DNA of 64,000 nucleotides. Source: Hyphomicrobiales bacterium. Its GTDB lineage: Bacteria; Pseudomonadota; Alphaproteobacteria; Rhizobiales; Devosiaceae. Positions 1 through 64,000 of this stretch are shown here, piece after piece (within the stretch, counting starts at the first letter, position 1; each line of letters begins with the position of its first letter). The stretch covers positions 62,001 through 126,000 of the forward strand of contig SEEL01000003.1 of NCBI GenBank assembly GCA_004144345.1. The letters run 5' to 3'. Both the position numbers and the translations under genes were made by a program. The notes under the pieces are model-generated. The model had not been told where the DNA came from, did no database searches, and was given only the letters and a program-made list of their open reading frames with translations.

Positions 1-580
1 TCTGGCGCTGGATGGTGACGTCGAGCGCCGTGGTCGGCTCGTCAGCAATGAGGAGCTTGGGATCGCAGCTCAAGGCGATGGCGATCATCACGCGCTGCCG
101 CATGCCGCCCGAGAACTCGTGCGGATAGGAGCGGAGGCGCTTCGCCGCCGACGGAATGCGCACCAGCTCGAACAGCTCGATGGCGCGTTGCCGCGCCGCG
201 GCGCGCGAGATGTTGCGATGGCGGAGGATGGTCTCGATTACCTGCTCGCCGACGGTCAGCGTCGGATTGAGCGAGGTCATCGGGTCCTGGAAGATCATGC
301 CGATGTCGTTGCCGCCCAGTTCGCGCAACTCGCGATCATCGAGCGCGAGGAGGTCCCTGCCCTCGAACAGCGCCTTGCCGCCAACGACGCGGCCGGAACT
401 CTTGAGCAAGCCGAGCATGCTCATGCAGGTGACCGATTTGCCGGAGCCGCTTTCGCCCACAATGCCGAGGATTTCACCCGGCCGGAGTTCGAACGAGACG
501 CCGCGCACCGCCTGCACTTCGCCGCGCGAGGTGAAGAAGCTGGTGCGCAGATCGGTGACCTGAAGCAAGGGTGCGGTCAT
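1..580 (-). CDS. Oligopeptide/dipeptide ABC transporter ATP-binding protein (OppD/DppD family), 3' end beyond window
   Basis: This is the ATPase of a peptide importer that energises the two permeases encoded just upstream. The 193 visible residues hold Walker A GESGSGKS (about 42-49), the Q-loop FQDP with Gln 98, the signature FSGGMRQRV (from 156) and Walker B LLIADEP (about 176-182) followed by TTALD. The start ATG at 580 overlaps the stop of the permease gene by four bases (ATGA), so the genes are translationally coupled. The C-terminus, with the Opp/Dpp-type extension, runs off the left edge. Family is certain. The substrate is not determined, because no peptide-binding protein gene lies in the window. 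Confidence 0.95.
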
Positions 581-1749
581 GTGCGCAGCCTCGGATCGAG
601 TGCATCGCGCAGGCCGTCGCCGAGGAAGTTGAAGGCGAACATGGTGAGGCTGATCGCGGCCGCCGGGAAGAACATCTGATACGGATAGGCGCGCAGCGTC
701 TCGACGGCCTCGGAGGTCAGCGTGCCCCAGCTGGCTTCGGGGGGCGTCACGCCGAGGCCGATGAAGCTCATGAAGCTCTCGATGAAGATGGCGCTCGGGA
801 TCAGCATGGTCAGCGTCACGAGGATCGGCCCGATGGAATTGGGCAGCAGATGCCGCGTCAGGATGCGTCCGGTCGAGGCTCCCATGGTCCGTGCCGCCGC
901 TACATAATCCTGCTGCTTCAGCGTGAGGATCTGGCCGCGCACAATGCGGGCCATGTCGACCCAATAGACCGAGCCGATGGCGATGATCACCGAGAAGAAG
1001 CCCGAATTGAACACCACCATGATGAGGATGACGTAGAGCGTCAGCGGAATGGTCGAGATCACTTCGACGATACGCATCATGATCGTGTCGGCGCGGCCAC
1101 CGAGATAGCCCGACAGGCCGCCATAGAAGACGCCGATGAAGAAGTTCACGAGCGTCGCAACAAAGGCCACGGTGAGCGAGATGCGTGCGCCATAGAGCTG
1201 ACGCGCCAGCACGTCGCGGCCCAGCTGGTCGGTGCCGAACAGATTGCTCATGTTCCACTGCCAGCCGCCCGGCGCCAGCACCGTGCCATCCGCAAGGCTC
1301 AGCGTCTGGGTGGGCGTGTGGAGCTTCACTTCGGCATCGCCGAAGGCGAACAGCGTCTCCTTCTTGATGAGGTCCTTCTTGCCGCGGATCAGCCCGGCGA
1401 TGCGGCCATCATCGGTGACCTCATAGAGATTGAGATTGCCGGAATTGAAGAAGAAGCGCGCCGTCTCGCCGGCGCCGTCGGTGACCGTATAGGTCTGGAA
1501 GGCCGGCGGGACGTTGGAGAGCTTGAGGTCCTGCTCGTAGTAATTGTGCGGCGACACCATCGGCCCGAAGATGGCCGCGAGGACCAGCAGCACGATGAAG
1601 GTGAGACCGAGCATGGCCGGCCTGTTGCGCCACAACCGCTGGCGCACATCCTGCCAATAGGTGAGGCTCGGCGCCGCGATCTCCTCGGCGGCACCGGCAG
1701 TGCGGGGCGCGGGCGCCCACATCTCGGGTGCAACGGGCTGATCGGTCAT
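577..1749 (-). CDS. Oligopeptide/dipeptide ABC transporter permease, DppC/OppC family, with long periplasmic insert
   Basis: Inner-membrane permease subunit of 390 residues. TM1 lies near residues 46-66. The family signature [20 protein letters not shown] follows from about 170, then five further membrane segments. The EAA cytoplasmic loop reads [10 protein letters not shown]...RHLLPNS. Typical OppC proteins are about 300 residues long. The excess here is a polar stretch at about residues 70-168, between TM1 and the conserved motif, expected in the periplasm. The gene overlaps both neighbours by four bases (577-580 and 1746-1749), giving one operon of permease, permease and ATPase. Confidence 0.93.
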
Positions 1750-2672
1750 CGCGCCTCGCGATATTTGATGCGCGGATCGAGCACGAGATAGATCATGTCG
1801 ACGATGAAGATCATCAGCATCAGGATCGCCGCATAGAAGATCGTGATGCCCATTATGGTGGTGTAGTCGCGATTGGTGATCGACAGCACGAAGTGCCGGC
1901 CGATACCCGGCAGCGCGAAGATCTGCTCGATGACGAAGGAGCCGGTGAGAAGATTGGCCACCACCGGCCCGAGCACGGTGACCACGGGGATCAGCGAATT
2001 GCGCAGGCCATGCTTGAACAGGATCTGCCCCGGCTTCAGCCCCTTGGCCTTGGCGGTGATCATGTAGTCCTGCTGCAGCGTCTCGAGCAGGCTTGAGCGC
2101 GCGAGGCGGGCGATGAACGAAATCCAGAAACCCGACAGCGCGAACACCGGCAGGAAATAGCCACGCCAGTCGTCGATGCCGAAGGTCGGCACCCAGCCGA
2201 GCCGCAGCGCGAAGATGTAGAGGGCGACCGTCGCGATCACATAGGACGGCACGGCGACGCCGAAGGTCGCAATCACCATCACCAGCGTGTCGGGCCAGCG
2301 GTTGCGGTTGAGCGCCGCGATGATGCCGAGCGGCACGCCCAGCGACACCACGCAGATGAGCGCCAGGAGCCCGACCTGCATCGTGGTCGGCAGGCCCTCG
2401 GCGATGATCTGGTTGACGCTCATGCCCGGATATTTGAACGACGGGCCGAGGTCGAACATCGCGACCGACTTCAGATAGTTGAGGTATTGTAGCCAGATCG
2501 GATCATCGAGGTGATATTTGGCGTCGAGGGCGGCCTGGATCTCGGGCGCCATCATTTTTTCGGACACGAAGGGACCGCCCGGCACGGCGTGCATCAGGAA
2601 AAAAGTGAGCGTGATGATGGCGAACAGCGTCACCAGCATCAGGGCCAGACGCTGCACCACATAGACGGTCAC
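1746..2672 (-). CDS. Oligopeptide/dipeptide ABC transporter permease, DppB/OppB family
   Basis: A 308-residue inner-membrane permease. The N-terminal segment VVQRLALMLVTLFAIITLTF is the usual OppB first helix. The EAA loop reads ITAKAKGLKPGQILFKHGLRNS, and the C-terminal part FALPGIGRHFVLSI is characteristic of the family. A GTG start at 2672 is used because no ATG lies nearby in frame. It is the first gene of the peptide transporter operon. A short palindrome (ggggtaacccc) lies just upstream, near 2674-2684, and no convincing promoter is visible in the 90 bases beyond. Confidence 0.93.
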   Translation of the reverse strand: MTVYVVQRLALMLVTLFAIITLTFFLMHAVPGGPFVSEKMMAPEIQAALDAKYHLDDPIWLQYLNYLKSVAMFDLGPSFKYPGMSVNQIIAEGLPTTMQVGLLALICVVSLGVPLGIIAALNRNRWPDTLVMVIATFGVAVPSYVIATVALYIFALRLGWVPTFGIDDWRGYFLPVFALSGFWISFIARLARSSLLETLQQDYMITAKAKGLKPGQILFKHGLRNSLIPVVTVLGPVVANLLTGSFVIEQIFALPGIGRHFVLSITNRDYTTIMGITIFYAAILMLMIFIVDMIYLVLDPRIKYREAR

Positions 2673-2764
2673 AGGGGTAACCCCACCGTTCCCAGAACGC
2701 TCAAGACTTTAGCCCCACTATAATTATGGGCATATCAGCATCTTGGCGGCGCGCATGCAACCGG

Positions 2765-3262
2765 TCAGATGGTGAAACGGCTGCGCAGGATCAGGAAGCA
2801 GGCGGCGGCGGGAATCGCCAGCTGCCGGGCGGCCTCGGCGCGCTCGGGCGTGTACCAGCCCTCTTCGTGCAGCAGGTTGACGCTGCCCAGCATCTCACCG
2901 CCCGCCACGACCGGCATGTTGACGGCCGAACCGCAGCCCAGCGAGATGATGAAATCGAGGTCCGGAAAGTCGCCGCGCATCGCCTCGACCGAATTGGCGA
3001 CGTAGACGAAGCGCTCCTCGGTCATCTTGCGATAGGTGTCGTCGAAGACGATCGGCTTGGTGCCGAGCACCGGATACGCCTTTTCGTCGCTCGAATAGAC
3101 GCGGCGCACATAGCCGCCCTTCGGATTGTCGGCCGTCATCGTGAAGAGCTTCACGCCAACCGTCGCCTCGGCAAGAGTGTGGAGCGCGAGGCCGACATCA
3201 TGTTCGGTCTTGAAGGTGGCGAGGGCGTCCATGAACGCCTGCTGCGAAGCTGCTGTGGTCAT
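2765..3262 (-). CDS. GAF domain-containing protein
   Basis: A single-GAF-domain protein of about 165 residues. It shows the GAF core: a conserved FTMTADNPKGGYVRRVYS stretch, the segment VEAMRGDFPDLDFIISLGCGSAVNMPV, and the closing GGEMLGSVNLLHEEGWYTPE. GAF domains bind small ligands. Stand-alone versions of this type are usually annotated as free-methionine-sulfoxide-reductase-like or unknown, and nothing here fixes the ligand. The ATG at 3262 is chosen over an upstream in-frame start at 3358, because the longer N-terminus is arginine-rich and unlike the family. The gene points toward the peptide transporter but is separated from it by 92 bases. Confidence 0.8.
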   Translation of the reverse strand: MTTAASQQAFMDALATFKTEHDVGLALHTLAEATVGVKLFTMTADNPKGGYVRRVYSSDEKAYPVLGTKPIVFDDTYRKMTEERFVYVANSVEAMRGDFPDLDFIISLGCGSAVNMPVVAGGEMLGSVNLLHEEGWYTPERAEAARQLAIPAAACFLILRSRFTI

Positions 3263-3420
3263 GGCGTAAAATTGTCCGTGCCGTCGGGGCTTGTCCAGCG
3301 GGCGACATGCCGCAACGGACGGCTGAGCAGAACGCAGAACAACGCCCGCCGCAATCACTTTTCGCCAGTAGATACAAAGTGGTAGGTGACGCGAGCAGCC
3401 CGCTTGGCTAGAAGCCGCCC

Positions 3421-3639
3421 GTGAAGATCCAGATTCTCGTCGGCGACCAGGTCGTCAACACCCAGCTCGTCAGCGTCGAAGCCCTCGGCCGGGCCCCGTC
3501 CTCCAAGGAATTGAAGCAGCTTGCCCTCAAGGCGGCGCTCGAAGACCGCGCGGTTACCATCGCGCAGTCGCTGCAGGCGAAGTTCCGCATCTTCGACGTC
3601 ACCGGCAAGCTGGTCGAAAACATCGACGACGCGACCTGA
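3421..3639 (+). CDS. Small conserved-looking hypothetical protein (72 aa)
   Basis: A GTG-initiated 72-residue protein beginning MKIQILVGDQVVNTQLVSVE and ending FRIFDVTGKLVENIDDAT. It is acidic and soluble with no signal peptide, and its alternating beta/alpha pattern suggests a small globular domain. It stands alone on the plus strand, converging with the sugar permease gene, whose stop is only two bases away. The protein reads naturally in this frame, whereas the overlapping minus-strand frame gives an arginine/proline-rich product. I do not recognise a family, so its function is unknown. Confidence 0.6.
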   Translation: MKIQILVGDQVVNTQLVSVEALGRAPSSKELKQLALKAALEDRAVTIAQSLQAKFRIFDVTGKLVENIDDAT

Positions 3640-3641
3640 CG

Positions 3642-4523
3642 TTACTTCACGGCCCCCGCCACGATGCCGCGGGTCAGCGTGCGCTGGAAGATCAGGAAGA
3701 AGATCACAGTGGGCGCGATGCCGAGCAGGCCTGCCGCCGCCTGCAGCGTCGGATCGGACATGTTCTGACCACGCGTCAGACCCATCGCCACTGACACCGT
3801 CTGGTTGTTGTTCGAGATCAGCATGATCACGGGGATGAGGAACTCGTTCCACGTCCAGATGAAGAAGAACGTGCCCAGCACCATCAGCGTCGGCTGCATG
3901 ATCGGCACCACCACGAGGGTCAGCACCTGCCAGCGGCTGGCGCCATCGATCTCCGCCGCTTCGAGGATTTCGCGCGGGAACGTGCTCATCACCGATGACA
4001 GCAGATAGGTGCCGAAGGCGCTCTGCAGCACGGCGAGGACGATGATGACAGCGAGCTGCGTGTCGTAGAGGCCGACGCTCTTGGCCATCCAGTAGATCGG
4101 ATAGACGATCGATTCCTGCGGCACCATGGTGCCGAGCAGCAGGATGGCGAGGATGATGGTGGAGCCGCGCACCCGGCCGATGCCCAGCGCATAGGCGTTG
4201 AACAGGCTGATGATGACGGCGAGCACCGAGACGGACGCGCTGATGATCACGCTGTTGAGCAGCTTCCGAGAGTAATCCGCCTGCCCCCAGAACTTGATGA
4301 TCGAGTCGAATTGGATCGAGGTGGGAATGGAGAGCGGCCCGCCGCGCAGATAGTCCGGCCCCGGCTTGACCGCATTGATCAGCGCGAGGAAGAACGGGAA
4401 CAGCGTGAAGGCGAGCAGTAGCAGCAACAGGCCGAGGACAACCCAGCGCATCGGCGCGCGCTGCCGCGCATGAGGGCGGGCCACCTTGGCCGGAGTGCCT
4501 GTGAGAACGCCGACATTGGCCAT
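3642..4523 (-). CDS. Carbohydrate ABC transporter permease (CUT1, MalG-like)
   Basis: Inner-membrane permease of 293 residues with six predicted helices, the first at about residues 26-48. The EAA loop EILEAAEIDGASRWQVLTLV before the last helices docks the ATPase. The C-terminal TRGIVAGAVK is the usual MalG/UgpE-type ending. It is the distal gene of the sugar operon, following its MalF-like partner by one base. No ATPase gene follows, so the transporter probably uses an MsmX/UgpC-type shared ATPase encoded elsewhere (inference). The sugar is not known. Confidence 0.93.
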   Translation of the reverse strand: MANVGVLTGTPAKVARPHARQRAPMRWVVLGLLLLLLAFTLFPFFLALINAVKPGPDYLRGGPLSIPTSIQFDSIIKFWGQADYSRKLLNSVIISASVSVLAVIISLFNAYALGIGRVRGSTIILAILLLGTMVPQESIVYPIYWMAKSVGLYDTQLAVIIVLAVLQSAFGTYLLSSVMSTFPREILEAAEIDGASRWQVLTLVVVPIMQPTLMVLGTFFFIWTWNEFLIPVIMLISNNNQTVSVAMGLTRGQNMSDPTLQAAAGLLGIAPTVIFFLIFQRTLTRGIVAGAVK

Positions 4524-4524
4524 G

Positions 4525-5433
4525 TTACGCCCCCCGTTCCGCTTGCCGCGTCTGGAACCACAGGAACATCAGGGCGAGGCCCAGCGTCAGGATCATCTGC
4601 ACCGTCGCGATGGCGGCGGCGTAGCCGACCCGCTGCGTGGTGAAGAAGTGGTAGTAGGTGAGATAGGACGGCGCGAGCGTCGCATCGTTCGGACCGCCCT
4701 GCGTCAGAACGAAGATCGGCGCGAACACTTTCAGCGCATGGATGAGCGTGGTGAGCACCACGACGAAAATCTCGGGCGCCAGCATCGGCACGGTGATCGA
4801 CACCAGCCGCTGCCACCAGCCGGCGCCATCAAGTTGCGCCGCTTCATAGAGCGCCGGATCGATGCGCGACAGGCCGGCCATGAACACGACGAGGCAATAG
4901 CCCACCTGGATCCAGACGATCACCAGCGAGACGGCCGGCAGCGCATAAGTCGCATCGCCGATCCAGTTCTGCGCGAAGGTGCCGAGGCCAATCGATTTGA
5001 GGATCGCATTGGCGACGCCGACGGGGCTGAGGATCCAGCCCCACAGAACGCCGGCGACGGTGAGCGGCAAGATCTGCGGCAGATAGAGGCCGGCGCGGAA
5101 GAAGCTCGACAGTCTTTCGCCGAACTGGTCACGCACATAATCAAACAGCAGCGAGGCGAGGATCAGGCCGAGCAGCACCGGGATGATCGTCATCGAGATG
5201 ATGTACAACAGCGTGTTGTGCATCGAGCCCCAGAACTGGTCGTCGGTCAGCAGCCGCTCATAATTCTGGCTGCCCACCCAGCGCGGCGTGCCGACGCCCT
5301 TCCACGCGGTGAAGCTCAGAACGAAATTGGCGATCTGCGGCCCGATGACGATGAGCATCAGCCCGACAAAGCCGGGGATCAGATAGAGATAGTAGCCGCG
5401 CCGGCTGCGTACCGCACTGCCCGCCATGTTCAC
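4525..5433 (-). CDS. Carbohydrate ABC transporter permease (CUT1, MalF-like)
   Basis: Inner-membrane permease of 302 residues. Its opening, RRGYYLYLIPGFVGLMLIVI, is typical of MalF/UgpA-type sugar permeases. The EAA loop reads ALYEAAQLDGAGWWQRLVSI. It pairs with the MalG-like subunit encoded one base downstream and with the binding protein encoded 60 bases upstream. Together they form the membrane part of a CUT1 importer for a mono- or oligosaccharide that the sequence does not identify. Confidence 0.93.
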   Translation of the reverse strand: MNMAGSAVRSRRGYYLYLIPGFVGLMLIVIGPQIANFVLSFTAWKGVGTPRWVGSQNYERLLTDDQFWGSMHNTLLYIISMTIIPVLLGLILASLLFDYVRDQFGERLSSFFRAGLYLPQILPLTVAGVLWGWILSPVGVANAILKSIGLGTFAQNWIGDATYALPAVSLVIVWIQVGYCLVVFMAGLSRIDPALYEAAQLDGAGWWQRLVSITVPMLAPEIFVVVLTTLIHALKVFAPIFVLTQGGPNDATLAPSYLTYYHFFTTQRVGYAAAIATVQMILTLGLALMFLWFQTRQAERGA

Positions 5434-5493
5434 CCTCCCGTGGAAGGGGCTGCCACCCCGAGGAGGCGGCAGCCCGTCACCTGATGGTCCGCC

Positions 5494-6762
5494 TTACTGG
5501 CTGGCCTGAGCGTCGTCGTAGACCGTCTTGATCTCGTCGACGAACTGCTCGGGAGTCAGCGTGCCCTGGAGGAGGCCCGTGTCCTTCTGGTTAAGCACAT
5601 CGTAGAAGCCCGGGACCGGCCAGTCGGGGTAGAAGCCGAGGCCCTGCTTGTCGGCGATCTGCTTGAACACGGCAGAGGCATTGGCGCCCACCGGGTTGGT
5701 GACCTGCGCGGCGTCGGCACCGAACGAGACGCCGCCATTGTTGGCCTGCTCGGTCTGGTACTTGGTCGAGAGCAGCAGGCTGATGAACTCCCTGGCGAGT
5801 TCAGGGCTCTTCGACCCCTTCGGGATGACCCAGAGATTGCCGGTCGAGCCCACCGAGAATTTCGGCGTCGGGATCACGAACTGGCCCCACTTGAAATCCT
5901 TGATGTTGGCCGAGAAGTTGCCGAGGTTCCAGGTGCCCGAGACATAGACCGGCGACTGGCCCGAGGTGAACTGCAGCGCGGCATCGTCATCGTTCATGCC
6001 GGTCGAGTCCTTGGTGATGTACCCCTTGGCCAGCCAGTCGGTCAGCGTCTGCGCGGCATAGAGATAGGGCGCGCCATCGAGCGGCGCCTTGAGGCCCTGG
6101 TAGTTGTTGACCCAATTGTCGTCGGCCTTGGTGTAGGCGAGCGAGGCGAGCAGATGCTGGCCGCTCGTCGAGGCGCCGCCCAGCGCCAGCGGCGTGACGC
6201 CCTGCGCCTTGAACACATCGAAGGCGGCGGTGAGTTCCTCGAGCGTCGTCGGCACCTTCACGCCGGCCTTCTCGAACGCATCGATGTTGTAATAGGCCGA
6301 CACATACTCGCCATAGGTCGAGATGCCCCAGATCGAGCCCGAGCCATAGACGCCCAGTTCGTCATAGCGGCTCAGCACCAACTGGCCTTCATTGAGGATC
6401 TTGTCCCAGCCCTCGGCGGTGAAGGCTTCGTCGAGATTGGTGAGCAGCCCCTGGCTGGCGACGAGACCGGCGGTCGCATTGCCTTTGTTGTATTCGAGGA
6501 TATCGGGCGCCTCGGCCGAGTTGAGGATCATGCTGCCCGATTGCTGCATCTGGTCGAAGGTCTTCTGCTCGAAATTGACCGTCACATCGGGGTGGTTGGC
6601 CTTCAGCTCCTCGAGCGCCTTGGTCCATGTGAGGCCCTGCGCACTCTCGGCCCCCTCGAACCACCAGATGTTGAACGTCGTGCCCTGCGCCAGCGCCGCA
6701 CTGCTCATCAGGGTGAGCGCGGAGACTGCCGCGAGAGCCAGCCTTGGTAGTGTCGTCGTCAT
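5494..6762 (-). CDS. Extracellular sugar-binding protein (CUT1 solute-binding protein)
   Basis: Periplasmic receptor of the sugar importer, 422 residues. The N-terminus has a clear Sec signal peptide, LALAAVSALTLMSSAALAQG, with cleavage expected after AQG or ALA. The mature part begins TFNIWWFEGAESAQGLTW and has the two-lobe SBP_bac family pattern. The ATG at 6762 is preceded by a strong GGGAGG ribosome site. An open frame continues upstream to about 7404, but that part is an out-of-frame shadow of the isomerase gene. The gene lies between the isomerase gene and the permease genes of the operon. Confidence 0.94.
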   Translation of the reverse strand: MTTTLPRLALAAVSALTLMSSAALAQGTTFNIWWFEGAESAQGLTWTKALEELKANHPDVTVNFEQKTFDQMQQSGSMILNSAEAPDILEYNKGNATAGLVASQGLLTNLDEAFTAEGWDKILNEGQLVLSRYDELGVYGSGSIWGISTYGEYVSAYYNIDAFEKAGVKVPTTLEELTAAFDVFKAQGVTPLALGGASTSGQHLLASLAYTKADDNWVNNYQGLKAPLDGAPYLYAAQTLTDWLAKGYITKDSTGMNDDDAALQFTSGQSPVYVSGTWNLGNFSANIKDFKWGQFVIPTPKFSVGSTGNLWVIPKGSKSPELAREFISLLLSTKYQTEQANNGGVSFGADAAQVTNPVGANASAVFKQIADKQGLGFYPDWPVPGFYDVLNQKDTGLLQGTLTPEQFVDEIKTVYDDAQASQ

Positions 6763-6845
6763 ACTTTCCTCCCAAAAAGCGAACCGAAATTCTGCTGTCC
6801 ACCCGGCCGGCATCGGTTCGCGACGCATCCGGCCGAGGGCTGAAC

Positions 6846-7784
6846 TCAGTTGCGCCCGAGCGACGGATCGCCTCCGGCATAGAGCGAGTTGAGGTCGACG
6901 AAATCGCCGCCGCGGGCACGCTTGAGGTGGTTGAGCGCCGCGACCTGGCCGGTCATTTCGAGCGCCTCGCGATAGACCGGATCGTGCCAGCCCTCGATGT
7001 CGATGGAGCCCGAATAGCCGGCGAGCCGCAGCTCGCTGATGATGTCGGTCCAGTTGCTGTCGCCGAAGCCGGGCGTGCGCATGAACACGAACTTCTCCTT
7101 GCCGAAGATGCCGTGCTCCTTGATGACCTCCCAGCGCACCGTCGCGTCCTTGCCGTGCACGTGGAAGAATTTGTGCGCCCATTTGCGGATCTGCGGCAGC
7201 GGATCGATGAGATAGACGAGCTGGTGGCAGGGCTCCCATTCGAGCCCGATATTGTCGTCCGGCGTCTCGTTGAAGATCAGCTCCCACGCATCGGGATTGT
7301 GCGCGATGTTCCAGTCGCCGCTGGCCCAATTGCCGTCCATGGCGCAATTCTCGAAGGCGATGCGGATGCCCTTGTCGGCGGCGCGTTTGGCGAGATCGCT
7401 CCATACCTGCTTGTACCGCGGTAGTGAGTCAGTGAGCGGCTTACCGCGCACGCGCCCGGTGAAGCCGGCGACGCAGGTGGCGCCGAAATGGTGGGCGCTG
7501 TCGATGCAATCCTTCCAGCCCTGCAGGGTCTGGCGATCCATCTCGCGATCTTCGAGTGGATTGCCGAACATGCCGATGGTCGAGATCGTGATGTCACGAT
7601 TGCCGATGGCATCGAGGCTGCGCTTGCCGAGTTCGGCGAGATCCTGCCCGTTCGTCGTCTGCCAGAAGAACGGCTCGAAACTCTCAAAGCCGAGATCGGC
7701 AATGGCGGCGATGTTCTGCACGGCCTTGCCCTCGGTGGCCTGGATCATCGTGCCGATGCGAATGGCCTTGGCGGGATTGCTCAT
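6846..7784 (-). CDS. Sugar phosphate isomerase/epimerase (xylose isomerase-like TIM barrel)
   Basis: A cytoplasmic enzyme of 312 residues in the AP-endonuclease/xylose-isomerase TIM-barrel superfamily. The barrel strands carry the usual metal ligands in segments such as IRIAFENCAMDG, IGLEWEPCHQ, KFFHVHGKDA and the late SIDIEGWHDP. In related operons these enzymes isomerise or epimerise the keto-sugar made by the adjacent Gfo/Idh dehydrogenase, and that role is inferred here. The start ATG at 7784 overlaps the dehydrogenase stop by four bases. Confidence 0.9.
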   Translation of the reverse strand: MSNPAKAIRIGTMIQATEGKAVQNIAAIADLGFESFEPFFWQTTNGQDLAELGKRSLDAIGNRDITISTIGMFGNPLEDREMDRQTLQGWKDCIDSAHHFGATCVAGFTGRVRGKPLTDSLPRYKQVWSDLAKRAADKGIRIAFENCAMDGNWASGDWNIAHNPDAWELIFNETPDDNIGLEWEPCHQLVYLIDPLPQIRKWAHKFFHVHGKDATVRWEVIKEHGIFGKEKFVFMRTPGFGDSNWTDIISELRLAGYSGSIDIEGWHDPVYREALEMTGQVAALNHLKRARGGDFVDLNSLYAGGDPSLGRN

Positions 7785-8824
7785 CTTGTCTCCTGGATAT
7801 CGACGGGAACGCGGGCCCTGAGGCGCGCGCTCTCGATGGCCCCGAACACCATTGCGAGGCTCTTGATGTTGTCGTCGCCGCCCGTTTCGGGCGCGCGGCC
7901 CGCCGCAATGGCGTCGAGGAAATCGGCAATGACGCTGGCGTGGCCGTGGATGTGCGCGTCGTCGGGCGGCGGCAGCACTTCGAGCGCTGCCAGCGGGCGC
8001 TGGAAGCCGCTCTCGCCATTGACGACATGCGCGTCGAAGCGCTCGTGCCCGTCCCACAGCAGGGTGCCGCGCGTACCGACGATGCGCCAGGCGCTCTCCC
8101 AGCTGGTCGGTGCTCCCTCCGCGACCCACGAGCCGCGATAGGTGAAGCGCACGCCATCGGACATTTCGAAGATGGCATCGGCGGCGGCGCCATGCGCGTA
8201 CCACGAGCCAGCCGGGTTGCTCTCGACGCAATAGACCGCCAGCGGATCAGCATTGGCCATGAAGCGCGCGGCATCGAGCGTATGGATCGCCATGTCGAGC
8301 AGCAGCACATCCTGCATCTGCTCGCGGAAGCCGCCGAAATGCGCCCCGATGAAGAAGTCGGCATGGAGCGCGGTGAGATCGCCGAGCGCGCCGGTGTCGA
8401 TCAGGCGGCGGATGCGGCGCACCCCCGGAATGAAACGTCGGTTCTGCACCACCGCATGAACGCGCCCCGCTGCCTTGGCGGCGGCGAGAATGTCGCGCGC
8501 TTCGTCCATCGACGCGGCCATCGGCTTTTCGGTCAGCACATGGCAGCCATGGCGCAGCGCGGTGAGGACGAGGTCGCGGCGCGTCGACGGCAGCGCGATA
8601 TCGAAGACGAGATCGGGACGCGTCTTCGTCAGCATGGCGTCGAGATCACTGCCTGTCCCGGCATCGTTGAGCGCATAGTCCGCACGCCGGCGCTCAGCGG
8701 CGGACAGGTCGATATCGACCAGCCCGATAACGGCCACGCGGCCCCGCAACAGCGGATGTCCGGTCAACGCGTCGAGCCAGCCTTTCGACATGGCTCCGCA
8801 CCCGACCAAAACGGCGCTCAACAC
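7781..8824 (-). CDS. Gfo/Idh/MocA family NAD(P)-dependent oxidoreductase
   Basis: A 347-residue sugar or inositol dehydrogenase and the first gene of the catabolic operon. The N-terminal Rossmann fold reads AVLVGCGAMSKGW, and the family motif EKPMA lies near residue 98. The middle carries the catalytic-region motif LLDMAIHTLDAARFM, where the H of MAIHTLD corresponds to the family's conserved histidine. The substrate cannot be assigned. It overlaps the isomerase gene (ATGA) and lies downstream of two LacI-type operators, so it is likely induced by the imported sugar. Confidence 0.92.
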   Translation of the reverse strand: MLSAVLVGCGAMSKGWLDALTGHPLLRGRVAVIGLVDIDLSAAERRRADYALNDAGTGSDLDAMLTKTRPDLVFDIALPSTRRDLVLTALRHGCHVLTEKPMAASMDEARDILAAAKAAGRVHAVVQNRRFIPGVRRIRRLIDTGALGDLTALHADFFIGAHFGGFREQMQDVLLLDMAIHTLDAARFMANADPLAVYCVESNPAGSWYAHGAAADAIFEMSDGVRFTYRGSWVAEGAPTSWESAWRIVGTRGTLLWDGHERFDAHVVNGESGFQRPLAALEVLPPPDDAHIHGHASVIADFLDAIAAGRAPETGGDDNIKSLAMVFGAIESARLRARVPVDIQETR

Positions 8825-8896
8825 GCTGCGGCCCTCCCCGATCCGCCCGATGGCGGTGCTCCTCCTTACGGGGCGGCCTCTTGATGGTCCGCACCC

Positions 8897-8910
8897 CGTA
8901 AACGTTTACG
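8897..8910. promoter_or_regulatory. LacI-family operator O1 (perfect 14-bp palindrome)
   Basis: The sequence CGTAAACGTTTACG is a perfect inverted repeat with the central CG step typical of LacI/GalR-family sites. It lies in the 175-base divergent region between the sugar operon start (8824) and the regulator start (9000). Confidence 0.82.
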
Positions 8911-8919
8911 ACGGTGCCC

Positions 8920-8933
8920 CGAAAACGTTTACG
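8920..8933. promoter_or_regulatory. LacI-family operator O2 (near-palindrome)
   Basis: The sequence CGAAAACGTTTACG matches O1 except for one base. Its centre lies 23 bases from the centre of O1, about two helical turns, which would place both bound dimers on roughly the same face of the DNA. This position suits autoregulation of the regulator gene as well as control of the sugar operon. Confidence 0.75.
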
Positions 8934-8999
8934 AGTCAACTGGCCTCAAAAGCCGAACTGCGTTACTCAGCGAAGGAAGGGCGGGAGGGCCGGAAATCG

Positions 9000-10040
9000 A
9001 TGATCGGGATCAAGCGGCTTGCCGAGCATCTCAACATCTCTATCGGCACCGTGTCGCGCGCCCTCAACGGCCGCCCCGACGTCAATGACGAAACGCGCCG
9101 CCGCGTGCTCGAGGCCGCCGCCGAACTTGGCTACGTCGCCAATCAGTCGGGCCGCAATCTGCGCCAAGGCAACACGAACGCCGTCGGTTTCATGATCGAA
9201 TCCGGCGCAGACACCGCCGGCAATTCCGACAATTTCTTCCTCGGCGTCATCGACGGCGTGCAGCACGTGCTGGCGCGGCACGATCTCGATCTGCTGGTCC
9301 TGCCCTGCCCCGGCGACGAGAACCCATCGCAGTACCTGCAGCGCATGGTGTCGCGCCGCGCCGTGGACGCGATGATCATCTCGGCAACACACCGCGTGGA
9401 CGCGCGCATCGACCTGCTGACCAAGGCGCGCCTGCCCTTCATCGCGCTCGGCCGCTCGACCTCGGGCGGCAATGTCTATCCCTGGATCGACCTCGATTTC
9501 GAGGGGGTCGCCAACCGCGCCATTGACCGGCTGGTGGCCAAGGGTCATCGCCGCATCGCGGTGGGCCTCCCCAGCAACGACATCAATCTGGGCTTCATCT
9601 TCCTCGACGGTATCAAGGGCGCGCTGAAGCGCCACAAGATCCGCTTCGATCCATCGCTGATCATCCGCGCGGCCTCCACCGAACAGGGCGGCTACCAGAT
9701 CACCCATGAAGTGCTGGCGATGAAGGATCCGCCGACAGCGCTCGTCCTCGTCTACGAACTGATGGCGATTGGCGCGTACCGGCGCCTCGGCGAAGCGGGC
9801 ATGACGCCGGGCAAGGACTTTGCCGTCATCGGCTTCCGCGAATCCCCGCTGGCGAAATTCCTGCAGCCGGCGCTCACCTGCTTCCGCATGTCGCTGCGCG
9901 ATCTGGGCATCGGCCTCGGCGAGTCACTGCTCGCCGTCATGCCGCCCTATGCCGACACGTATCCACAAGGCCTCGTCAACAAGATCTGGCCGATGGAACT
10001 GGTCCCCGGCGAAAGCGACGCCTTTACCCGCAAGGGCTGA
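9000..10040 (+). CDS. LacI family transcriptional regulator of the sugar operon
   Basis: A 346-residue repressor. The N-terminal helix-turn-helix, IKRLAEHLNISIGTVSRALN, with the following hinge (VNDETRRRVLEAAAELGYVAN) is textbook LacI family. The C-terminal half is a periplasmic-binding-protein-like effector domain. The ATG at 9000 is chosen because it begins directly at the HTH. An in-frame upstream extension to 8790 would run through the operators. The gene is divergent from the sugar operon and probably represses it in the absence of the sugar. Confidence 0.94.
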   Translation: MIGIKRLAEHLNISIGTVSRALNGRPDVNDETRRRVLEAAAELGYVANQSGRNLRQGNTNAVGFMIESGADTAGNSDNFFLGVIDGVQHVLARHDLDLLVLPCPGDENPSQYLQRMVSRRAVDAMIISATHRVDARIDLLTKARLPFIALGRSTSGGNVYPWIDLDFEGVANRAIDRLVAKGHRRIAVGLPSNDINLGFIFLDGIKGALKRHKIRFDPSLIIRAASTEQGGYQITHEVLAMKDPPTALVLVYELMAIGAYRRLGEAGMTPGKDFAVIGFRESPLAKFLQPALTCFRMSLRDLGIGLGESLLAVMPPYADTYPQGLVNKIWPMELVPGESDAFTRKG

Positions 10041-10049
10041 CGGCCGCGC

Positions 10050-11342
10050 TCAGCGCAGCGGACCGCCCTGCTCCCTGATTATGTCCATCAGGCGTTTGAC
10101 GACAGCGCTGCTCTGGCGGATGCCGTCATGCTCGAACTCATTGGTGATCCACGGGGTGAGGTTGCCCACCTCGCTGGCCGTGGCGAGCGACAGGCCGGCA
10201 TCGACATAGAGGTCGTCATAATAGACGACCGCGGCGACCGGAACATCGTTCGAGGCGAGACGTACCGGATCGTAGAGCGGCGAATAGCTTTCGCGCGCCG
10301 CGAGGGCTTCGGTGGCGGCACGGAAGGGGCGCAGCGAGCGGATCTCTTCGAACATCCACGGATACATCATCTCGCCGGTGAACTGCAGCGGCCGCGCGCC
10401 TGGCGAGAAGCCAGGATGATTGGCCCGCTCGCGTTCGGCGGCCCAGTTCGTGGCGCCCTCCTGGTGGCCGTAGATGCTTTCCTGCAGGACCGCGAACAGC
10501 GGGCCGCCATCATAGCTGGTGGCATTCATGATCACGGCGAGGAAATGATCGGACAGCCGGTCCGGCGACGAGAACGCCTCGTCGATCATCCAGTGGACGT
10601 TCTCCAGTCCCGGCCCCATGCCGAGATCGATGCCGATGAGTTGCAGCCGCTTGACCGTGAGCCGGTCGCCATCGGGCAGCTGCACCTGCGCACCCTCGAT
10701 GACATCGGCGATGGCGGCGACGCGGGCGACGTCACCGGGGTAGCGCTTGTAGTAGCGCGCGGTCTTGGCGGCAGCGCGGGGATAGGTCCGGCGATAGACT
10801 TCGTCGGCGGACGGCTTGAGGCTCGCAAGGCCACCGGCGACATAGCAAGCGCCGAGCGCCTCGGGATAGCGCGAGAGATAGGTCAGCGTCAGGAAACCGC
10901 CATAGCTCTGACCCAGCGATTCCCAACGCTTGCCGCCAAACAGCGTTTTGCGGACATGCTCGAAATCGTCGACGATCGAGTCGGCGCGGAATTTGGTGAG
11001 ATAGTCGGCCCCGGCTTCGCCATCCGCGAACCGCGCCATCGTGTGGGCTTCGATGCGGGTCGAGCGGCCGGTACCACGCTGATCCGGCAGAATGACGCGA
11101 TGCGTCTTCAGCGCCTCGGCCAGCCAGGCCGGGCTACCGACCCCCGGACGCGGCGACTTACCGCCCGGACCACCCTGCAGGAACACCAGCAGCGGCAAAT
11201 CGTCGGCCTTCCTGGTGGGATCGACGACTTCGCGCACAAACAGCTCAATCGCCGGACCGCCCGGATTGGCCCAGTCGAGCGGCACCGGGACCAGATGGTC
11301 ACGAATGAACATGCCGGGGATCGTGTATTCAGCGACGGGCAA
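10050..11342 (-). CDS. Alpha/beta hydrolase, proline iminopeptidase-like (peptidase family S33)
   Basis: A cytoplasmic serine peptidase or esterase of about 430 residues. It shows the oxyanion-hole segment LQGGPGG, the motif DQRGTGRST, the nucleophile elbow GQSYGG, and late Asp (VVYYDDLYVDA) and His (FEHDGIRQSS) regions. These features and the length fit large S33 prolyl aminopeptidase-type enzymes. The TTG at 11342 is preceded by AGGAGA at good spacing and starts just before the family's usual opening YTIPGM, so it is preferred over a farther upstream ATG. The gene converges with the LacI gene, with nine bases between them. Confidence 0.88.
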   Translation of the reverse strand: MPVAEYTIPGMFIRDHLVPVPLDWANPGGPAIELFVREVVDPTRKADDLPLLVFLQGGPGGKSPRPGVGSPAWLAEALKTHRVILPDQRGTGRSTRIEAHTMARFADGEAGADYLTKFRADSIVDDFEHVRKTLFGGKRWESLGQSYGGFLTLTYLSRYPEALGACYVAGGLASLKPSADEVYRRTYPRAAAKTARYYKRYPGDVARVAAIADVIEGAQVQLPDGDRLTVKRLQLIGIDLGMGPGLENVHWMIDEAFSSPDRLSDHFLAVIMNATSYDGGPLFAVLQESIYGHQEGATNWAAERERANHPGFSPGARPLQFTGEMMYPWMFEEIRSLRPFRAATEALAARESYSPLYDPVRLASNDVPVAAVVYYDDLYVDAGLSLATASEVGNLTPWITNEFEHDGIRQSSAVVKRLMDIIREQGGPLR

Positions 11343-11477
11343 ATCGGGTCTCCTGGCAAACGCGGATCGAGCAATGACGTAGATGATATCGACGATGTAG
11401 CGCGATGGATGGCAAGCCCTGCCTCGATCGGGCACGACGCCCGGTCAGGGAACTGTCGGCAGTGTTATGGGAAGGGA

Positions 11478-11552
11478 TGGTGGGTGTGACAGGGATTGAA
11501 CCTGTGACCCCCGCCGTGTGAAGGCGATGCTCTCCCGCTGAGCTACACACCC
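11478..11552 (-). tRNA. tRNA-Val (anticodon CAC)
   Basis: On the minus strand the acceptor stem GGGTGTG pairs with CACACCC, followed by discriminator A and an encoded CCA. The anticodon stem TCGCC/GGCGG (closing with one G-U pair) holds loop TTCACAC, giving anticodon CAC. The D-arm TAGCTCAGCGGGAGAGCA and T-loop TTCAATC are canonical. It is 75 nt including CCA. Its 3' part is repeated 118 bases away at the edge of the accessory island. Confidence 0.95.
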
Positions 11553-11593
11553 ATCCGATTCGGGCCACGCCAAACAGCGTGGTATTTCAAGGA

Positions 11594-11629
11594 GATGGTG
11601 GGTGTAACAGGGATTGAACCTGTGACCCC
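11594..11629 (-). repeat. Partial copy of the tRNA-Val 3' end: probable attachment site marking the left edge of the island
   Basis: This 36-base block matches 11476-11511 (T-arm, acceptor 3' strand and CCA of tRNA-Val) with one mismatch (11488 g versus 11606 a). Beyond the variable loop the similarity stops abruptly, and no anticodon or D-arm can be folded. It is therefore a tRNA fragment, not a second tRNA. Such 3'-end fragments are the classic scar of site-specific integration at a tRNA gene. A remnant of a disrupted tandem tRNA-Val is the alternative. Confidence 0.75.
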
Positions 11630-11958
11630 TACCCACTAGCAAGACGCTATCGATTTCCTGATCAGCCTCAATGGGTTGAAGGCTATCAGCTCAACAGACG
11701 ATGTTCAAACAATCTCAAGGAAAAGGTAGAGCTTGGGACAGGATTGTGACCGGTGGGGTGGGGCAGGTGACAGGGGCGGCCCATAGGCTAGCGTATATGG
11801 CCCCGGCGTAATTTCTAAGCTCATGAGTGTAAACTGCTTGGCCTCCCCAGAACGCCTAGTGGGTTGGCTGGGGATTCTGAAGTGTGTTCTGCTTCTGTTC
11901 TTTGGTGTTGATATCGCATGGTGTAGGGTGACGTTGGACGACCGAGTGGACCTGCAGC
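11630..11958. other. Left arm of the island, no recognised gene
   Basis: About 330 bases of lower-GC sequence between the tRNA fragment and the methyltransferase gene. It contains G-rich tracts (11752-11780, such as ggtggggtggggcaggtgacagggg) and a possible but unconvincing 64-codon frame at 11823-12017 that overlaps the methyltransferase start. No promoter or family match is recognised. Confidence 0.5.
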
Positions 11959-13668
11959 TTGCCAGCCTTCAAGAGACTACCCTCCCAAATTGCCCTCCCC
12001 GGTTTCTCCGGGATTGAAGATGCCGTTGAGATGATGGCGGCAGGCAGCGCAGACGAACGTGGAGCCATATACACGCGGTCTGAGGTAGTTGCGTTCATTC
12101 TCGACCTGATCGGCTACACTGCGGACCGCCCCCTCCAGCACATGAGGCTCCTTGAGCCCTCGTTCGGGGACGCCGATTTCCTAGTTCCGGCAATCGACCG
12201 CCTGCTAGCCGCGTTTGAAGCGTCGGGTGATCTTACAAGTCCTGTGCTTGCGCTGAAGGACGCTGTCAGGGGCGTTGAGCTCCACCATGAGACGTTTGCC
12301 AAAACTCGCGGCCTCGTCGCTGAGAAGCTACGGGAATGGGGGGTATCCCAAAGTGAAGCGAAGACACTAGCAGGTCATTGGCTCGTGCAGGGGGACTTTC
12401 TCCTGTGGGATCCAGATATTGCCTTCACACATGTCGTGGGGAATCCGCCGTACGTGCGCCAAGAGCTGATCCCTGATGTTCTGATGTCAGAATATCGCCG
12501 GAGGTTCCGTAGCATCTACGACAGAGCGGACCTCTATGTGCCGTTCATTGAACAAGGGCTGGCAGTTCTCGCGCCCAAGGGGCAGCTTGGCTACATTTGT
12601 GCCGACAGGTGGATGAAGAACCGCTATGGCGCTCCGCTTCGCAGTCTGATCTCGGAGCAGTACCACTTATCGACCTATGTCGACATGTTCGACACACCAG
12701 CGTTTCACAGCGAAGTCACCGCCTACCCTGCGATCATGGTTCTGGTGAACGACAGCGGCACCACAACACGCGTTGCGCATCGCCCAGAAATAGAAGCGGG
12801 CAACCTATCCCAACTCACTTTGGCACTCCGGGATGGGAGGCCCCACCAATCTGTGGCTACGGTTGAAAACGCAGTGAACGGATCCGAGCCGTGGATACTC
12901 GACTCTGCTGATCAGTTGGCAGTTGTTCGGAGACTTGAAGCGAAATTCTCCCCAATCGAGGAAGTGGGCTGCAAAGTCGGCATCGGTGTCGCTACGGGGG
13001 CCGACCGCGTGTTTATCGGCAAGTACGACGAGATGGACGTTGAGCCGCAGCGGAAGCTGCCCCTAGCCATGAGTCGTGACCTCGTGACTGGCAAAGTCGT
13101 GTGGTGTGGCCACGGCGTCCTGAACCCTTTTGAGGATGACGGCAGCCTTGCGCCGCTGTCTGAGTACCCGAAATTCGCTGCATATCTTGGGAAGCATGCG
13201 ACAGAGATACGTAGCCGTCACGTCTCGAAGAAGAACCCAGATGGTTGGTACAGGACCATAGATAGAATTTACAGGCCACTCACCTACAAGCCGAAGCTCC
13301 TATTCCCCGACATCAAGGGAGAAGCGAACGTTGTGTTCGAGGAGGGCAAACTTTATCCCCACCACAACCTCTACGTCCTGACCTCCGAAGAGTGGGACCT
13401 CAGGGCACTGCAGGCGATAATGTTGTCGGCTGTCGCTCGTCTTTTTGTGGCGACATACTGCACGAAAATGCGTGGCGGCTTCCTTCGGTTCCAGGCTCAG
13501 TATGTCCGACGCATTCGCCTTCCAAAGTGGGAGGCCGTTCCAGCGAAATTGCAGAAGAGGCTGACGCACGCAGGAAAGTCAGGTGATCGGCGTGAATGCA
13601 ATGCGGCTGCGGCTTTGGTGTACGGACTTAGTGCCAGTGAGCAAGAGCTAATTGGAATGGGTGATTAG
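11959..13668 (+). CDS. Type II DNA N6-adenine methyltransferase, PaeR7I-like (Eco57I/M.PaeR7I family)
   Basis: A 569-residue stand-alone adenine methyltransferase that would protect host DNA from the endonuclease encoded two bases downstream. Motif I for AdoMet binding is [12 protein letters not shown] (about 64-75) and catalytic motif IV is NPPYVR (about 162-167). The N-terminal [18 protein letters not shown] stretch is usual for the M.PaeR7I-type family, and the C-terminal half would be the target-recognition part. If it is a true PaeR7I/XhoI isoschizomer it methylates CTCGAG. The TTG start at 11959 lies slightly upstream of the conserved block, and a later start is possible. Confidence 0.88.
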
Positions 13669-13670
13669 TC

Positions 13671-14411
13671 ATGGGCTTGGATCTGGCTAACTACGAACAC
13701 GAGGCCCGCGAGGCTATAAAGCTGTTCTGGGGCAATCGGCACGCAGCGGTTGAGAAACAGAAGCTCGCCGGCAAAATTGACGCTGGGGAGCGCGCTGGTG
13801 TCACTTCAGGGAAGAACATGGATGGGTTCTTCGCCCTTATCGTGGCGCTTATAGAAAAGAATGGGCTGTGGGACGCAGAGGTTCACCTGCAGCGAAGGGT
13901 CCTAACCCTGCCGGGCTATTTTCGACCGACCAAGCTCTGGGACATTCTCGTCATGCGACGAGGTCAGCTAGTTGCAGCGCTAGAGTTCAAATCTCAGATA
14001 GGCCCGAGCTTCGGCAATAACTTCAACAACCGCACCGAGGAAGCGATTGGGACCGCCCATGACATGTGGACTGCGTATCGAGAAAATGGATTCGGCAAGG
14101 ATCATCCAAGGCCATTTGTGGGCTGGCTCATGCTTCTAGAGCACTGCTCCGAATCTACCACTGCAGTAAAAGATCGTTCGCCACACTTTCCCATATTCCC
14201 AGAATTTCGTGCGGCGTCGTATGCTCAGCGTTACAACTTGCTTTGCCAGAAACTAATGCAAGAGAACCTATATTCAGCGGCCGCCGTGATTACATCGCCG
14301 CGATCAGCGAGGGACGATGGCCAGTTTTTTGAGCTAGCTGAGACAAGCAGTCTTAAGAATTTCGTCGTTTCATTCGCCGGACACATAGCTGCGGAAGCGG
14401 CGCGAAGCTAG
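13671..14411 (+). CDS. PaeR7I/XhoI family type II restriction endonuclease
   Basis: A 246-residue endonuclease, the usual PaeR7I length. The family hallmark [20 protein letters not shown] lies at about residues 105-124. Asp 91 (LWDIL) followed by E105-F-K107 makes a PD-(D/E)xK-type active site. The family recognises CTCGAG in the characterised members PaeR7I and XhoI, so the same target is inferred here. It starts two bases after the methyltransferase stop, so the modification gene is translated first. No controller (C) gene is visible. Confidence 0.9.
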
Positions 14412-14558
14412 ACGTGGTTTTTACGCATACATCAAGTCGGCATGGGTTGCTGGACTTGTGTGCTGTTGGGTATAGAAGGACATACTATTTAGCTCGTATC
14501 ATGCCGCCACGGCGCATAATCGATCCGTGGTTCTCACCAGTCTAGTCCACTTCATGTT
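14412..14558. promoter_or_regulatory. AT-richer intergenic region, likely promoter of the SIR2-HerA operon
   Basis: A 147-base gap between two same-strand defence modules, locally AT-rich (for example near 14479-14502, atactatttagctcgtatcat). I cannot fix -35 and -10 boxes with confidence. No terminator hairpin with a T-run is evident. Confidence 0.35.
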
Positions 14559-15815
14559 GTGACTTTGGGGGACCTGTTGGCCACTTACGATCCTAGAATG
14601 CTTCTTGAGGGTTTGCGAAGTCACCTCACTCAACCCGAGGCGAATGTAGCGTTTCTCTTGGGCGCAGGGGCGTCAAGTTCCGTGCGTGTTGAGATCCAAG
14701 ATGTGGAGATTGATGCTAAGGACAAGCCTACCACACGTCCCCTCATCCCGAATGTCGGCGAACTCACCGCAATCTGCATGAAGGAGGTGCGCCGGCTAGA
14801 TCCCGAAGGGGAGCCGCAGAGGTTTAGCAAGGCTCTGGAGGAATTTGAGCTTGAGGTTCGTCCGGCGAACCGGCCTTCCAACATCGAAGACATTCTATCC
14901 TGCATTCGGCGGAAGGTAGAGGCGATTGGGGGGCATGATACGCTGGGCGGCCTAGGTCTTGCTGAACTCAAGAAGATGGACGAGGTCATTCGATCTACAA
15001 TCGCGCAGCAGGTGAACCCCGATAGTTCTGACTTCCCGCCGAAGCTTCCCCACGAGGACCTTGTACGCTGGATCTCACGCATGCCCCGGCGCAATGCCGT
15101 TGAGATCTTCACCACTAACTACGACGTTCTGATCGAGACCGCACTTGAAGCCGAGCGCGTGGCGTCATTTGACGGGTTCGTGGGGTGCAATCGTCCGTAC
15201 TTCTCGCATGAGAGCCTCACGCGCCCTGAGAGCATGCCAGGAGCAATGTGGACGCGACTGTGGAAGATACACGGATCTATCAACTGGAAGACGGAGACCG
15301 TCAGGGGGAGGCCCCGGATCATCAGGGGATCGCCCACAACTGACGGCGAGATGATCCTTCCTTCTCATCACAAGTACGACGAGTCACGCAAGCAGCCCTA
15401 TATCGCGTTCATGGACAGGTTGGCCAAAGTCCTCGACAGAGATGATGCGATTCTCATTGTCTGTGGTTCGAGCTTTTCCGACGAGCACATCAACACGATC
15501 ATATTCGACGGGCTAGAAGCAAAGCGTCGGCCCCATGTTGTCGCCCTGCAATATGATGACGTGGAGGATGACAGTATCCTCGGAATGCGAGCCAAGAGGC
15601 ATCTCAACCTAATGGTAGTGTGCCCCACTTGTGTCTATCTCGGCGGACGGCGAATGAGTTGGAAGCTGAGCGAACTTCGCGATCCTGACCAGTATCAGAA
15701 CGAATTTATCGTATCGGCAAAGGATGGTGAGAATGCGGACGGAACCGGTCGCCTCTTGCTTGGCGACTTTGCGGCATTCACGAAATTTCTCGCAACGCTG
15801 GTTGGAAGACAGTAG
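14559..15815 (+). CDS. SIR2-like (SIR2_2) NADase-type effector of a SIR2-HerA antiphage system
   Basis: A 418-residue protein with SIR2_2 landmarks: nucleotide-binding LLGAGASSS (about 33-41), FTTNYDVLIE (183-192), KIHGSINW (235-242, whose His is the expected catalytic residue) and CGSSFSDEHIN. In characterised SIR2-HerA systems the SIR2 subunit acts as an NAD-depleting and/or nuclease effector held in a large complex with HerA during phage infection. This gene's stop overlaps the HerA start by one base (TAGTG). The GTG at 14559 has no ribosome site. A TTG at 14577 with GGGGGA just upstream is an equally good start. Confidence 0.9.
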   Translation: MTLGDLLATYDPRMLLEGLRSHLTQPEANVAFLLGAGASSSVRVEIQDVEIDAKDKPTTRPLIPNVGELTAICMKEVRRLDPEGEPQRFSKALEEFELEVRPANRPSNIEDILSCIRRKVEAIGGHDTLGGLGLAELKKMDEVIRSTIAQQVNPDSSDFPPKLPHEDLVRWISRMPRRNAVEIFTTNYDVLIETALEAERVASFDGFVGCNRPYFSHESLTRPESMPGAMWTRLWKIHGSINWKTETVRGRPRIIRGSPTTDGEMILPSHHKYDESRKQPYIAFMDRLAKVLDRDDAILIVCGSSFSDEHINTIIFDGLEAKRRPHVVALQYDDVEDDSILGMRAKRHLNLMVVCPTCVYLGGRRMSWKLSELRDPDQYQNEFIVSAKDGENADGTGRLLLGDFAAFTKFLATLVGRQ

Positions 15816-17620
15816 TGGCCAGCATAGATCCAACCTTTGTCGGTCAAGTCGCCTCAGTCAGCGGTGGCATTGTCAGAGTCCGGCTGCGTCACGATCTTCC
15901 GACGACCTTGGTCTTGGTAGAGGGTGAGTCCTACCGAGTGGGACAGATCGGCGGTTTCTTTCGGATCCCAGTCGGGTACACGCAGCTATATGCAGTATGC
16001 ACACAAGTTGGCGCTGACGCGGTTCCTCCCACTTCGTCGGAAGACTACAGTCGAATCGAACAAGATCCCGCAATCAACGACGGACTCCACGGCTTCAGGT
16101 GGATGACAGTGGTGTTGTTTGGCGAGTCCGTCAGCGATCGCTTTGAGCGAGGAGTCGGTCAGTACCCAACGGTGGGTGACGAGGTCCACTTTGTGACCAG
16201 CCACGACCTTAGCGTCGTGTATGGCCAGGTGGACAACAAAGTCGGCCTAACTATCGGCAGTATCGCGTCGAGTGGTGGAATTCCCGCAGCCCTGAACCTC
16301 GACAAGCTTGTGACGCGCCACAGCTCCATTGTCGGTTCGACGGGCTCGGGAAAGTCAAATCTGGTTTCCGTGGTACTCGATGGGTTGAGCAATCCCGACT
16401 ACCCGTCAGCACGAATACTAGTGATCGACCCGCATGGTGAATACACGAAGATTGCGCCTGCCCGCTCCAAGACCTTTCGATTGAGCCCCAGTGAACACGA
16501 ATCTCAGCTAGTCGTACCCTATTGGGCTTTGCCGTTTGATGAGCTGATCACCGTCACCTTTGGAGCAATGTCCACGACGAACGAGGCCATTGTCCGCGAC
16601 ATGGTCGAAGACATGAAGCGAGAGGCAGCGGCGCACCTAAAAATTGAAACTGACAAGAGCAACGTAACGGCAGATTCGCCCATACCTTTCAGCATAAGGA
16701 GGCTGTGGTTCGAACTCGACGACTACGAGAGAGCCACCTTTCGTATGGAAGATAAGGAGCGCGTGAGAGCCAGAATTGTGTCTCATGGCGACCCAGAAAA
16801 GCTGATCTCCAATGAGTACGAGGCCTATCAACCCGGAGCAAAGGAGCCGTTCAAAAATCCTTCGCCGCGTGGCATCGGTAGGCAACTAGAGTTTGCACGT
16901 AGCAGACTTAGGGACCCCCGCTACGAGTTTCTCTTCAGTCCGTCCGGCGGATACAACCCCGACGTGACCGGAAAGGTAGTGTCGGACCTAGATGCTCTAG
17001 TTGCTTCGTGGGTTGGTCACGATAGGCCGCTGACTGTGCTAGACGTTTCCGAGCTTCCGTCTGATGTCGCGCCGGATGTAGTGGGCCTCTTGGTCCGCGT
17101 CGTCTACGACGCACTTCTGTGGGCCGGGGACAGTCCCGTCAGCGGTCGCGCGCAACCCCTCTTGATTGTAGTGGACGAGGCTCACAGGTTCGTACCGGAG
17201 GGCGGATCAAGCAGCTGCCACCGCACCCTTATGCAGGTCGCAAAAGAAGGAAGAAAATTTGGCGTCGGCCTAATGGTCGTCACGCAGCGTCCCAGTGAGA
17301 TCGACAGTGCGATTCTTAGTCAATGCGGCACCATGATTGCCCTGAGGACGACCAACGGCAATGACAGACGAACCGTGGCAGCGGCATTTCCGGACGATCT
17401 GGGCGCACTGGCTGACCTCCTGCCTTCTCTCCGTACTGGCGAGGGCCTTTTCGTTGGGGAGGCCATGTTCGTGCCATCTCGCGTCAGAATACGGCTGGGG
17501 GACGGCAGCGATAGCAGCGGCGATCCGAAAGTCTCCGCGCGATGGCAGGGCGCACAGCGGCCGGAGGCAGGGGCCTACAGCAAGGCGATCCAAAGATGGC
17601 GACATCAGTCACTGGAGTGA
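15815..17620 (+). CDS. HerA-like ATPase (DUF87) of a SIR2-HerA antiphage system
   Basis: A 601-residue hexameric FtsK-HerA superfamily translocase. An N-terminal HAS-barrel (about 1-60, FVGQVASVSGGIVRVRL) precedes Walker A GSTGSGKSN (about 174-182), followed by IDPHGEY. A Walker B segment, LLIVVDEAHRF, and the late motif VVTQRPSEID complete the RecA-like core. It starts with GTG overlapping the SIR2 stop, so the two subunits are translationally coupled. Standard HerA-NurA DNA repair is unlikely, because the neighbour is SIR2, not NurA. Confidence 0.93.
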   Translation: MASIDPTFVGQVASVSGGIVRVRLRHDLPTTLVLVEGESYRVGQIGGFFRIPVGYTQLYAVCTQVGADAVPPTSSEDYSRIEQDPAINDGLHGFRWMTVVLFGESVSDRFERGVGQYPTVGDEVHFVTSHDLSVVYGQVDNKVGLTIGSIASSGGIPAALNLDKLVTRHSSIVGSTGSGKSNLVSVVLDGLSNPDYPSARILVIDPHGEYTKIAPARSKTFRLSPSEHESQLVVPYWALPFDELITVTFGAMSTTNEAIVRDMVEDMKREAAAHLKIETDKSNVTADSPIPFSIRRLWFELDDYERATFRMEDKERVRARIVSHGDPEKLISNEYEAYQPGAKEPFKNPSPRGIGRQLEFARSRLRDPRYEFLFSPSGGYNPDVTGKVVSDLDALVASWVGHDRPLTVLDVSELPSDVAPDVVGLLVRVVYDALLWAGDSPVSGRAQPLLIVVDEAHRFVPEGGSSSCHRTLMQVAKEGRKFGVGLMVVTQRPSEIDSAILSQCGTMIALRTTNGNDRRTVAAAFPDDLGALADLLPSLRTGEGLFVGEAMFVPSRVRIRLGDGSDSSGDPKVSARWQGAQRPEAGAYSKAIQRWRHQSLE

Positions 17621-17623
17621 GCG

Positions 17624-17836
17624 ATGGAACTAGTCTACGTAGGCTCTTCATGGGTCGATCAAATCGGCTTTGACGGCGCAGAGCAGGAAATCCACGTGAT
17701 CTCCCGCAAGGGAGACCACTACATCTACACCGGCTGTTCAGAAGACGTCTGGAACAACCTTCTAAATGCGCAGTCCAAAGGCACCTTCATCAACGAAGAG
17801 TTGAAGGGGAGAGGTTACTCCTTCCGAAGGGGCTAA
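17624..17836 (+). CDS. KTSC domain-containing small protein linked to SIR2-HerA
   Basis: A 70-residue protein with the KTSC-domain pattern: VGSSWVDQIGFD, then an HYIYTGCSEDVWNNLLNA stretch, and a Phe-Asn-Glu-x-L-x-Gly-Arg-like ending (here FINEELKGRGYSFR). KTSC domains are small beta-rich modules common in phages and mobile elements, with no established activity. The ATG lies three bases after the HerA stop with a GGAG ribosome site inside the HerA end, so it is co-translated as a third gene. A role as regulator or trigger of SIR2-HerA is only a hypothesis. Its stop overlaps the convergent polymerase-like gene by four bases (CTAA). Confidence 0.85.
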   Translation: MELVYVGSSWVDQIGFDGAEQEIHVISRKGDHYIYTGCSEDVWNNLLNAQSKGTFINEELKGRGYSFRRG

Positions 17837-19194
17837 GCGACCATGGAGTCCAGCGGCGGAGCTAGTGCGCCCTTTGCGGATCGCAGCCGACAGTGGTGAC
17901 CCGTCTTCGCAAGGAACGCTTCTGACATGCTTTTCCTTAGGTCAAATTCATGCGCTGCCTGAACAACGAAGGAATCGTGTATAGGCAGTATCGGGATTCC
18001 CCGTGTGGCAAATGATGACATCACCATGTCGGCGATATCTGAGTCCTTGCGTTGAAGTCTCAAGCCGCATCCTGATCCGAGGAAGACTGCTAAGGGACCA
18101 AAGTGCTGCTTAACCCCTCCGACAAACTGATGCCATGTCATGCCAGCCTCTACTGAGGAGAACTCCGGCAACTGGTCGATGTTGCTGCTTCCGGCATTGA
18201 GCAAAGCGTTGAATGTCTTCTTGATCAGAGGGCGCGATCCGCAGGATGCGACGTACGGGTCGAAAGCTAGCTGAATGCCAAGTTCCGCGTACAGCATTGT
18301 GGGATGCATCCAGCAGTAGTCAACCTCAACGGTAGGCTTCCCGTCGATTGTTAGGTAGCGACGATACCCCTCGGGACAGTTCTGGTACGCGGCGCCATAA
18401 AAGCGTCCTCCATGCTGAAAGTCGACGTTGAAAACCCGGTACAATGGGTTGGCTAGGAATCCGTCAAGCTTGTACATGCGCTCCCCCATGACATCGGCCT
18501 TGAACGCAGCGGCCCGTTCCATCTCTAGCCACTGATCGTCTCGCAATGAGAGCTGAATGGTGTGCGCGCCATTGATGCGGTTGATCAGCTCAAGCGAGGC
18601 CGCCATCTCTCTCACATCTGACGTTTCTACAAACGGTAGCAGTACACGCTCCCCCTTCGCGTCACGGGCTGAACGAAGTCTGATGGGGTGTGACGACCGA
18701 CGCCTGATCGACTCTGGCCCGCTCGGCGGAGCGAGACAACGCAATGCACTTGTTGGCCAAACCGAGGCACTTCTACGAAAGGACGAGCTCCTCGATGAGC
18801 GGCCACGATCAAGGATGAGTAGCCCCTCTGCTTCTAGGAACTGAATAACTCTTGTGGCCGCATTGAAGGTGACGAAGGGACCTAGGAAATGACGGTGCTT
18901 GGCGTACCAGCTTCGGTTCATCGAAAGGGAGATACGATACACGCGACTCGAACCGACAGCCTCAAGCAGATTTGCAAGCACAGCGCCAAACGTATGCGAA
19001 AGCGCTTCGGCAAAAGATGACCTGTGGGGTTTTGCACTTGATATCATCTTGCACAAAAGGCCACCTGAAAAAGGCGTGACCGGCGCGTTCAATAGCCAGT
19101 CAATGCGATGCTCGCGCTCTGGACGTACGGCATCTGAAACACTCATTAGAATGGTACTCTGGATCTCGGCCAAACACGCAGTCTCACTCTGCAC
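17833..19194 (-). CDS. Uncharacterised protein with polymerase-palm-like motifs (family A / T7 RNA polymerase-like) and N-terminal winged helix
   Basis: A 453-residue protein I cannot assign to a named family. Residues about 90-130 (SLSMNRSW, then FVTFNAATRVIQFLEAEGLL) look like a winged helix of replication-initiator type. The C-terminal half has FNVDFQHGGRFYGAAYQN (about 255-272), then VEVDYCWMHPTMLY (289-302), RPLIKKTFNALLNA (321-334) and PILPIHDSFVV (401-411). These resemble motif A (D292), motif B (R321, K325/K326) and motif C (HDS, 406-408) of single-subunit polymerases. Family and activity are inference. The start is uncertain: GTG at 19194 or ATG at 19146, neither with a good ribosome site. 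Confidence 0.8.
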   Translation of the reverse strand: MQSETACLAEIQSTILMSVSDAVRPEREHRIDWLLNAPVTPFSGGLLCKMISSAKPHRSSFAEALSHTFGAVLANLLEAVGSSRVYRISLSMNRSWYAKHRHFLGPFVTFNAATRVIQFLEAEGLLILDRGRSSRSSSFRRSASVWPTSALRCLAPPSGPESIRRRSSHPIRLRSARDAKGERVLLPFVETSDVREMAASLELINRINGAHTIQLSLRDDQWLEMERAAAFKADVMGERMYKLDGFLANPLYRVFNVDFQHGGRFYGAAYQNCPEGYRRYLTIDGKPTVEVDYCWMHPTMLYAELGIQLAFDPYVASCGSRPLIKKTFNALLNAGSSNIDQLPEFSSVEAGMTWHQFVGGVKQHFGPLAVFLGSGCGLRLQRKDSDIADMVMSSFATRGIPILPIHDSFVVQAAHEFDLRKSMSEAFLAKTGHHCRLRSAKGALAPPLDSMVA

Positions 19195-19277
19195 TTGTGC
19201 CGACAGTAAGAAGGGAGTTGGAAGGCCGAGAAGGCTCCTCCAACCCCCTGCGTAACAAGATCGGTCAGTAAGAGCGG

Positions 19278-19784
19278 TTATGCGACCTCGCTCGCAAAGA
19301 GGTCTTTCCCGTCAAACTTGCGAATAGGCTTTGCGAAGCACCAGGGCGGAAGCGTGGAGCGACGCGGCCCTAGCTCCCAAATCTCAAACTTGTCGAGGCG
19401 CGCTGCCGTGGGGTTGATGCTGACGATGCGCTGCATGCCATCTACAATAGACCTTAGCTGCATCCTGCTGATATCGCCGCTCCAAAGGGACGTTCCAGCG
19501 TCTCTCAGTCCGTTCCTCTCCAAGAGTCCTTCAATGGTGTTACGCAAAGTCTTCTTCTTTGTGTGACCGTCGAGAATGCGCGTAGCAATGATCACAGGTG
19601 ATAGCTCTGCCTGATCGCAGAGATCCATTAGGTAGTCCAAAAGAAATATCCCTAGATAGTCATGCGGGGAGAACGGATGCGAAAAAAACACAGGTAGTCC
19701 CTGTGCACGTAGTCGTTGGCCGCCGTTACCCAGCCAAATCCCCGTTGACTTTGAGAAGGTACGTGATTCTGCGGGGCGCGTCAA
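19278..19784 (-). CDS. Hypothetical protein upstream of the polymerase-like gene
   Basis: A soluble protein of up to 168 residues with no recognised domain. Features include GIFLLDYLMDLCDQAELSPVI, a basic segment GHTKKKTLRNTI, and a C-terminal WELGPRRSTLPPWCFAKPIR. It ends 83 bases before the polymerase-like gene on the same strand, so co-transcription is likely and a functional pairing possible. The only start giving the full frame is TTG at 19784, without a ribosome site. A later start would shorten it by some 30-60 residues. Confidence 0.6.
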   Translation of the reverse strand: MTRPAESRTFSKSTGIWLGNGGQRLRAQGLPVFFSHPFSPHDYLGIFLLDYLMDLCDQAELSPVIIATRILDGHTKKKTLRNTIEGLLERNGLRDAGTSLWSGDISRMQLRSIVDGMQRIVSINPTAARLDKFEIWELGPRRSTLPPWCFAKPIRKFDGKDLFASEVA

Positions 19785-20180
19785 TAAATAAAGAACGTTA
19801 CTCTATAAATGTTCGCGCATGTCCTTAGTCCCATTTCTCTGTTGTCCTGTGACGCTTGGACTGTAAGGTCTCCTCGTGTCATTAGCATTGGAGACAAGCG
19901 CACCAGTGCCATCAGTCATGAAGTCCCCATTAGGCAACCAAGGACACCAGAGAACATACACCCACATCTCCCATATATAGGATCTCTAGAATAACGGTAT
20001 GGTGCCGTCTCCAGCTGGTACGCTCGCTGCCCCTTCTCTATTGTACCTTGTGTAAATCATACCCAGACAGCACCCATTCGTGCCCTCTAGTGCCAAACCA
20101 CAGGTCAGACAGCTGTGCATGTAAAGTCCACAGAGACCTTGTTGAGCGTGTCGGGGGGCGCACTACACGTACGGCATCTC
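19785..20180. other. Island non-coding region between integrase and cargo
   Basis: About 400 bases of mixed composition, with AT-rich stretches near 19781-19810 (tcaataaataaagaacgtta) and 19970-19997. A possible plus-strand frame at 19809-19994 has no family features or ribosome site. The AT-rich part just right of 19784 is the likely promoter region for the two minus-strand genes to its left. Nothing else is recognised. Confidence 0.45.
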
Positions 20181-21164
20181 CTACCAGCGGCTGCTTTCGA
20201 GCTTCCCCGCAATGCGCTGAACGTCAGGATGTGAGTACCTACCCAGCTGTGACAGTGTGCGGTGGCCGCTGACCAGCTGAGCCTCCGGTACGGTCAGCCC
20301 CATCTCAAAAAGTCGGCTGATCGCTTCGTGTCTCAAGTCATGAAAGCGGAACGTCACTCCGGAGCTCTTCCGTGCCCTGGCAAAGGCCAGCTTGAATGCG
20401 ACCAAAGTGATCTGCACTACCGGTCCCTCCCGATGGGGCAGGCTGCCTAGCACCGTCATAGCTTGAGGAGAGAGGGGTACCATGCGCGGGTGCCCGTTCT
20501 TGGCGGACCTAATCAAAAGCCGTCTCGCACCTAGGTCGATGTCTGACCAATCCAAACGGAGGATCTCGCCGCGCCTCATGCAAGTGGAGATTGCCAACTC
20601 CAAGGAAATCCTGAGCGCTGGATTCTTCAGACGCCTGCTGGCTTCGCATATCCTCTCAAATTCGCTCTCGGAAATGCGCGCGACCGGTTTGATGGCAACC
20701 TTCGGCATTCGGATGCGCCTGATATCGTCGAGCTTCACGGGCCAGCCCCACTCCTGCTTGGCCACCTTCAACGCATGCAGTAGCAACCTCAGATGCCGAA
20801 CCACCGAACTTGGTTTTGAGACTTTAAGTCTGGCGTCTCGATAGGCAGCCACATCGGTGGTCGAAAGCAGATGCAGAGGCTTGGAGGCCATTGGGTCACG
20901 GCGCATCACCCGTATCATGAAGTCTTCGCTGCTGTCGGACTCGCGCCCCTGCACCACTTCCTTTTCATAGCGCTGCAGGACGTCATCCAGAGAGTACGTG
21001 CAATTGCCCTGCTTAGGAACGTCGCTTGCCTCGGCGGCCAACTCGGCAGAGCGCGCCCATGCCGCTGCGTCTGCCTTGAGGGTAAAAGTTCGGGTGACTG
21101 CATGCTCGCCGGTCCTTCTGATTTGGACCTGCCATTTGCCGTTTCGCTTACGGAACGTCGCCAT
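20181..21164 (-). CDS. Tyrosine recombinase (phage-type integrase)
   Basis: A 327-residue site-specific recombinase that would integrate and excise the island. The N-terminal MATFRKRNGKWQVQIRRTG is the arm-type DNA-binding domain and the middle is a core-binding domain. The catalytic set is visible: R197 (TCMRRGEIL), K222 (SAKNG), H275-x-x-R278 (FHDLRHEA), H301 (SGHRTL) and the nucleophile Y310 (GRYSHPD). All residues are present, so the enzyme should be active. It lies 77 bases from tRNA-Thr, the usual position next to an attachment site. Confidence 0.94.
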   Translation of the reverse strand: MATFRKRNGKWQVQIRRTGEHAVTRTFTLKADAAAWARSAELAAEASDVPKQGNCTYSLDDVLQRYEKEVVQGRESDSSEDFMIRVMRRDPMASKPLHLLSTTDVAAYRDARLKVSKPSSVVRHLRLLLHALKVAKQEWGWPVKLDDIRRIRMPKVAIKPVARISESEFERICEASRRLKNPALRISLELAISTCMRRGEILRLDWSDIDLGARRLLIRSAKNGHPRMVPLSPQAMTVLGSLPHREGPVVQITLVAFKLAFARARKSSGVTFRFHDLRHEAISRLFEMGLTVPEAQLVSGHRTLSQLGRYSHPDVQRIAGKLESSRW

Positions 21165-21241
21165 TCTTGAATCGCCTGTGACTGGTTTGTGACCAGAGGC
21201 GGCTTCAGACTAGGGCTTTTTCGCTAAGTGCTTGAAATTGC

Positions 21242-21317
21242 TGGTGCCGCTTAGGTGACTCGAACACCTGACCCCATCATTACGAATGATGTGCTCTACC
21301 AACTGAGCTAAAGCGGC
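21242..21317 (-). tRNA. tRNA-Thr (anticodon CGT)
   Basis: On the minus strand the acceptor GCCGCTT pairs with AAGCGGC, followed by A and CCA. The anticodon stem CATCA/TGATG holds loop TTCGTAA, giving anticodon CGT. The D-arm TAGCTCAGTTGGTAGAGCA and T-loop TTCGAGT are canonical. It is 76 nt with CCA. Its 3' end faces the integrase gene, a common arrangement for island insertion sites, but I find no copy of its 3' end at the other edge of the island. Confidence 0.95.
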
Positions 21318-21351
21318 GCCGGGGCCGCTGGGGCCCGTAAGCGGGGGTCTT

Positions 21352-22749
21352 TTACTGGGCACCCGTGGCGGGTGCAAGCGAAGTTTGGGGGGGCGTTGCC
21401 GGTGTCGCGGGAATAGGGGCCGGCAGGCGGCCCTCCGCCCTCCCGCCAGCGTCGGCGCGGGGCGACGAGGCGCTGAGCGGCACGCGCCATTCGAAGGCAT
21501 CGAGCGCCCCGGTTACCGGCGAGACCGGTTCCCATTCGTCGGCGGTGATGCCATCGGCAATCCACACCGGATCGGCCGGCGCGCGAACGGCGCGGGACAG
21601 CCATTCGCGGGCCTTGCCCTGGTCGGCGTTCTGGCCTTCCTCGATCTCGGCCATCAACAGGCACACCGCCTGCGTCGGTTCATTGCCCACAAAAGCGTCG
21701 AGCGCGCCGCGCGCTGTGGCCCAGTCATAGGCATCCACCGCCGCTCGGGCGAGGACGATGGCCGCTGGCCGGTTGGCGGGCGGCAGGTCGATCAGTTCGC
21801 GCACCCGCTTCAGCCGGTCGACCGACGACACGCCGGGCTGGGCGTTGGCATAGAGCGTTGCCAGATGCGGATGCGAGGTGGCGCGCCAGACGCGGCGCAG
21901 GAGGCTCATGGCCTTCCGCACTTCGCCCCGGTTGGACTGGATACGCGCCGCGATCAGCGCCGCCGGCACGAAATCGGGCACCAGCTTCAGCGCCACCAGC
22001 GCATGGTCGAGGGCGCCGAGCGGATTGGTGTCCCCCTGTTCGCGGGCGATGGCGGTTTCGAGCACGGCCTGGCGCCGCCGCTTGCTCATCTTTTCGTCGC
22101 GGGTCACCGCGGTTTCGGCGGCGACGCGCGACAGCGCGACGTCCCACTGGCCGCGCCGCGTCAGATCGGCGAGCACGGCATCCGACGCCCAGCGCGTCTG
22201 CGGCGCCAGCGCCACGGCCTTCTGCGCAAAGTTCAGCGCGGCATCGACGCGGCCCTGCGTGCGCGCCTGCTCATAGAGCCCGGCCAGCGCCGCCACGGCG
22301 GTCTTCTTGTTGGAGATCAGCGCGCGGTAATGCTCGCGCGCCGATTGCATGTCGCCCAGCGCCAGATCAGAACGGGCTTCCAGTAGTTGCGCGGCATGAT
22401 TGCGCGGCAGATTGCTGCGCGCTTCGCGGGCCAGTACGCGGGCCCGGTCGGGGTCGCCGGCCTGCAGCGCCACGAAGCCATCGGACAGCGCGGCGATGCC
22501 GGCGTCGCGGCGGCGGTCGCGGTTGAGCTTGGCGAAATAGCGCGGGGCGTCGAGCACGCGCCGCAACACCGACCAGGAGATGATCACCGCGGCAATACCG
22601 CCAGCGACGACGAAGGCCGCCATGCCCAGCCGGGGCTGCATGCGATAGCCCGCGATCTCGATCGTCGCCGTGCCCGGCAGGCTCACCAGCCAGGCAATGC
22701 CCGCCGTGACCAGCAGCGAGAAGATGATCCAGGTCGCGAGGCGGATCAT
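21352..22749 (-). CDS. hemY: HemY-like tetratricopeptide membrane protein
   Basis: A 465-residue inner-membrane protein with the HemY N-terminal domain, named from its place in haem operons. Its biochemical role is not settled. Two membrane helices lie at about residues 4-24 and 42-64. They are followed by TPR-like helices (for example ALQAGDPDRARVLAREA and GDMQSAREHYRAL). The C-terminus is a proline/alanine-rich tail. The ATG at 22749 overlaps the Mic60-like stop by four bases, making it the last gene of hemC-hemD-Mic60-hemY. Confidence 0.9.
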   Translation of the reverse strand: MIRLATWIIFSLLVTAGIAWLVSLPGTATIEIAGYRMQPRLGMAAFVVAGGIAAVIISWSVLRRVLDAPRYFAKLNRDRRRDAGIAALSDGFVALQAGDPDRARVLAREARSNLPRNHAAQLLEARSDLALGDMQSAREHYRALISNKKTAVAALAGLYEQARTQGRVDAALNFAQKAVALAPQTRWASDAVLADLTRRGQWDVALSRVAAETAVTRDEKMSKRRRQAVLETAIAREQGDTNPLGALDHALVALKLVPDFVPAALIAARIQSNRGEVRKAMSLLRRVWRATSHPHLATLYANAQPGVSSVDRLKRVRELIDLPPANRPAAIVLARAAVDAYDWATARGALDAFVGNEPTQAVCLLMAEIEEGQNADQGKAREWLSRAVRAPADPVWIADGITADEWEPVSPVTGALDAFEWRVPLSASSPRADAGGRAEGRLPAPIPATPATPPQTSLAPATGAQ

Positions 22750-23948
22750 GGGGCGGCCGTCTCCGTCAGGGCGCGGGCGCGTAGTTCGGCGACGAGCGTA
22801 TCGGCTTCGGCATGGACGCGGATATCGGCCGCGACCAGTGCCGCGGCGTCACGCATCTTCTGCGGCAATTGGTTGAGCAGCGTCGAGGCCGTGGAATAGT
22901 CGCGTCGCGCCATGGCGGCTTCGAGCCGCGACACGAGCGCTTCGGGGCTGTCGCCTTCCATTTCCTCAATGGGGCGCAGGGCCAAGAGGCCCTTGGCCCA
23001 GTCGACGGCGTTCTGCGTCCAGTCCGCGTTGCTGGTTTCGCGCGCCGCGAGAACATCTGGCACCACATCGGCGAAGCGGCGGAGCAGTGCATCGGGCCGC
23101 TCCAGGCCGGTCGCCGCAGCCGTCGAGAGCGTCTCGGGCACGGCAAAGCTCGGCAGTACCGAGCGCAGGCTGTCGAGTTCCTGCTGGAACGGCTTTCCAG
23201 TGATGAAGGCGCTTTCGAGCCCGGAGAGGATCAGCGGCAGCTTCAGCGCCGGACCGACCTCATTGGGCAGCGCGCTGTCGATATGCGCCGTCAGCGTCTG
23301 GCGCGCCGCTTCGAGATCGGTGCGCAGCGCCGTGACGGTCGAGTCGACACCATTGAGGCGCGTGGTGAGGCTGGTGATGCCGGTTTCGAGGCTGGCGATC
23401 GACTGGGCGATGGCCGAGGCGTCGGCGCCCGAAGCACCGGCGCCGATGGCGTCGATCTGCGCCTTGAGCGTGCGCAGTTCGTCCTGCAGCGGCGCCAGAT
23501 CCACCGGCGGCTGCGCGGTGGGGATCGAGGCTTCGACATCCGCAATCGACTGGTTCACCGCGGCAAGGCCGCTATCGAGCTGCGCGATGGTGGCATCGAG
23601 CGAGATCTGGGTGCGGGCCGCCGATTGCTGCAGCTCGGTCAGGCCCGACGACAGCGCCTCGAGCCGCTCGCCCTGCGCCGTCACTTCCGGCTGCAGATCG
23701 GGCGTCGTCACCCGGCTCGGTAGCGGCAGCGCATTGGCCAGCAGATAGGTCAGGATCGTGCCCAGCACGGCGCCGCCTACCGCTGCGCCGCCGAGCAACG
23801 GCCAGCTGGTGTCACCAAAGCCGGTGCGCCCGGCCCGGCGCGGCGGCGCGCTGTCGGCGGCGCTGCGCTCTTCCGGCTTGGCATTGGCATTGCGCGCCGT
23901 GAGGTCGATCACCGGCGGCTGTACGGGACCCGTGGAGCGGTCAGCCAT
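22746..23948 (-). CDS. Bacterial mitofilin (Mic60-like) membrane protein
   Basis: A protein of about 400 residues. It has a proline-rich cytoplasmic N-terminus, one membrane helix (about 45-70, PLLGGAAVGGAVLGTILTYL), a long heptad-like coiled coil in the periplasm and a helical C-terminal mitofilin-type domain. Its place between hemD and hemY is the known alphaproteobacterial Mic60 position. That protein is thought to shape intracytoplasmic membranes and tether to the outer membrane, by homology with mitochondrial Mic60. The ATG at 23948 is chosen because AAGGA lies eight bases upstream. The ATG nine bases earlier overlaps that site. Confidence 0.85.
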   Translation of the reverse strand: MADRSTGPVQPPVIDLTARNANAKPEERSAADSAPPRRAGRTGFGDTSWPLLGGAAVGGAVLGTILTYLLANALPLPSRVTTPDLQPEVTAQGERLEALSSGLTELQQSAARTQISLDATIAQLDSGLAAVNQSIADVEASIPTAQPPVDLAPLQDELRTLKAQIDAIGAGASGADASAIAQSIASLETGITSLTTRLNGVDSTVTALRTDLEAARQTLTAHIDSALPNEVGPALKLPLILSGLESAFITGKPFQQELDSLRSVLPSFAVPETLSTAAATGLERPDALLRRFADVVPDVLAARETSNADWTQNAVDWAKGLLALRPIEEMEGDSPEALVSRLEAAMARRDYSTASTLLNQLPQKMRDAAALVAADIRVHAEADTLVAELRARALTETAAP

Positions 23949-23960
23949 TGCAGACATCCT

Positions 23961-24686
23961 TCATTGCCCGATCATGCCCATCTTTTGGTCGCGCGCGAAA
24001 GAGAGGGCCAGGGCCATCATCGCGCCCTCGCTCGGATGTTCGGCGAGGCTCACCCGCACGAAATGGGCAGCGATCAGCGGTTCGGCAATCGCTTCCGACA
24101 TGCACAGCATGCCCAGCTTCGATTTGTTGCGCAGATTGCCGGCGAGCCCGGCGAAGGTTTCGGCCGTGCGGCGCGAATAGAACAGCGCCGCGTCGAGCGG
24201 CTCGGCCGCCAGATCGCGGCTGAATTGCCGCGCCGGGTTCATGCTGTAGACCGGCGTGGTGATGACCATGATGCCGTGCGGCGCCAGCGCCTTGCCCAGA
24301 TCGCCCGATTGGTGGCGGGCGGCAGGATAGAGCACCGGCCCGGCAAGTCCGGTCCGCGCAAGCAGCGCCACCAGATCGCCAAAGCTGCCATCGGCGCTGG
24401 TCACCTGCGCAAAGCCATAGTGTCGCGCCACCGCGGCGGTGCGGTCGCCCACTGTGTAGACCGGCAAATTCCTGAGGCGCGGCAGCTCGCCGCGGTCATG
24501 CAGGGCCCGCAGCGCATTGGCGCTGGTCACCGCGAGGGCGGCAAAGCCGCCGGCGGCGGGGAGGGTGGTGGTCAGGATCTCGGCGATCAGCAACGGTTCC
24601 ACCAGCGCGTCGATATCGAGCGCAGCAAGCCGCGCCGCGGTCTCGCTCGCGTCGGGTTCGGGCCGTGTCACGAGCATTCTGACCAT
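23961..24686 (-). CDS. hemD: Uroporphyrinogen-III synthase
   Basis: A 241-residue cytosolic enzyme that closes hydroxymethylbilane, the HemC product, to uroporphyrinogen III. The opening MLVTRPEPDASETAARL, the segment ALAVTSANALRAL and the later ALFYSRRTAETFA are typical of this poorly conserved two-domain family. The hemC gene lies eight bases upstream on the same strand. The start could be ATG 24686 or ATG 24677, three codons later. Confidence 0.9.
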   Translation of the reverse strand: MVRMLVTRPEPDASETAARLAALDIDALVEPLLIAEILTTTLPAAGGFAALAVTSANALRALHDRGELPRLRNLPVYTVGDRTAAVARHYGFAQVTSADGSFGDLVALLARTGLAGPVLYPAARHQSGDLGKALAPHGIMVITTPVYSMNPARQFSRDLAAEPLDAALFYSRRTAETFAGLAGNLRNKSKLGMLCMSEAIAEPLIAAHFVRVSLAEHPSEGAMMALALSFARDQKMGMIGQ

Positions 24687-24694
24687 GGCGCTTT

Positions 24695-25630
24695 CTATGC
24701 CGGGAACAGTTTTAGGAAGTCTGAACCGGCCTTGTCGCGGAGGATTCGGCCGAGTTCGTGGCCAATGTCATTGGCTGATGCCAGCAGGCCGGAATGGCTG
24801 GCGTCGATGCTGATCGCGCCATCGGGCGACAGGATTTCGCCCTTGAGGTGGAGCGTGCCACCGTCGATCCGGCTGCGCGCGCCGATCGCCGTGCGGCAGG
24901 AGCCGTCGAGTTCGCGCAGCAGGCCGCGTTCGGCGGTCACGGTGATGTTGGTCGCGGCGTGGTTCAGCGGGGCGACCAGTTCGACCGTCCGCGCGTCATT
25001 GGCCATGATCTCGATGCCGATGGCACCCTGGGCCGGGGCCGGCAGGAACAGTTCGGGGTCGAAATAGGCGGTGATTTCGCTTTGCCGGCCGAGCCGGTTG
25101 AGCCCGGCCACCGCCAGCTGCGTGGCGTCGGCGACGCCCTCGGCGAGCTTGCGCAGCCTGGTGTCGATATTGCCGCGGAACGGCACGATCTGGAGGTCGG
25201 GCCGGGCGCGCAGCATTTGCGAGGCGCGGCGCAGCGAGGACGAGCCGAACCTGGCGCCCTGCGGCAATTCGTCAAGCGACTTGACTGTGAGCGACAGGAA
25301 AGCGTCCCGAATGTCCTCTCGTTCGAGGAAAACCGGCATCACCATGCCGTCGGGCAGGGTGGTCGCCATGTCCTTGGACGAATGGACGCCCAGATCCACC
25401 TCGCCGGCCGCCAGCGCCGCCTCGATTTCGCGCGAGAACAGGCCCTTGCCGCCCACTTCGCTCAGGGGGACATCGGTCAGCCGGTCGCCCGAGGTGGTGA
25501 TGGTGCGGATTTCGATCGATTCGGGCGGCACGCCATGGGCTTCGGACAGGAGGCGTTGCACCAGGCGGGCCTGGTAAAGGGCCAGCATGGAGCCGCGGGT
25601 GCCGATGCGGAGGAAGGGGGAAGATTGCAA
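24695..25630 (-). CDS. hemC: Hydroxymethylbilane synthase (porphobilinogen deaminase)
   Basis: A 311-residue enzyme that joins four porphobilinogens using a dipyrromethane cofactor. It begins FLRIGTRGSMLALYQARLVQ and contains TTSGDR, SSKDMATTLPDG with the catalytic Asp region, and RRASQMLRARPDL. A GSCRTAIGA segment near residue 236 carries the cofactor cysteine. A TTG start at 25630 gives the normal N-terminus MQSSPFLRIG. The longer in-frame start at 25690 adds 20 unlikely residues. It is divergent from tsaD. Confidence 0.93.
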   Translation of the reverse strand: MQSSPFLRIGTRGSMLALYQARLVQRLLSEAHGVPPESIEIRTITTSGDRLTDVPLSEVGGKGLFSREIEAALAAGEVDLGVHSSKDMATTLPDGMVMPVFLEREDIRDAFLSLTVKSLDELPQGARFGSSSLRRASQMLRARPDLQIVPFRGNIDTRLRKLAEGVADATQLAVAGLNRLGRQSEITAYFDPELFLPAPAQGAIGIEIMANDARTVELVAPLNHAATNITVTAERGLLRELDGSCRTAIGARSRIDGGTLHLKGEILSPDGAISIDASHSGLLASANDIGHELGRILRDKAGSDFLKLFPA

Positions 25631-25689
25631 AGCGGGTCTGTCCCTTGTAGCGAGTGGGCCCGCTCTAACCCTTGGAGACGACCCGCGCA

Positions 25690-26748
25690 ATGCGGCTTCT
25701 GGGCATCGAAACCAGCTGCGACGAGACGGCCGCCGCGATCGTCGAGCGCGATGGCGCCGGCCATGGCACCATCCTCAGCAACATCGTGCGCAGTCAGCTC
25801 GAGGAGCACGCGCCCTATGGCGGCGTGGTGCCCGAACTGGCGGCGCGCGCCCATGTCTCGCATCTCGACCACATTATCGCCCGCGCCTCGGCCGAAGCCG
25901 GCGTCCCGCTGCATGAGCTCGACGGCATCGCGGCGACGGCCGGTCCGGGGCTGATCGGCGGCGTGCTGGTGGGCCTCACCACCGCCAAGGCGCTGGCGGC
26001 GGCGCTCCACAAGCCGCTGGTTGCGGTCAATCACCTCGAAGGCCACGCACTCACGGCGCGGCTCACCGACGGGCTGCAATTCCCCTATCTGCTGCTGCTC
26101 GTCTCGGGCGGCCACAGCCAGTTCGTGCTGGTGCGCGGCGTCGGCCAGTATGAGCGCTGGGGCACCACCATCGACGATGCGCTCGGCGAAGCCTTCGACA
26201 AGGTCGCCAAGCTCCTCGGCCTCCCCAATCCGGGCGGTCCCGAAGTCGAAAAGCAGGCATTGCTTGGCGATGCGAAGCGCTTCCGCTTCCCGCGCCCGCT
26301 GCTCAAGGAAGACCGGCTCGATTTCTCCTTCTCTGGCCTCAAGACCGCCGTGCGTCTTGCCGCCGAAGAGATCGCGCCGCTGACACCTCAGGATGTCGCC
26401 GACATCTGCGCCTCGTTCCAGCTGGCGGTCACCGATATCGTCACCACGCGCTCGGCCGCCGCGCTCGCCCGCTTCGAGCGCGAACTGCCCGATGCGGCGC
26501 CGACCCTTGTGGTCGCCGGTGGCGTTGCCGCCAATCAGGCGATCGGCGGCGGTCTCCGCCAGATCGCCGAGCGGGCCGGGGCCAATCTCGTCGTGCCGCC
26601 CATTCCGCTTTGCACCGACAATGGCGCCATGGTCGCCTGGGCCGGGGCCGAGCGCCTCGCGCTGGGTGAAACCGATGCGCTCAGCATTTCCGCCAAGGCG
26701 CGCTGGCCGCTCGACAGTGCCGATATGGGGCGCCGTAATGCGGCTTGA
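25690..26748 (+). CDS. tsaD: tRNA N6-adenosine threonylcarbamoyltransferase
   Basis: A 352-residue ASKHA-fold enzyme that transfers threonylcarbamoyl to A37 of ANN-decoding tRNAs, with TsaB and TsaE encoded elsewhere. It begins [20 protein letters not shown]. The metal-binding HxxxH is H115-LEG-H119, in NHLEGHAL. The substrate-binding part is [16 protein letters not shown], and [13 protein letters not shown] lies near residue 275. The ATG at 25690 gives the standard N-terminus with GGAGAC upstream. It overlaps gpsA by 11 bases. Confidence 0.96.
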
Positions 26749-27697
26749 TCGCGTCGCCATCATCGGCGCCGGCGCCTGGGGCACCGCGCTCGCGCAGGCC
26801 GCGGCGCTGGCGGGCCGCGAGGTGACGCTCATCGCGCGCGATCCGGCCGTGGTTGCCGAGATCAATGCGCGCCAAAGCAACAGCGCCCATCTGGGCGCGC
26901 AGCCGCTGCATCCGTCGATCACCGGCGCTAATACCTTTACCGGCGCCGAACTCGTCGTGCTCGCCGTTCCCGCGCAGGCCAGCCGCGCGGCACTTGCGGG
27001 TCTGTCGCTTGCGGGTGTCCCGGTCGTCCTTACGGCCAAGGGACTGGAACAGGGGTCTCTCAAGCGCCAGAGCGAAATCCTCGCTGAGGCTGCTCCGGGC
27101 GCCATGCCGTTCGTCCTCTCCGGCCCGAGTTTTGCCGCCGATGTCGCCGCCGGCCGGCCCACGGCCGTTACCCTCGCCGGTGACGATGATGCGCTTACCG
27201 AGAGCGTTGCCGCGGCCCTCGCTGGTCCGAGCTTCCGGCCCTATGCGGCGGGCGATCGCGTCGGCGTCGAGCTCGCGGGCGCGCTCAAGAACGTCTATGC
27301 GCTGGCCGCCGGCGCCGTCGATGGGGCGCAACTTGGGGCTTCGGCCCGCGCCAGCCTCATCGCCCGCGCCTTCGCGGAACTGAGCCGCATCATCCCGGCG
27401 CTGGGCGGCCGCGCCGAAACGCTCACCGGCCTTGCCGGATTGGGCGATCTCACCCTCAGCTGCACCTCCGAGCAATCGCGCAATTACCGTCACGGCGTGG
27501 CGCTCGGCCGGGGCGAAGCGCAACCCGCATCGCTCGCCGAAGGCGTGTTCACCGCGCCCGTCGCGCAGCAGCTGGCGCATGGCCATCACATCGACGCGCC
27601 GCTGATCGACGCGGTCAATCTGCTGCTTACGGGCAGCGTCACCATTGACAGGATCGTGGCGGGACTGATGTCGCGCCCGCTCAAGAGAGAGGACTGA
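26738..27697 (+). CDS. gpsA: NAD(P)-dependent glycerol-3-phosphate dehydrogenase
   Basis: A 319-residue enzyme that reduces dihydroxyacetone phosphate to sn-glycerol-3-phosphate for phospholipid synthesis. The Rossmann motif is [13 protein letters not shown] at residues 8-20. Catalytic landmarks include [13 protein letters not shown], the lysine region [15 protein letters not shown] and the late [10 protein letters not shown]. The ATG at 26738 begins inside the end of tsaD, so translation is coupled. A YciI-like gene follows by one base. Confidence 0.96.
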
Positions 27698-27698
27698 A

Positions 27699-27986
27699 AT
27701 GCTGTTCGCCCTGGTAGCTCATGATCGCCCCGGTGCCCTTGCCCGCCGCATGGAGCTGCGCCCCGATCATCTCAAGCATCTCGACTCGCTTGGCGATCAG
27801 TTGCTGCTCGCCGGCCCGTTCCTCGATGAGAAGGGCGACATGGTCGGCTCGATCGTCGTCATCGAAGCAGAATCGCTCGAGGCGGCGCGCGAAAGCTTCG
27901 GCCGCGATCCGTTCATGCTCGGCAATCTGTTCGACAGCGTCACCATCAAGCCGTGGAAGCTCGGCGTGAACAAGACGCACAAATAG
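27699..27986 (+). CDS. YciI family protein
   Basis: A 95-residue ferredoxin-like alpha-beta protein beginning MLFALVAHDRPGALARRMEL. It contains HLKHLDSLGDQLLLAGPF, with a His in the usual active-site position, and the closing DPFMLGNLFDSVTIKPWKLG. The tsaD-gpsA-yciI-EVE order is common in Hyphomicrobiales. The biochemical role of this group is not established. Confidence 0.88.
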   Translation: MLFALVAHDRPGALARRMELRPDHLKHLDSLGDQLLLAGPFLDEKGDMVGSIVVIEAESLEAARESFGRDPFMLGNLFDSVTIKPWKLGVNKTHK

Positions 27987-28063
27987 GCAATGGCTTTGCA
28001 GCCGGCGCGTGCTCATGTTCAATGGGACGTGCCGGCAGCGGCGGCGCATGCAAGGAGGCAGCG

Positions 28064-28498
28064 ATGGCCTATTGGCTGATGAAGTCCGAGCCCAATGTCT
28101 TCAGCTACACCGACCTCGAGAACAAGCCGGTCGAAGAGTGGCATGGGGTGCGCAATTTCACCGCGCGCAACAACATGAAGGCGATGAAGGTCGGCGACCT
28201 CGCCTTCTTCTACCACTCCAATATCGGCAAGGAGATCGTCGGCATCATGAAAGTGGTGGCGCCGGCCCATCCCGATTCCACCGCCGAGCTCAATGACAAG
28301 GGCAATGTGGTGTGGGAGTGCGTTGATGTCGTCCATCACACAAAACTGCCCAAGCCCGTCACCCTGGCCACCATCAAGGCGACGCCCGAGCTCGCCAACA
28401 TGGCGCTGGTGAAACTCTCCCGGCTCTCGGTCGGTCCCGTTACCGACGCGGAATGGAAGCTCCTCTGCCAGATGGGCGGGCTCAAGAAAGCGCCCTGA
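28064..28498 (+). CDS. EVE domain-containing protein
   Basis: A 144-residue PUA-like EVE domain, MAYWLMKSEPNVFSYTDLE, continuing with WHGVRNFTARNNM and the aromatic stretch LAFFYHSN. EVE domains bind modified bases in nucleic acids. This housekeeping group is thought to act on RNA or modified DNA, and the exact ligand here is unknown. The ATG at 28064 follows a strong AAGGAGG site. The longer in-frame start at 27953 would overlap the yciI end. Confidence 0.92.
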   Translation: MAYWLMKSEPNVFSYTDLENKPVEEWHGVRNFTARNNMKAMKVGDLAFFYHSNIGKEIVGIMKVVAPAHPDSTAELNDKGNVVWECVDVVHHTKLPKPVTLATIKATPELANMALVKLSRLSVGPVTDAEWKLLCQMGGLKKAP

Positions 28499-28555
28499 CG
28501 CTTCCCACTTTCCCCGCCGAGGCGTAGATTCTGCGCCGAAGGGGAGGGCAGGATC

Positions 28556-28966
28556 ATGATCCTTGGCAATGTGAACTGGCTGGCAATCATCGTCGCGATG
28601 ATCGCCAGCATGGCGCTCGGCGCGGTCTGGTACACGACGCTCGGCAATCGCTGGATGGCGGCGCTTGGCAAGACGCGCGAGCAGATCGTCGGCGGCGGCT
28701 CCACCATCACGCCGTTCATCTGGACGGCGGCGATGCAACTGGTCAGCGCCTATTTCCTGGCCCGGCTGACACCCCTGGTGTTCGACACCACCACCATCGT
28801 AAACGCCGTGCAGCTCGGCTTCTTCCTGTGGCTCGGTTTCGTGCTCACCTCGATGATCACGAACCACCGCTATCAGGGCAGCAAATGGAGCCTCGCGCTC
28901 ATCGATGGCGGTTACGGCCTCGGCGTGCTGCTGATCCAGGGCCTCGTGATCGGCCTGTTCGGCTAG
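28556..28966 (+). CDS. DUF1761 family membrane protein
   Basis: A 136-residue protein with four hydrophobic helices, beginning NVNWLAIIVAMIASMALGAVWYTTL and ending [16 protein letters not shown]. The NW and GAVWY features near the start are typical of DUF1761. Its function is unknown. The stop codon shares a CTAG with the stop of the convergent DUF1674 gene. Confidence 0.85.
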   Translation: MILGNVNWLAIIVAMIASMALGAVWYTTLGNRWMAALGKTREQIVGGGSTITPFIWTAAMQLVSAYFLARLTPLVFDTTTIVNAVQLGFFLWLGFVLTSMITNHRYQGSKWSLALIDGGYGLGVLLIQGLVIGLFG

Positions 28967-29187
28967 AAATCGGCCGTGATGCCCTTGATCTCCCAATCGC
29001 CATAGCGATTGGGGTCGAGCCCGCCGCGACCGCCCTTTTCGGCGGGGCGGGCGGCAATTTCGGCGTCGATCTGCCGCCGCCGGGCCTCGGCTTCGGCCAA
29101 AGCACGCTGCGCCGCCGGAGGCAGCTTTTTGGGGGCGGGAACGGGCGTATCTGCCGCAGTCTTGTCGGGAACCGTCATGGTCCCCAT
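28963..29187 (-). CDS. DUF1674 protein, SDHAF4-like succinate dehydrogenase assembly factor
   Basis: A 74-residue protein with a disordered, charged N-terminal half and the family signature [20 protein letters not shown] at the very C-terminus. In eukaryotes the homologous SDHAF4 helps insert flavinylated SdhA into complex II. The bacterial role is inferred from that. The ATG could be at 29187 or four codons later (MTVPDK). It is divergent from htpX with 44 bases between. Confidence 0.88.
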
Positions 29188-29231
29188 TTTATTGCTCAGT
29201 ATCGCGTCCTGTCGAGGAGCCTGAACCGCCC

Positions 29232-30209
29232 ATGTTCAATCTGATCCGTACCGGTGTCCTGATCGCCGCGCTGACCGCGCTGTTCATGGTGGTCGGCTAT
29301 TTCATCGGCGGCCAGACCGGCGTCTTCATCGCCTTCCTGTTCGCCGCCGGCACCAACCTCTTTGCCTATTGGAACTCCGACAAGATGGTGCTCTCGATGC
29401 AGGGCGCCGTGCCGGTCGATCCGGCCCGCGCGCCCGATCTCTACCGCATGGTCGAAACGCTGAGCCAGCGCGCCGGGATCCCGACGCCCAAGCTCTATGT
29501 CATCGAGACGCCGCAGCCCAACGCCTTCGCCACCGGCCGCAATCCGCAGAATGCGGCCGTCGCCGTGTCGTCGGGCCTGCTCAACACGCTCAGTTCCGCC
29601 GAAGTGGCGGGCGTCGTCGCGCATGAACTGGCGCATATCAAGAACCGCGACACACTGACCATGACGGTTACCGCCACGCTGGCCGGCGCCATCTCCATGC
29701 TGGCGCAATTCGGCCTGTTCTTCGGCGGCGGCAACAATCGCAACAATCCGCTGGGCGGCATTGGCGCGCTGCTGATGGTGTTTCTCGCGCCGCTGGCGGC
29801 CGGCATCGTGCAGATGGCGGTGAGCCGGACGCGCGAATATGAAGCCGACAAGGATGGCGCGCTGATCTCAGGGGAGCCGATGGCGCTGGCTTCGGCGCTC
29901 GCGAAGATCTCGCAGGTCGCCAAGCGCACGGTGAACGTTGCGGCCGAGCGCAATCCGGCAATGGCGCATCTCTACATCACCAACCCGCTGAGCGGCGCGC
30001 GGATGGACAATCTGTTCGCCACCCACCCGGCGGTCGAAAACCGTATTGCGGCCCTGCAAAAGCTGGCGGTTGAGATGGGCCGCGACGATCACGGCCGGGG
30101 TCCCAGCCCCCGTCCGGACTTTACCCAGGCGTCGCAGGGCAATAGTGGATGGCGCGTGCCGCAGTTCACCGAGGGCGACGATCGTCGCCCGCGCGGCCCT
30201 TGGGGCTGA
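29232..30209 (+). CDS. htpX: Zinc metalloprotease HtpX
   Basis: A 325-residue inner-membrane M48 protease for quality control of membrane proteins. Two N-terminal helices (about 7-24 and 28-46) are followed by the zinc site H131-E-L-A-H135 and a third-ligand Glu in [12 protein letters not shown]. Two more hydrophobic segments lie between them. The C-terminal tail is polar. GAGGAGC upstream of the ATG is a good ribosome site. rsmB follows three bases after the stop. Confidence 0.95.
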
Positions 30210-30211
30210 GT

Positions 30212-31507
30212 TTGCCGAAACAGAAAATGGTGCCGGGGCTCGCTCTCCGGCTTGCCGCCGCCGAGCGCCTGCAGCTCGTCCTTAAGGGGGCGAGCTTTGC
30301 GCCGCTCGCTGCCGCGGATGTCTCTGACGCGCGTGACCGCGCGCTCGCCAACAAGCTGATCACCACGGCGCTCCGCCATCACGGGCATCTTTCGCTGATG
30401 CTCAACCATCTGCTCGATAAGGGCATGCCCAAGAAATCCGGCAGCTTCGAAGCCGTGGCGCGGCTCAGCCTCGCGCAACTGCTGTTCCTGCCCGAAATCG
30501 GCGATCACTCCGCCCTGTTCCTCGCCGGCGAAGCGCTGAAGCGCGACAAGAACGCTGCGCATCTGGCAAAACTTCTCAACGCCGTGCTGCGCCGCGCCCA
30601 GACCGAGGCCGCCGAGCTCCGCCAGGGGCCGCCCGAACTGCTGTTCGCCCCGGCTTTGGTCAAAACCTGGACGGCCGCCTATGGCGCCGACATCATTCCC
30701 GCCTTCGCCCAGGCGCTGCTCGATGGCGCGCCGCTCGATGTCACGCTCAAGGCGGATTATCCGGCGCTGCTCGAATTGCTCGGCGCCCGCCCGATCCTCG
30801 CCGACACCGTCCGCATCGACCAGCGCGACAAGCCGGTCGACCAGCTGCCGGGCTTCGCCGAAGGCCGCTTCTGGGTGCAGGACGCTGCCGCCGCCATCCC
30901 GGCGCGGCTGCTCAACCTCGCTCCCGGCGCCCGTGTCCTCGATATCGGCGCCTCGCCCGGCGGCAAGACCGCCCAGCTGATCAAGGCCGGCTATACCGTC
31001 ACGGCGCTGGAGCGCGACCCCTCCCGAATGGAGCGCCTGCGCGGCAATCTCCACCGGCTGAGCTACACTGCCGAACTCGTCACCGCCGACGCGCTCGACT
31101 ATGTGCCCGCCAGCCGCTTCGACGGCGTGCTGCTCGATGCGCCCTGTTCAGCCACCGGTACCTTCCGCCGCCACCCCGAGGTGGTTTGGCACCGCAATCC
31201 CGCCGACATCGCCGGCCGCGTGGCGCTGCAGCGCCAGCTCATTTCCAAGGGCGTCGACTGCCTCAATCCGGGCGGCGTGCTGATCTATTGCGTCTGCTCG
31301 CTCGAACCCGAAGAGGGCGAGGCGCAGGCGCGCTGGGCGGCCGAACAGGGGCTCGAACTGCTCCCGGTCGCGGCCGGAGAGCTCAACGGCTGGGCTGTAC
31401 CTGTGACCGAAACCGGTTATATCCGCACCCACCCGGGCCAGATCGTTCCTGGGGAAAAGGGCGGAACGCTGGATGGGTTCTTCGTTGCGCGCTTCCGCCG
31501 TGCCTGA
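30212..31507 (+). CDS. 16S rRNA m5C methyltransferase, RsmB/NOP family
   Basis: A protein of about 431 residues with an N-terminal NusB-like RNA-binding domain (about 1-140) and a C-terminal AdoMet domain. Motif I is LDIGASPGGKTAQL. Catalytic cysteines lie in DAPCSATGTFRRHPE and YCVCSLEPEE. The RsmB target would be C967 of 16S rRNA. The family holds paralogues, so the target is inferred. A TTG at 30212, three bases after htpX, gives a normal length, and ATG 30227 is the alternative. Confidence 0.9.
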   Translation: MPKQKMVPGLALRLAAAERLQLVLKGASFAPLAAADVSDARDRALANKLITTALRHHGHLSLMLNHLLDKGMPKKSGSFEAVARLSLAQLLFLPEIGDHSALFLAGEALKRDKNAAHLAKLLNAVLRRAQTEAAELRQGPPELLFAPALVKTWTAAYGADIIPAFAQALLDGAPLDVTLKADYPALLELLGARPILADTVRIDQRDKPVDQLPGFAEGRFWVQDAAAAIPARLLNLAPGARVLDIGASPGGKTAQLIKAGYTVTALERDPSRMERLRGNLHRLSYTAELVTADALDYVPASRFDGVLLDAPCSATGTFRRHPEVVWHRNPADIAGRVALQRQLISKGVDCLNPGGVLIYCVCSLEPEEGEAQARWAAEQGLELLPVAAGELNGWAVPVTETGYIRTHPGQIVPGEKGGTLDGFFVARFRRA

Positions 31508-31579
31508 GTATTTTAGTGTTTCCGGTGTAAAACCGGCATGGACGGCGGGGGCTCTACCGTCCTGTTGTGAGAGGGCCGG

Positions 31580-33217
31580 TTGGCAAACCCAGTAAGCTTC
31601 GCTCTGCGCCGCAGCGCCAGACGGACGGCTGACTTCATGGTCAGCAATCCGCTGATCCGCTGGGTATGGACCGGCACCGGCAACGAAGATTATTCCACCG
31701 CGCTCAGCGACTTCCGGCCGTCCGATCGCGAATCCCTGCTCGAAATGATGCAGGGGCGCTATCTGCTGGCCAGCAAGCTGGTCGATACGAATGGCGCCTC
31801 GCCCTTCGCCATCGACATGGTGCATGACGACTGGCTCGACGATCTCCAGGCCTTCGCCTGGCTGCGTCATTTCCGCGATGCCCGCTCCGATGAGGAACGC
31901 AGCTTTGCGCGCAGCCTCGCCATCGACTGGATCGATCGCGATGGCGGCTACGAGCCGGCAGTGTGGGGCCTGGCGCTCACCTCGCGTCGCATCCTCAACT
32001 GGCTGCGCCATTTCAATATCCTGGTCGAAGGCGCCAATCCGGACGACGCCAAGATCATCACGCGCTCGCTCGGCACGCAGATCCAGTCGCTGAAGCTGCG
32101 GGCGCCCTTCGCCGACGATCCTGTGGATGCGCTGATGGCGGCCATCGCGTTGCTCGGCGTGGCGCTCTGCGACAATGACCGCGAGCACGAAATCCCGTCG
32201 CGGCTCGACAAGGTCAACCAGCTGCTCGACCGGCAGATCGACGAAGATGGCCTGCATCGTTCGCGTTCGGCCAAGCAGCAATTCATGCTGATGGTTGAAC
32301 TCCATACCATCCGCCAGGCGCTGTTGCGCAATTCCGATGCCTATCGCGACGAGCTCGCGGAAATCATCGAGAGCATGCATCGCGCGCTCGACGCCATTTC
32401 GCTGGGCACGGGCGAGCCGGCCTATTTCAACGGCACCGGCCAGATGCCGCATGACATCATCGTTGCCATGCAGGCGCAGACGCCGACGCGCGCCCGCTCC
32501 ACCGGCACGGCAGGTGGCTATGGCCGCCTGATCTCGGATCAATCGATCGTCGTCGCCGATACCGGCCTCGTGCCGCCGCCCGAATATGCGCGTCATATGC
32601 ACTCGTCGGCGCTGGCCTTCGAGTTCAGCCATGGCCGCGATCTGATCGTGTGCAATTGCGGGCCGGCGCTCTCCGACGAAGAAGAGAGCGCGCTCCTCTT
32701 CCGCCAGGGCATCGCCCATTCCGGCCCGACCATCAACGCCCTGTCGGCCGCCGCTATCCCCACGGGCGGGCCGCTCAAGCATCGTGTGGTCAAGATCGGC
32801 CGCGATCCCGAGATCATTGCCGAAGAAGCCGATCATTCGCTGGTCATGCGCACGCATGGCTATGTCGATCGCTTCGGCGTGGTGCTCGAGCGCCGGCTGA
32901 CCCTGCTCGCCGATGGCCATTCGCTGGTCGGGCAGGAACGCATGCTCAAGGCGCGGGGCAAAATGTCGGGCGCCTGCGCCATCCGCTTCCATCTCGCCCA
33001 CCAGACCAAGGTCAGCCAGGCCGGCGACATGCTGAAGCTCCGCCTCGCCTCCGGCCAGACCTGGAATTTCCTCTGGGAAGGCGCCGACATGCGGGTCGAG
33101 GACAGCGTCCGCCAGTCGGCCTATTTCGGCTTCCACCGCACCCAGCAGATCGTACTCGACGTGCTGGTCGGCGAAGTCGGCGAAGTCAGCTGGATCTTCA
33201 CCCTCGACGATGGCTGA
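31580..33217 (+). CDS. Heparinase II/III family protein
   Basis: A 545-residue protein with the alginate/heparin lyase layout. An N-terminal alpha/alpha toroid (about 50-300) is followed by a C-terminal beta-sandwich from about 330, beginning GGYGRLISDQSIVVADTG. The rsmB-heparinase-purH order is conserved in Hyphomicrobiales. The copy there has no signal peptide and no proven substrate, so true polysaccharide lyase activity is doubtful. The TTG start at 31580 follows GAGGG. Confidence 0.85.
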   Translation: MANPVSFALRRSARRTADFMVSNPLIRWVWTGTGNEDYSTALSDFRPSDRESLLEMMQGRYLLASKLVDTNGASPFAIDMVHDDWLDDLQAFAWLRHFRDARSDEERSFARSLAIDWIDRDGGYEPAVWGLALTSRRILNWLRHFNILVEGANPDDAKIITRSLGTQIQSLKLRAPFADDPVDALMAAIALLGVALCDNDREHEIPSRLDKVNQLLDRQIDEDGLHRSRSAKQQFMLMVELHTIRQALLRNSDAYRDELAEIIESMHRALDAISLGTGEPAYFNGTGQMPHDIIVAMQAQTPTRARSTGTAGGYGRLISDQSIVVADTGLVPPPEYARHMHSSALAFEFSHGRDLIVCNCGPALSDEEESALLFRQGIAHSGPTINALSAAAIPTGGPLKHRVVKIGRDPEIIAEEADHSLVMRTHGYVDRFGVVLERRLTLLADGHSLVGQERMLKARGKMSGACAIRFHLAHQTKVSQAGDMLKLRLASGQTWNFLWEGADMRVEDSVRQSAYFGFHRTQQIVLDVLVGEVGEVSWIFTLDDG

Positions 33218-33283
33218 CGCCGGCCGCGGCCATCTGCCCGCTTCCCGCTCTTTTCAAGCCCGGAAAATTCTGCGATAGGTCCG

Positions 33284-33357
33284 CCCGTTCGCGCGACTGG
33301 CGAGAGAGATGGGATACCATCGGGGAACGCGAACCTCAGATGCCGCTCGCCTGGGCA
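33284..33357 (+). promoter_or_regulatory. ZTP/ZMP (pfl) riboswitch upstream of purH
   Basis: The leader contains the pfl landmarks in order: GCGCGACTGGCGA near 33291, GGGATACCATCGGGGAACGC (33311-33330), and CCGCTCGCCTGGGCA ending at 33357, the conserved 3' pseudoknot and ligand-binding element. It lies 25 bases before the purH ATG. The riboswitch senses ZTP/ZMP, the folate-stress signal, and PurH consumes ZMP, so activation of purH is the expected outcome. Confidence 0.87.
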
Positions 33358-33382
33358 CCCCCCTTGAACCCACGGGAGCCAC

Positions 33383-34975
33383 ATGTCCGAACCGACCAGC
33401 ATCATCCCCATCAAGCGCGCGCTCCTCAGCGTTTTCGACAAGACGGGGATGGAGGATTTCGCCAAGGAACTGGCGCGGCTGGGGGTCGACCTGGTGTCGA
33501 CCGGCGGCACCTCGAAGCTGATCGCCGGGACGGGCGCCGCGGTGCGCGATATTTCCGATCTCACCGGCTTCCCCGAAATGATGGATGGCCGGGTCAAGAC
33601 GCTGCACCCCAAGGTGCATGGCGGGCTCCTTGCCGTGCGGGACAACCCGACCCACAAGGCCTCGATGGATGAGCATGAGATCGGCGCCATCGATCTCGTC
33701 GTCGTCAATCTCTATCCGTTCGAGGCGACCATCGCGAAGGGCGCCAGCTACGACGAGACCATCGAGAACATCGACATCGGTGGTCCGGCGATGATCCGCT
33801 CGGCGGCCAAGAACCACGCCTATGTCACCGTTATCGTTGATCCCAACGATTATGCGCCGGTGCTTGAGGCGATCCGCCAGCAGGGCGGCGTGCCGTTCGA
33901 TCTGCGCCAGAAGCTCGCCACCAAGGCCTACGCCCGCACCGCCGCATATGACTCTGTCATCTCCAACTGGTTCGCGAAAACCCTCGGCTATAACGACATT
34001 CCATATCGCTCGTTCGGCGGCCAGCTCGCCGAAGTGATGCGCTATGGCGAGAATCCGCACCAGTGGGCCGCCTTCTACAAGACCTCCGAGCAGCGCCCGG
34101 GCGTGGCCACCGCGACGCAGCTGCAGGGCAAGTCGCTCAGCTACAACAATCTCAACGACACCGACGCGGCGTTCGAGCTGATCAGCGAATTCGACCCGAA
34201 GGTGCCGACCGTTGCCATCATCAAGCACGCCAATCCCTGCGGCGTCGCCACCGGCACCGACCTTGTCGATGCCTATCTCAAGGCGCAGCGCTGTGATCCG
34301 GTGTCGGCCTTTGGCGGCATCGTCGCGCTCAATGGTGAGATCGATGCAGCGACGGCCACCGAGATCGTCAAGATCTTCACCGAAGTGATCGTCGCTCCCT
34401 CGGCCACTGAGGAAGCGCAGAAGATCATTGCCACCAAGAAGAACCTCCGCCTCCTCGTCACCGGCTCGCTCGCCGATCCCAAGGCCGATGGCCTTACCTT
34501 CAAATCGCTGGCCGGCGGTATGCTGGTGCAGAGCCGCGACAATGGCCGCCTCGACGATGTCGAGCTCAAGGTCATGACGAAGAAGCAGCCGAGCGCGGCC
34601 GAGTTGGCCGACCTCAAGCTCGCCTGGCAGGTCGCCAAGCACGTCAAGTCCAACGCCATCATCTATGTGAAGGATGGCGCCACCGTCGGCATCGGCGCGG
34701 GCCAGATGAGCCGCCTCGACTCGTCGCGGGTCGCGCATCGCAAATCGATCGACGCCGCGCAGGCGGCGGGTATCGAGGGGGCGCTGACGGCTGGCTCAGT
34801 CGTCGCTTCCGACGCCTTCTTCCCGTTCCCCGACGGCATGCTGGCAGCAGTCGAAGCGGGCGCCACCGCCCTCATCCAGCCGGGTGGTTCGATGAACGAT
34901 CAGGCGGTGATCGATGCCGCCGACGAAGCTGGCGTCGCCATGATCTTCACCGGCATGCGCCACTTCCGTCACTGA
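33383..34975 (+). CDS. purH: Bifunctional AICAR formyltransferase/IMP cyclohydrolase
   Basis: A 530-residue enzyme for the last two steps of purine synthesis, AICAR (ZMP) to FAICAR to IMP. The N-terminal MGS-like cyclohydrolase domain begins [20 protein letters not shown] and includes [11 protein letters not shown]. The C-terminal formyltransferase domain has the K-H-x-N-P-C-G motif ([11 protein letters not shown]) and ends [14 protein letters not shown]. The length is normal. It is preceded by a ZTP riboswitch and converges with the glutamate dehydrogenase gene. Confidence 0.97.
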
Positions 34976-34984
34976 GGCTGCGCT

Positions 34985-37900
34985 TCAAGCCGAGCGGGCC
35001 AGATCCGACAGCAGGCCCGCGGCGACCGACAGGCGAGAGACGGTGATCTCCCCCGTGGTGAGGCCGGTTACGGCCTCAACGACGCGCTCGATGGCTTCGG
35101 GGCGCGATTGCTTCCAGGCCGCGAGGCGGGTGTCGATCTCGCCCCGGCCGAAGCCCAGCACGTCGACCGTCAGATCGCGCTGGGCGCGCATCAGATTGGC
35201 CAGTCCCCGGTCGAGCGCCATGCGGTCGAATTTGTCGGTGAGCACGATGTCTTCCGCCGCCTCGACAATGCCGCTCAGCCCGAACAGATCGAGCACGCCG
35301 AAGAAAGCGCCGGCCGCGGCCGCGATCGGGCTCTTGGTGCGCTCGGCCACCAGCGCGATGTCGGTGGCGTAGCTCAATATCGCCAGTTCGGCGAAGCGGC
35401 GGGCCAGCGCATTGGGCGCGCCGCCCGCCATGAAGCCGTCGGCCCGCGCCGCGATGGTCTTTTCAAGGCCCGGCGGAACGAGGCTGCTGCCGAGCCCGGC
35501 GACATCCGTCACGCCTTCGGCGTAGTGCAGCACAAGGTCGCCCAGCGGCTGGGTGAAATCGGCATTGCGCAGCAGCCACAGCGTTTCGCGCTCCAGCAGC
35601 GCCTGCAATTCGGCATAGAGGTCGAGTTGTGTCGCCCCGGCCAGCTGGCCGTCCAGCGCATCGATCTCGGCATAGAGCCGCTCGAGCCCATAGGCATCGC
35701 GGGCGAGGCAGAAAGCGGCCGCCACTTGCCCGGCATCGGCACTGGTCGCCGCCATCATCTTGACCACATAGGCCGGCCCGCCGCGATTGATCATCTGGTT
35801 CGACAGCACCGTCGCGATCACCTCGCGCCTGAGCCGGTGGCTCGACACTGAATCCGGATAGCGGTCCGACAGCGTCTCGGGGAAATAGCGGAACAGTTCG
35901 TGGCTGAGATAGGGATCGTCGGGCGCCTTGCCGGCGAGTAGATCGGCATAGAGCGAGTTCTTGGCATAGGCGAGGATCACCGCCAGCTCCGGCCGAGTCA
36001 GTCCCTTGCCCGCGGCGCTGCGCGCATTGAGCGTCGCATTGTCGGGTAGGAACTCCACGGCGCGGCTCAACAGGCCGCGTTCCTCCAGCGTCTCGATCAG
36101 CGCCCGATGATCGGGCAGGGCCGCGAGCCCGGCGCGCTCGGCCAGCGACAGCGCCAGCGGCTGCAGATAGTTGTTGCGCAGGCAGAGCGCCGCCACTTCG
36201 TCGGTCAGCGCCGCAAGGAAGCGGTTGCGCTGATCCATCTCGAGCTTATCGGTGCGCATCACCGTGTTCATCGCGATCTTGACGTTGACCTCGATGTCCG
36301 ACGCGTTGACGCCCGCCGAATTGTCGATGGCGTCGGTGTCGATCTTGCCGCCATGCAGCGCATAGTCGATGCGGCCGCGCTGCGTCACGCCCAGATTGGC
36401 GCCTTCGCCCACCACGCGGGCCCGAATATCCTTGCCGGCAATGCGGATCGCATCATTGGCTTTGTCGCCGACTTCGGCGTCGGTTTCGGTTGCGGCGCGC
36501 ACATAGGTGCCGATGCCACCGAACCACAGCAGATCCACATCGGCCTTGAGGATGGCCGATATCACTTCCTGCGGCGTCACCGGATCATTGCCAAGGCCAA
36601 GCGCGCGCCGCGCCTCCTGGAATAGAGCAACGTTCTTGAGCGAGCGCGAGTAGACGCCGCCGCCCTTCGACAGCAGCGTCTTGTCATAGTCCTGCCAGCT
36701 CGAGCGCGGCAGGGCGAACAGGCGTTTGCGCTCTTCGAGGCTGACAAGCGGATCCGGATCGGGGTCGATGAAGATGTCGCGATGGTCGAACGCTGCTACC
36801 AGCCGCGTCTGCGGCGAAAGCAGCATGCCATTGCCGAATACGTCGCCACTCATGTCGCCGACGCCCACCACCGTGAAGGGCGTCGTCTGGATATCGCGGT
36901 CCATCTCGCGGAAATGCCGCTTCACCGCTTCCCAGGCGCCGCGCGCGGTAATGCCCATCTTCTTGTGGTCATAGCCATTGCTGCCGCCCGAAGCGAAGGC
37001 ATCGCCCAGCCAGAAGCCGCGCGCTATGGCGATTGCGTTGGCCGTGTCCGAGAAACTTGCGGTGCCCTTGTCGGCGGCCACCACGAGGTAGGGGTCGTCG
37101 GCGTCGCGCCGCTTCACGTCGGGCGGCGGGATCACCACATCGCCTTCGAGATTGTCGGTCACGTCGAGCAGCGTCTGGATGAAAATCTGGTAGCAGGCCG
37201 TGCCTTCGCGCTGCACCATCTCGCGGTCGGCGCCCTTGGGCATCATGCGCGGCACGAAAGCACCTTTGGCGCCCACCGGCACAATGATGGCGTTCTTGAC
37301 CTGCTGCGCCTTCACCAGCCCCAGCACCTCGGTGCGGAAATCCTCCGGCCGGTCGCTCCAGCGTAGCCCGCCGCGGGCAATGGCGCCGAAGCGCAGATGC
37401 AGGCCCTCGACGCGCGGCGCATAGACGAAGATTTCGCGATAGGGGCGCGGCTCGGGCAGGCCATCGATCTTGCCACAATCGAACTTGATGGCGAGGGCAG
37501 GGCGCCGCTGCCCGGCGCCGTCGCGCTGGAAGGCATTAGTGCGCAGCGCCGCTTCGATCAAATTCAGCACACGGCGGATGATGCGGTCTTCGTCGAGCGA
37601 TTGCGTCGCGTTGAGCGCCGCCTCGATGGCCTCGCGCGCTTCCCCGGCAACGCGGTCGCGATTGCCGCTGAACCCGGCATCGAGCAGCGCGTGGAACATC
37701 GTTGTAAGCGCGACTGCCACATCCGGATGGAGGTTCAGCACCTGCGCAAGGTAGGCGCGGCTCCAGGTGACACCGACCTGCTTGAGGTACCGCACCAGCG
37801 CGCGAAGGATTGCGACATCGGGCCAGCTCAACCCGGCGCCCAGCACCAGCCGGTTCAGCGGATCGCTCTCGGCCTCGGTCTGCCACACGGCAAGGATCGC

Positions 37901-39745
37901 GTCCTCGACCAGCGGCGCGCGCAGCGAGAAATCGGCGGCGCGGCCCGCCGGCACGTCGAGCACCATGTCGTGGATGAAGATCGGCGCGCCGGATTTCGGC
38001 TCCACCGTATAGGTGCGCTCATCGATGACGCGGAAGCCGAAATTCTCCAGCATCGGCACGCGGTCGCTGAGCGGAATGGGCTTGCCGCGATGATAGACCT
38101 TCAGCCCGTAGTCGCCGTCGCCCTCACTGCGCTCGATCAGCTTCAGCGCCAGACTTGCTTCGCCCTCGAGCTTTTCGATCACCGCAATATCGGCGAGCGC
38201 CTGCCCGGCATCATTGCGCGACTGATAGGCGGCCGAGAACGCCCCAAGCCAGGGCGCGATCCGCTCGGTGTCGGGCGAGGCAAGGCCCAGCCGATCGTCG
38301 AAGGTCAGGATCAAATCGGCGACATCGTCCTCGAGCCGGTCCTGGCTCGGCCGCGGCGTCGGTCCGCCATTGCGGCCGATGATGAAATGCACGCGAACCA
38401 GGTCGCCTTCGGGGAAGTGCGGATAATAGGCCGAAACGCGGCCGTCATAGCGCTGCGCCAGATAGAGGCCGATGCGCGCCCGCACTTCGGAGGTGTAGCG
38501 GTCGCGCGGCACGAAGACGAGCACCGAGACGAAATTGTCGAAGCGGTCGATGCGCGGCAGCACGCGGACGCGCGGCCGATCGGTCAGCGCCGCAATCTCC
38601 TTGGCGAAATCGAACAGCTGGTCCTGGCCGATCTGGAACAGTTCGTCGCGCGGATAGGAATCCAGCGCCGCCATCAGCCCCTTGCCGGCATGGCTCGCGG
38701 GGTCGTGGCCCGAGCGGCGCATCACTTCCGACACCTTGCGGCGGATCAGCGGCACATCGCTATGCGGCGTCGCCAGCGCCATCGAGGTGAAGAGCCCGAC
38801 GATGCGGAGTTCGCCCGACACCTCGCCGCCCTCGCGGTAGAGCTTGACCCCGACATAATCCATATAGGCACGGCGGTGCACGCGGGTGCGCACATTGGCC
38901 TTGGTCACCATGATCGGGTCGGGCTCGCCGAGCCAGGCGACATGCTGCTCGGTCATCTCGACATAGTCGGTGCCGGCGCGCAGGAAGTGGAAATCCTTGT
39001 CCTCGAGGATGCCGATGCCCGAGGTGATCAGCGGTGTCAGCTTGCGCTCATCGCCTTCGCCCTCCAGCCGGTATTCGCGCATCCCGAGGAAGGTGAAATT
39101 GTGCTCGGCCAGCCAGGCGAGGAATTCCTTGGCCTCCGACACGGCGGCGGTCGTGGCGCGGGGCGGGTTGAGCTTCCAGTCCTCCACCAGCCGGCGCAGC
39201 CGCTCCAGCATGGTGCGCCACGAGCGGGTGGCGCGATAGACTTCGGTCAGCGTGCCGTCGATCTCGGCCAGCAGCGCCTTTTTCTGCTCCGGGTCGTCGA
39301 GCGGCGCGATCTCAACCAGCAGTAGGCTCTCATTGACCGAAACCGGCGCTGCCTCGTCGAGCAGGCGGTGCGATTCCGGGTCGAGATGCAGCACCGGATG
39401 CGCCATGAACTTGATCGTGCCGCCCTTGGCGCGGATCGCCGCCAGCACCGAATCGACGATGAAGGGCATGTCGGCCGAAAAGATCTCGATCAGCTCGGGG
39501 TGGCCGGGATGTTCGGGCGCAAAGTCGAAGACGATGTGGCTCTTGCCCTCGCGCTTGCCGAGCCGCGTATAGGTCCGGCGCAGCATCGCCTCGACCACTT
39601 CGGGCGAGGTGCCATCGAGATCGTCGGGGTCAGTCGCGCCCACCGTCGCCAGCAGGAAGCGGGCAAAGTTCGGCTCCGTTTCGCGAAGCTCTTCGGCGCG
39701 GTCGAGCAGGCCGCGTTTGGTGTCGATCACAGGGTCCACTGCCAT
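34985..39745 (-). CDS. NAD-specific glutamate dehydrogenase, large (about 180 kDa) type
   Basis: A 1586-residue enzyme that deaminates glutamate to 2-oxoglutarate. A long regulatory N-terminal part with ACT-like segments (about 1-700) precedes the catalytic core. That core begins with the APRVEGLHLRFGAIARGGLRW type region and includes VPVGAKGAF, with the active-site Lys, and GVGDMSGDVFGNGML for NAD binding. The helical C-terminus completes the large-GDH family length. The ATG at 39745 has a GGAAGGGG ribosome site, and an upstream TTG at 39766 is less likely. Confidence 0.95.
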   Translation of the reverse strand: MAVDPVIDTKRGLLDRAEELRETEPNFARFLLATVGATDPDDLDGTSPEVVEAMLRRTYTRLGKREGKSHIVFDFAPEHPGHPELIEIFSADMPFIVDSVLAAIRAKGGTIKFMAHPVLHLDPESHRLLDEAAPVSVNESLLLVEIAPLDDPEQKKALLAEIDGTLTEVYRATRSWRTMLERLRRLVEDWKLNPPRATTAAVSEAKEFLAWLAEHNFTFLGMREYRLEGEGDERKLTPLITSGIGILEDKDFHFLRAGTDYVEMTEQHVAWLGEPDPIMVTKANVRTRVHRRAYMDYVGVKLYREGGEVSGELRIVGLFTSMALATPHSDVPLIRRKVSEVMRRSGHDPASHAGKGLMAALDSYPRDELFQIGQDQLFDFAKEIAALTDRPRVRVLPRIDRFDNFVSVLVFVPRDRYTSEVRARIGLYLAQRYDGRVSAYYPHFPEGDLVRVHFIIGRNGGPTPRPSQDRLEDDVADLILTFDDRLGLASPDTERIAPWLGAFSAAYQSRNDAGQALADIAVIEKLEGEASLALKLIERSEGDGDYGLKVYHRGKPIPLSDRVPMLENFGFRVIDERTYTVEPKSGAPIFIHDMVLDVPAGRAADFSLRAPLVEDAILAVWQTEAESDPLNRLVLGAGLSWPDVAILRALVRYLKQVGVTWSRAYLAQVLNLHPDVAVALTTMFHALLDAGFSGNRDRVAGEAREAIEAALNATQSLDEDRIIRRVLNLIEAALRTNAFQRDGAGQRRPALAIKFDCGKIDGLPEPRPYREIFVYAPRVEGLHLRFGAIARGGLRWSDRPEDFRTEVLGLVKAQQVKNAIIVPVGAKGAFVPRMMPKGADREMVQREGTACYQIFIQTLLDVTDNLEGDVVIPPPDVKRRDADDPYLVVAADKGTASFSDTANAIAIARGFWLGDAFASGGSNGYDHKKMGITARGAWEAVKRHFREMDRDIQTTPFTVVGVGDMSGDVFGNGMLLSPQTRLVAAFDHRDIFIDPDPDPLVSLEERKRLFALPRSSWQDYDKTLLSKGGGVYSRSLKNVALFQEARRALGLGNDPVTPQEVISAILKADVDLLWFGGIGTYVRAATETDAEVGDKANDAIRIAGKDIRARVVGEGANLGVTQRGRIDYALHGGKIDTDAIDNSAGVNASDIEVNVKIAMNTVMRTDKLEMDQRNRFLAALTDEVAALCLRNNYLQPLALSLAERAGLAALPDHRALIETLEERGLLSRAVEFLPDNATLNARSAAGKGLTRPELAVILAYAKNSLYADLLAGKAPDDPYLSHELFRYFPETLSDRYPDSVSSHRLRREVIATVLSNQMINRGGPAYVVKMMAATSADAGQVAAAFCLARDAYGLERLYAEIDALDGQLAGATQLDLYAELQALLERETLWLLRNADFTQPLGDLVLHYAEGVTDVAGLGSSLVPPGLEKTIAARADGFMAGGAPNALARRFAELAILSYATDIALVAERTKSPIAAAAGAFFGVLDLFGLSGIVEAAEDIVLTDKFDRMALDRGLANLMRAQRDLTVDVLGFGRGEIDTRLAAWKQSRPEAIERVVEAVTGLTTGEITVSRLSVAAGLLSDLARSA

Positions 39746-39814
39746 GGCCCCCTTCCACCATGACAAATCAGCAAATTGCAGAGTGCGGTGGCCCGCCCCT
39801 AAAGTCGAGGGGCA

Positions 39815-40462
39815 TCAGGCCCCTGTCGCCACCACCGCTGTGCGGCCGAGGTCGGTCAGCTGGTAGACCCCCGGCTGCACCCGCTCGAACCAGCCATAGA
39901 CATTGGAGAGCAGGATCTTGCCCGCGTCCGGCGCCCGGGGCTTGATGTCGCGCGGCCGGAGCGGGCCGGCGCTCAGCGCTTCGGCGCAAAGCAGCGCCTG
40001 CTGGCGGTAGGCGGTCATGATCGGCCGGCGCGTGCTGCCCCCCAGCGTCGGGTCGCCGCGCCGCTTCTGGTGCTCGCGCACCAGCCGCGACCGCCGCTTG
40101 GGGTTGGTGCGCGGCATCGGCGTCACGGCGTTCACGATGACGCTGACCTCGCCGCGGTCCGATACGCCCAGCATGCCGATGCCCAGCCTCCGGCAGAGGT
40201 CGCGGTAGCGCTTGTCGGCCTCGCGGCCCTTGCCGGTGGCCGAAATCCGCGCCGCGACCCACACTTCGTCGGCCATCGCCGCGCGGTCCACCGCCTGCAG
40301 GATCAGCTCCAGGTTGAAGCTCAGCTTCAGCTCGCAGATCACCACGATCGGCGGATCGCCGGGGCTCAGCCCCACCAGATCGCAGCCGCCAATCTCGCCC
40401 TTCGCCTCATAACCGGCGGCTTCGATGAAGGCCTTGATCGGCTGGTACAGCGAGGTTTCCAT
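39815..40462 (-). CDS. DUF2161 family, putative PD-(D/E)XK phosphodiesterase
   Basis: A 215-residue protein with a nuclease-like N-terminal core. Asp 28 (GGCDLVGL) and the E-x-K of ICELKLSFN (about 43-51) form a PD-(D/E)XK pattern. A helix beginning LILQAVDRAAMADEV follows. The C-terminal part, with TYRQQALLCAEAL-like helices and YGWFERVQPGVYQLTDLG, resembles a winged helix. DNA cleavage has not been shown for this family and the physiological role is unknown. Confidence 0.85.
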   Translation of the reverse strand: METSLYQPIKAFIEAAGYEAKGEIGGCDLVGLSPGDPPIVVICELKLSFNLELILQAVDRAAMADEVWVAARISATGKGREADKRYRDLCRRLGIGMLGVSDRGEVSVIVNAVTPMPRTNPKRRSRLVREHQKRRGDPTLGGSTRRPIMTAYRQQALLCAEALSAGPLRPRDIKPRAPDAGKILLSNVYGWFERVQPGVYQLTDLGRTAVVATGA

Positions 40463-40551
40463 GGCGTCGCGGCTCTAGGGAATCGGGCCGCCAAGCCTAG
40501 CCGGACCGCAGTTAACGGGGCGTCGCCGAACGCCCGCGCCCTTCCGCGCGC

Positions 40552-40580
40552 TTGACCCATGCCGCCTTCGGGGATTATGA
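40552..40580 (+). promoter_or_regulatory. Probable sigma-70 promoter of leuC
   Basis: TTGACC (40552-40557) and TTATGA (40575-40580) are separated by 17 bases and lie 45 bases before the leuC ATG. This is the best vegetative-type promoter I can see near a core gene here. Confidence 0.6.
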
Positions 40581-40625
40581 CCCCAATTCCACGAAAACCC
40601 TTAGCAGAACGGGACTTTTAGCCAA

Positions 40626-42026
40626 ATGGGCCGCACGCTGTACGACAAAATCTGGGATGACCATCTGGTCGCGAACAACCCGGACGGCACGTCGCTCATT
40701 TATATCGACCGTCACCTCGTGCACGAAGTGACCAGCCCGCAGGCCTTTGAGGGCCTGCGCATGAACAAGCGCCAGGTGCGTTCGCCCGAGCGCACGCTGG
40801 CCGTGGTCGATCATAACGTCCCCACCACCGACCGCTCGCTGCCCAATCCGGACCCGGAAAGCGCCATCCAGATCGCGGCGCTGGCCGAGAACACCAAGGA
40901 TTTCGGCATCGAATATTACGATCCCTTCGACAAGCGTCAGGGCATCGTCCACATCGTCGGGCCGGAGCAGGGCTTCACCCTGCCGGGCATGACGATCGTG
41001 TGCGGCGACTCGCACACCTCGACCCACGGCGCCTTCGGTGCGCTGGCGCATGGCATCGGCACGTCGGAAGTCGAGCATGTGCTCGCCACCCAGACGCTGA
41101 TCCAGCAGAAGGCCAAGAACATGCTGGTGCGTGTCGATGGTCAACTGCCCCCGGGCGTCACCGCCAAGGACATCATCCTCGCCATCATCGGCGAGATCGG
41201 CACGGCCGGCGGTAATGGCCATGTCATCGAATTCGCCGGCGAAGCCATCCGCGCGCTGTCGATGGAAGGCCGCATGACGGTCTGCAACATGACCATCGAA
41301 GGCGGCGCCCGCGCCGGCCTCATCGCGCCGGACGAAAAGACCTTCGCCTACGTCAAGGATCGCCCGCGTGCGCCCAAGGGCGCCGCCTACGATCACGCCG
41401 TCGAATATTGGAAGACCCTCTATTCCGACGCTGATGCGGTCTACGACAAGGTGGTCATCCTCGATGCCGCGAAGCTCCCGCCGATCGTCTCGTGGGGCTC
41501 CTCACCGGAAGACGTCATCGCCATCACCGGCGAAGTGCCGAACCCTGACGATATCCAGGACGAGAACAAGCGCGCGTCGAAGTGGCGTGCGCTCGACTAT
41601 ATGGGGCTGAAGCCGGGCACCAAGATCACCGACATTTCGGTCGAGCGCGTGTTCCTCGGCTCATGCACCAATGGCCGCATCGAAGATCTGCGCGCCGCCG
41701 CCAAGGTGGTCGCGGGCCGCAAGGTCGCCGCGCATGTCAACGCCATGGTCGTGCCGGGTTCGGGTCTCGTCAAGGAACAGGCGGAAGCCGAAGGCCTCCA
41801 CACCATCTTCCTCGATGCGGGCTTTGAATGGCGCGAGCCGGGCTGCTCGATGTGCCTTGCCATGAACCCCGACAAGCTGAAGCCGCAGGAACGCTGCGCC
41901 TCCACCTCGAACCGCAATTTCGAGGGCCGCCAGGGTTTCAAGGGCCGCACCCATCTGGTGTCGCCCGCCATGGCCGCCGCCGCCGCCATCGCCGGCCACT
42001 TCGTCGATATCCGCGAGTGGAAGTAA
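40626..42026 (+). CDS. leuC: 3-isopropylmalate dehydratase large subunit
   Basis: A 466-residue iron-sulfur aconitase-family subunit that isomerises 2- to 3-isopropylmalate in leucine synthesis, together with LeuD encoded 8 kb downstream. It begins [15 protein letters not shown]. The 4Fe-4S ligands lie in [14 protein letters not shown] and the late [28 protein letters not shown] is the substrate/cluster region. The length is normal. Confidence 0.97.
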
Positions 42027-42038
42027 TCATCTGCGATT

Positions 42039-42070
42039 GTCCAAGCGATCCCGCTTGGGATCGCCTGGAC
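42039..42070. repeat. Strong hairpin between leuC and the metallopeptidase gene
   Basis: The arms GTCCAAGCGATCCC and GGGATCGCCTGGAC pair over 13 of 14 positions around a GCTT loop. No T-run follows, so it is not a standard terminator. It may limit readthrough, stabilise the leuC mRNA end, or be a mobile palindrome. Confidence 0.65.
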
Positions 42071-42081
42071 AGAGCAAGCAA

Positions 42082-42513
42082 ATGACCAATCCCTGGGCCG
42101 AAAAGACGGCTCCGAGCATCGACGATTTCGAACAGATCGCTGCCGCGGCATGGGAGACCTTGCCGCAGCAGTTTCGTGAACTGGCCGGCAATGTGCCCTG
42201 CGCCGTTTCCGACTTCCCCGATGAAGAGACGATCACCGAGATGGAGCTCGAAACCGAGTTCGACATCCTCGGCCTTTTCCGCGGCGTCGGCCTGCCGCAG
42301 GGCGGCGCCATGCCAGTGACCGGGCAACTGCCCAATCAGGTCTGGCTCTACCGCCGTCCCATCCTCGACTACTGGGCCGAGAGCGAAGACGGCGAGACGC
42401 TGGGGGAAATCATCACCCACGTGCTCGTGCACGAGATCGGCCACCATTTCGGCTTCTCCGACGAGGACATGGAAGCCATCGAGGCGCTGGCCGTACTCGA
42501 GGACAAGGACTGA
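42082..42513 (+). CDS. Zincin-like metallopeptidase family protein (DUF1025-type)
   Basis: A 143-residue soluble protein. The minimal zinc-protease motif HEIGHHFGFSDEDM (about 117-130) has the HExxHxxGxxD pattern. The rest, beginning with EQIAAAAWETLPQQFRELAGN and VAVSDFPDEET-type acidic strands, is the typical small metallopeptidase-like fold. Proteolysis is not proven for this family. The ATG at 42082 is preferred to an upstream frame that enters the hairpin. Its stop overlaps the ybaK start by one base. Confidence 0.88.
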   Translation: MTNPWAEKTAPSIDDFEQIAAAAWETLPQQFRELAGNVPCAVSDFPDEETITEMELETEFDILGLFRGVGLPQGGAMPVTGQLPNQVWLYRRPILDYWAESEDGETLGEIITHVLVHEIGHHFGFSDEDMEAIEALAVLEDKD

Positions 42514-42986
42514 TGTCCCACACGACGCAAGGCACGCTGCTGCTCGAAAAGCTCGGCGTCGCCTTCGCGCTCCATCCCTATGACTACGATCCCGATGCGC
42601 CGCGCATCGGTCTCCACGCGGCGGAGACGCTCGGCATCGACCCGGGCCAGACCTTCAAGACGCTGATGGCGGAAGTCGACGGCAAGCCGGTCTGCGTGGT
42701 CGTGCCGTCCGACATCGAAGTGTCGATGAAAAAGCTCGCCGCCTGCTTCGGCGGCAAGTCGGCGGCGATGATGAAGGTCCCCGACGCCGAGCGCCTCACC
42801 GGCTACAAGGTCGGCGGCATCGGCCCCTTCGGCCAGAAGCGCAAAGTCCCCACCGCGCTCGACGAAACGGCCGAACTCTACGACATCATCTACATCAACG
42901 CCGGCCAGCGCGGCCTGCTGCTGTCGATCGCGCCCGCCGATGCGATGAAAGCGGCCGAAATGAAGATCGCGGACCTTTCGGCCTAG
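42513..42986 (+). CDS. ybaK: Cys-tRNA(Pro)/Cys-tRNA(Cys) deacylase YbaK
   Basis: A 157-residue YbaK/ProX-fold protein. It removes Cys mischarged on tRNA-Pro in the characterised homologues. Landmarks are FKTLMAEVDGKPVCVVVP with the catalytic Lys region, MKKLAACFGGKSAAMM, and YKVGGIGPFGQKRKVPTALDE. It overlaps the preceding metallopeptidase gene by one base (TGATG). Confidence 0.92.
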   Translation: MSHTTQGTLLLEKLGVAFALHPYDYDPDAPRIGLHAAETLGIDPGQTFKTLMAEVDGKPVCVVVPSDIEVSMKKLAACFGGKSAAMMKVPDAERLTGYKVGGIGPFGQKRKVPTALDETAELYDIIYINAGQRGLLLSIAPADAMKAAEMKIADLSA

Positions 42987-42989
42987 GCC

Positions 42990-43200
42990 GGACCCCACCC
43001 ACCATGCTTCGCATGGTCCCCCCTCCCCAGCGCTACGCGCCGAGGAGGGATAGCCAACTGTTGGCGCCGTGGCGCACCTTGAGCGGAGCCCCTCCCTCCC
43101 CACCGGGGAGGGAGGACCGGCGAAGCTGGTGGTGGGGGCGGCCACGAGCGCTATGCCCCCACCTCGACGCCCCCCGTCGCCTCCGCTATCGTCCCCATCG
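42990..43200. repeat. GC-rich palindromic intergenic repeat, copy A
   Basis: The gap holds hairpins such as ccaccatgcttcgcatggt, ctccccaccggggagggag and gccgtggcgc. It also holds the shared core ggcgaagctggtggtgggggc, which recurs in similar form at about 59120 and in part at about 49900. It belongs to an interspersed repeat family, not to a gene. Confidence 0.65.
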
Positions 43201-43212
43201 CGTCACCGGGGC

Positions 43213-44004
43213 ATGATCGTGAAGATCCTTGTCGTCTCCGACTTCCACTATGCGCTGCCGCAGTTCGACTGGCTGGTGGGTGCCGCGCCCGCCTATGACC
43301 TCGTGATCTTTGCCGGCGATCTGCTCGACACCAATTCGCTCGTCGATCCCGGTACGCAGATCGTCGTGGTGATGAAATACCTGAAGCGGATCAGCGAGCT
43401 CACCCGGCTCATCGTCTGCTCGGGCAATCACGATCTCGATGCCATCGGCGCCGATGGCGAAAAGCACGCGCAATGGCTCGGTGCCGCGCGGCGCCTGTCG
43501 ATCCCGGTCGATGGCGATACGCTCGAAATCGGCGACACGCTCATCACCATCTGCCCGTGGTGGGATGGGCCGCTGACGCAGCAGGCCATCGCCCGGCAGT
43601 TCGAGGCGGCCGCGCCGCGCCGCAAGGGGGCGTGGCTCTGGGTCTATCACGCGCCGCCCTCGGACACGCCCATCGCCTGGTCGGGGCAGCGGCATTTCGG
43701 CGATGCGGCGCTCAGCGGCTGGATCGCGCAATACCGCCCCGATTTCGTCATCTCCGGCCATGTGCATGAGGCGCCGTTTGCCCGCAATGGCTCATGGGCC
43801 GACCGGCTTGGCGATAGCTGGCTGTTCAATCCGGGCCGCCAGATTGGCGAGACGCCCACCACCATCGCCATCGACACCAGCGCGATGGAAGCCGCCTGGT
43901 TCTCGCTCGAAGGCGCGGAATTGGTGAAGCTCGATGCGCCGCTCGAACGGCCGCTGGCGCAATTGATGGCGCTGCCCGGCTGGATGCAGCGCGCCCCGGC
44001 CTAG
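43213..44004 (+). CDS. Metallophosphoesterase
   Basis: A 263-residue calcineurin-like phosphoesterase. The metal-binding blocks are SDFHYAL (D-x-H), FAGDLLD (GD), CSGNHDLDAIG (GNHD) and the C-terminal SGHVHEAP (GHxH), all intact. The substrate is unknown. The ATG at 43213 starts the fold directly. An upstream frame runs through the repeat and is rejected. Its stop shares a CTAG with the convergent gene. Confidence 0.9.
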   Translation: MIVKILVVSDFHYALPQFDWLVGAAPAYDLVIFAGDLLDTNSLVDPGTQIVVVMKYLKRISELTRLIVCSGNHDLDAIGADGEKHAQWLGAARRLSIPVDGDTLEIGDTLITICPWWDGPLTQQAIARQFEAAAPRRKGAWLWVYHAPPSDTPIAWSGQRHFGDAALSGWIAQYRPDFVISGHVHEAPFARNGSWADRLGDSWLFNPGRQIGETPTTIAIDTSAMEAAWFSLEGAELVKLDAPLERPLAQLMALPGWMQRAPA

Positions 44005-44489
44005 AGCCGCGAATCCTTGGATGTGGCGCCGGCCACCACCGCCGGGCGCTGCCGCTGCACCAGCGCGTCGAGCACTTCGTCCACCATCCCCAGATGGTCC
44101 GAACGATGCGCGAACTGGCGCTTGAGGTCAGCCAGATAGCTCGTCGCGTCGGTCAGCCGCCGCGCGAGGATCGTCGACACGTGAAAGCTCAGTTCCTTGT
44201 GGTCCATCAGCATGGCGCGGGCATTCTCGATGCGGAACGCCGTGACGTTGCCCACCGCGCGTACCGTTGCCGTATGCGGGCCGCCGAGCAGCGCCGCGAT
44301 CTCGCCGAAGATGGCGCCGGGGATGGCGATGTCGGCCACCTGCGTGTCGCCGCGCAGCACTTCCACCTCGCCCGCCGCGAGGATGTACATGCGGTCCCGC
44401 CCCGGCCCTTCCGGAATTAGCACCTGTCCCGGCTCGAATCTGTCGAGCGGAAAGCCGTCGCAATAAGCGAGAATGGCAGCGTCATCCAT
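44001..44489 (-). CDS. Cyclic nucleotide-binding domain protein
   Basis: A 162-residue protein that is almost entirely one cNMP-binding beta-roll: FEPGQVLIPEGPGRDRMYIL, the phosphate-binding cassette FGEIAALLGGPHTATVRA, and a C-terminal helix. The usual Arg-Ser/Thr-Ala of cAMP binders is replaced by PHTATVRA, so the ligand is doubtful. It lacks the Crp DNA-binding domain. It may be a stand-alone sensor. Confidence 0.85.
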   Translation of the reverse strand: MDDAAILAYCDGFPLDRFEPGQVLIPEGPGRDRMYILAAGEVEVLRGDTQVADIAIPGAIFGEIAALLGGPHTATVRAVGNVTAFRIENARAMLMDHKELSFHVSTILARRLTDATSYLADLKRQFAHRSDHLGMVDEVLDALVQRQRPAVVAGATSKDSRL

Positions 44490-44554
44490 GAAGCCGATCC
44501 TGCACCAGACCGGGCTTCAGCATGCACCCGGCCGGGGCGGATCACAAGCGCGCG

Positions 44555-44851
44555 TCAGGCGGGCACGAACTCGAAATCATTGTCGAGGACGCCCTCGGTG
44601 CGGTCACCCACCTGCAGCACCAGCTGCTGCTTGTTGAGCTCGCCGATCCATTCGTCCCAGCCGACAAGGTCGAGGCCGCCCGGCCGGTCGGTGTCCTGGC
44701 TCTCGCCGGAATTCAGCAGATATTGGTCGAACACGATACGCAGCACGATCTGCGAGCGCGTGCCGGTCGGCAGTTCGGACCAGGCGGGCTGGCCGCCGCG
44801 GGCCTCGGCCCACTGGCGGATCTCATCGGCATTTCTAAGGATACGGGACAT
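44555..44851 (-). CDS. Hypothetical protein, paralogue A of a tandem pair
   Basis: A 98-residue acidic protein with RILRNADEIRQWAEARGGQPAW near its start and WDEWIGELNKQQLVLQVGDR near its end. It shares this layout with the gene 62 bases upstream, which is an ancient tandem duplication. No signal peptide or family is recognised. Its function is unknown. Confidence 0.75.
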   Translation of the reverse strand: MSRILRNADEIRQWAEARGGQPAWSELPTGTRSQIVLRIVFDQYLLNSGESQDTDRPGGLDLVGWDEWIGELNKQQLVLQVGDRTEGVLDNDFEFVPA

Positions 44852-44913
44852 TGGACGCTCCAGAACGAAGGCCCGGCGGAGGGCCGGGCCAGCAATCTAC
44901 ATGAAAGGCCGGC

Positions 44914-45198
44914 TCAGTTGAGCGATTTACGCTCGACGAATTCGTAGCTCTCGTCGGTGCCCACTTTGAGGGCCAGTTGCTGGCGGTCGAGTTCGGCCAG
45001 CCAGGCGGCCCAGCTCACCGGGCTGACGCCCTGGTCGACGGTCTCGTCCGGGCGGCGGCGTTCGCTGAAGCGCAGCGCCAGCTTGGCGCGCATTTCACCA
45101 AAACTGTTCGGCGCGCGCAGCATGGCCGGGCTGCCCCGGCGGTCGGCCACCCAGGCCTGGATATCGCGGTGGCGGGTCAAGGTGTGTGCGTCGTTCAT
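44914..45198 (-). CDS. Hypothetical protein, paralogue B of a tandem pair
   Basis: A 94-residue protein with HRDIQAWVADRRGSPAM at the start and WAAWLAELDRQQLALKVG at the end. These align with the same positions of the downstream paralogue (QW/AW, R-G-x-P-A, W-x-x-WL-x-EL-x-QQL-L-VG). Both lie in the same orientation and are probably co-transcribed. GGAGGGG upstream of the ATG is a good ribosome site. Confidence 0.78.
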   Translation of the reverse strand: MNDAHTLTRHRDIQAWVADRRGSPAMLRAPNSFGEMRAKLALRFSERRRPDETVDQGVSPVSWAAWLAELDRQQLALKVGTDESYEFVERKSLN

Positions 45199-45307
45199 AG
45201 GCTTCCCCTCCCAAGGACTACGCAGGGAACTTGTCGCGCCGGGCTTGGTTCCGGCGCGCTGGTGTCGCGCAGTGAGGCGAAAGTCAGCGCCCGCTCGCGC
45301 TTGCTTC

Positions 45308-46090
45308 TTATGTGGTGAGTCGCGTGGCCAGTTTGAGGCGCGTCAAATCGTCCGCCGAAAAATAGCTGAGCCGGTCGGGCGGCGTTTCGAGCGCGCGCAG
45401 CCACACTTCGGCGTCGATCCCCATGCTGATCATGTAGCGCGAAATCTCGGCCGTCATGTGCTGCGCATCCGACATCGCATTGCCCGCCGCCTCGAGCCGC
45501 GAGGTGAGCGAAGCATCGCTCGGCGCCGCGGCATAGATCTGGTGGACGGCAATCGCCGATGCGGCCGTCGCCAGCCGCTCCTTGCCGCCCGCGAACACCA
45601 GCGGGCAGGACGAGGCGCAGAGCCCGCCGGCCTCGACGACCGTCGCAAAACCCTGCTCGCGGATCAGCTTGCCCATCGCCAGCGCATCGGTCACCGAACC
45701 GCCGGGCGAATTGAGCACCACGCGCTCGACATACTCGCCATATTGGGCGATCTCGGCGGCGAAGCGCTCGGCCGAACCGGGCAGGATCGTGCCCGTGACG
45801 CTGAGCGTGCCGCCACTGCCGAGCTCGATTTCGAGCGGCTGGCGCAGCGTCTCCATTGGCGTCGCGATAGCAGGGCCGGGCGTGCCGCCGGGCGCGTCGG
45901 GATCGAAGGCCGGCAGGATCGGCGACAAATCCGGCGTACTCGTCACCGGCGCTACGGCGTTCATTTCCGTGTAGTCGAGATAGAGGGTCACCGCCGTGGC
46001 CGAGAGCAGGCCGAAGAAAGCGGCGCGGATGATCGCGCCATCCTCGAAGGCGGCGGCCCAGTTGATGAACCGGCGGGGGAGCGACGCCAT
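45308..46090 (-). CDS. Membrane-anchored ClpP-like periplasmic protease
   Basis: A 260-residue protein with one N-terminal membrane helix (about 20-40), a proline-rich linker and a ClpP/crotonase-like domain. The ClpP-type strand VERVVLNSPGGSVTDALAMG provides the oxyanion region. GGLCASSCPLVFAGG carries the candidate catalytic Ser, and AIAVHQIY the candidate His. The related COG3904 group is poorly studied. The start overlaps the upstream membrane-protein stop by one base, so they probably work together. Confidence 0.82.
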   Translation of the reverse strand: MASLPRRFINWAAAFEDGAIIRAAFFGLLSATAVTLYLDYTEMNAVAPVTSTPDLSPILPAFDPDAPGGTPGPAIATPMETLRQPLEIELGSGGTLSVTGTILPGSAERFAAEIAQYGEYVERVVLNSPGGSVTDALAMGKLIREQGFATVVEAGGLCASSCPLVFAGGKERLATAASAIAVHQIYAAAPSDASLTSRLEAAGNAMSDAQHMTAEISRYMISMGIDAEVWLRALETPPDRLSYFSADDLTRLKLATRLTT

Positions 46091-47412
46091 CAGGGCCGCT
46101 TGCGCGTCACGTCGAGCGCCGTCACCGTGGCGTCAGGCACCGCCGGCTTTTCGGGCTCGACCACAGGGGCCGGCGGCATTTCGGGCGGCGCCACCGGCTC
46201 GATGGCTTCGGGCTCCACCAGCGGCTTGCCCGACAGCTGCCGGTAAAGGTCCATGGCGCGCAGCATTTCGGCGGCGGTCATGCTGTCGGCCTCGGCCACA
46301 TGCTCGGTCTCGCGCCGCATCGCGTCATGGGCGATCATCAGCACGAGCACGAGCACCACCGGCAGCAGATCGATCGAGATGGCGCCGGCCCAGCTGGGGA
46401 TGAAGTCGCTCCAGTAGCGCAGCACCGATTCAGCCGTCGACAGCGGTACGAAGCGCGCGACCTCGACGCGCGGCTGGGCGAGGATCTCGTCGGCCGCGGC
46501 GACCAGCGCCGCCGATTGCGCGGCAACGGATTCGCGCACCGTACCCATCACCGTGTCCTGCCGAGTGGCGAGGTCGGCGCTCCGCCCATCGGCCACCGGC
46601 GCGATAAAGCCAAGAGAGAGGTCGGTCGCGGCGCGCTTCACCGAAGGCGCCACGTCGGTCTGCTGCAGCGAGGCGATCACCGCATTGAGCTGCACCACTT
46701 CGGCGGCGAATTCGTCCGAGCGCGGGCGGATATCGCCGGTGCCCGACACCAGTTCGCGCATTCGCGCCAGATGGCCCGAGCCCTGCTCGTAGAGGATTTG
46801 CACCTGTTCGCGCGAGCCGGTGATGGTGCTCGCCAGCGAATTCATCTGCGTCGACATCTGCGTCAGCAGCTGCACCACCGAGCCCGACCCGATCGAGCCG
46901 GTCAGCGCGCCTGAATTGCGCTCGTCATCGGCCAGCCGGCCAAAGCGCTCGGCGGCGCGCTGCACGTCGGGCAGCAGCGATTGGGCGGCGAGCGCATTGT
47001 TGTGCGCCGCGTCGAGGTCCTCGACATAACCTTCGAGATTGACGGCAAGGTGCTGCTCCAGCGCCGCCGAACCGGCCAATGCCGCGGCGTTCAGCCAGGA
47101 CGACATGGCGATGATCATCAGACAGCCGATGGCCATCGTCAGGAAGAGCCCGACGCGCTGCGCCGCCGACGTCACGATCGGCACGAAGCGCATCATGAAG
47201 GTCCAGAAGGCGTAGATCGCCACCGACACCGCCGCCGAATAGATGATCGCCGCAAAAAACACGAAGGTCGCCGTGCCATCGAGCAGATCGCGCACGCCCA
47301 GATAGGTGTAGACGCCCGACGCCAGCGCCAGCACCGCCAGCGCAAAGCGCGTCATGGTCTCGACGCCGGTCAGCGTCGCCTGGATGCGCGCGGCATTGTT
47401 CTTACGCAACAT
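46090..47412 (-). CDS. Membrane protein of unknown function, coupled to the ClpP-like protease
   Basis: A 440-residue protein. Three helices lie in the first 110 residues (for example ALAVLALASGVYTYLGV and FLTMAIGCLMIIAMSSWL). A long polar, partly coiled-coil periplasmic region (about 120-345) follows, then another helix (about 355-380) and a proline-rich cytoplasmic tail. I do not recognise a family. The overlapping downstream ClpP-like protease gene suggests this is its membrane partner or substrate adaptor, which is inference. Confidence 0.8.
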   Translation of the reverse strand: MLRKNNAARIQATLTGVETMTRFALAVLALASGVYTYLGVRDLLDGTATFVFFAAIIYSAAVSVAIYAFWTFMMRFVPIVTSAAQRVGLFLTMAIGCLMIIAMSSWLNAAALAGSAALEQHLAVNLEGYVEDLDAAHNNALAAQSLLPDVQRAAERFGRLADDERNSGALTGSIGSGSVVQLLTQMSTQMNSLASTITGSREQVQILYEQGSGHLARMRELVSGTGDIRPRSDEFAAEVVQLNAVIASLQQTDVAPSVKRAATDLSLGFIAPVADGRSADLATRQDTVMGTVRESVAAQSAALVAAADEILAQPRVEVARFVPLSTAESVLRYWSDFIPSWAGAISIDLLPVVLVLVLMIAHDAMRRETEHVAEADSMTAAEMLRAMDLYRQLSGKPLVEPEAIEPVAPPEMPPAPVVEPEKPAVPDATVTALDVTRKRP

Positions 47413-47496
47413 GTCGGTAATCCCCGTGCCGCGCTGGCGGCGTCAGGCGAACGATAGCGGAACAAACGCGGCGGGATAGTGGCGGGATGTTTTCGC

Positions 47497-48117
47497 CTAT
47501 CTGGCGAGCTTGCGCAGCAGCTTCTCCAGCCGCGCCCGCTTGGCCGGGGCGTCCAGCGTCTTGAGCCGGGCCTCAATGATTGCCACCAGCTTCGCCTTGT
47601 GTACCGGGGTCACGGCCGCGGCGGCGAATTCGGCGTACATCGGCAGCTGGTTCACCGCCGCCAGTTCGAGCCGCTCGAGCAGCGCCGGCATCGCCTTCTT
47701 CTCGCCCGCCTGCGCCAGTTGCGACAGCGTCGACATCGCCTTGTCCTTGGCGATCACCGAGCCCCTGTCGGCTGCTGCCAGCACCTCGTCCAGCCGCGCC
47801 GCGACCTCTTTCGGCCGCCGCGCCGCAATCGTCTCGATGGCGCTCAGCGCGCCCCACACATTGCGATTGTTCCTCGATCCGAGCAGCGCGAAGAACGCTT
47901 CGGCATCGTCCGCCACCAGTTCCGGGCTGCGCTCGCCGATCTCGTACAGCACCTTGATGGCGTCGTTCTGCACCGCCACCGTACCGCTGCTCAGCGCATC
48001 GGCCAGCTCGGCGATGGCGGCCGGGTCACGCGACGCGACCAGCGCTTCCGCCAGTTCGACATTGGGCCGCTCGTCATTGCGCCCGAGCGCATTGGCGAGG
48101 CGGCCCAGCACGCTCAT
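47497..48117 (-). CDS. HEAT-repeat-like helical protein
   Basis: A 206-residue all-helical protein beginning MSVLGRLANALGRNDERPNV. It consists of repeated helix pairs such as DPAAIAELADALSSGTVAVQ, NVWGALSAIETIAARRP and AKDKAMSTLSQLAQAGEKKA. This matches HEAT/ARM-like scaffolds, and its partner is unknown. The ATG at 48117 overlaps the deoD stop by four bases, so it is the second gene of a deoD operon. Confidence 0.85.
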   Translation of the reverse strand: MSVLGRLANALGRNDERPNVELAEALVASRDPAAIAELADALSSGTVAVQNDAIKVLYEIGERSPELVADDAEAFFALLGSRNNRNVWGALSAIETIAARRPKEVAARLDEVLAAADRGSVIAKDKAMSTLSQLAQAGEKKAMPALLERLELAAVNQLPMYAEFAAAAVTPVHKAKLVAIIEARLKTLDAPAKRARLEKLLRKLAR

Positions 48118-48824
48118 TCCGTGGCGACGTCCAGCGCCAGCGCCACCATGTCCTTGAGCGAGGTCTGGCGCGCCTCGGCGTCGATCTCGTCGCCCGTGAC
48201 GAGGCAGTCGGTCATGGTGCACACGGTCAGCGCCTTCACGCCGAAGCGCGCGGCCAGCGTATAGAGCGCCGCCGATTCCATTTCGACGCCGATCACGCCA
48301 TGGCTGGGCAGCCGCCCGTAGCCGGCCATGCCCGGTTCGACATGGTAGAAAATGTCCGAGCTCAGCATGTTGCCCACATGGTAGCGCATGCCCTTGGCCT
48401 CGGCCTTGTCGGCGGCCGAGCGCAGCAGGCCGTAATCGGCGATGGGGGCGAAGTTGAAGGCGCCGAAGCCGTCCTTGACGATGGTCGAGTCGGTCGACGA
48501 GCCCTGCGCAAGGATCAGGTCGCGCACCTTCACCGCCGCATTGAGGCCGCCGCAGGTGCCGATGCGGATGAGCTTTTTCAGCCCATACACATTGATCAGC
48601 TCATGCACATAGATCGACAGCGACGGCTGGCCCATGCCCGTGGCCTGCACGGAAACCGGCTTGCCGTTCCAGGTGCCGGTATAGCCGAGGCAATTGCGCA
48701 CCGAATTGACCAGTTTCGCGTCCTTGAGGAAGGTCTCGGCCACCCATTTGGCGCGCAGCGGATCGCCGGGCAGCAGGACGGCTTCGGCATAATCGCCGGG
48801 CTTGGCATGGTTGTGCGGGGTCAT
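48114..48824 (-). CDS. deoD: Purine-nucleoside phosphorylase, DeoD type
   Basis: A 236-residue enzyme that phosphorolyses purine (deoxy)nucleosides. It has LLPGDPLRAKWVAE for phosphate binding, RIGTCGGLN, and the late VEMESAALYTLA for ribose binding. The catalytic Asp region is TDCLVTGDEIDAEARQTS. An AAGGAGA ribosome site precedes ATG 48824. It is divergent from argC. The gene was previously also read from an upstream start at 49154, which I reject. Confidence 0.95.
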   Translation of the reverse strand: MTPHNHAKPGDYAEAVLLPGDPLRAKWVAETFLKDAKLVNSVRNCLGYTGTWNGKPVSVQATGMGQPSLSIYVHELINVYGLKKLIRIGTCGGLNAAVKVRDLILAQGSSTDSTIVKDGFGAFNFAPIADYGLLRSAADKAEAKGMRYHVGNMLSSDIFYHVEPGMAGYGRLPSHGVIGVEMESAALYTLAARFGVKALTVCTMTDCLVTGDEIDAEARQTSLKDMVALALDVATE

Positions 48825-48902
48825 TTTCGGCTTCTCCTTTGCTTGCGGGCCATGAAACCCTATATGTGCGCCCGCATTCAAGCTCCAGACGGGAGACAGG
48901 AC

Positions 48903-49853
48903 ATGGTCGCGACAATTTTCATCGATGGCGAAGCGGGAACGACGGGTCTGCAGATCCGCGACCGGCTGGCCGGCCGCCGCGACCTCGAAATCATCTCCAT
49001 CGCGCAGGACAAGCGCAAGGACCAGGACGAGCGCAAGCGCCTCCTCAACCTCGCCGATGTCGCCATCCTCTGCCTGCCCGACGATGCGGCCAAGGAGAGC
49101 GTGTCGCTCATCGAGAACGACACCACCAAGGTCATCGACGCCTCCACGGCGCATCGCATCGCCGATGGCTGGACCTATGGCTTTGCCGAAATGGACCGGC
49201 TGCAGGCCGGCAAGATCGCCGAATCCAAGCGGGTCGGGAACCCCGGCTGCTGGCCGCAGGGCCCCATCGCCATGCTACGCCCGCTGGTCGAGGCGGGCCT
49301 CGTGCCGGCCGACTATCCGCTCAGCGTCAACGGCATTTCCGGTTATTCCGGCGGTGGCCGCACCATGATCGAGGAGTATGAGGCCAAGGGCGACGACGCC
49401 AACGAGTTCATGCCCTATGGGCTGACCTTCAAGCACAAGCACCTGCCGGAGCTGCAAACCTACGCCAAGCTCGACAGCACGCCGCTGTTCACGCCCGTCG
49501 TCGGCAATTTCCGGCAGGGCATGGTCACCATGGTGCCGTTGCAGCTGTCGATGGCCGCCAAGATCCCGACCGGCGCCGAGCTCCACGCCGCCATTGCCGA
49601 CTATTTCGCCGCCATCAAGGGTGGTTTCGTCGAGGTCGCGCCGTTTGAGCAGGCCGAGCGTGTGCCCGAGCTGAACCCGGAAATCTACAACGACACCAAC
49701 CGCATGCGCCTCCACGTCTTCGCCAACGACGCCCGCGCCCAGGCGGTCCTCGTCGCCGTCTACGACAATCTCGGCAAAGGCGCCTCCGGCGCCGCGGTGC
49801 AAAATCTGAACCTGATGCTCGGCGTCGCCGAAGACACCTCGCTCGCGGCATAA
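48903..49853 (+). CDS. argC: N-acetyl-gamma-glutamyl-phosphate reductase (short type 2)
   Basis: A 316-residue NADP enzyme of arginine synthesis, of the shorter ArgC type common in Alphaproteobacteria. It begins VATIFIDGEAGTTGLQIRDRL. The catalytic Cys lies in RVGNPGCWPQGPIAML. ISGYSGGGRTMIEEYE and KHKHLPEL are family marks, the latter carrying the catalytic His. ATG 48903 follows GGGAGA. Confidence 0.95.
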   Translation: MVATIFIDGEAGTTGLQIRDRLAGRRDLEIISIAQDKRKDQDERKRLLNLADVAILCLPDDAAKESVSLIENDTTKVIDASTAHRIADGWTYGFAEMDRLQAGKIAESKRVGNPGCWPQGPIAMLRPLVEAGLVPADYPLSVNGISGYSGGGRTMIEEYEAKGDDANEFMPYGLTFKHKHLPELQTYAKLDSTPLFTPVVGNFRQGMVTMVPLQLSMAAKIPTGAELHAAIADYFAAIKGGFVEVAPFEQAERVPELNPEIYNDTNRMRLHVFANDARAQAVLVAVYDNLGKGASGAAVQNLNLMLGVAEDTSLAA

Positions 49854-49865
49854 GCAGCGATCAGC

Positions 49866-49970
49866 CCTTATCCTCCCCCGAGCAACGGGGGAGGGTGACC
49901 GCAGCTTTGGTGGGGGCGGCCGCCCGCACGGCAGGGGCTTCCAGCCCACCGGCTGGACGCTTCGGCGGCC
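49866..49970. repeat. GC-rich palindromic intergenic repeat, copy B
   Basis: The block starts with the hairpin ctcccccgagcaacgggggag, then has ggtgggggcggccgcccgc, matching the core of the copies near 43.1 kb and 59.1 kb. A further imperfect hairpin, ttccagcccaccggctggac, follows. It lies between argC and leuD. Confidence 0.65.
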
Positions 49971-50050
49971 CGGCACACTTGATTTTGTGCCCTGTACGCG
50001 CCATTACGCCCCAAAACTAAGGTCCCGCCCTCGGAAAGGGGATTTTGATC

Positions 50051-50656
50051 ATGGAAAAATTCACGCATCTGACGGGCGTCGCCGCGCCGCTGCCGATCAT
50101 CAATATCGACACGGACATGATCATCCCCAAGCAGTACCTCAAGACGATCAAGCGCACCGGCCTCGGCACCGCGCTGTTCTCCGAGATGCGCTACAATGAG
50201 GATGGGTCCGAGAACCCCGATTTCGTCCTCAACAAGGCGGCCTATCGCAAGGCGTCGATCATCGTTGCCGGCGACAATTTCGGCTGCGGTTCGTCGCGCG
50301 AGCATGCCCCCTGGGCGCTGCTCGATTTCGGCGTGCGCTGCGTGATCTCGACCAGCTTCGCCGACATCTTCTACAACAACTGCTTCAAGAACGGCATTCT
50401 GCCCATCGTCGTGACGCCCGAGCAGCTGAAGCTCCTGATGGATGACGCCGAGCGCGGCTCGAACGCCACCATCTCGGTCGATCTCGAGAGCCAGACCATC
50501 AAGGGTCCGGATGGCGGCACGATCAATTTCAACATCGATCCGGCGCGCAAGCAGGTCCTGCTCGAAGGCCTTGACGACATCGCTTCGACGCTCAAGGAGA
50601 GCGCCGAGATTTCGTCCTATGAGCAGAAGGTCTCCAGCGCCCGTCCGTGGATCTGA
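50051..50656 (+). CDS. leuD: 3-isopropylmalate dehydratase small subunit
   Basis: A 201-residue swivel-domain partner of LeuC. It begins [20 protein letters not shown] and has the [12 protein letters not shown] and [17 protein letters not shown] motifs of the family. ATG 50051 follows GGAAAGGGG at suitable spacing. A TTG two codons upstream is less likely. A RidA-like gene follows by four bases. Confidence 0.96.
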
Positions 50657-50660
50657 GCTG

Positions 50661-51050
50661 ATGGTACAGCGCGTCTCGACCGGCTCGCCGTTCGAAGCGA
50701 GCTTCGGCTATTCGCGGGCCGTGCGGCACGAGGACACCATCTATGTGTCCGGCACCACGGGCTACGACTACGCCACCATGAAGATGCCGGCGAGCGTCGC
50801 GGCGCAGGCCGAGAATGCGCTTGCCACCATCGACAAGGCGCTGCGCGATCTCGGCTCGTCCATCCGCGACACCGTGCGCGTCGTCTACTATGTGGGCGAC
50901 ATCTCCTATGTGGATGATGTCGTGCGTACAGTCGGCGCCGTGTTCGGCGATATCCGCCCCGCCGCCTCCATGCTCATCGTCAAGATGATCGAGGAGGACA
51001 TGAAGATCGAAATCGAAGTCACCGCCCGCATCGGCGCGGCAAACTCCTGA
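50661..51050 (+). CDS. RidA/YjgF family protein
   Basis: A 129-residue trimeric chorismate-mutase-like fold protein, beginning MVQRVSTGSPFEASFGYSRA. It has YVSGTTGYDYATM, QAENALATIDKALRDLGSS and PAASMLIVKMIEEDMKIEIE. RidA proteins hydrolyse reactive 2-aminoacrylate. The conserved Arg there is replaced in this subgroup pattern (AASMLIV), so it may be a RidA subfamily with other activity. It is in one operon with leuD and leuB. Confidence 0.9.
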   Translation: MVQRVSTGSPFEASFGYSRAVRHEDTIYVSGTTGYDYATMKMPASVAAQAENALATIDKALRDLGSSIRDTVRVVYYVGDISYVDDVVRTVGAVFGDIRPAASMLIVKMIEEDMKIEIEVTARIGAANS

Positions 51051-51051
51051 C

Positions 51052-51486
51052 ATGCAGATCGAGCTGGCCCTCAATCCCGCGCCGGAAGATGACAAGGCCG
51101 TCCTCGACGGTCTGATCGCTTTCAACGAGGCGAAGGGCGGGCCGAGCGGCTACCAGCCGGTGTCGATCTTTGTCAGGGACGATGACGGCAAGACCATTGG
51201 CGGCCTCGTCGCGCGCATCGGCTATGACTGGATGTTCGTCGAATTGCTGCATCTGCCCGAGACCGTACGCAGGCAGGGATTTGGCACGCAGCTGATGCAG
51301 CAGGCCGAGGCGTTCGCGCGCCAGCGCGGCCTCGCCGGCATCTGGCTTGATACCTACAGTTTCCAGGCCCGCGGCTTCTACGAGAAGCTCGGCTATTCGG
51401 TCTTCGGCACGCTCGAAGGCCATCCCATTGGCGGCAACCGCTTCTTCCTCCAAAAGCGGTTCGGCGTTCCCTCAACCACAACCTGA
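51052..51486 (+). CDS. GNAT family N-acetyltransferase
   Basis: A 144-residue acetyltransferase. The acetyl-CoA binding motif A is [20 protein letters not shown]. The segment [20 protein letters not shown] is motif B with the usual [10 protein letters not shown]. The substrate is unknown. It begins one base after the RidA stop and precedes leuB by 13 bases, so it is part of the leu operon. Confidence 0.92.
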
Positions 51487-51499
51487 CGAGACAAGAACA

Positions 51500-52591
51500 A
51501 TGTCCCACAAGCTCCTCCTGCTCCCCGGCGATGGCATCGGCGTCGAAGTCATGGGCGAAGTGCAAAAACTTATCGCCTGGCTCAACAAGGAGCAGAACGC
51601 CGAGTTCACCACCGATACCGGCCTCGTCGGCGGCTGTGCCTATGACGCGCATGGCGAAGCGATCTCGGAAGGCGATATGCAGAAGGCGCTTGCCGCCGAT
51701 GCAGTGATCTTCGGCGCCGTAGGCGGCGCCAAGTGGGACAATGTCCCCTATGACAAGCGGCCGGAAGCGGGCCTGCTGCGCCTGCGCAAGGATCTGCAGT
51801 TGTTCGCCAATCTCCGTCCGGCGATCTGCTACCCGGCGCTGGCCGAGGCGTCGTCGCTGAAGAAGGAACTTGTCGAGGGTCTCGACATCCTGATCGTGCG
51901 CGAGCTGACCGGCGGCGTCTATTTCGGCGAGCCCAAGGAAATCACCGATCTGGGCAATGGCCAGAAGCGCGCCGTCGATACGCAGGTCTACGAGACCTAT
52001 GAGATCGACCGCATCGTGCGCGTCGCTTTCGACCTCGCCCGCACCCGCGGCAAGAAGGTCCACTCGGCCGACAAGAAGAACGTGATGAAGTCGGGCGTGC
52101 TGTGGGACGAAGTGGCCCGCAAGGTCGCCGCCGACTACAGCGACGTCCAGTTCAACCACATCCTCGCCGACAATGCGGCGATGCAGCTGGTGCGCAACCC
52201 CAAGCAGTTCGACGTAATGGTCACCGATAATCTGTTCGGCGACATCCTCTCCGATGCCGCGGCGATGCTCACCGGCTCGCTCGGCATGCTGCCCTCGGCC
52301 TCGCTCGGCGCGCCCGATGCCAATGGCCGTAGAAAGGCGCTCTACGAGCCGGTGCACGGCTCGGCCCCCGATATCGCCGGCAAGGGCATCGCCAACCCCA
52401 TCGCGATGCTCGCGAGCTTTGCGATGGCGCTGCGCTATTCGTTCGGCCTGATCGACCTCGCGACCAAGCTCGAAGCCTCGATCGCCGCCGTGCTCGACGA
52501 TGGCCTGCGCACCGGCGACATCGCCCAGGGCGGCAAGTCGATCGGCACCGAAGAAATGGGCGCCGCCATCCTCAAGAAGCTCGCGGCGTAA
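51500..52591 (+). CDS. leuB: 3-isopropylmalate dehydrogenase
   Basis: A 363-residue NAD enzyme that oxidises 3-isopropylmalate to 2-ketoisocaproate. It begins [20 protein letters not shown]. Family marks are the Arg-rich [14 protein letters not shown], the metal-binding [17 protein letters not shown] and the NAD loop [19 protein letters not shown]. The leuD-ridA-gnat-leuB run is compact. The ribosome site is weak (cgagaca). Confidence 0.96.
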
Positions 52592-52595
52592 GGAG

Positions 52596-52644
52596 CGCGC
52601 TCAGGAAAAGTGGAAACCGGTTTTCCGCTTCGAGCGCGCGACCA
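52596..52644. repeat. Rhizobial-type palindromic repeat downstream of leuB
   Basis: GAGCGCGCTC lies left and CGAGCGCGCG right of a core reading aggaaaagtggaaaccggttttccgc. The core folds GGAAAA(C) with (G)GTTTTCC. This core is a common interspersed element in Hyphomicrobiales. It lies between two convergent genes and may serve as a bidirectional terminator. Confidence 0.6.
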
Positions 52645-53640
52645 CTAGGAGAGCCCGAAGGCTTCGGCGAGCAGACGATAGGAGCGGAGCCGCAAATCGT
52701 GGCTCCACACCGTCGTCGTCACGATCACCTCATCGGCGCCGGCGGCCTCCGCCTGCGCCTCGATCTCGGCTTTCACCTGCTGCGGATCGCCTGAGATCCA
52801 GAGCTTGCCCTGATTGGCAATGATCGCCTGTTGCGTCGGCGTCAGCTCCCAGGCGCTCGCCTCCTCGGGCGAGACGAGCTTGCGGGCTTCGCCCGTCATG
52901 AACAGCGCCCAGCTCACCGCCTGCGACGTCAGCAGGAACTTCGCCTCCTCTGCCGTCGGCGCGACCAGTGCCGAGACCGCGAGGATGGCGTGCGGCTTGT
53001 CGAATTGCGGGCTCGGTTTGAACGACGCGCGATAGGCGGCGAAAGCCGGGGCCGGGGGCGCCGGGCTGAAATGCGCCGCAAACGAATAGCCGACGCCGAG
53101 TTCGCCAGCCGCCGCGGCGCTGGCGCCGGACGAGCCGAGCAAAAAGATCGGCGGCAGTTTTACCCGCTCGGGTACCACGGCGATTTCGGTGAACGGATGC
53201 CCGTCCGGGAAGGTGCCCTCCTCGAAGGCCAGGAGTTCCGCCAGCTCATGGCTGAAATAATTGCCGTCGGTCGAGCGCAGCGCCCGGAGCGTCCGGCCAT
53301 CGCTGCCACCGGCCCGGCCGATGCCGAGGTCGATGCGGCCGGGATGGAGGCCGTTGAGCGTGCGATAGGTCTCGACCACCCTGAGCGGCACATGATTGGG
53401 CAGCATCACGCCGCCCGAGCCGACGTGGATCCGCTTCGTATTGGCCGCCGCCGTCGCGATCAGCACTTCCGGCGAGGACGAGGCGATCGAGGGCATGCCG
53501 TGGTGTTCGGCATACCAGACGCGCGAATAGCCCAGCTCGTCGCCCAGTCGGGCGAGGCTGACAATGTTCTGGAGGGCCTGGGGCGACGAGGTGCCATCGG
53601 GCACCGGGGCGAGGTCGAGGATCGAAAGCGGCAGGGTCAT
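52645..53640 (-). CDS. LLM class flavin-dependent oxidoreductase (luciferase-like)
   Basis: A 331-residue FMN-dependent TIM-barrel monooxygenase of the MsnO8/YhbW type. It has LGYSRVWYAEHHGMPSIASSSPEVLIA, RIHVGSGGVMLPNHVP and DLGIGRAGGSDGRT, plus PPIFLLGSSGASAAAA. The substrate is unknown and it needs reduced FMN from a partner reductase. The ATG at 53640 gives the standard start MTLPLSILDLAPV. Confidence 0.93.
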   Translation of the reverse strand: MTLPLSILDLAPVPDGTSSPQALQNIVSLARLGDELGYSRVWYAEHHGMPSIASSSPEVLIATAAANTKRIHVGSGGVMLPNHVPLRVVETYRTLNGLHPGRIDLGIGRAGGSDGRTLRALRSTDGNYFSHELAELLAFEEGTFPDGHPFTEIAVVPERVKLPPIFLLGSSGASAAAAGELGVGYSFAAHFSPAPPAPAFAAYRASFKPSPQFDKPHAILAVSALVAPTAEEAKFLLTSQAVSWALFMTGEARKLVSPEEASAWELTPTQQAIIANQGKLWISGDPQQVKAEIEAQAEAAGADEVIVTTTVWSHDLRLRSYRLLAEAFGLS

Positions 53641-53770
53641 GCCGTCTTATATCGGTATCCGCCGATCATTCGCCAAGGCAAAAAAGCCCAACCCGGCCCC
53701 GCTTGCCGAGCGCGGCATTCTCCGTAAGGTCGCGCCAGCTGGCCGCCTGCGCCGGCGGGGAGAGCATCCG

Positions 53771-55267
53771 TTGAAAATAGCCGTCATCGGCGCCGGCATT
53801 TCCGGCATCGCCGCCGCGCGGACGCTGAAGCGCTTCGGCCATGAGGTCGTGATCTTCGAACGCACGGACAGCATCGGCGGCATCTGGGCCACGGCCTATC
53901 CGGGCGTCACGCTGCAGAACACCGCCGAGACCTACCGGCTGTCGGATTTCCCCTGGCCGTTCGAGGTGGCCCTCCATCCGACGGCCGCCGAGGTCATGCG
54001 TTACCTTCATGCCGCCGCCGCGCATTTCGATCTCGACATTCGCCTCTCGCATCCGGTCGAGGCAATGCGGGCCGAGCCCGATGGCTGGTCGCTCACCATC
54101 GCCTCTCCGTCGGGCAGCAGCACGGCACATTTCGACTATGCCATCATCGCCGTCGGCCATTACTCGCAGGCCCGGCAGGAGATCGCGTTACCCGGCCGCG
54201 AGACGTTCGGCGGCGAGGTCGTCACCGCCGACACCATTGCCGACCTCGGCATCTTCGACGGCAAGGACGTCGCCATCGTCGGCTTCGGCAAGACTGCCGT
54301 GGACATGACCATGTTTGCCCTGCCGCGCGCCCGCCGGGTCACGCAGATCTTCCGCGCCGCCCGCTGGCTCATCCCCTACCGGATCATGGGCAAGCACATG
54401 ATCGATACGGTCTCGCCGCGCTCCAGCACCGCGCTCGAGCCGTCATGGGTGCACCCGGGCAGGCTCGCGGCTTTCATCCACCGGCGGCTGGGCTGGATGC
54501 TCGGGCCCTATGCCAGCGGCGTCGAGATGATGCTGCTGCGCGATGGTGGCTGGCGCCCCGGCCGCACCGCCGAAGAGACGGCCCGCATGCAATTGGTCAA
54601 GCCGCGCGACCGGCTGGCGCGGCAGATGCGCGGCTCCATGGCGCCGTCGGGCTATTACGACGCGGTACGCAGCGGCGCCGTCGAGCCGGTGCAGGGCGAG
54701 ATTGCGGGGCTCGATGCGACCGGCGTCAACCTCAAGGACGGTCGCCATGTGGCGGCCGACATGCTGGTGCTTGCCCTCGGCCATCAGCGGCCGGATTTTC
54801 CGTTCCTGCCCGAACCCTATCGCGCGATCATGCGGTCAGAGCCAGATGGCACGCCGCTCTATCGGCACTTGCTGCACCCCGGCATCCCGCGCCTCGCGTT
54901 TGCCGGCTTCAACCATGGGCTCTATCACTGGCCGGCCGTCGAAGTGGCAATGGTCTGGCTCGGTGCGCTGCTGCGCGGTGATATCGTCCTGCCATCACGC
55001 GACGAGATGCTGGCGAGCGCAGCGCGCGTGCATGAATGGAAGCGCGCCAACACCATGTTCGAGCCGACCCGCGCCTACCTCATCAGCAACCGCTTCCACA
55101 ATTATCTCGATGTGCTGCTGGGCGATCTCGGCGTCGAGCCGCGGCGTAAATCGACGCTGCTGGCCGAGATCAACGATGCCTACGGGCCGGCCGATTATGC
55201 CGGCGTGTTCGAAGAATATGAGCGGGCGCGGGGAGTGCCCCGCGCCGCGCTGCCGCTCGATACCTAG
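53771..55267 (+). CDS. Flavin-containing monooxygenase family protein
   Basis: A 498-residue FAD/NADPH enzyme. The FAD site IAVIGAGISGIAAARTL is at the N-terminus and the second Rossmann motif VAIVGFGKTAVDMTMFA at about residue 170. The Gly-Ile-Trp (GGIWATAYPG) and YAIIAVGHYS segments match FMO-type enzymes. Substrate specificity cannot be told. The TTG start at 53771 follows GGGGAGAG. Its stop shares CTAG with the convergent exporter gene. Confidence 0.9.
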   Translation: MKIAVIGAGISGIAAARTLKRFGHEVVIFERTDSIGGIWATAYPGVTLQNTAETYRLSDFPWPFEVALHPTAAEVMRYLHAAAAHFDLDIRLSHPVEAMRAEPDGWSLTIASPSGSSTAHFDYAIIAVGHYSQARQEIALPGRETFGGEVVTADTIADLGIFDGKDVAIVGFGKTAVDMTMFALPRARRVTQIFRAARWLIPYRIMGKHMIDTVSPRSSTALEPSWVHPGRLAAFIHRRLGWMLGPYASGVEMMLLRDGGWRPGRTAEETARMQLVKPRDRLARQMRGSMAPSGYYDAVRSGAVEPVQGEIAGLDATGVNLKDGRHVAADMLVLALGHQRPDFPFLPEPYRAIMRSEPDGTPLYRHLLHPGIPRLAFAGFNHGLYHWPAVEVAMVWLGALLRGDIVLPSRDEMLASAARVHEWKRANTMFEPTRAYLISNRFHNYLDVLLGDLGVEPRRKSTLLAEINDAYGPADYAGVFEEYERARGVPRAALPLDT

Positions 55268-57063
55268 GCGACCTGCAGGCCGCGGGTCAGTTCCAGCGCC
55301 TGGCGCTCGAACAGCCGGCGATAGATGCCGCCATCGCGCGTCACCAATTGCTCGTGCGTGCCTTCTTCGACGATCTCGCCCTTGTCGAACACCAGCAACC
55401 GGTCGAGCGCGCGCACGGTCGAGAGCCGGTGCGCGATGACGATGGTGGTGCGGCCCACCATCAGCCGCTCCATCGCCTGCTGGATCAGCAGTTCCGATTC
55501 CGAGTCGAGCGAGGATGTCGCCTCGTCGAGGATCAGGATCGGCGTATCGGCGAGGAAGGCGCGGGCAATCGCCACGCGCTGGCGCTCGCCGCCGCTGAGC
55601 TTGACGCCGCGTTCGCCCACCATCGTCTCATAGCCCTTGGGCAGCGCATCGATGAAATGATGCGCGCTGGCGAGCTTGGCCGCTTCGATGATCTCGGCAC
55701 GCGTCGCGCCGGGCCGGGCATAGGCGATGTTTTCGGCCAGCGAGCGGTGGAACAGGATCGGCTCCTGCGCCACGATCGCCACCTGGCTGCGCAGCGAGGC
55801 CTGCGTCATGTCGCGGATGTCGTGCCCGTCGACACTGATGCGTCCGCCCGTCACGTCGTAGAGCCGCTGGATCAGCTTGACGAAGGTCGTCTTGCCGCTG
55901 CCCGAATGGCCGACAAGACCGATGCGTTGGCCGGCGGGAATGGTCACCGAGAAATCCTTGTAGAGCGGCGTTATATGGCTGCCATACTGGAAGGTGACAT
56001 TCTCGAAGGCGACGCGGCCTTCATTGATCTTGATCGGCTTGGCGGTCGGGTGGTCCTCGATGCCGACGGGCGCGAGGTGGACGTCTACCAGCTCCTCCAT
56101 GTCGTTGACCGCGCGCTGCAAATTGCGCACGTGCTGGCCGACATCGCGCAGATAGCCCTGCAGCACGAAGAACGAGGTCAGCACCAGTGCGATATCGCCG
56201 GCCTCGGCCACACCCTGCTGCCAGAAGATCACGGCAAGGCCGATCACCGCCGTGCGCAGCACGATCAGCATGGCGCCCTGGATGCCACCATTGAGCGTGC
56301 CGCGCTGCCAGGTGCGCACCGTGCGCGACCGCCATTTGCCGACCACATGGCCGAGCCGGTCGCGCTCGCGGTCTTCGGCACCAAAGCCCTTGACCACCGA
56401 ATTGCACGAGATCGCATCGGCCAGCGCGCCGCCCATGCGGGTGTCCCACATATTGGCGAGCGTCGCGGCGGGCGACACATAGCGCACCGACAGCACGACG
56501 GTGATGGCGATGTAGATCACCGAGCCGACGGCGACGACCACGCCCATCAGCGGCCAGATCAGCCCGAGCATGATCGAGGTGCCCACCAGCATCACCAGCG
56601 AGGGGAACAGGAAGATGATCAGCACGTCGTTGAGCTGGTCGATACCCCAGATGCCGCGCGTCACCTTGCGCACGGTCGAGCCGGCGAAAGTGTTGGCGTG
56701 CCAGTCGGTCGAAAAGCGCTGCACGCGGGCAAAGGCGTCCTGCGCCACGTCCGACATCATCTGTAGCGTGAAGGTGATGATCGCCATGAAGCCGAGCTGG
56801 CGGATCACCACCGCGCCAAGGCCGAGCGCGATCAGGATGCCGAACGCCCAGAGCACGGCGTCGAGCGCCTCGGGGCCGCCGCGGCTCACGGCGTCCACCA
56901 GACGGCCAGCATAGAGCGGGGTCAGCACGTCGAGCAGGGTGGCGCCCATGAACAGGGAGAACATCGCCACCACGCGGCCGGGTTGCTGCTTCCAGCGCCG
57001 GAAAGTGAAGCCCAGAACCTTGCGATAGGAGTTGTCGTCGGCGTCGATTTTGAAACGGGCCAT
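55264..57063 (-). CDS. ABC transporter, fused permease/ATPase (exporter type)
   Basis: A 599-residue half-transporter with six N-terminal helices (about 15-320) and a C-terminal ATPase. Walker A is GHSGSGKTTF, the Q-loop AIVAQEPILF, the signature KLSGGERQRVAI, Walker B PILILDEATSSLDSESE and the switch His in IVIAHRLSTV. It may export lipid, drug or peptide. The start ATG 57063 gives MARFKIDADDNSYR, and an in-frame upstream start at 57087 cannot be excluded. Confidence 0.93.
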   Translation of the reverse strand: MARFKIDADDNSYRKVLGFTFRRWKQQPGRVVAMFSLFMGATLLDVLTPLYAGRLVDAVSRGGPEALDAVLWAFGILIALGLGAVVIRQLGFMAIITFTLQMMSDVAQDAFARVQRFSTDWHANTFAGSTVRKVTRGIWGIDQLNDVLIIFLFPSLVMLVGTSIMLGLIWPLMGVVVAVGSVIYIAITVVLSVRYVSPAATLANMWDTRMGGALADAISCNSVVKGFGAEDRERDRLGHVVGKWRSRTVRTWQRGTLNGGIQGAMLIVLRTAVIGLAVIFWQQGVAEAGDIALVLTSFFVLQGYLRDVGQHVRNLQRAVNDMEELVDVHLAPVGIEDHPTAKPIKINEGRVAFENVTFQYGSHITPLYKDFSVTIPAGQRIGLVGHSGSGKTTFVKLIQRLYDVTGGRISVDGHDIRDMTQASLRSQVAIVAQEPILFHRSLAENIAYARPGATRAEIIEAAKLASAHHFIDALPKGYETMVGERGVKLSGGERQRVAIARAFLADTPILILDEATSSLDSESELLIQQAMERLMVGRTTIVIAHRLSTVRALDRLLVFDKGEIVEEGTHEQLVTRDGGIYRRLFERQALELTRGLQVA

Positions 57064-57370
57064 GATCAATGCCGGTGCATTGCACACCGGTCCCGGAAAT
57101 GGAGAAAGTGGAGGCCGCCAGCGGGTCGGAACCCGGACAATTCAGCAGCGGGGACATCAGTTGCCGGCTGTTGCAGCCAGCGGGCGCTTTACGGTCGCGC
57201 CATCATTCCGCCTGCGAGGCGGTACGAGCATTTATGCATGAACACGCCTCCCTCGGCTGGTGTTGAGTCCAAGCCCCTATAGCGAAACCCCCGCCACGCG
57301 GCAAGGCTTGCGCTGTCCGGGGCGCGGGCGGATAGTCCCGTTGCAGATACCTATGGCCCGGGGGGAGCGG
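57064..57370. other. Divergent intergenic region, nothing recognised
   Basis: About 300 bases between the ABC exporter and the methyltransferase-like gene. It contains a small palindrome, gcatttatgcatgaac (57229-57244), that may be a promoter or operator, and a GC-rich hairpin near 57200-57220 (ccgcctgcgaggcgg). It must hold promoters for both genes, but I cannot place boxes with confidence. Confidence 0.4.
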
Positions 57371-57877
57371 ATGGGTAGTCGCATGCGAGCCGTCGCGGGA
57401 TCGGCCGTTTTCCTGGTTTTCGTGCCCGGCATCATCGCCGGCGCCATCCCGGCTGTGATCTCCGGATACCGGCTTGAGCCGGCGCTGCTCGGCTTCGAGC
57501 CGTTCCGCTGGCTGGGCATCCTGCTGCTCATCGTCGGCGCGGCGCTGCTGGTCGAGACCTTTTCGCGCTTCGCGCTCGAGGGGCTCGGCACCCCGGCGCC
57601 CATCGCCCCGACGCAGACGCTGGTGATCTCGGGCTCCTACCGGTTCGTGCGCAACCCGATGTATGTCGCCGTCGTCTCGCTGATCTGGGGCCAGGCGCTG
57701 CTGCTCGGCAGTCCGGCGACGCTGCTCTGGGGCGTCGCGGTCTGGCTCACGGTGCACCTCTTCATCCTCGCCTATGAGGAGCCGACGCTCAGCCGCACCT
57801 ATGGCGAGCAATATGACCAGTATCGCGCCAATGTCCGGCGCTGGCTGCCACGGCTGACGCCGTGGACCCGCGACTAG
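57371..57877 (+). CDS. Isoprenylcysteine/phospholipid methyltransferase-like membrane protein
   Basis: A protein of about 168 residues with four hydrophobic helices and the PEMT/ICMT-like motif ISGSYRFVRNPMYVAVVSLIW, followed by a C-terminal EEPTLSRTYGEQYDQYRANV ending. This family binds AdoMet, and the acceptor here is unknown. The start is uncertain: ATG 57353, 57371 or 57383. ATG 57371 has GGGGGGAG just upstream. Its stop shares CTAG with the next gene. Confidence 0.82.
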   Translation: MGSRMRAVAGSAVFLVFVPGIIAGAIPAVISGYRLEPALLGFEPFRWLGILLLIVGAALLVETFSRFALEGLGTPAPIAPTQTLVISGSYRFVRNPMYVAVVSLIWGQALLLGSPATLLWGVAVWLTVHLFILAYEEPTLSRTYGEQYDQYRANVRRWLPRLTPWTRD

Positions 57878-59052
57878 GCCACTTGCCCGGCAGCCCAGCC
57901 GCTGGCCCAGGCCCATTGGAAATTGTAGCCGCCGAGCCAGCCGGTCACATCGACCACCTCGCCGATAAAATAGAGGCCGGGCACGGCGCGGGCCTCCATC
58001 GTTGTCGAATTGAGCCCCCGGGTGTCGACGCCGCCCAGCGTCACCTCGGCGGTGCGATAGCCCTCCGAGCCGGTCGGCTTCAGCGTCCAACGCGTCAGCC
58101 CCTCGGTCGCGGCGGCGATCTTCTTGTCGGAGAAATCGCCGATCATGCCGGGCAGGGCGATCTCCTCGGCAATCATCTGCGCCACGCGCTTGGGCAGCAC
58201 TTCGGCCAGCACCGTCTGGAGGGCCGATTTGGGCGTGTTCTGCCGCGCCTGCCGCAGGCCGCCCGCCACATCGACGTCGGGGAGCAGGTCGACAATGATC
58301 GGGTCGCCTTCGCGCCAATAGGACGACACTTGCAGGATCGACGGCCCGCTCAGCCCGCGATGGGTAAACAGCATCGCCTCGCGGAAAGTCTTGCCATTGG
58401 CCGCCACGGTCGAATCCACGGCGATACCTGAGAGCGGCGCCAGCTTTTCCAGCATGCGCGGCTCGAAAGTCAGCGGCACGAGGGCCGGACGAGTCTCGGT
58501 CACGGCGAGGCCGAACTGCTCGGCCAGTTTGTAGCCGAACGCGGTCGCGCCCATCTTGGGGATCGACTTGCCGCCGGTCGCGACGACCAGCGACGCGGCG
58601 GTCAGCTCACCCGCCGAGGTCGTGACGCGGAAGCCGTCCGCCGTCTTTTCGACGGCCTCGATGGTCGTCCCGAGCTCGAGCTCGGCCCCGGCCTTGCCCA
58701 TCTCCGACGTCAGCAGATTGACGATCTGCGCGGACGAACCGTCGCAGAACAGCTGGCCCAGCGTCTTCTCGTGGAAGGCGATGCCATAGGCCCGCACCAG
58801 TTCGATGAATTTGTGCGGCGTGTAGCGGCTCAGCGCCGACAGGGGGAATTTCGGATTGCCGGAAATGAAGCGGTCGGGCTTGGTGTTGATATTGGTGAAG
58901 TTGCAGCGGCCGCCGCCCGAAATGCGGATCTTCTCGCCCGGTGCCTTGGCGTGGTCGAGCACCAGCACCCGCCGCCCGCGCTTCCCGGCCTCAATCGCCG
59001 CCATCATGCCCGCGGCGCCCGCGCCCAGGATCAGTACGTCATAGTTTCGCAT
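57874..59052 (-). CDS. NAD(P)/FAD-dependent oxidoreductase (HI0933/YhiN family)
   Basis: A 392-residue flavoprotein with the FAD site VLILGAGAAGMMAAIEAGKRG, the segment DHAKAPGEKIRISGGGRCNFTN (the Gly-Gly-Gly-Arg-Cys-Asn signature of this family) and C-terminal GLYFIGEVVDVTGWLGGYNF. Family members include bile-acid dehydratase-like BaiN, but most are uncharacterised. The length is normal. It converges with the methyltransferase-like gene. Confidence 0.92.
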   Translation of the reverse strand: MRNYDVLILGAGAAGMMAAIEAGKRGRRVLVLDHAKAPGEKIRISGGGRCNFTNINTKPDRFISGNPKFPLSALSRYTPHKFIELVRAYGIAFHEKTLGQLFCDGSSAQIVNLLTSEMGKAGAELELGTTIEAVEKTADGFRVTTSAGELTAASLVVATGGKSIPKMGATAFGYKLAEQFGLAVTETRPALVPLTFEPRMLEKLAPLSGIAVDSTVAANGKTFREAMLFTHRGLSGPSILQVSSYWREGDPIIVDLLPDVDVAGGLRQARQNTPKSALQTVLAEVLPKRVAQMIAEEIALPGMIGDFSDKKIAAATEGLTRWTLKPTGSEGYRTAEVTLGGVDTRGLNSTTMEARAVPGLYFIGEVVDVTGWLGGYNFQWAWASGWAAGQVA

Positions 59053-59084
59053 GCGGTGGCCTTAGCAGGTGGGTTGCAGTCGGG

Positions 59085-59222
59085 ATATCCTCCCTTGCGA
59101 AGCGGGGGACGGGGACCGCCGAAGGCGGTGGTGGGGGCGACCCCAACCACCAATGCGCGCGACCGCCCCCTCCACCAGCTTCGCTGGTCCCCCTCCCCCG
59201 TAAACGGGGGAGGATAGCCGAC
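59085..59222. repeat. GC-rich palindromic intergenic repeat, copy C
   Basis: The block is an imperfect inverted repeat. The left part, gatatcctcccttgcgaagcg, pairs loosely with tcccccgtaaacgggggagg on the right. The centre, accgccgaaggcggtggtgggggc, matches the cores near 43.1 and 49.9 kb, and ccaccagcttcgctggt forms a further hairpin. It is the most complete of the three copies. Confidence 0.7.
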
Positions 59223-59233
59223 TGCGGACTTCA

Positions 59234-59261
59234 TTGACTCTTTGCCATTTCGGCGTAAAAG
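59234..59261 (+). promoter_or_regulatory. Possible promoter of the 35-aa small gene
   Basis: TTGACT (59234-59239) and TAAAAG (59256-59261) are separated by 16 bases and lie 33 bases before the small ORF. The -10 match is moderate. Confidence 0.45.
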
Positions 59262-59293
59262 CCGCGCATTGCTTGAGCAAAAGGGTTTTCGCC

Positions 59294-59401
59294 ATGCCGT
59301 GCGAAGACATCATCGTCGAGATCACCGACATCGGCTTGCCGATGCTCGATATCCTCGTGCCGTTCAAGCTCAAAGCCAAAACCACCAAAACCACCCGCTA
59401 A
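59294..59401 (+). CDS. Possible 35-residue small protein
   Basis: An ATG with AAAGGG eight bases upstream opens a 35-codon frame. The acidic, hydrophobic first half (MPCEDIIVEITDIGLP) is followed by MLDILVPFKLKAKTTKTTR, a basic C-terminus. It looks like a short amphipathic or membrane-associated peptide. It is supported only by a plausible promoter and ribosome site, and no family is recognised. It may alternatively be untranslated leader. Confidence 0.4.
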   Translation: MPCEDIIVEITDIGLPMLDILVPFKLKAKTTKTTR

Positions 59402-59404
59402 GCT

Positions 59405-59485
59405 TTTCCCCGGGCCGCCTCCCGCCGGGGAGAGGCCGAAAGAGCTTGAGCCGCCGGACGAACCGGCGCGGGGGATGGGGTCAAA
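59405..59485. repeat. Partial GC-rich palindromic sequence upstream of asd
   Basis: Contains cccgggccgcctcccgccgggg and cggacgaaccggcgcggggga, similar in style to copies A-C but shorter. It folds as a hairpin between the small ORF and asd, and may act as a terminator or leader. Confidence 0.4.
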
Positions 59486-59498
59486 GGAACCAGCACAA

Positions 59499-60539
59499 AT
59501 GGGTTATCGCGTCGCTGTCGTCGGAGCCACGGGCAATGTGGGCCGCGAAATGCTCAACATCCTCGCCGAGCGCAAGTTTCCCGCGTCCGAGGTGATCGCA
59601 CTCGCGTCCTCGCGCTCGCAGGGCCAGGAAATCAGCTTCGGCGACAAGCGCCTGAAGGTCCAGAACCTCGACAATTTCGACTGGACCGGCGTCGATTTCG
59701 CGCTGATGTCGGCGGGTTCGACCGTCGCCAAGGAATGGGGCGAAAAGATCGGCGCCACCGGCACCATCGTCGTCGATAATTCGAGCTTCTGGCGCTACCA
59801 CGCCGACGTGCCGCTGATCGTCCCCGAGGTCAACGCCGCCGTGCTCGACAGCTACATGGCGCGCAACGACCGCAAGAACATCATCGCCAATCCGAACTGC
59901 TCGACCGCGCAGCTCGTCGTGGCGCTGAAGCCGCTGCATGATTTCGCGCAGATCAAGCGCGTGGTCGTGTCGACCTATCAGTCCGTCTCCGGCGCCGGCA
60001 AGGAAGGCCAGGACGAGCTCTGGACGCAGACCAAGGGCATCTTCGTCAACGACCAGCCGACGCCCCGGAAGTTCACCAAGCAGATCGCCTTCAACGTCAT
60101 CCCGCACATCGATGTGTTCATGGAGGATGGCTACACGAAGGAAGAGTGGAAGATGGTGGTCGAGACCAAGAAGATCCTCGATCCCAAGATCAAGCTCACC
60201 GCCACCTGCGTGCGCGTGCCGGTGTTCGTCGGTCACTCGGAAGCCGTGAACCTCGAATTCGCCAAGCCCATCTCGCCCGATGAAGCGCGCGATATCCTGC
60301 GCGATGCGCCGGGCATCTCGGTCATCGACAAGCGCGAGGCCGGTGGCTACGCCACGCCGATCGAATCGGTCGGCGAATACGACACCTATGTGAGCCGCAT
60401 CCGCGAGGACAACACGGTCGAGAATGGCCTGTCGCTCTGGGTCGTCTCGGACAATCTGCGCAAGGGTGCTGCGCTCAACACGGTGCAGATCCTCGAGACG
60501 CTGGTCGAGCGCAATCTCGTGCAGCGGAAAGCCGCGTAA
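59499..60539 (+). CDS. asd: Aspartate-semialdehyde dehydrogenase
   Basis: A 346-residue NADPH enzyme of the lysine/threonine/methionine pathway. It begins MGYRVAVVGATGNVGREMLN. The catalytic Cys is in NPNCSTAQLVVAL and the catalytic His region is RVPVFVGHSEAVN. The ATG at 59499 is chosen over an in-frame one at 59475 because it starts the Rossmann fold and has AAAGGA upstream. The length is normal. Confidence 0.96.
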   Translation: MGYRVAVVGATGNVGREMLNILAERKFPASEVIALASSRSQGQEISFGDKRLKVQNLDNFDWTGVDFALMSAGSTVAKEWGEKIGATGTIVVDNSSFWRYHADVPLIVPEVNAAVLDSYMARNDRKNIIANPNCSTAQLVVALKPLHDFAQIKRVVVSTYQSVSGAGKEGQDELWTQTKGIFVNDQPTPRKFTKQIAFNVIPHIDVFMEDGYTKEEWKMVVETKKILDPKIKLTATCVRVPVFVGHSEAVNLEFAKPISPDEARDILRDAPGISVIDKREAGGYATPIESVGEYDTYVSRIREDNTVENGLSLWVVSDNLRKGAALNTVQILETLVERNLVQRKAA

Positions 60540-61433
60540 ATGGAACGCGCGGCGATGTCGCCGCGCGATATCCTGCTGGTCCTCGCCGTCGTCCTCGTCT
60601 GGGGCGTCAACTTCGTCGCCATCCGCTGGGGTGTCGATGAGGTGCCGCCGCTGCTCCTGACCTCGTTGCGCTATGTGGTGGCGGCGCTGCCCGCCATCTT
60701 CTTCATCAAGCGGCCGCAGGTCGCGCTCGGCATCCTCGTCGCCTACGGCGTTGCCGTGGGCGTCGGGCAGTTCGGCCTGCTCTTCACCGCCATCAAGTTC
60801 GGCATGCCGGCGGGCCTTGCCTCGCTCGTGATCCAGCTGCAGGCCTTCTTCACCATCGCGCTGGCCGTGCTGTTCCTCGGCGAGCGGCCGAGCCCGGCGC
60901 AATTGCTCGGCGCGCTCGTCGCCTTCGCCGGCATCGGCGTTATCGCCATCGAGCGGCTGGGTGGCGCGGCGCTCTGGCCGTTTCTCATGGTCATCGCGGC
61001 GGCGGCCTGCTGGGGCGTCGCCAATTTCATCACCAAGAAGGCCGGCAAGATCGACATGCTGGCGTTCGTCGTGTGGTCCAGCCTCGTGCCGCCGATCCCG
61101 CTCTTCCTGCTGTCGCTGCTGTTCGAGGGACCGGGCGCGGTGCCGCTGGCGCTGAGCCAGATCACCTTTCTCGGCATCGGCTCACTGCTGTTCATCGGCT
61201 GGATTTCGACCGTCTTCGGCTATGGCGCGTGGAGCGTGCTGCTCGGGCGCTATCCGGCCTCGACCGTCGCGCCCTTCACGCTGCTCGTTCCCATCGCCGG
61301 CATCGGCAGCGCGGCGCTGCTGCTCGGCGAAACCATCTCCGGCCTCGAGCTTATCGGCAGCGGCCTGGTCTTTATCGGCCTCCTGATCAACGTGTTCGGG
61401 CCGCGCCTGTTGCGGCTCAACCCGGCCCGCTGA
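60540..61433 (+). CDS. EamA family transporter (DMT superfamily)
   Basis: A 297-residue permease with ten predicted helices as two EamA repeats, the first beginning DILLVLAVVLVWGVNFVAIRW and the second near ALWPFLMVIAAAACWGVANF. The substrate is unknown. Members export amino acids or metabolites. The ATG follows the asd stop directly, so they are co-transcribed. ATG 60555 is an alternative start. Confidence 0.92.
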   Translation: MERAAMSPRDILLVLAVVLVWGVNFVAIRWGVDEVPPLLLTSLRYVVAALPAIFFIKRPQVALGILVAYGVAVGVGQFGLLFTAIKFGMPAGLASLVIQLQAFFTIALAVLFLGERPSPAQLLGALVAFAGIGVIAIERLGGAALWPFLMVIAAAACWGVANFITKKAGKIDMLAFVVWSSLVPPIPLFLLSLLFEGPGAVPLALSQITFLGIGSLLFIGWISTVFGYGAWSVLLGRYPASTVAPFTLLVPIAGIGSAALLLGETISGLELIGSGLVFIGLLINVFGPRLLRLNPAR

Positions 61434-61434
61434 G

Positions 61435-61878
61435 ATGCGCCCCGTCATTCGCCGCGCCACCGCCGATGATCTGCCGCAGATCGCGGCGCTGTTCTCGCAG
61501 TCGCGGCGGCTGCTGACCTTCCTGCCCGAATTGCACAGCGTCGAGGAAGATCGCGGCTTCATCGCCGGGCTGCTGTCGAGCGCCGATGTCCGCGTGGCGC
61601 TCGCCGCGGACGGCCGGCCGATCGCCATGCTGGTCGAGGATGGCGACTGGATCGACCATCTCTATGTCGCGCCCGACGCCATCGGCACGGGTGCCGGGTC
61701 AGCCCTTCTCGCCGACGCGCAAGCGCGGCACGACCAGCTGCAGCTCTGGTGTTTCGCCGACAATCTGCGGGCGCGGCATTTCTACGAAGCTCGCGGCTTC
61801 GTCATTGCCGAAACCACCGACGGCGCGGGCAATGAAGCCCGGCTGCCCGATATCCGCTATGTCTGGAGCCGGGCTTAG
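61435..61878 (+). CDS. GNAT family N-acetyltransferase
   Basis: A 147-residue acetyltransferase beginning MRPVIRRATADDLPQIAALF. Its motif A is VAPDAIGTGAGSALLADAQA, where the usual RG(Q) is GTGAG. The motif B stretch NLRARHFYEARGFV is clear. The substrate is unknown. It starts one base after the EamA stop and its own stop overlaps the carbonic anhydrase stop. Confidence 0.9.
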   Translation: MRPVIRRATADDLPQIAALFSQSRRLLTFLPELHSVEEDRGFIAGLLSSADVRVALAADGRPIAMLVEDGDWIDHLYVAPDAIGTGAGSALLADAQARHDQLQLWCFADNLRARHFYEARGFVIAETTDGAGNEARLPDIRYVWSRA

Positions 61879-62519
61879 GCTGGCAGGACCGGCCGGCTGA
61901 AATCGCCAGTCTCGTCGTCCATCACCCAGAGCTCGCCGGTCGAGATATCGAACCAGGCGCCATGCACCTTGAGCCGGCCATCGGCCTCGCGCTCGCGGAT
62001 ATAGGGGAAGGTGCGGAGGTTCTTGATCGAGTTGCGAACGCTGAGGCGTTCGAGCAGCGTCTCGCGCTCGGTGTTGGTCATGAACGAATATTTCGCCACT
62101 TCCTCGCTCACCGGCGCCAGCATCGCCATCCATTTGCTGATGAAGTCGCCATGGGCCAGCACATGGCCGGGGTTCAGCGCGGCGCGGATGCCGCCGCAGC
62201 GGCCATGGCCCAGCACCACGAGGTTCTGCACTTCGAGCGCCGCCACGGCAAATTCGATGCCGGCCGAGGTGCCGTGCTGGCCGCCATCGGGCTGGAAGGT
62301 CGGCACGAGGTTGGCGACGTTGCGCAGGACGAACAATTCGCCCGGCCCCGCGTCAAAGATCGTCTCGGGCGCCGCGCGGCTGTCGCAGCAGGCGATCACC
62401 ATCGTGGTGGGGGACTGACCCTCGCTGGCGAGGGTCTTGTAGCGTCCCTCCGCCTCGGCATAGGGGCCACGGATGAAGGCGGCGTAGCCGTCGATGAGGT
62501 GCTGTGGAAAGCTGTGCAT
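61875..62519 (-). CDS. Beta-class carbonic anhydrase
   Basis: A 214-residue zinc enzyme that interconverts CO2 and bicarbonate. The zinc ligands are C45 in ACCDSR, H105 and C108 in LGHGRCGG. The dyad Asp 46-Arg 48 is intact. The length is normal. It converges with the GNAT gene. It would supply bicarbonate for carboxylation reactions. Confidence 0.95.
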   Translation of the reverse strand: MHSFPQHLIDGYAAFIRGPYAEAEGRYKTLASEGQSPTTMVIACCDSRAAPETIFDAGPGELFVLRNVANLVPTFQPDGGQHGTSAGIEFAVAALEVQNLVVLGHGRCGGIRAALNPGHVLAHGDFISKWMAMLAPVSEEVAKYSFMTNTERETLLERLSVRNSIKNLRTFPYIREREADGRLKVHGAWFDISTGELWVMDDETGDFSRPVLPA

Positions 62520-62577
62520 GGCGTCGAATTACCGGTAAGTAGGCCGCCGTTCAACACCATGCGGGCGGGGGCGCTCT

Positions 62578-62787
62578 ATGCAGATTTATCGGTACCTGAC
62601 CGGCGAAGACGATTCCGCCTTCTGCCACAAGGTCACCAAGGCGCTCAGCGAGGGCTGGGAGCTCTACGGTTCGCCGAGCTACACCTTTGATCCGGCGGAA
62701 AAGAAGATGAAGTGCGGCCAGGCCGTCACCCGCATCGTCGCCGACCAGCCCTACAATCCCGACAAAAAGCTCATCGACTACCGCTAG
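62578..62787 (+). CDS. DUF1737 domain-containing protein
   Basis: A 69-residue protein beginning MQIYRYLTGEDDSAFCHKVTKAL and containing LSEGWELYGSPSYTFDPAEK. The Gly-Trp-Glu-Leu-x-Gly pattern is typical of DUF1737. Its function is unknown. A short GC hairpin, gccgcgattttcgcggc, follows the stop (62788-62804). Confidence 0.85.
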   Translation: MQIYRYLTGEDDSAFCHKVTKALSEGWELYGSPSYTFDPAEKKMKCGQAVTRIVADQPYNPDKKLIDYR

Positions 62788-62912
62788 GCCGCGATTTTCG
62801 CGGCTAAACCCCACATGAACGGGGCTTTCACGCCCGGTTCCGCTGGACGGGGCTAAATCTCCACTCAAGAACGCGGCGAGATGAAGCCGCAACTCGAGTG
62901 GAGTGCCGGAAA

Positions 62913-63149
62913 ATGCGTGTCAAAGTCCTGAGCCTGGCCCTTTTGGCCGCGATCGTTGCTTTGCCGGTTCCCGCCAGCCAGCTGCTGGCCGGGACGTTTT
63001 CCGCTCCCTCCCCGGCGGTGCAGATCGTCGCCGGGCACGAACATCTGGGCCTGCTGCTGCAGGATCCGTTCCTGATCGACCAGATGAGCTATGCCCGCCC
63101 GGCGAGCTTCATCGAGGTCGATGCAGGCGTCCCCTACGACCAGATCTAG
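62913..63149 (+). CDS. Small secreted hypothetical protein
   Basis: A 78-residue protein with a clear signal peptide, VLSLALLAAIVALPVPASQL, and a short mature part ending YARPASFIEVDAGVPYDQI. The ATG at 62913 has GGAG at eight bases, and an upstream GTG adds five residues. It is unrecognised. Its stop shares CTAG with the NUDIX gene. Confidence 0.7.
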   Translation: MRVKVLSLALLAAIVALPVPASQLLAGTFSAPSPAVQIVAGHEHLGLLLQDPFLIDQMSYARPASFIEVDAGVPYDQI

Positions 63150-63718
63150 CGAAAAACACCCTTCAGCTCAGCATATTGGAGCAGCAGGATGGTCTTGGCG
63201 TCGGCGATTTCGCCCGTCTCGATCATCCCGAGCGCCGTCGCGAAGGGGAGTTTAATGACTTCAATGTCCTCCCCTTCGTTGGCGAGCCCGCCGCCGGCGC
63301 TGATCAATCCCTCGACGATCCCGACATAAAGCGTCAGCCGTTCGGTCACCGAGCCGGGGCTCATGAAGCAGTCATAGGCCTTGGTCAGCTTGCCGACGCG
63401 ATAGCCGGTTTCCTCCTCCGCTTCCTTCCTCGCGCAGGTTTCCGGGTCGTCGCCCTCCAGCTTTCCGGCGCAGGCCTCGATCAGATAGGGCGGCTCGCCC
63501 CGGTAAAACGCCGGATAGCGGAACTGCCGGATCAGGATCACCGCCGCCGCAGCCACATCGCAGAGCAGCACCGCCGCGCCGTCGCCGCGGTCGTAAGTCT
63601 CGCGGATTTGCCGCTGCCACTCGCCATTTCGCCGCTTCAGATCGAATTCGTGGCGCTGAACGAGGCCCCATTTGTCGGCAAGAGTGGTTGTCGCCACCGG
63701 GCGCAGGAAGTCGGGCAA
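63146..63718 (-). CDS. NUDIX hydrolase (ADP-ribose pyrophosphatase-like)
   Basis: A 190-residue protein with a degenerate but recognisable Nudix box, GKLEGDDPETCARKEAEEET, then GYRVGKL. The following SPGSVTERLTLYVGIVE is typical of ADP-sugar or GDP-mannose pyrophosphatases. The C-terminus LLLQYAELKGVFR fits the YffH-like group. Substrate is inferred only. Confidence 0.9.
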   Translation of the reverse strand: MPDFLRPVATTTLADKWGLVQRHEFDLKRRNGEWQRQIRETYDRGDGAAVLLCDVAAAAVILIRQFRYPAFYRGEPPYLIEACAGKLEGDDPETCARKEAEEETGYRVGKLTKAYDCFMSPGSVTERLTLYVGIVEGLISAGGGLANEGEDIEVIKLPFATALGMIETGEIADAKTILLLQYAELKGVFR

Positions 63719-63840
63719 GTCAAAAACTCCAATGAGTGTGGAACTTTACATGGGCTGAATGGATTCTGAACGTCGGATTCAGGCCGTTTACATGGCGTTC
63801 ACCATAAAAACGCCGCCAACAACCGCGAAAGCTGCGCCCG

Positions 63841-64000
63841 ATGCACCGAATCGCCACCGCCATACTGATCACTGGAGCCGTGCTCGCCCTCAATGGCGGC
63901 ATGCTGCGAGATGCGTTTGCGCGCGAAGCAATCCTGATGCTCCCGGCGCCGCGCCTCGAAAGCCTCGATCCGGCCGGCAGCAAGAGCGCCAAGGTCTTGA
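63841..64000 (+). CDS. Secreted or periplasmic protein, 3' end beyond window (possibly MsrA-like)
   Basis: The first 53 codons encode a signal-peptide-like start, TAILITGAVLALNGGMLRDA, then REAILMLPAPRLESLDPAG and a lysine-rich stretch to the edge. The pattern of a leader, a proline-rich spacer and SKSAKVL resembles the opening of exported methionine sulfoxide reductase A, but the catalytic region is beyond the window. The family is a guess. Confidence 0.4.
   Translation, partial: MHRIATAILITGAVLALNGGMLRDAFAREAILMLPAPRLESLDPAGSKSAKVL

Follow-up and report, generated by a model that had tools for sequence, protein, structure and literature searches.

The open frame on the minus strand at positions 17833 to 19194 of the window, by which we mean the whole 64,000-nucleotide stretch of DNA analysed here, probably encodes the primase-polymerase of an integrative element that lies at a tRNA-Thr gene, with restriction and SIR2-HerA genes as its cargo. 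A preliminary description had seen in this gene a polymerase-like protein of a defence island, comparable to the reverse-transcriptase defence systems. The gene has the look of a novel defence enzyme, but more likely it serves to replicate the vehicle by which defence systems are moved. The island and its edges contain the following features:

11596..11633, minus strand: truncated second copy of a tRNA-Val gene, the likely left edge of the foreign DNA (the matches of relatives end there)
11959..13668, plus strand: type II DNA methyltransferase, probable cargo (PADLOC PDLC03313, E 1.1e-232)
13671..14411, plus strand: XhoI-like restriction endonuclease, probable cargo (PF04555, E 1e-89; PADLOC PDLC03540)
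14559..15815, plus strand: SIR2 protein of a SIR2-HerA pair, probable cargo (PADLOC PDLC04093, E 4.6e-118)
15815..17620, plus strand: HerA ATPase of the SIR2-HerA pair, probable cargo (PADLOC PDLC04105, E 5.3e-148)
17833..19194, minus strand: family A polymerase, very likely of the TV-Pol/divPolA2 type (453 aa, GTG start, open frame)
19278..19784, minus strand: orphan gene of 168 aa directly upstream of the polymerase gene (no convincing family)
20181..21164, minus strand: tyrosine recombinase (integrase) of 327 aa (PF00589, E 1.3e-23)
21242..21317, minus strand: tRNA-Thr(CGT), whose 3' end bounds the variable DNA on the right (alignments with genus relatives)

At the right edge, six genus relatives have a long match that extends to the tRNA-Thr gene; homology begins exactly at 21242 in five of them and at 21229 in the sixth (G626). 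G587, G594, G638 and G626 were re-aligned. As the DNA to the left of the tRNA-Thr gene in these relatives differs from that of the window, the site is variable. At the left edge, the matches of six genus relatives (G587 was aligned) stop at 11633, inside the truncated tRNA-Val copy. No attachment repeat of 12 or more bases was found, nor one of 8 or more bases in the stretches compared, and two separate insertions may therefore make up the island. The polymerase gene probably shares this mobile island with the XhoI-like restriction genes and SIR2-HerA, which would be its passengers. Neither a COG3378/DUF927-type nor a D5-type helicase was detected among the island proteins scanned, and the scanned examples of recurrent neighbour clusters from other loci likewise contained no D5-type helicase. 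The 168-aa orphan, for which tblastn among the fetched loci gave no homologue below E 0.04 except in its own genome, is a possible candidate for a partner of the polymerase.

No family in Pfam, NCBIfam or PADLOC matched the window protein at E ≤ 1, and sequence searches of solved structures gave neither a polymerase nor any match below E 0.1. The protein matches phrog_4756 (a phage family with no function assigned; E 8.7e-45), as do all 60 members of the alignment described below, and shows a weak match to a phage RNA polymerase across motif C (E 0.0068). Because Pfam DNA_pol_A and RNA_pol were each matched by 0 of these 60 members at E ≤ 1, the assignment as a polymerase relies on conserved motifs and the predicted fold. 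AlphaFold2 run on the 60-row alignment gave a model (pLDDT 84.2, pTM 0.81) with a palm and fingers arrangement of the family A type. When this model was compared with the PDB using Foldseek, all 30 matches at E ≤ 1e-3 were family A DNA polymerases. The best was the Plasmodium apicoplast enzyme (E 1.5e-5), with a TM of about 0.3 and an rmsd of 11 indicating that only the core is held in common. Among viral models, the top eleven matches (E 3.9e-24 to 2.2e-19, 400-450 aa in length) were two uncharacterised Aeromonas phage proteins, the "DNA polymerase" of the barbavirus Rheinheimera phage Barba31A (E 1.8e-20) and eight proteins without a name in the table; lower matches were family A polymerases, the replication protein of the Zamilon virophage (E 7.6e-4) and, as the sole RNA polymerase, one from a phage (E 8.9e-4). 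The fold is almost certainly that of a family A polymerase, and the single-subunit polymerase-like core proposed in the preliminary description is borne out both by the model and by the conserved catalytic residues. Neither of the outcomes named there as counting against it, a fold lacking palm and fingers or homologues that fail to keep D292 and the motif C aspartate, was observed. The parts of the protein are as follows:

18649..19125, minus strand: N-terminal domain, residues 24-182, weakly winged-helix-like (AlphaFold2 and Foldseek)
18487..18621, minus strand: predicted two-helix thumb, residues 192-236 (helices 192-209 and 219-236 in the model)
18394..18444, minus strand: beta hairpin, residues 251-267, with R253 and R264 (strands 251-256 and 262-267; both residues in 60 of 60)
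18283..18339, minus strand: motif A, residues 286-304, with putative catalytic D292 (60 of 60; strand 286-293 in the model)
18196..18261, minus strand: fingers/motif B, residues 312-333, with D312 and R321xxxK325 (each 60 of 60; helix 321-333)
17959..17988, minus strand: motif C hairpin, residues 403-412, with H406 and D407 (60 of 60; aligned by hhalign to the motif C of PolA and T7 RNA polymerase)

Confidence in the predicted thumb is low from about residue 231, which partly affects its second helix. The N-terminal domain modelled alone (pLDDT 82.1) has the order helix, strand, helices and two-strand wing. Bacterial winged-helix regulators head its Foldseek list (E 0.02 upward, TM of about 0.3), among them 5yi1 (E 0.023, probability 0.97); several match titles name MarR, and other regulators on the list are MarR proteins as well. 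Six chains from plant EDS1 complexes also occur among the 50 matches listed, and no Foldseek match of this domain reached E ≤ 1e-3. The winged-helix-like N-terminus of the preliminary description therefore agrees with the order of elements in the model and with the leading Foldseek matches, but the resemblance is weak. No exonuclease family was found in Pfam scans, and outside the thumb and palm the model holds only this N-terminal domain, the fold matches of which are non-nucleases.

The polymerase-like motifs lie where the preliminary description had placed them: GGRFYGAAYQN at residues 262-272, VEVDYCWMHP (motif A) at 289-298, RPLIKKTFNALLNA (motif B) at 321-334 and IHDSFV (motif C) at 405-410. 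Their conservation shows that these motifs did not arise by chance. The 60-row alignment comprises the window protein and those from 59 of 82 loci, the other 23 being fragments or unselected. R253, R264, D292, D312, Y314, R321, K325, S385, H406, D407 and M423 are identical in all 60. In a 25-row set from other searches (one 130-aa fragment omitted), which overlaps the first in the window protein and in at least six further rows with identical or near-identical proteins, D292, K325, H406, D407, Y314, S385, R278 and G306 are present in 25 of 25 and R253, R264, R321 and D312 each in 24 of 25. The "conserved-looking" GGRFYGAAYQN holds an invariant residue (R264), and the expectation of invariance was correct for D292, K325 and the motif C aspartate but not for K326, which is lysine in just 29 of 60, or for the serine of HDS. 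As S408 is kept in just 7 of 60, the family motif is "HD" rather than "HDS". The spacing of the motifs had been called roughly right and is in fact far shorter than in either reference enzyme: 29 residues from the motif A aspartate to the motif B arginine (49 in a DNA polymerase I, 90 in T7 RNA polymerase) and 85 from that arginine to the motif C histidine (127 and 184, respectively).

In DNA polymerase I, a motif A glutamate and a motif B phenylalanine exclude ribonucleotides, and according to the available text of Bebel et al. both are retained by CCPol (PMC7581432). Position D292+5 is H in the window protein and F (19), A (13), G (11), N (5), H (3) or another residue across the 60; K325+4 is N (N 33 and S 15 of the 60), as is K325+8 (F 37, S 9 and N 5). 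If the gapless alignment of the motifs is correct, neither the DNA-polymerase sugar gate nor the tyrosine of T7 RNA polymerase is present in the sequence, and from their absence a relaxed choice of sugar is predicted.

These features bear on whether the protein could be a single-subunit RNA polymerase, with a winged helix that recognises element promoters and an enzyme that transcribes element or phage genes in the manner of T7 RNA polymerase. The two have in common a family A core, an HDS motif and a GR hairpin, and the IHDSF and GGR stretches of the window protein resemble their T7 counterparts; the T7-type enzymes, however, are twice its size. In hhalign comparisons of the profiles, in which motif C was the only part to align and probabilities were low, T7-type RNA polymerases (E 0.012, probability 3.7%) scored slightly better than PolA (E 0.031, 1.6%), but the best 50 of 487 PDB matches of the whole model at E ≤ 10 are all family A DNA polymerases, and no RNA polymerase is found among the 50 listed matches of the N-terminal domain. 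While the ribonucleotide-blocking glutamate of DNA polymerase I is not conserved, neither is the motif B tyrosine that T7-type enzymes retain (Y639, at K325+8), and the Pfam RNA_pol family to which they belong is unmatched by all 60 members (as is DNA_pol_A). The authors of the divPolA2 study, in the text available, left an RNA polymerase possible and had a mitochondrial RNA polymerase among their structural matches (PMC11348598). Membership of the T7-type group is ruled out by Pfam, by the motif B tyrosine and by the fold ranking, and we consider it unlikely that the protein serves as an RNA polymerase.

The genes around the polymerase argue for a role in mobile elements. Genes were called by a simple script at 131 loci; removal of four duplicates and of three loci without a polymerase call of more than 200 aa left 124, of which 117 are bacterial (the window included) and seven are from phages (five distinct, 9-14 kb each). 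Within 9 kb, a tyrosine recombinase was found at 75 of the 117 bacterial loci, a serine recombinase at 72, either at 96 and both at 51. At the 74 loci with full 9-kb flanks, the corresponding numbers were 55, 52, 67 and 40, and seven had neither; in one of these seven (L027), a gene annotated as a site-specific integrase lies just beyond 9 kb. As a rough control, the 4.1-Mb genome of the window contains seven integrase matches, counting that of the window itself, and six of them are over the cut-off. At this density one would be expected in about 3% of 18-kb spans, a figure drawn from one genome with a different profile. The counts do not represent independent trials, since the loci share ancestry and also served to build the recombinase profile. 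The serine recombinase cluster contains 77 proteins (72 of 154-253 aa and five longer), and a scanned example matches PF00239 (E 5e-44). In the seven phage loci (five distinct), no recombinase was detected with the profiles used, so the role of the protein may differ there.

Another recurrent neighbour is a protein of 209-314 aa with what we read as a zinc-finger-like pattern (C-x4-C...C-x2-H...RHG), a scanned example of which had zero Pfam matches. Its gene lies within 9 kb at 49 of the 117 bacterial loci (34 of the 74 that are fully flanked), and in 48 of the 49 cases it directly adjoins the polymerase gene and shares its orientation. A Walker A pattern in a gene at most two places from the polymerase was found at just 15 of 117 loci. 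The recurrence in defence islands foreseen in the preliminary description was observed insofar as some homologues lie beside restriction or defence genes: clusters identified by scanned examples as HsdM, HsdR and HsdS occur within eight genes at 14, 9 and 7 of the 124 loci, counts that have no matched control. A defence system in its own right, by analogy with reverse-transcriptase systems, was not supported, the recurrent partners being recombinases (67 of 74 loci). With recombinases as its recurrent partners, the polymerase looks like an element replication gene and the defence genes look like cargo. We conclude with high confidence that the family is one of mobile elements.

Using tblastn at E ≤ 1e-3, homologues were found in four plasmids and in 102 phage records (115 places), mainly from large phages of Vibrio (81) and Aeromonas (14). 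ICP1 gp100 (from several ICP1 isolates) is among them, and many of the phage records are isolates of one phage. The family model (phrog_4756) matched 18 of 199 genomes of the order, a profile built from homologues matched 27 of 385 genomes sampled across the class and the window protein as query matched 9 of 121 genomes of the taxonomic family, with the genome of the window counted in each case. A profile scan of a named genome collection confirmed 132 stretches; the best 80 of these, a set biased toward the subgroup of the query, were used and come from alpha-, beta- and gammaproteobacteria, relatives of Desulfovibrio and Nitrospira, with one in a contig whose bin carries the label Planctomycetota. 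Pattern scans with single proteins gave zero matches for the window protein and for one phage protein, and one near-copy each for two other phage proteins.

In a 48-row tree, which has many long branches and serves as a guide only, the window protein pairs with a protein from genome G617 (locus L111; support 99/87, 35% identity), and four of the six phage rows group with two bacterial rows (support 95/91). The G617 contig also bears a SIR2-HerA pair of another subtype and an SpbK-like TIR gene. A divergent polymerase is carried on a contig of 21,261 bases (G302) that consists of an 8.8-8.9-kb unit in tandem. We dropped this unit as an example of an element replicating by the family polymerase alone, since a RepA_C plasmid initiator is also present; it shows just that plasmid-like units can carry members of the family.

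We favour, with moderate confidence, a primase-polymerase that copies the element. In this scheme the integrase would excise the element, and the N-terminal domain (probably DNA-binding) or a partner would bring the polymerase onto element DNA. The polymerase would then start a new strand without a primer and extend it, the excised or incoming element being copied ahead of reintegration. D292 and D407 of the palm would hold two metals, the fingers helix with R321xxxK325 would serve the incoming nucleotide and the hairpin arginine R264 would lie on the template strand, as in TV-Pols. A broader proposal, which we offer tentatively, is that the family A primase-polymerases with a winged helix in bacterial integrative elements and in tailed phages form a single lineage (TV-Pol and divPolA2 being the same) that has lost the sugar gate and often has the zinc-finger-like partner in the place that MP takes beside CCPol. 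With the gate lost, chains in such a lineage might be self-started with either ribo- or deoxynucleotides. The 168-aa orphan would then be the partner in the window.

Two further roles can be weighed against copying of the element by a primase-polymerase. The enzyme might be primer-dependent, with no priming of its own, and repair DNA or fill gaps for the element or phage. Barbaviruses with divPolA2 carry an ordinary PolB as well, and the authors who described divPolA2 suggested repair as its role (PMC11348598). CCPol without MP needs a primer (PMC7581432), and no partner of the window protein was recognised. The recombinase linkage typical of integrative elements points instead to copying of the element, and we find a repair role improbable. 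Least credible, and in our view highly improbable, is an anti-phage effector that, by itself or together with SIR2-HerA, synthesises nucleic acid when a phage infects, like the reverse-transcriptase systems: its stop codon is 212 bases from that of HerA, but the two genes run in opposite directions; the nearest relative in the tree shares its contig with SIR2-HerA and the SpbK-like TIR gene, some loci have the Hsd clusters, and Rice raised defence for the PolA-SSB primases in the part available (PMC10061031), but the commonest neighbours are recombinases and not any one defence gene, the 102 phage records (many from isolates of one phage) are not readily explained, the protein has no PADLOC match, and both SIR2-HerA and the restriction pair correspond to known systems of which it is no part. 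It is because recombinases are commonest and the adjacent defence systems correspond to known ones that lack the polymerase that we keep this probability low.

The preferred reading, a primase-polymerase of an integrative element, joins two literatures, that on the TV-Pols of bacterial elements and that on the divPolA2 proteins of phages, and places ICP1 gp100 in the same family. It also leads to testable predictions, namely a family A polymerase that starts chains without a primer and has a relaxed choice of sugar. What is new here is modest: a weakly winged-helix-like N-terminus, the lack of a DNA polymerase I sugar gate and a single family for divPolA2 and element polymerases.

The preliminary description knew of no characterised system built on such a protein, but TV-Pol (2008), CCPol-MP (2020), the PolA-SSB primases (2023) and divPolA2 (2024) have all been published. 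Iyer, Abhiman and Aravind defined the TV-Pols, minimal polymerases of family A carried by mobile elements and by viruses, and predicted both primase and polymerase activity for them (PMC2579912). They describe a protein that, like the one here, had no previously identified domains; iterated profiles served to place it (PMC2579912). TV-Pols and the window protein have in common a length of 400-600 aa, a two-aspartate palm, a hairpin with an invariant arginine, fingers with a conserved aspartate and RxxxK and the absence of a nuclease (PMC2579912). TV-Pols also have an antiparallel two-helix thumb (PMC2579912), for which the model here predicts two helices, the second partly at low confidence. 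TV-Pol neighbours include gamma-delta resolvases, lambda-type integrases and restriction operons, and their hosts include alphaproteobacteria, as is the case here (PMC2579912). The hairpin arginine, the fingers aspartate with RxxxK, the lack of a nuclease and the integrase neighbourhood were all found for the window protein, and of the four core TV-Pol features of 2008 the thumb is present only as a prediction of the model, the others in the sequences as well. In contrast, the N-terminal domain of TV-Pols is predicted to be all-helical (PMC2579912) while the model here is winged-helix-like, and the linkage to a D5-type helicase seen for a subset of TV-Pols has no counterpart among the island proteins scanned. 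A sequence match to the founding TV-Pols was found neither in Ma-LMM01 nor in a P. denitrificans and an M. nodulans plasmid; the TV-Pols of these two organisms may be located elsewhere.

The name divPolA2 was given to proteins of tailed phages in a 2024 paper on polymerase swapping (PMC11348598), and our 60-row profile matches the divPolA2 exemplar AUR84708.1 in MG592441.1 (E 4e-28). In the available text of that paper, no similarity was found for the N-terminal domain of divPolA2, the term TV-Pol occurs once, in the Background, and the passages on divPolA2 make no link to TV-Pol or to bacterial elements (PMC11348598). Within the literature searched, we did not find it stated in print that TV-Pol and divPolA2 are the same. 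Recombinases were not seen at the seven phage loci of divPolA2 type (five distinct), in contrast to the bacterial loci.

Experimental evidence for priming comes from Bebel et al., who, according to the text available, showed that CCPol-MP both primes and polymerises DNA (PMC7581432); this relative had been placed among the TV-Pols by the 2008 authors (PMC2579912). Rice extended CCPol-MP to PolA-SSB pairs, with defence given as one possible role in the part of the review accessible to us (PMC10061031). In these systems, as far as their available descriptions go, a family A core is the replication gene of a recombinase-borne island that often includes restriction genes; the window protein has such a core and probably serves such an island. 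CCPol, however, is nearer to DNA polymerase I and retains the ribonucleotide-excluding glutamate and phenylalanine, both absent here, and it acts together with a helicase and a partner protein of the OB-fold type (PMC7581432), neither of which was identified beside the window protein. Pipolins (piPolB elements), in the descriptions at hand, are also integrative and carry their own DNA polymerase, but it belongs to family B. Pipolins use a tyrosine recombinase. Among all of these, it is to the lineage of TV-Pol and divPolA2 that the window protein very likely belongs, linked to divPolA2 by sequence and to TV-Pol by anatomy and context.

Along the left part of the island, up to the 3' end of the polymerase gene (17833-19194, minus strand), the window carries the following features:

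11596-11633, truncated second copy of tRNA-Val, adjoining the intact tRNA-Val
11959-14411, type II restriction-modification pair, XhoI-family endonuclease and methyltransferase (PF04555, PADLOC)
14559-17620, SIR2-HerA defence pair (top PADLOC models PDLC04093 and PDLC04105)
17624-17836, 70-aa gene, on the strand opposite to the polymerase

Among 18 relatives from the same genus, at least 10 have two matches to the truncated tRNA-Val copy, approximately 150-250 bases apart. The endonuclease was identified by both family and defence-model scans (PF04555, E-value: 1e-89; PDLC03540), and the restriction-modification pair appears complete. The 70-aa gene shares 4 bases with the end of the oppositely oriented polymerase gene and had no match in the PADLOC scan; its product may resemble KTSC-type proteins.

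A SIR2-HerA pair of a different subtype (PDLC04079/PDLC04098) is found on the contig of genome G617 (locus L111, bp 242-5436) that carries the closest tree relative of the window polymerase. We read a SpbK-like gene on this contig as a putative TIR gene.

In genome G302, one contig (locus L250, bp 1-20000) is a tandem array of an 8.8-8.9 kb unit encoding a RepA_C initiator and a resolvase (both from Pfam), proteins judged by eye to be ParA-like and adenine methylase-like, and a divergent polymerase of 597 aa. A 108 bp tandem repeat, with 3.4 copies in one unit and 4.4 in another, lies inside a gene that is presumably Sel1-like.

Phages also encode members of the polymerase family. ICP1 gp100 (555 aa; L029, bp 5047-6714), annotated as "hypothetical protein", is one such member, and a search of phage records identified two polymerase-family places each in some Vibrio and Aeromonas phages.

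A Zn-finger-like protein (for example L164, bp 11301-12047) with the pattern C-x4-C, C-x2-H, RHG is encoded in 49 loci, adjoining the polymerase in 48 of them, and the Pfam scan assigned it to no Pfam family. The domain name "C3RHD" is attributed to a supplement of the 2008 TV-Pol paper (Iyer, Abhiman and Aravind, PMC2579912), and the Zn-finger-like protein may correspond to this domain.
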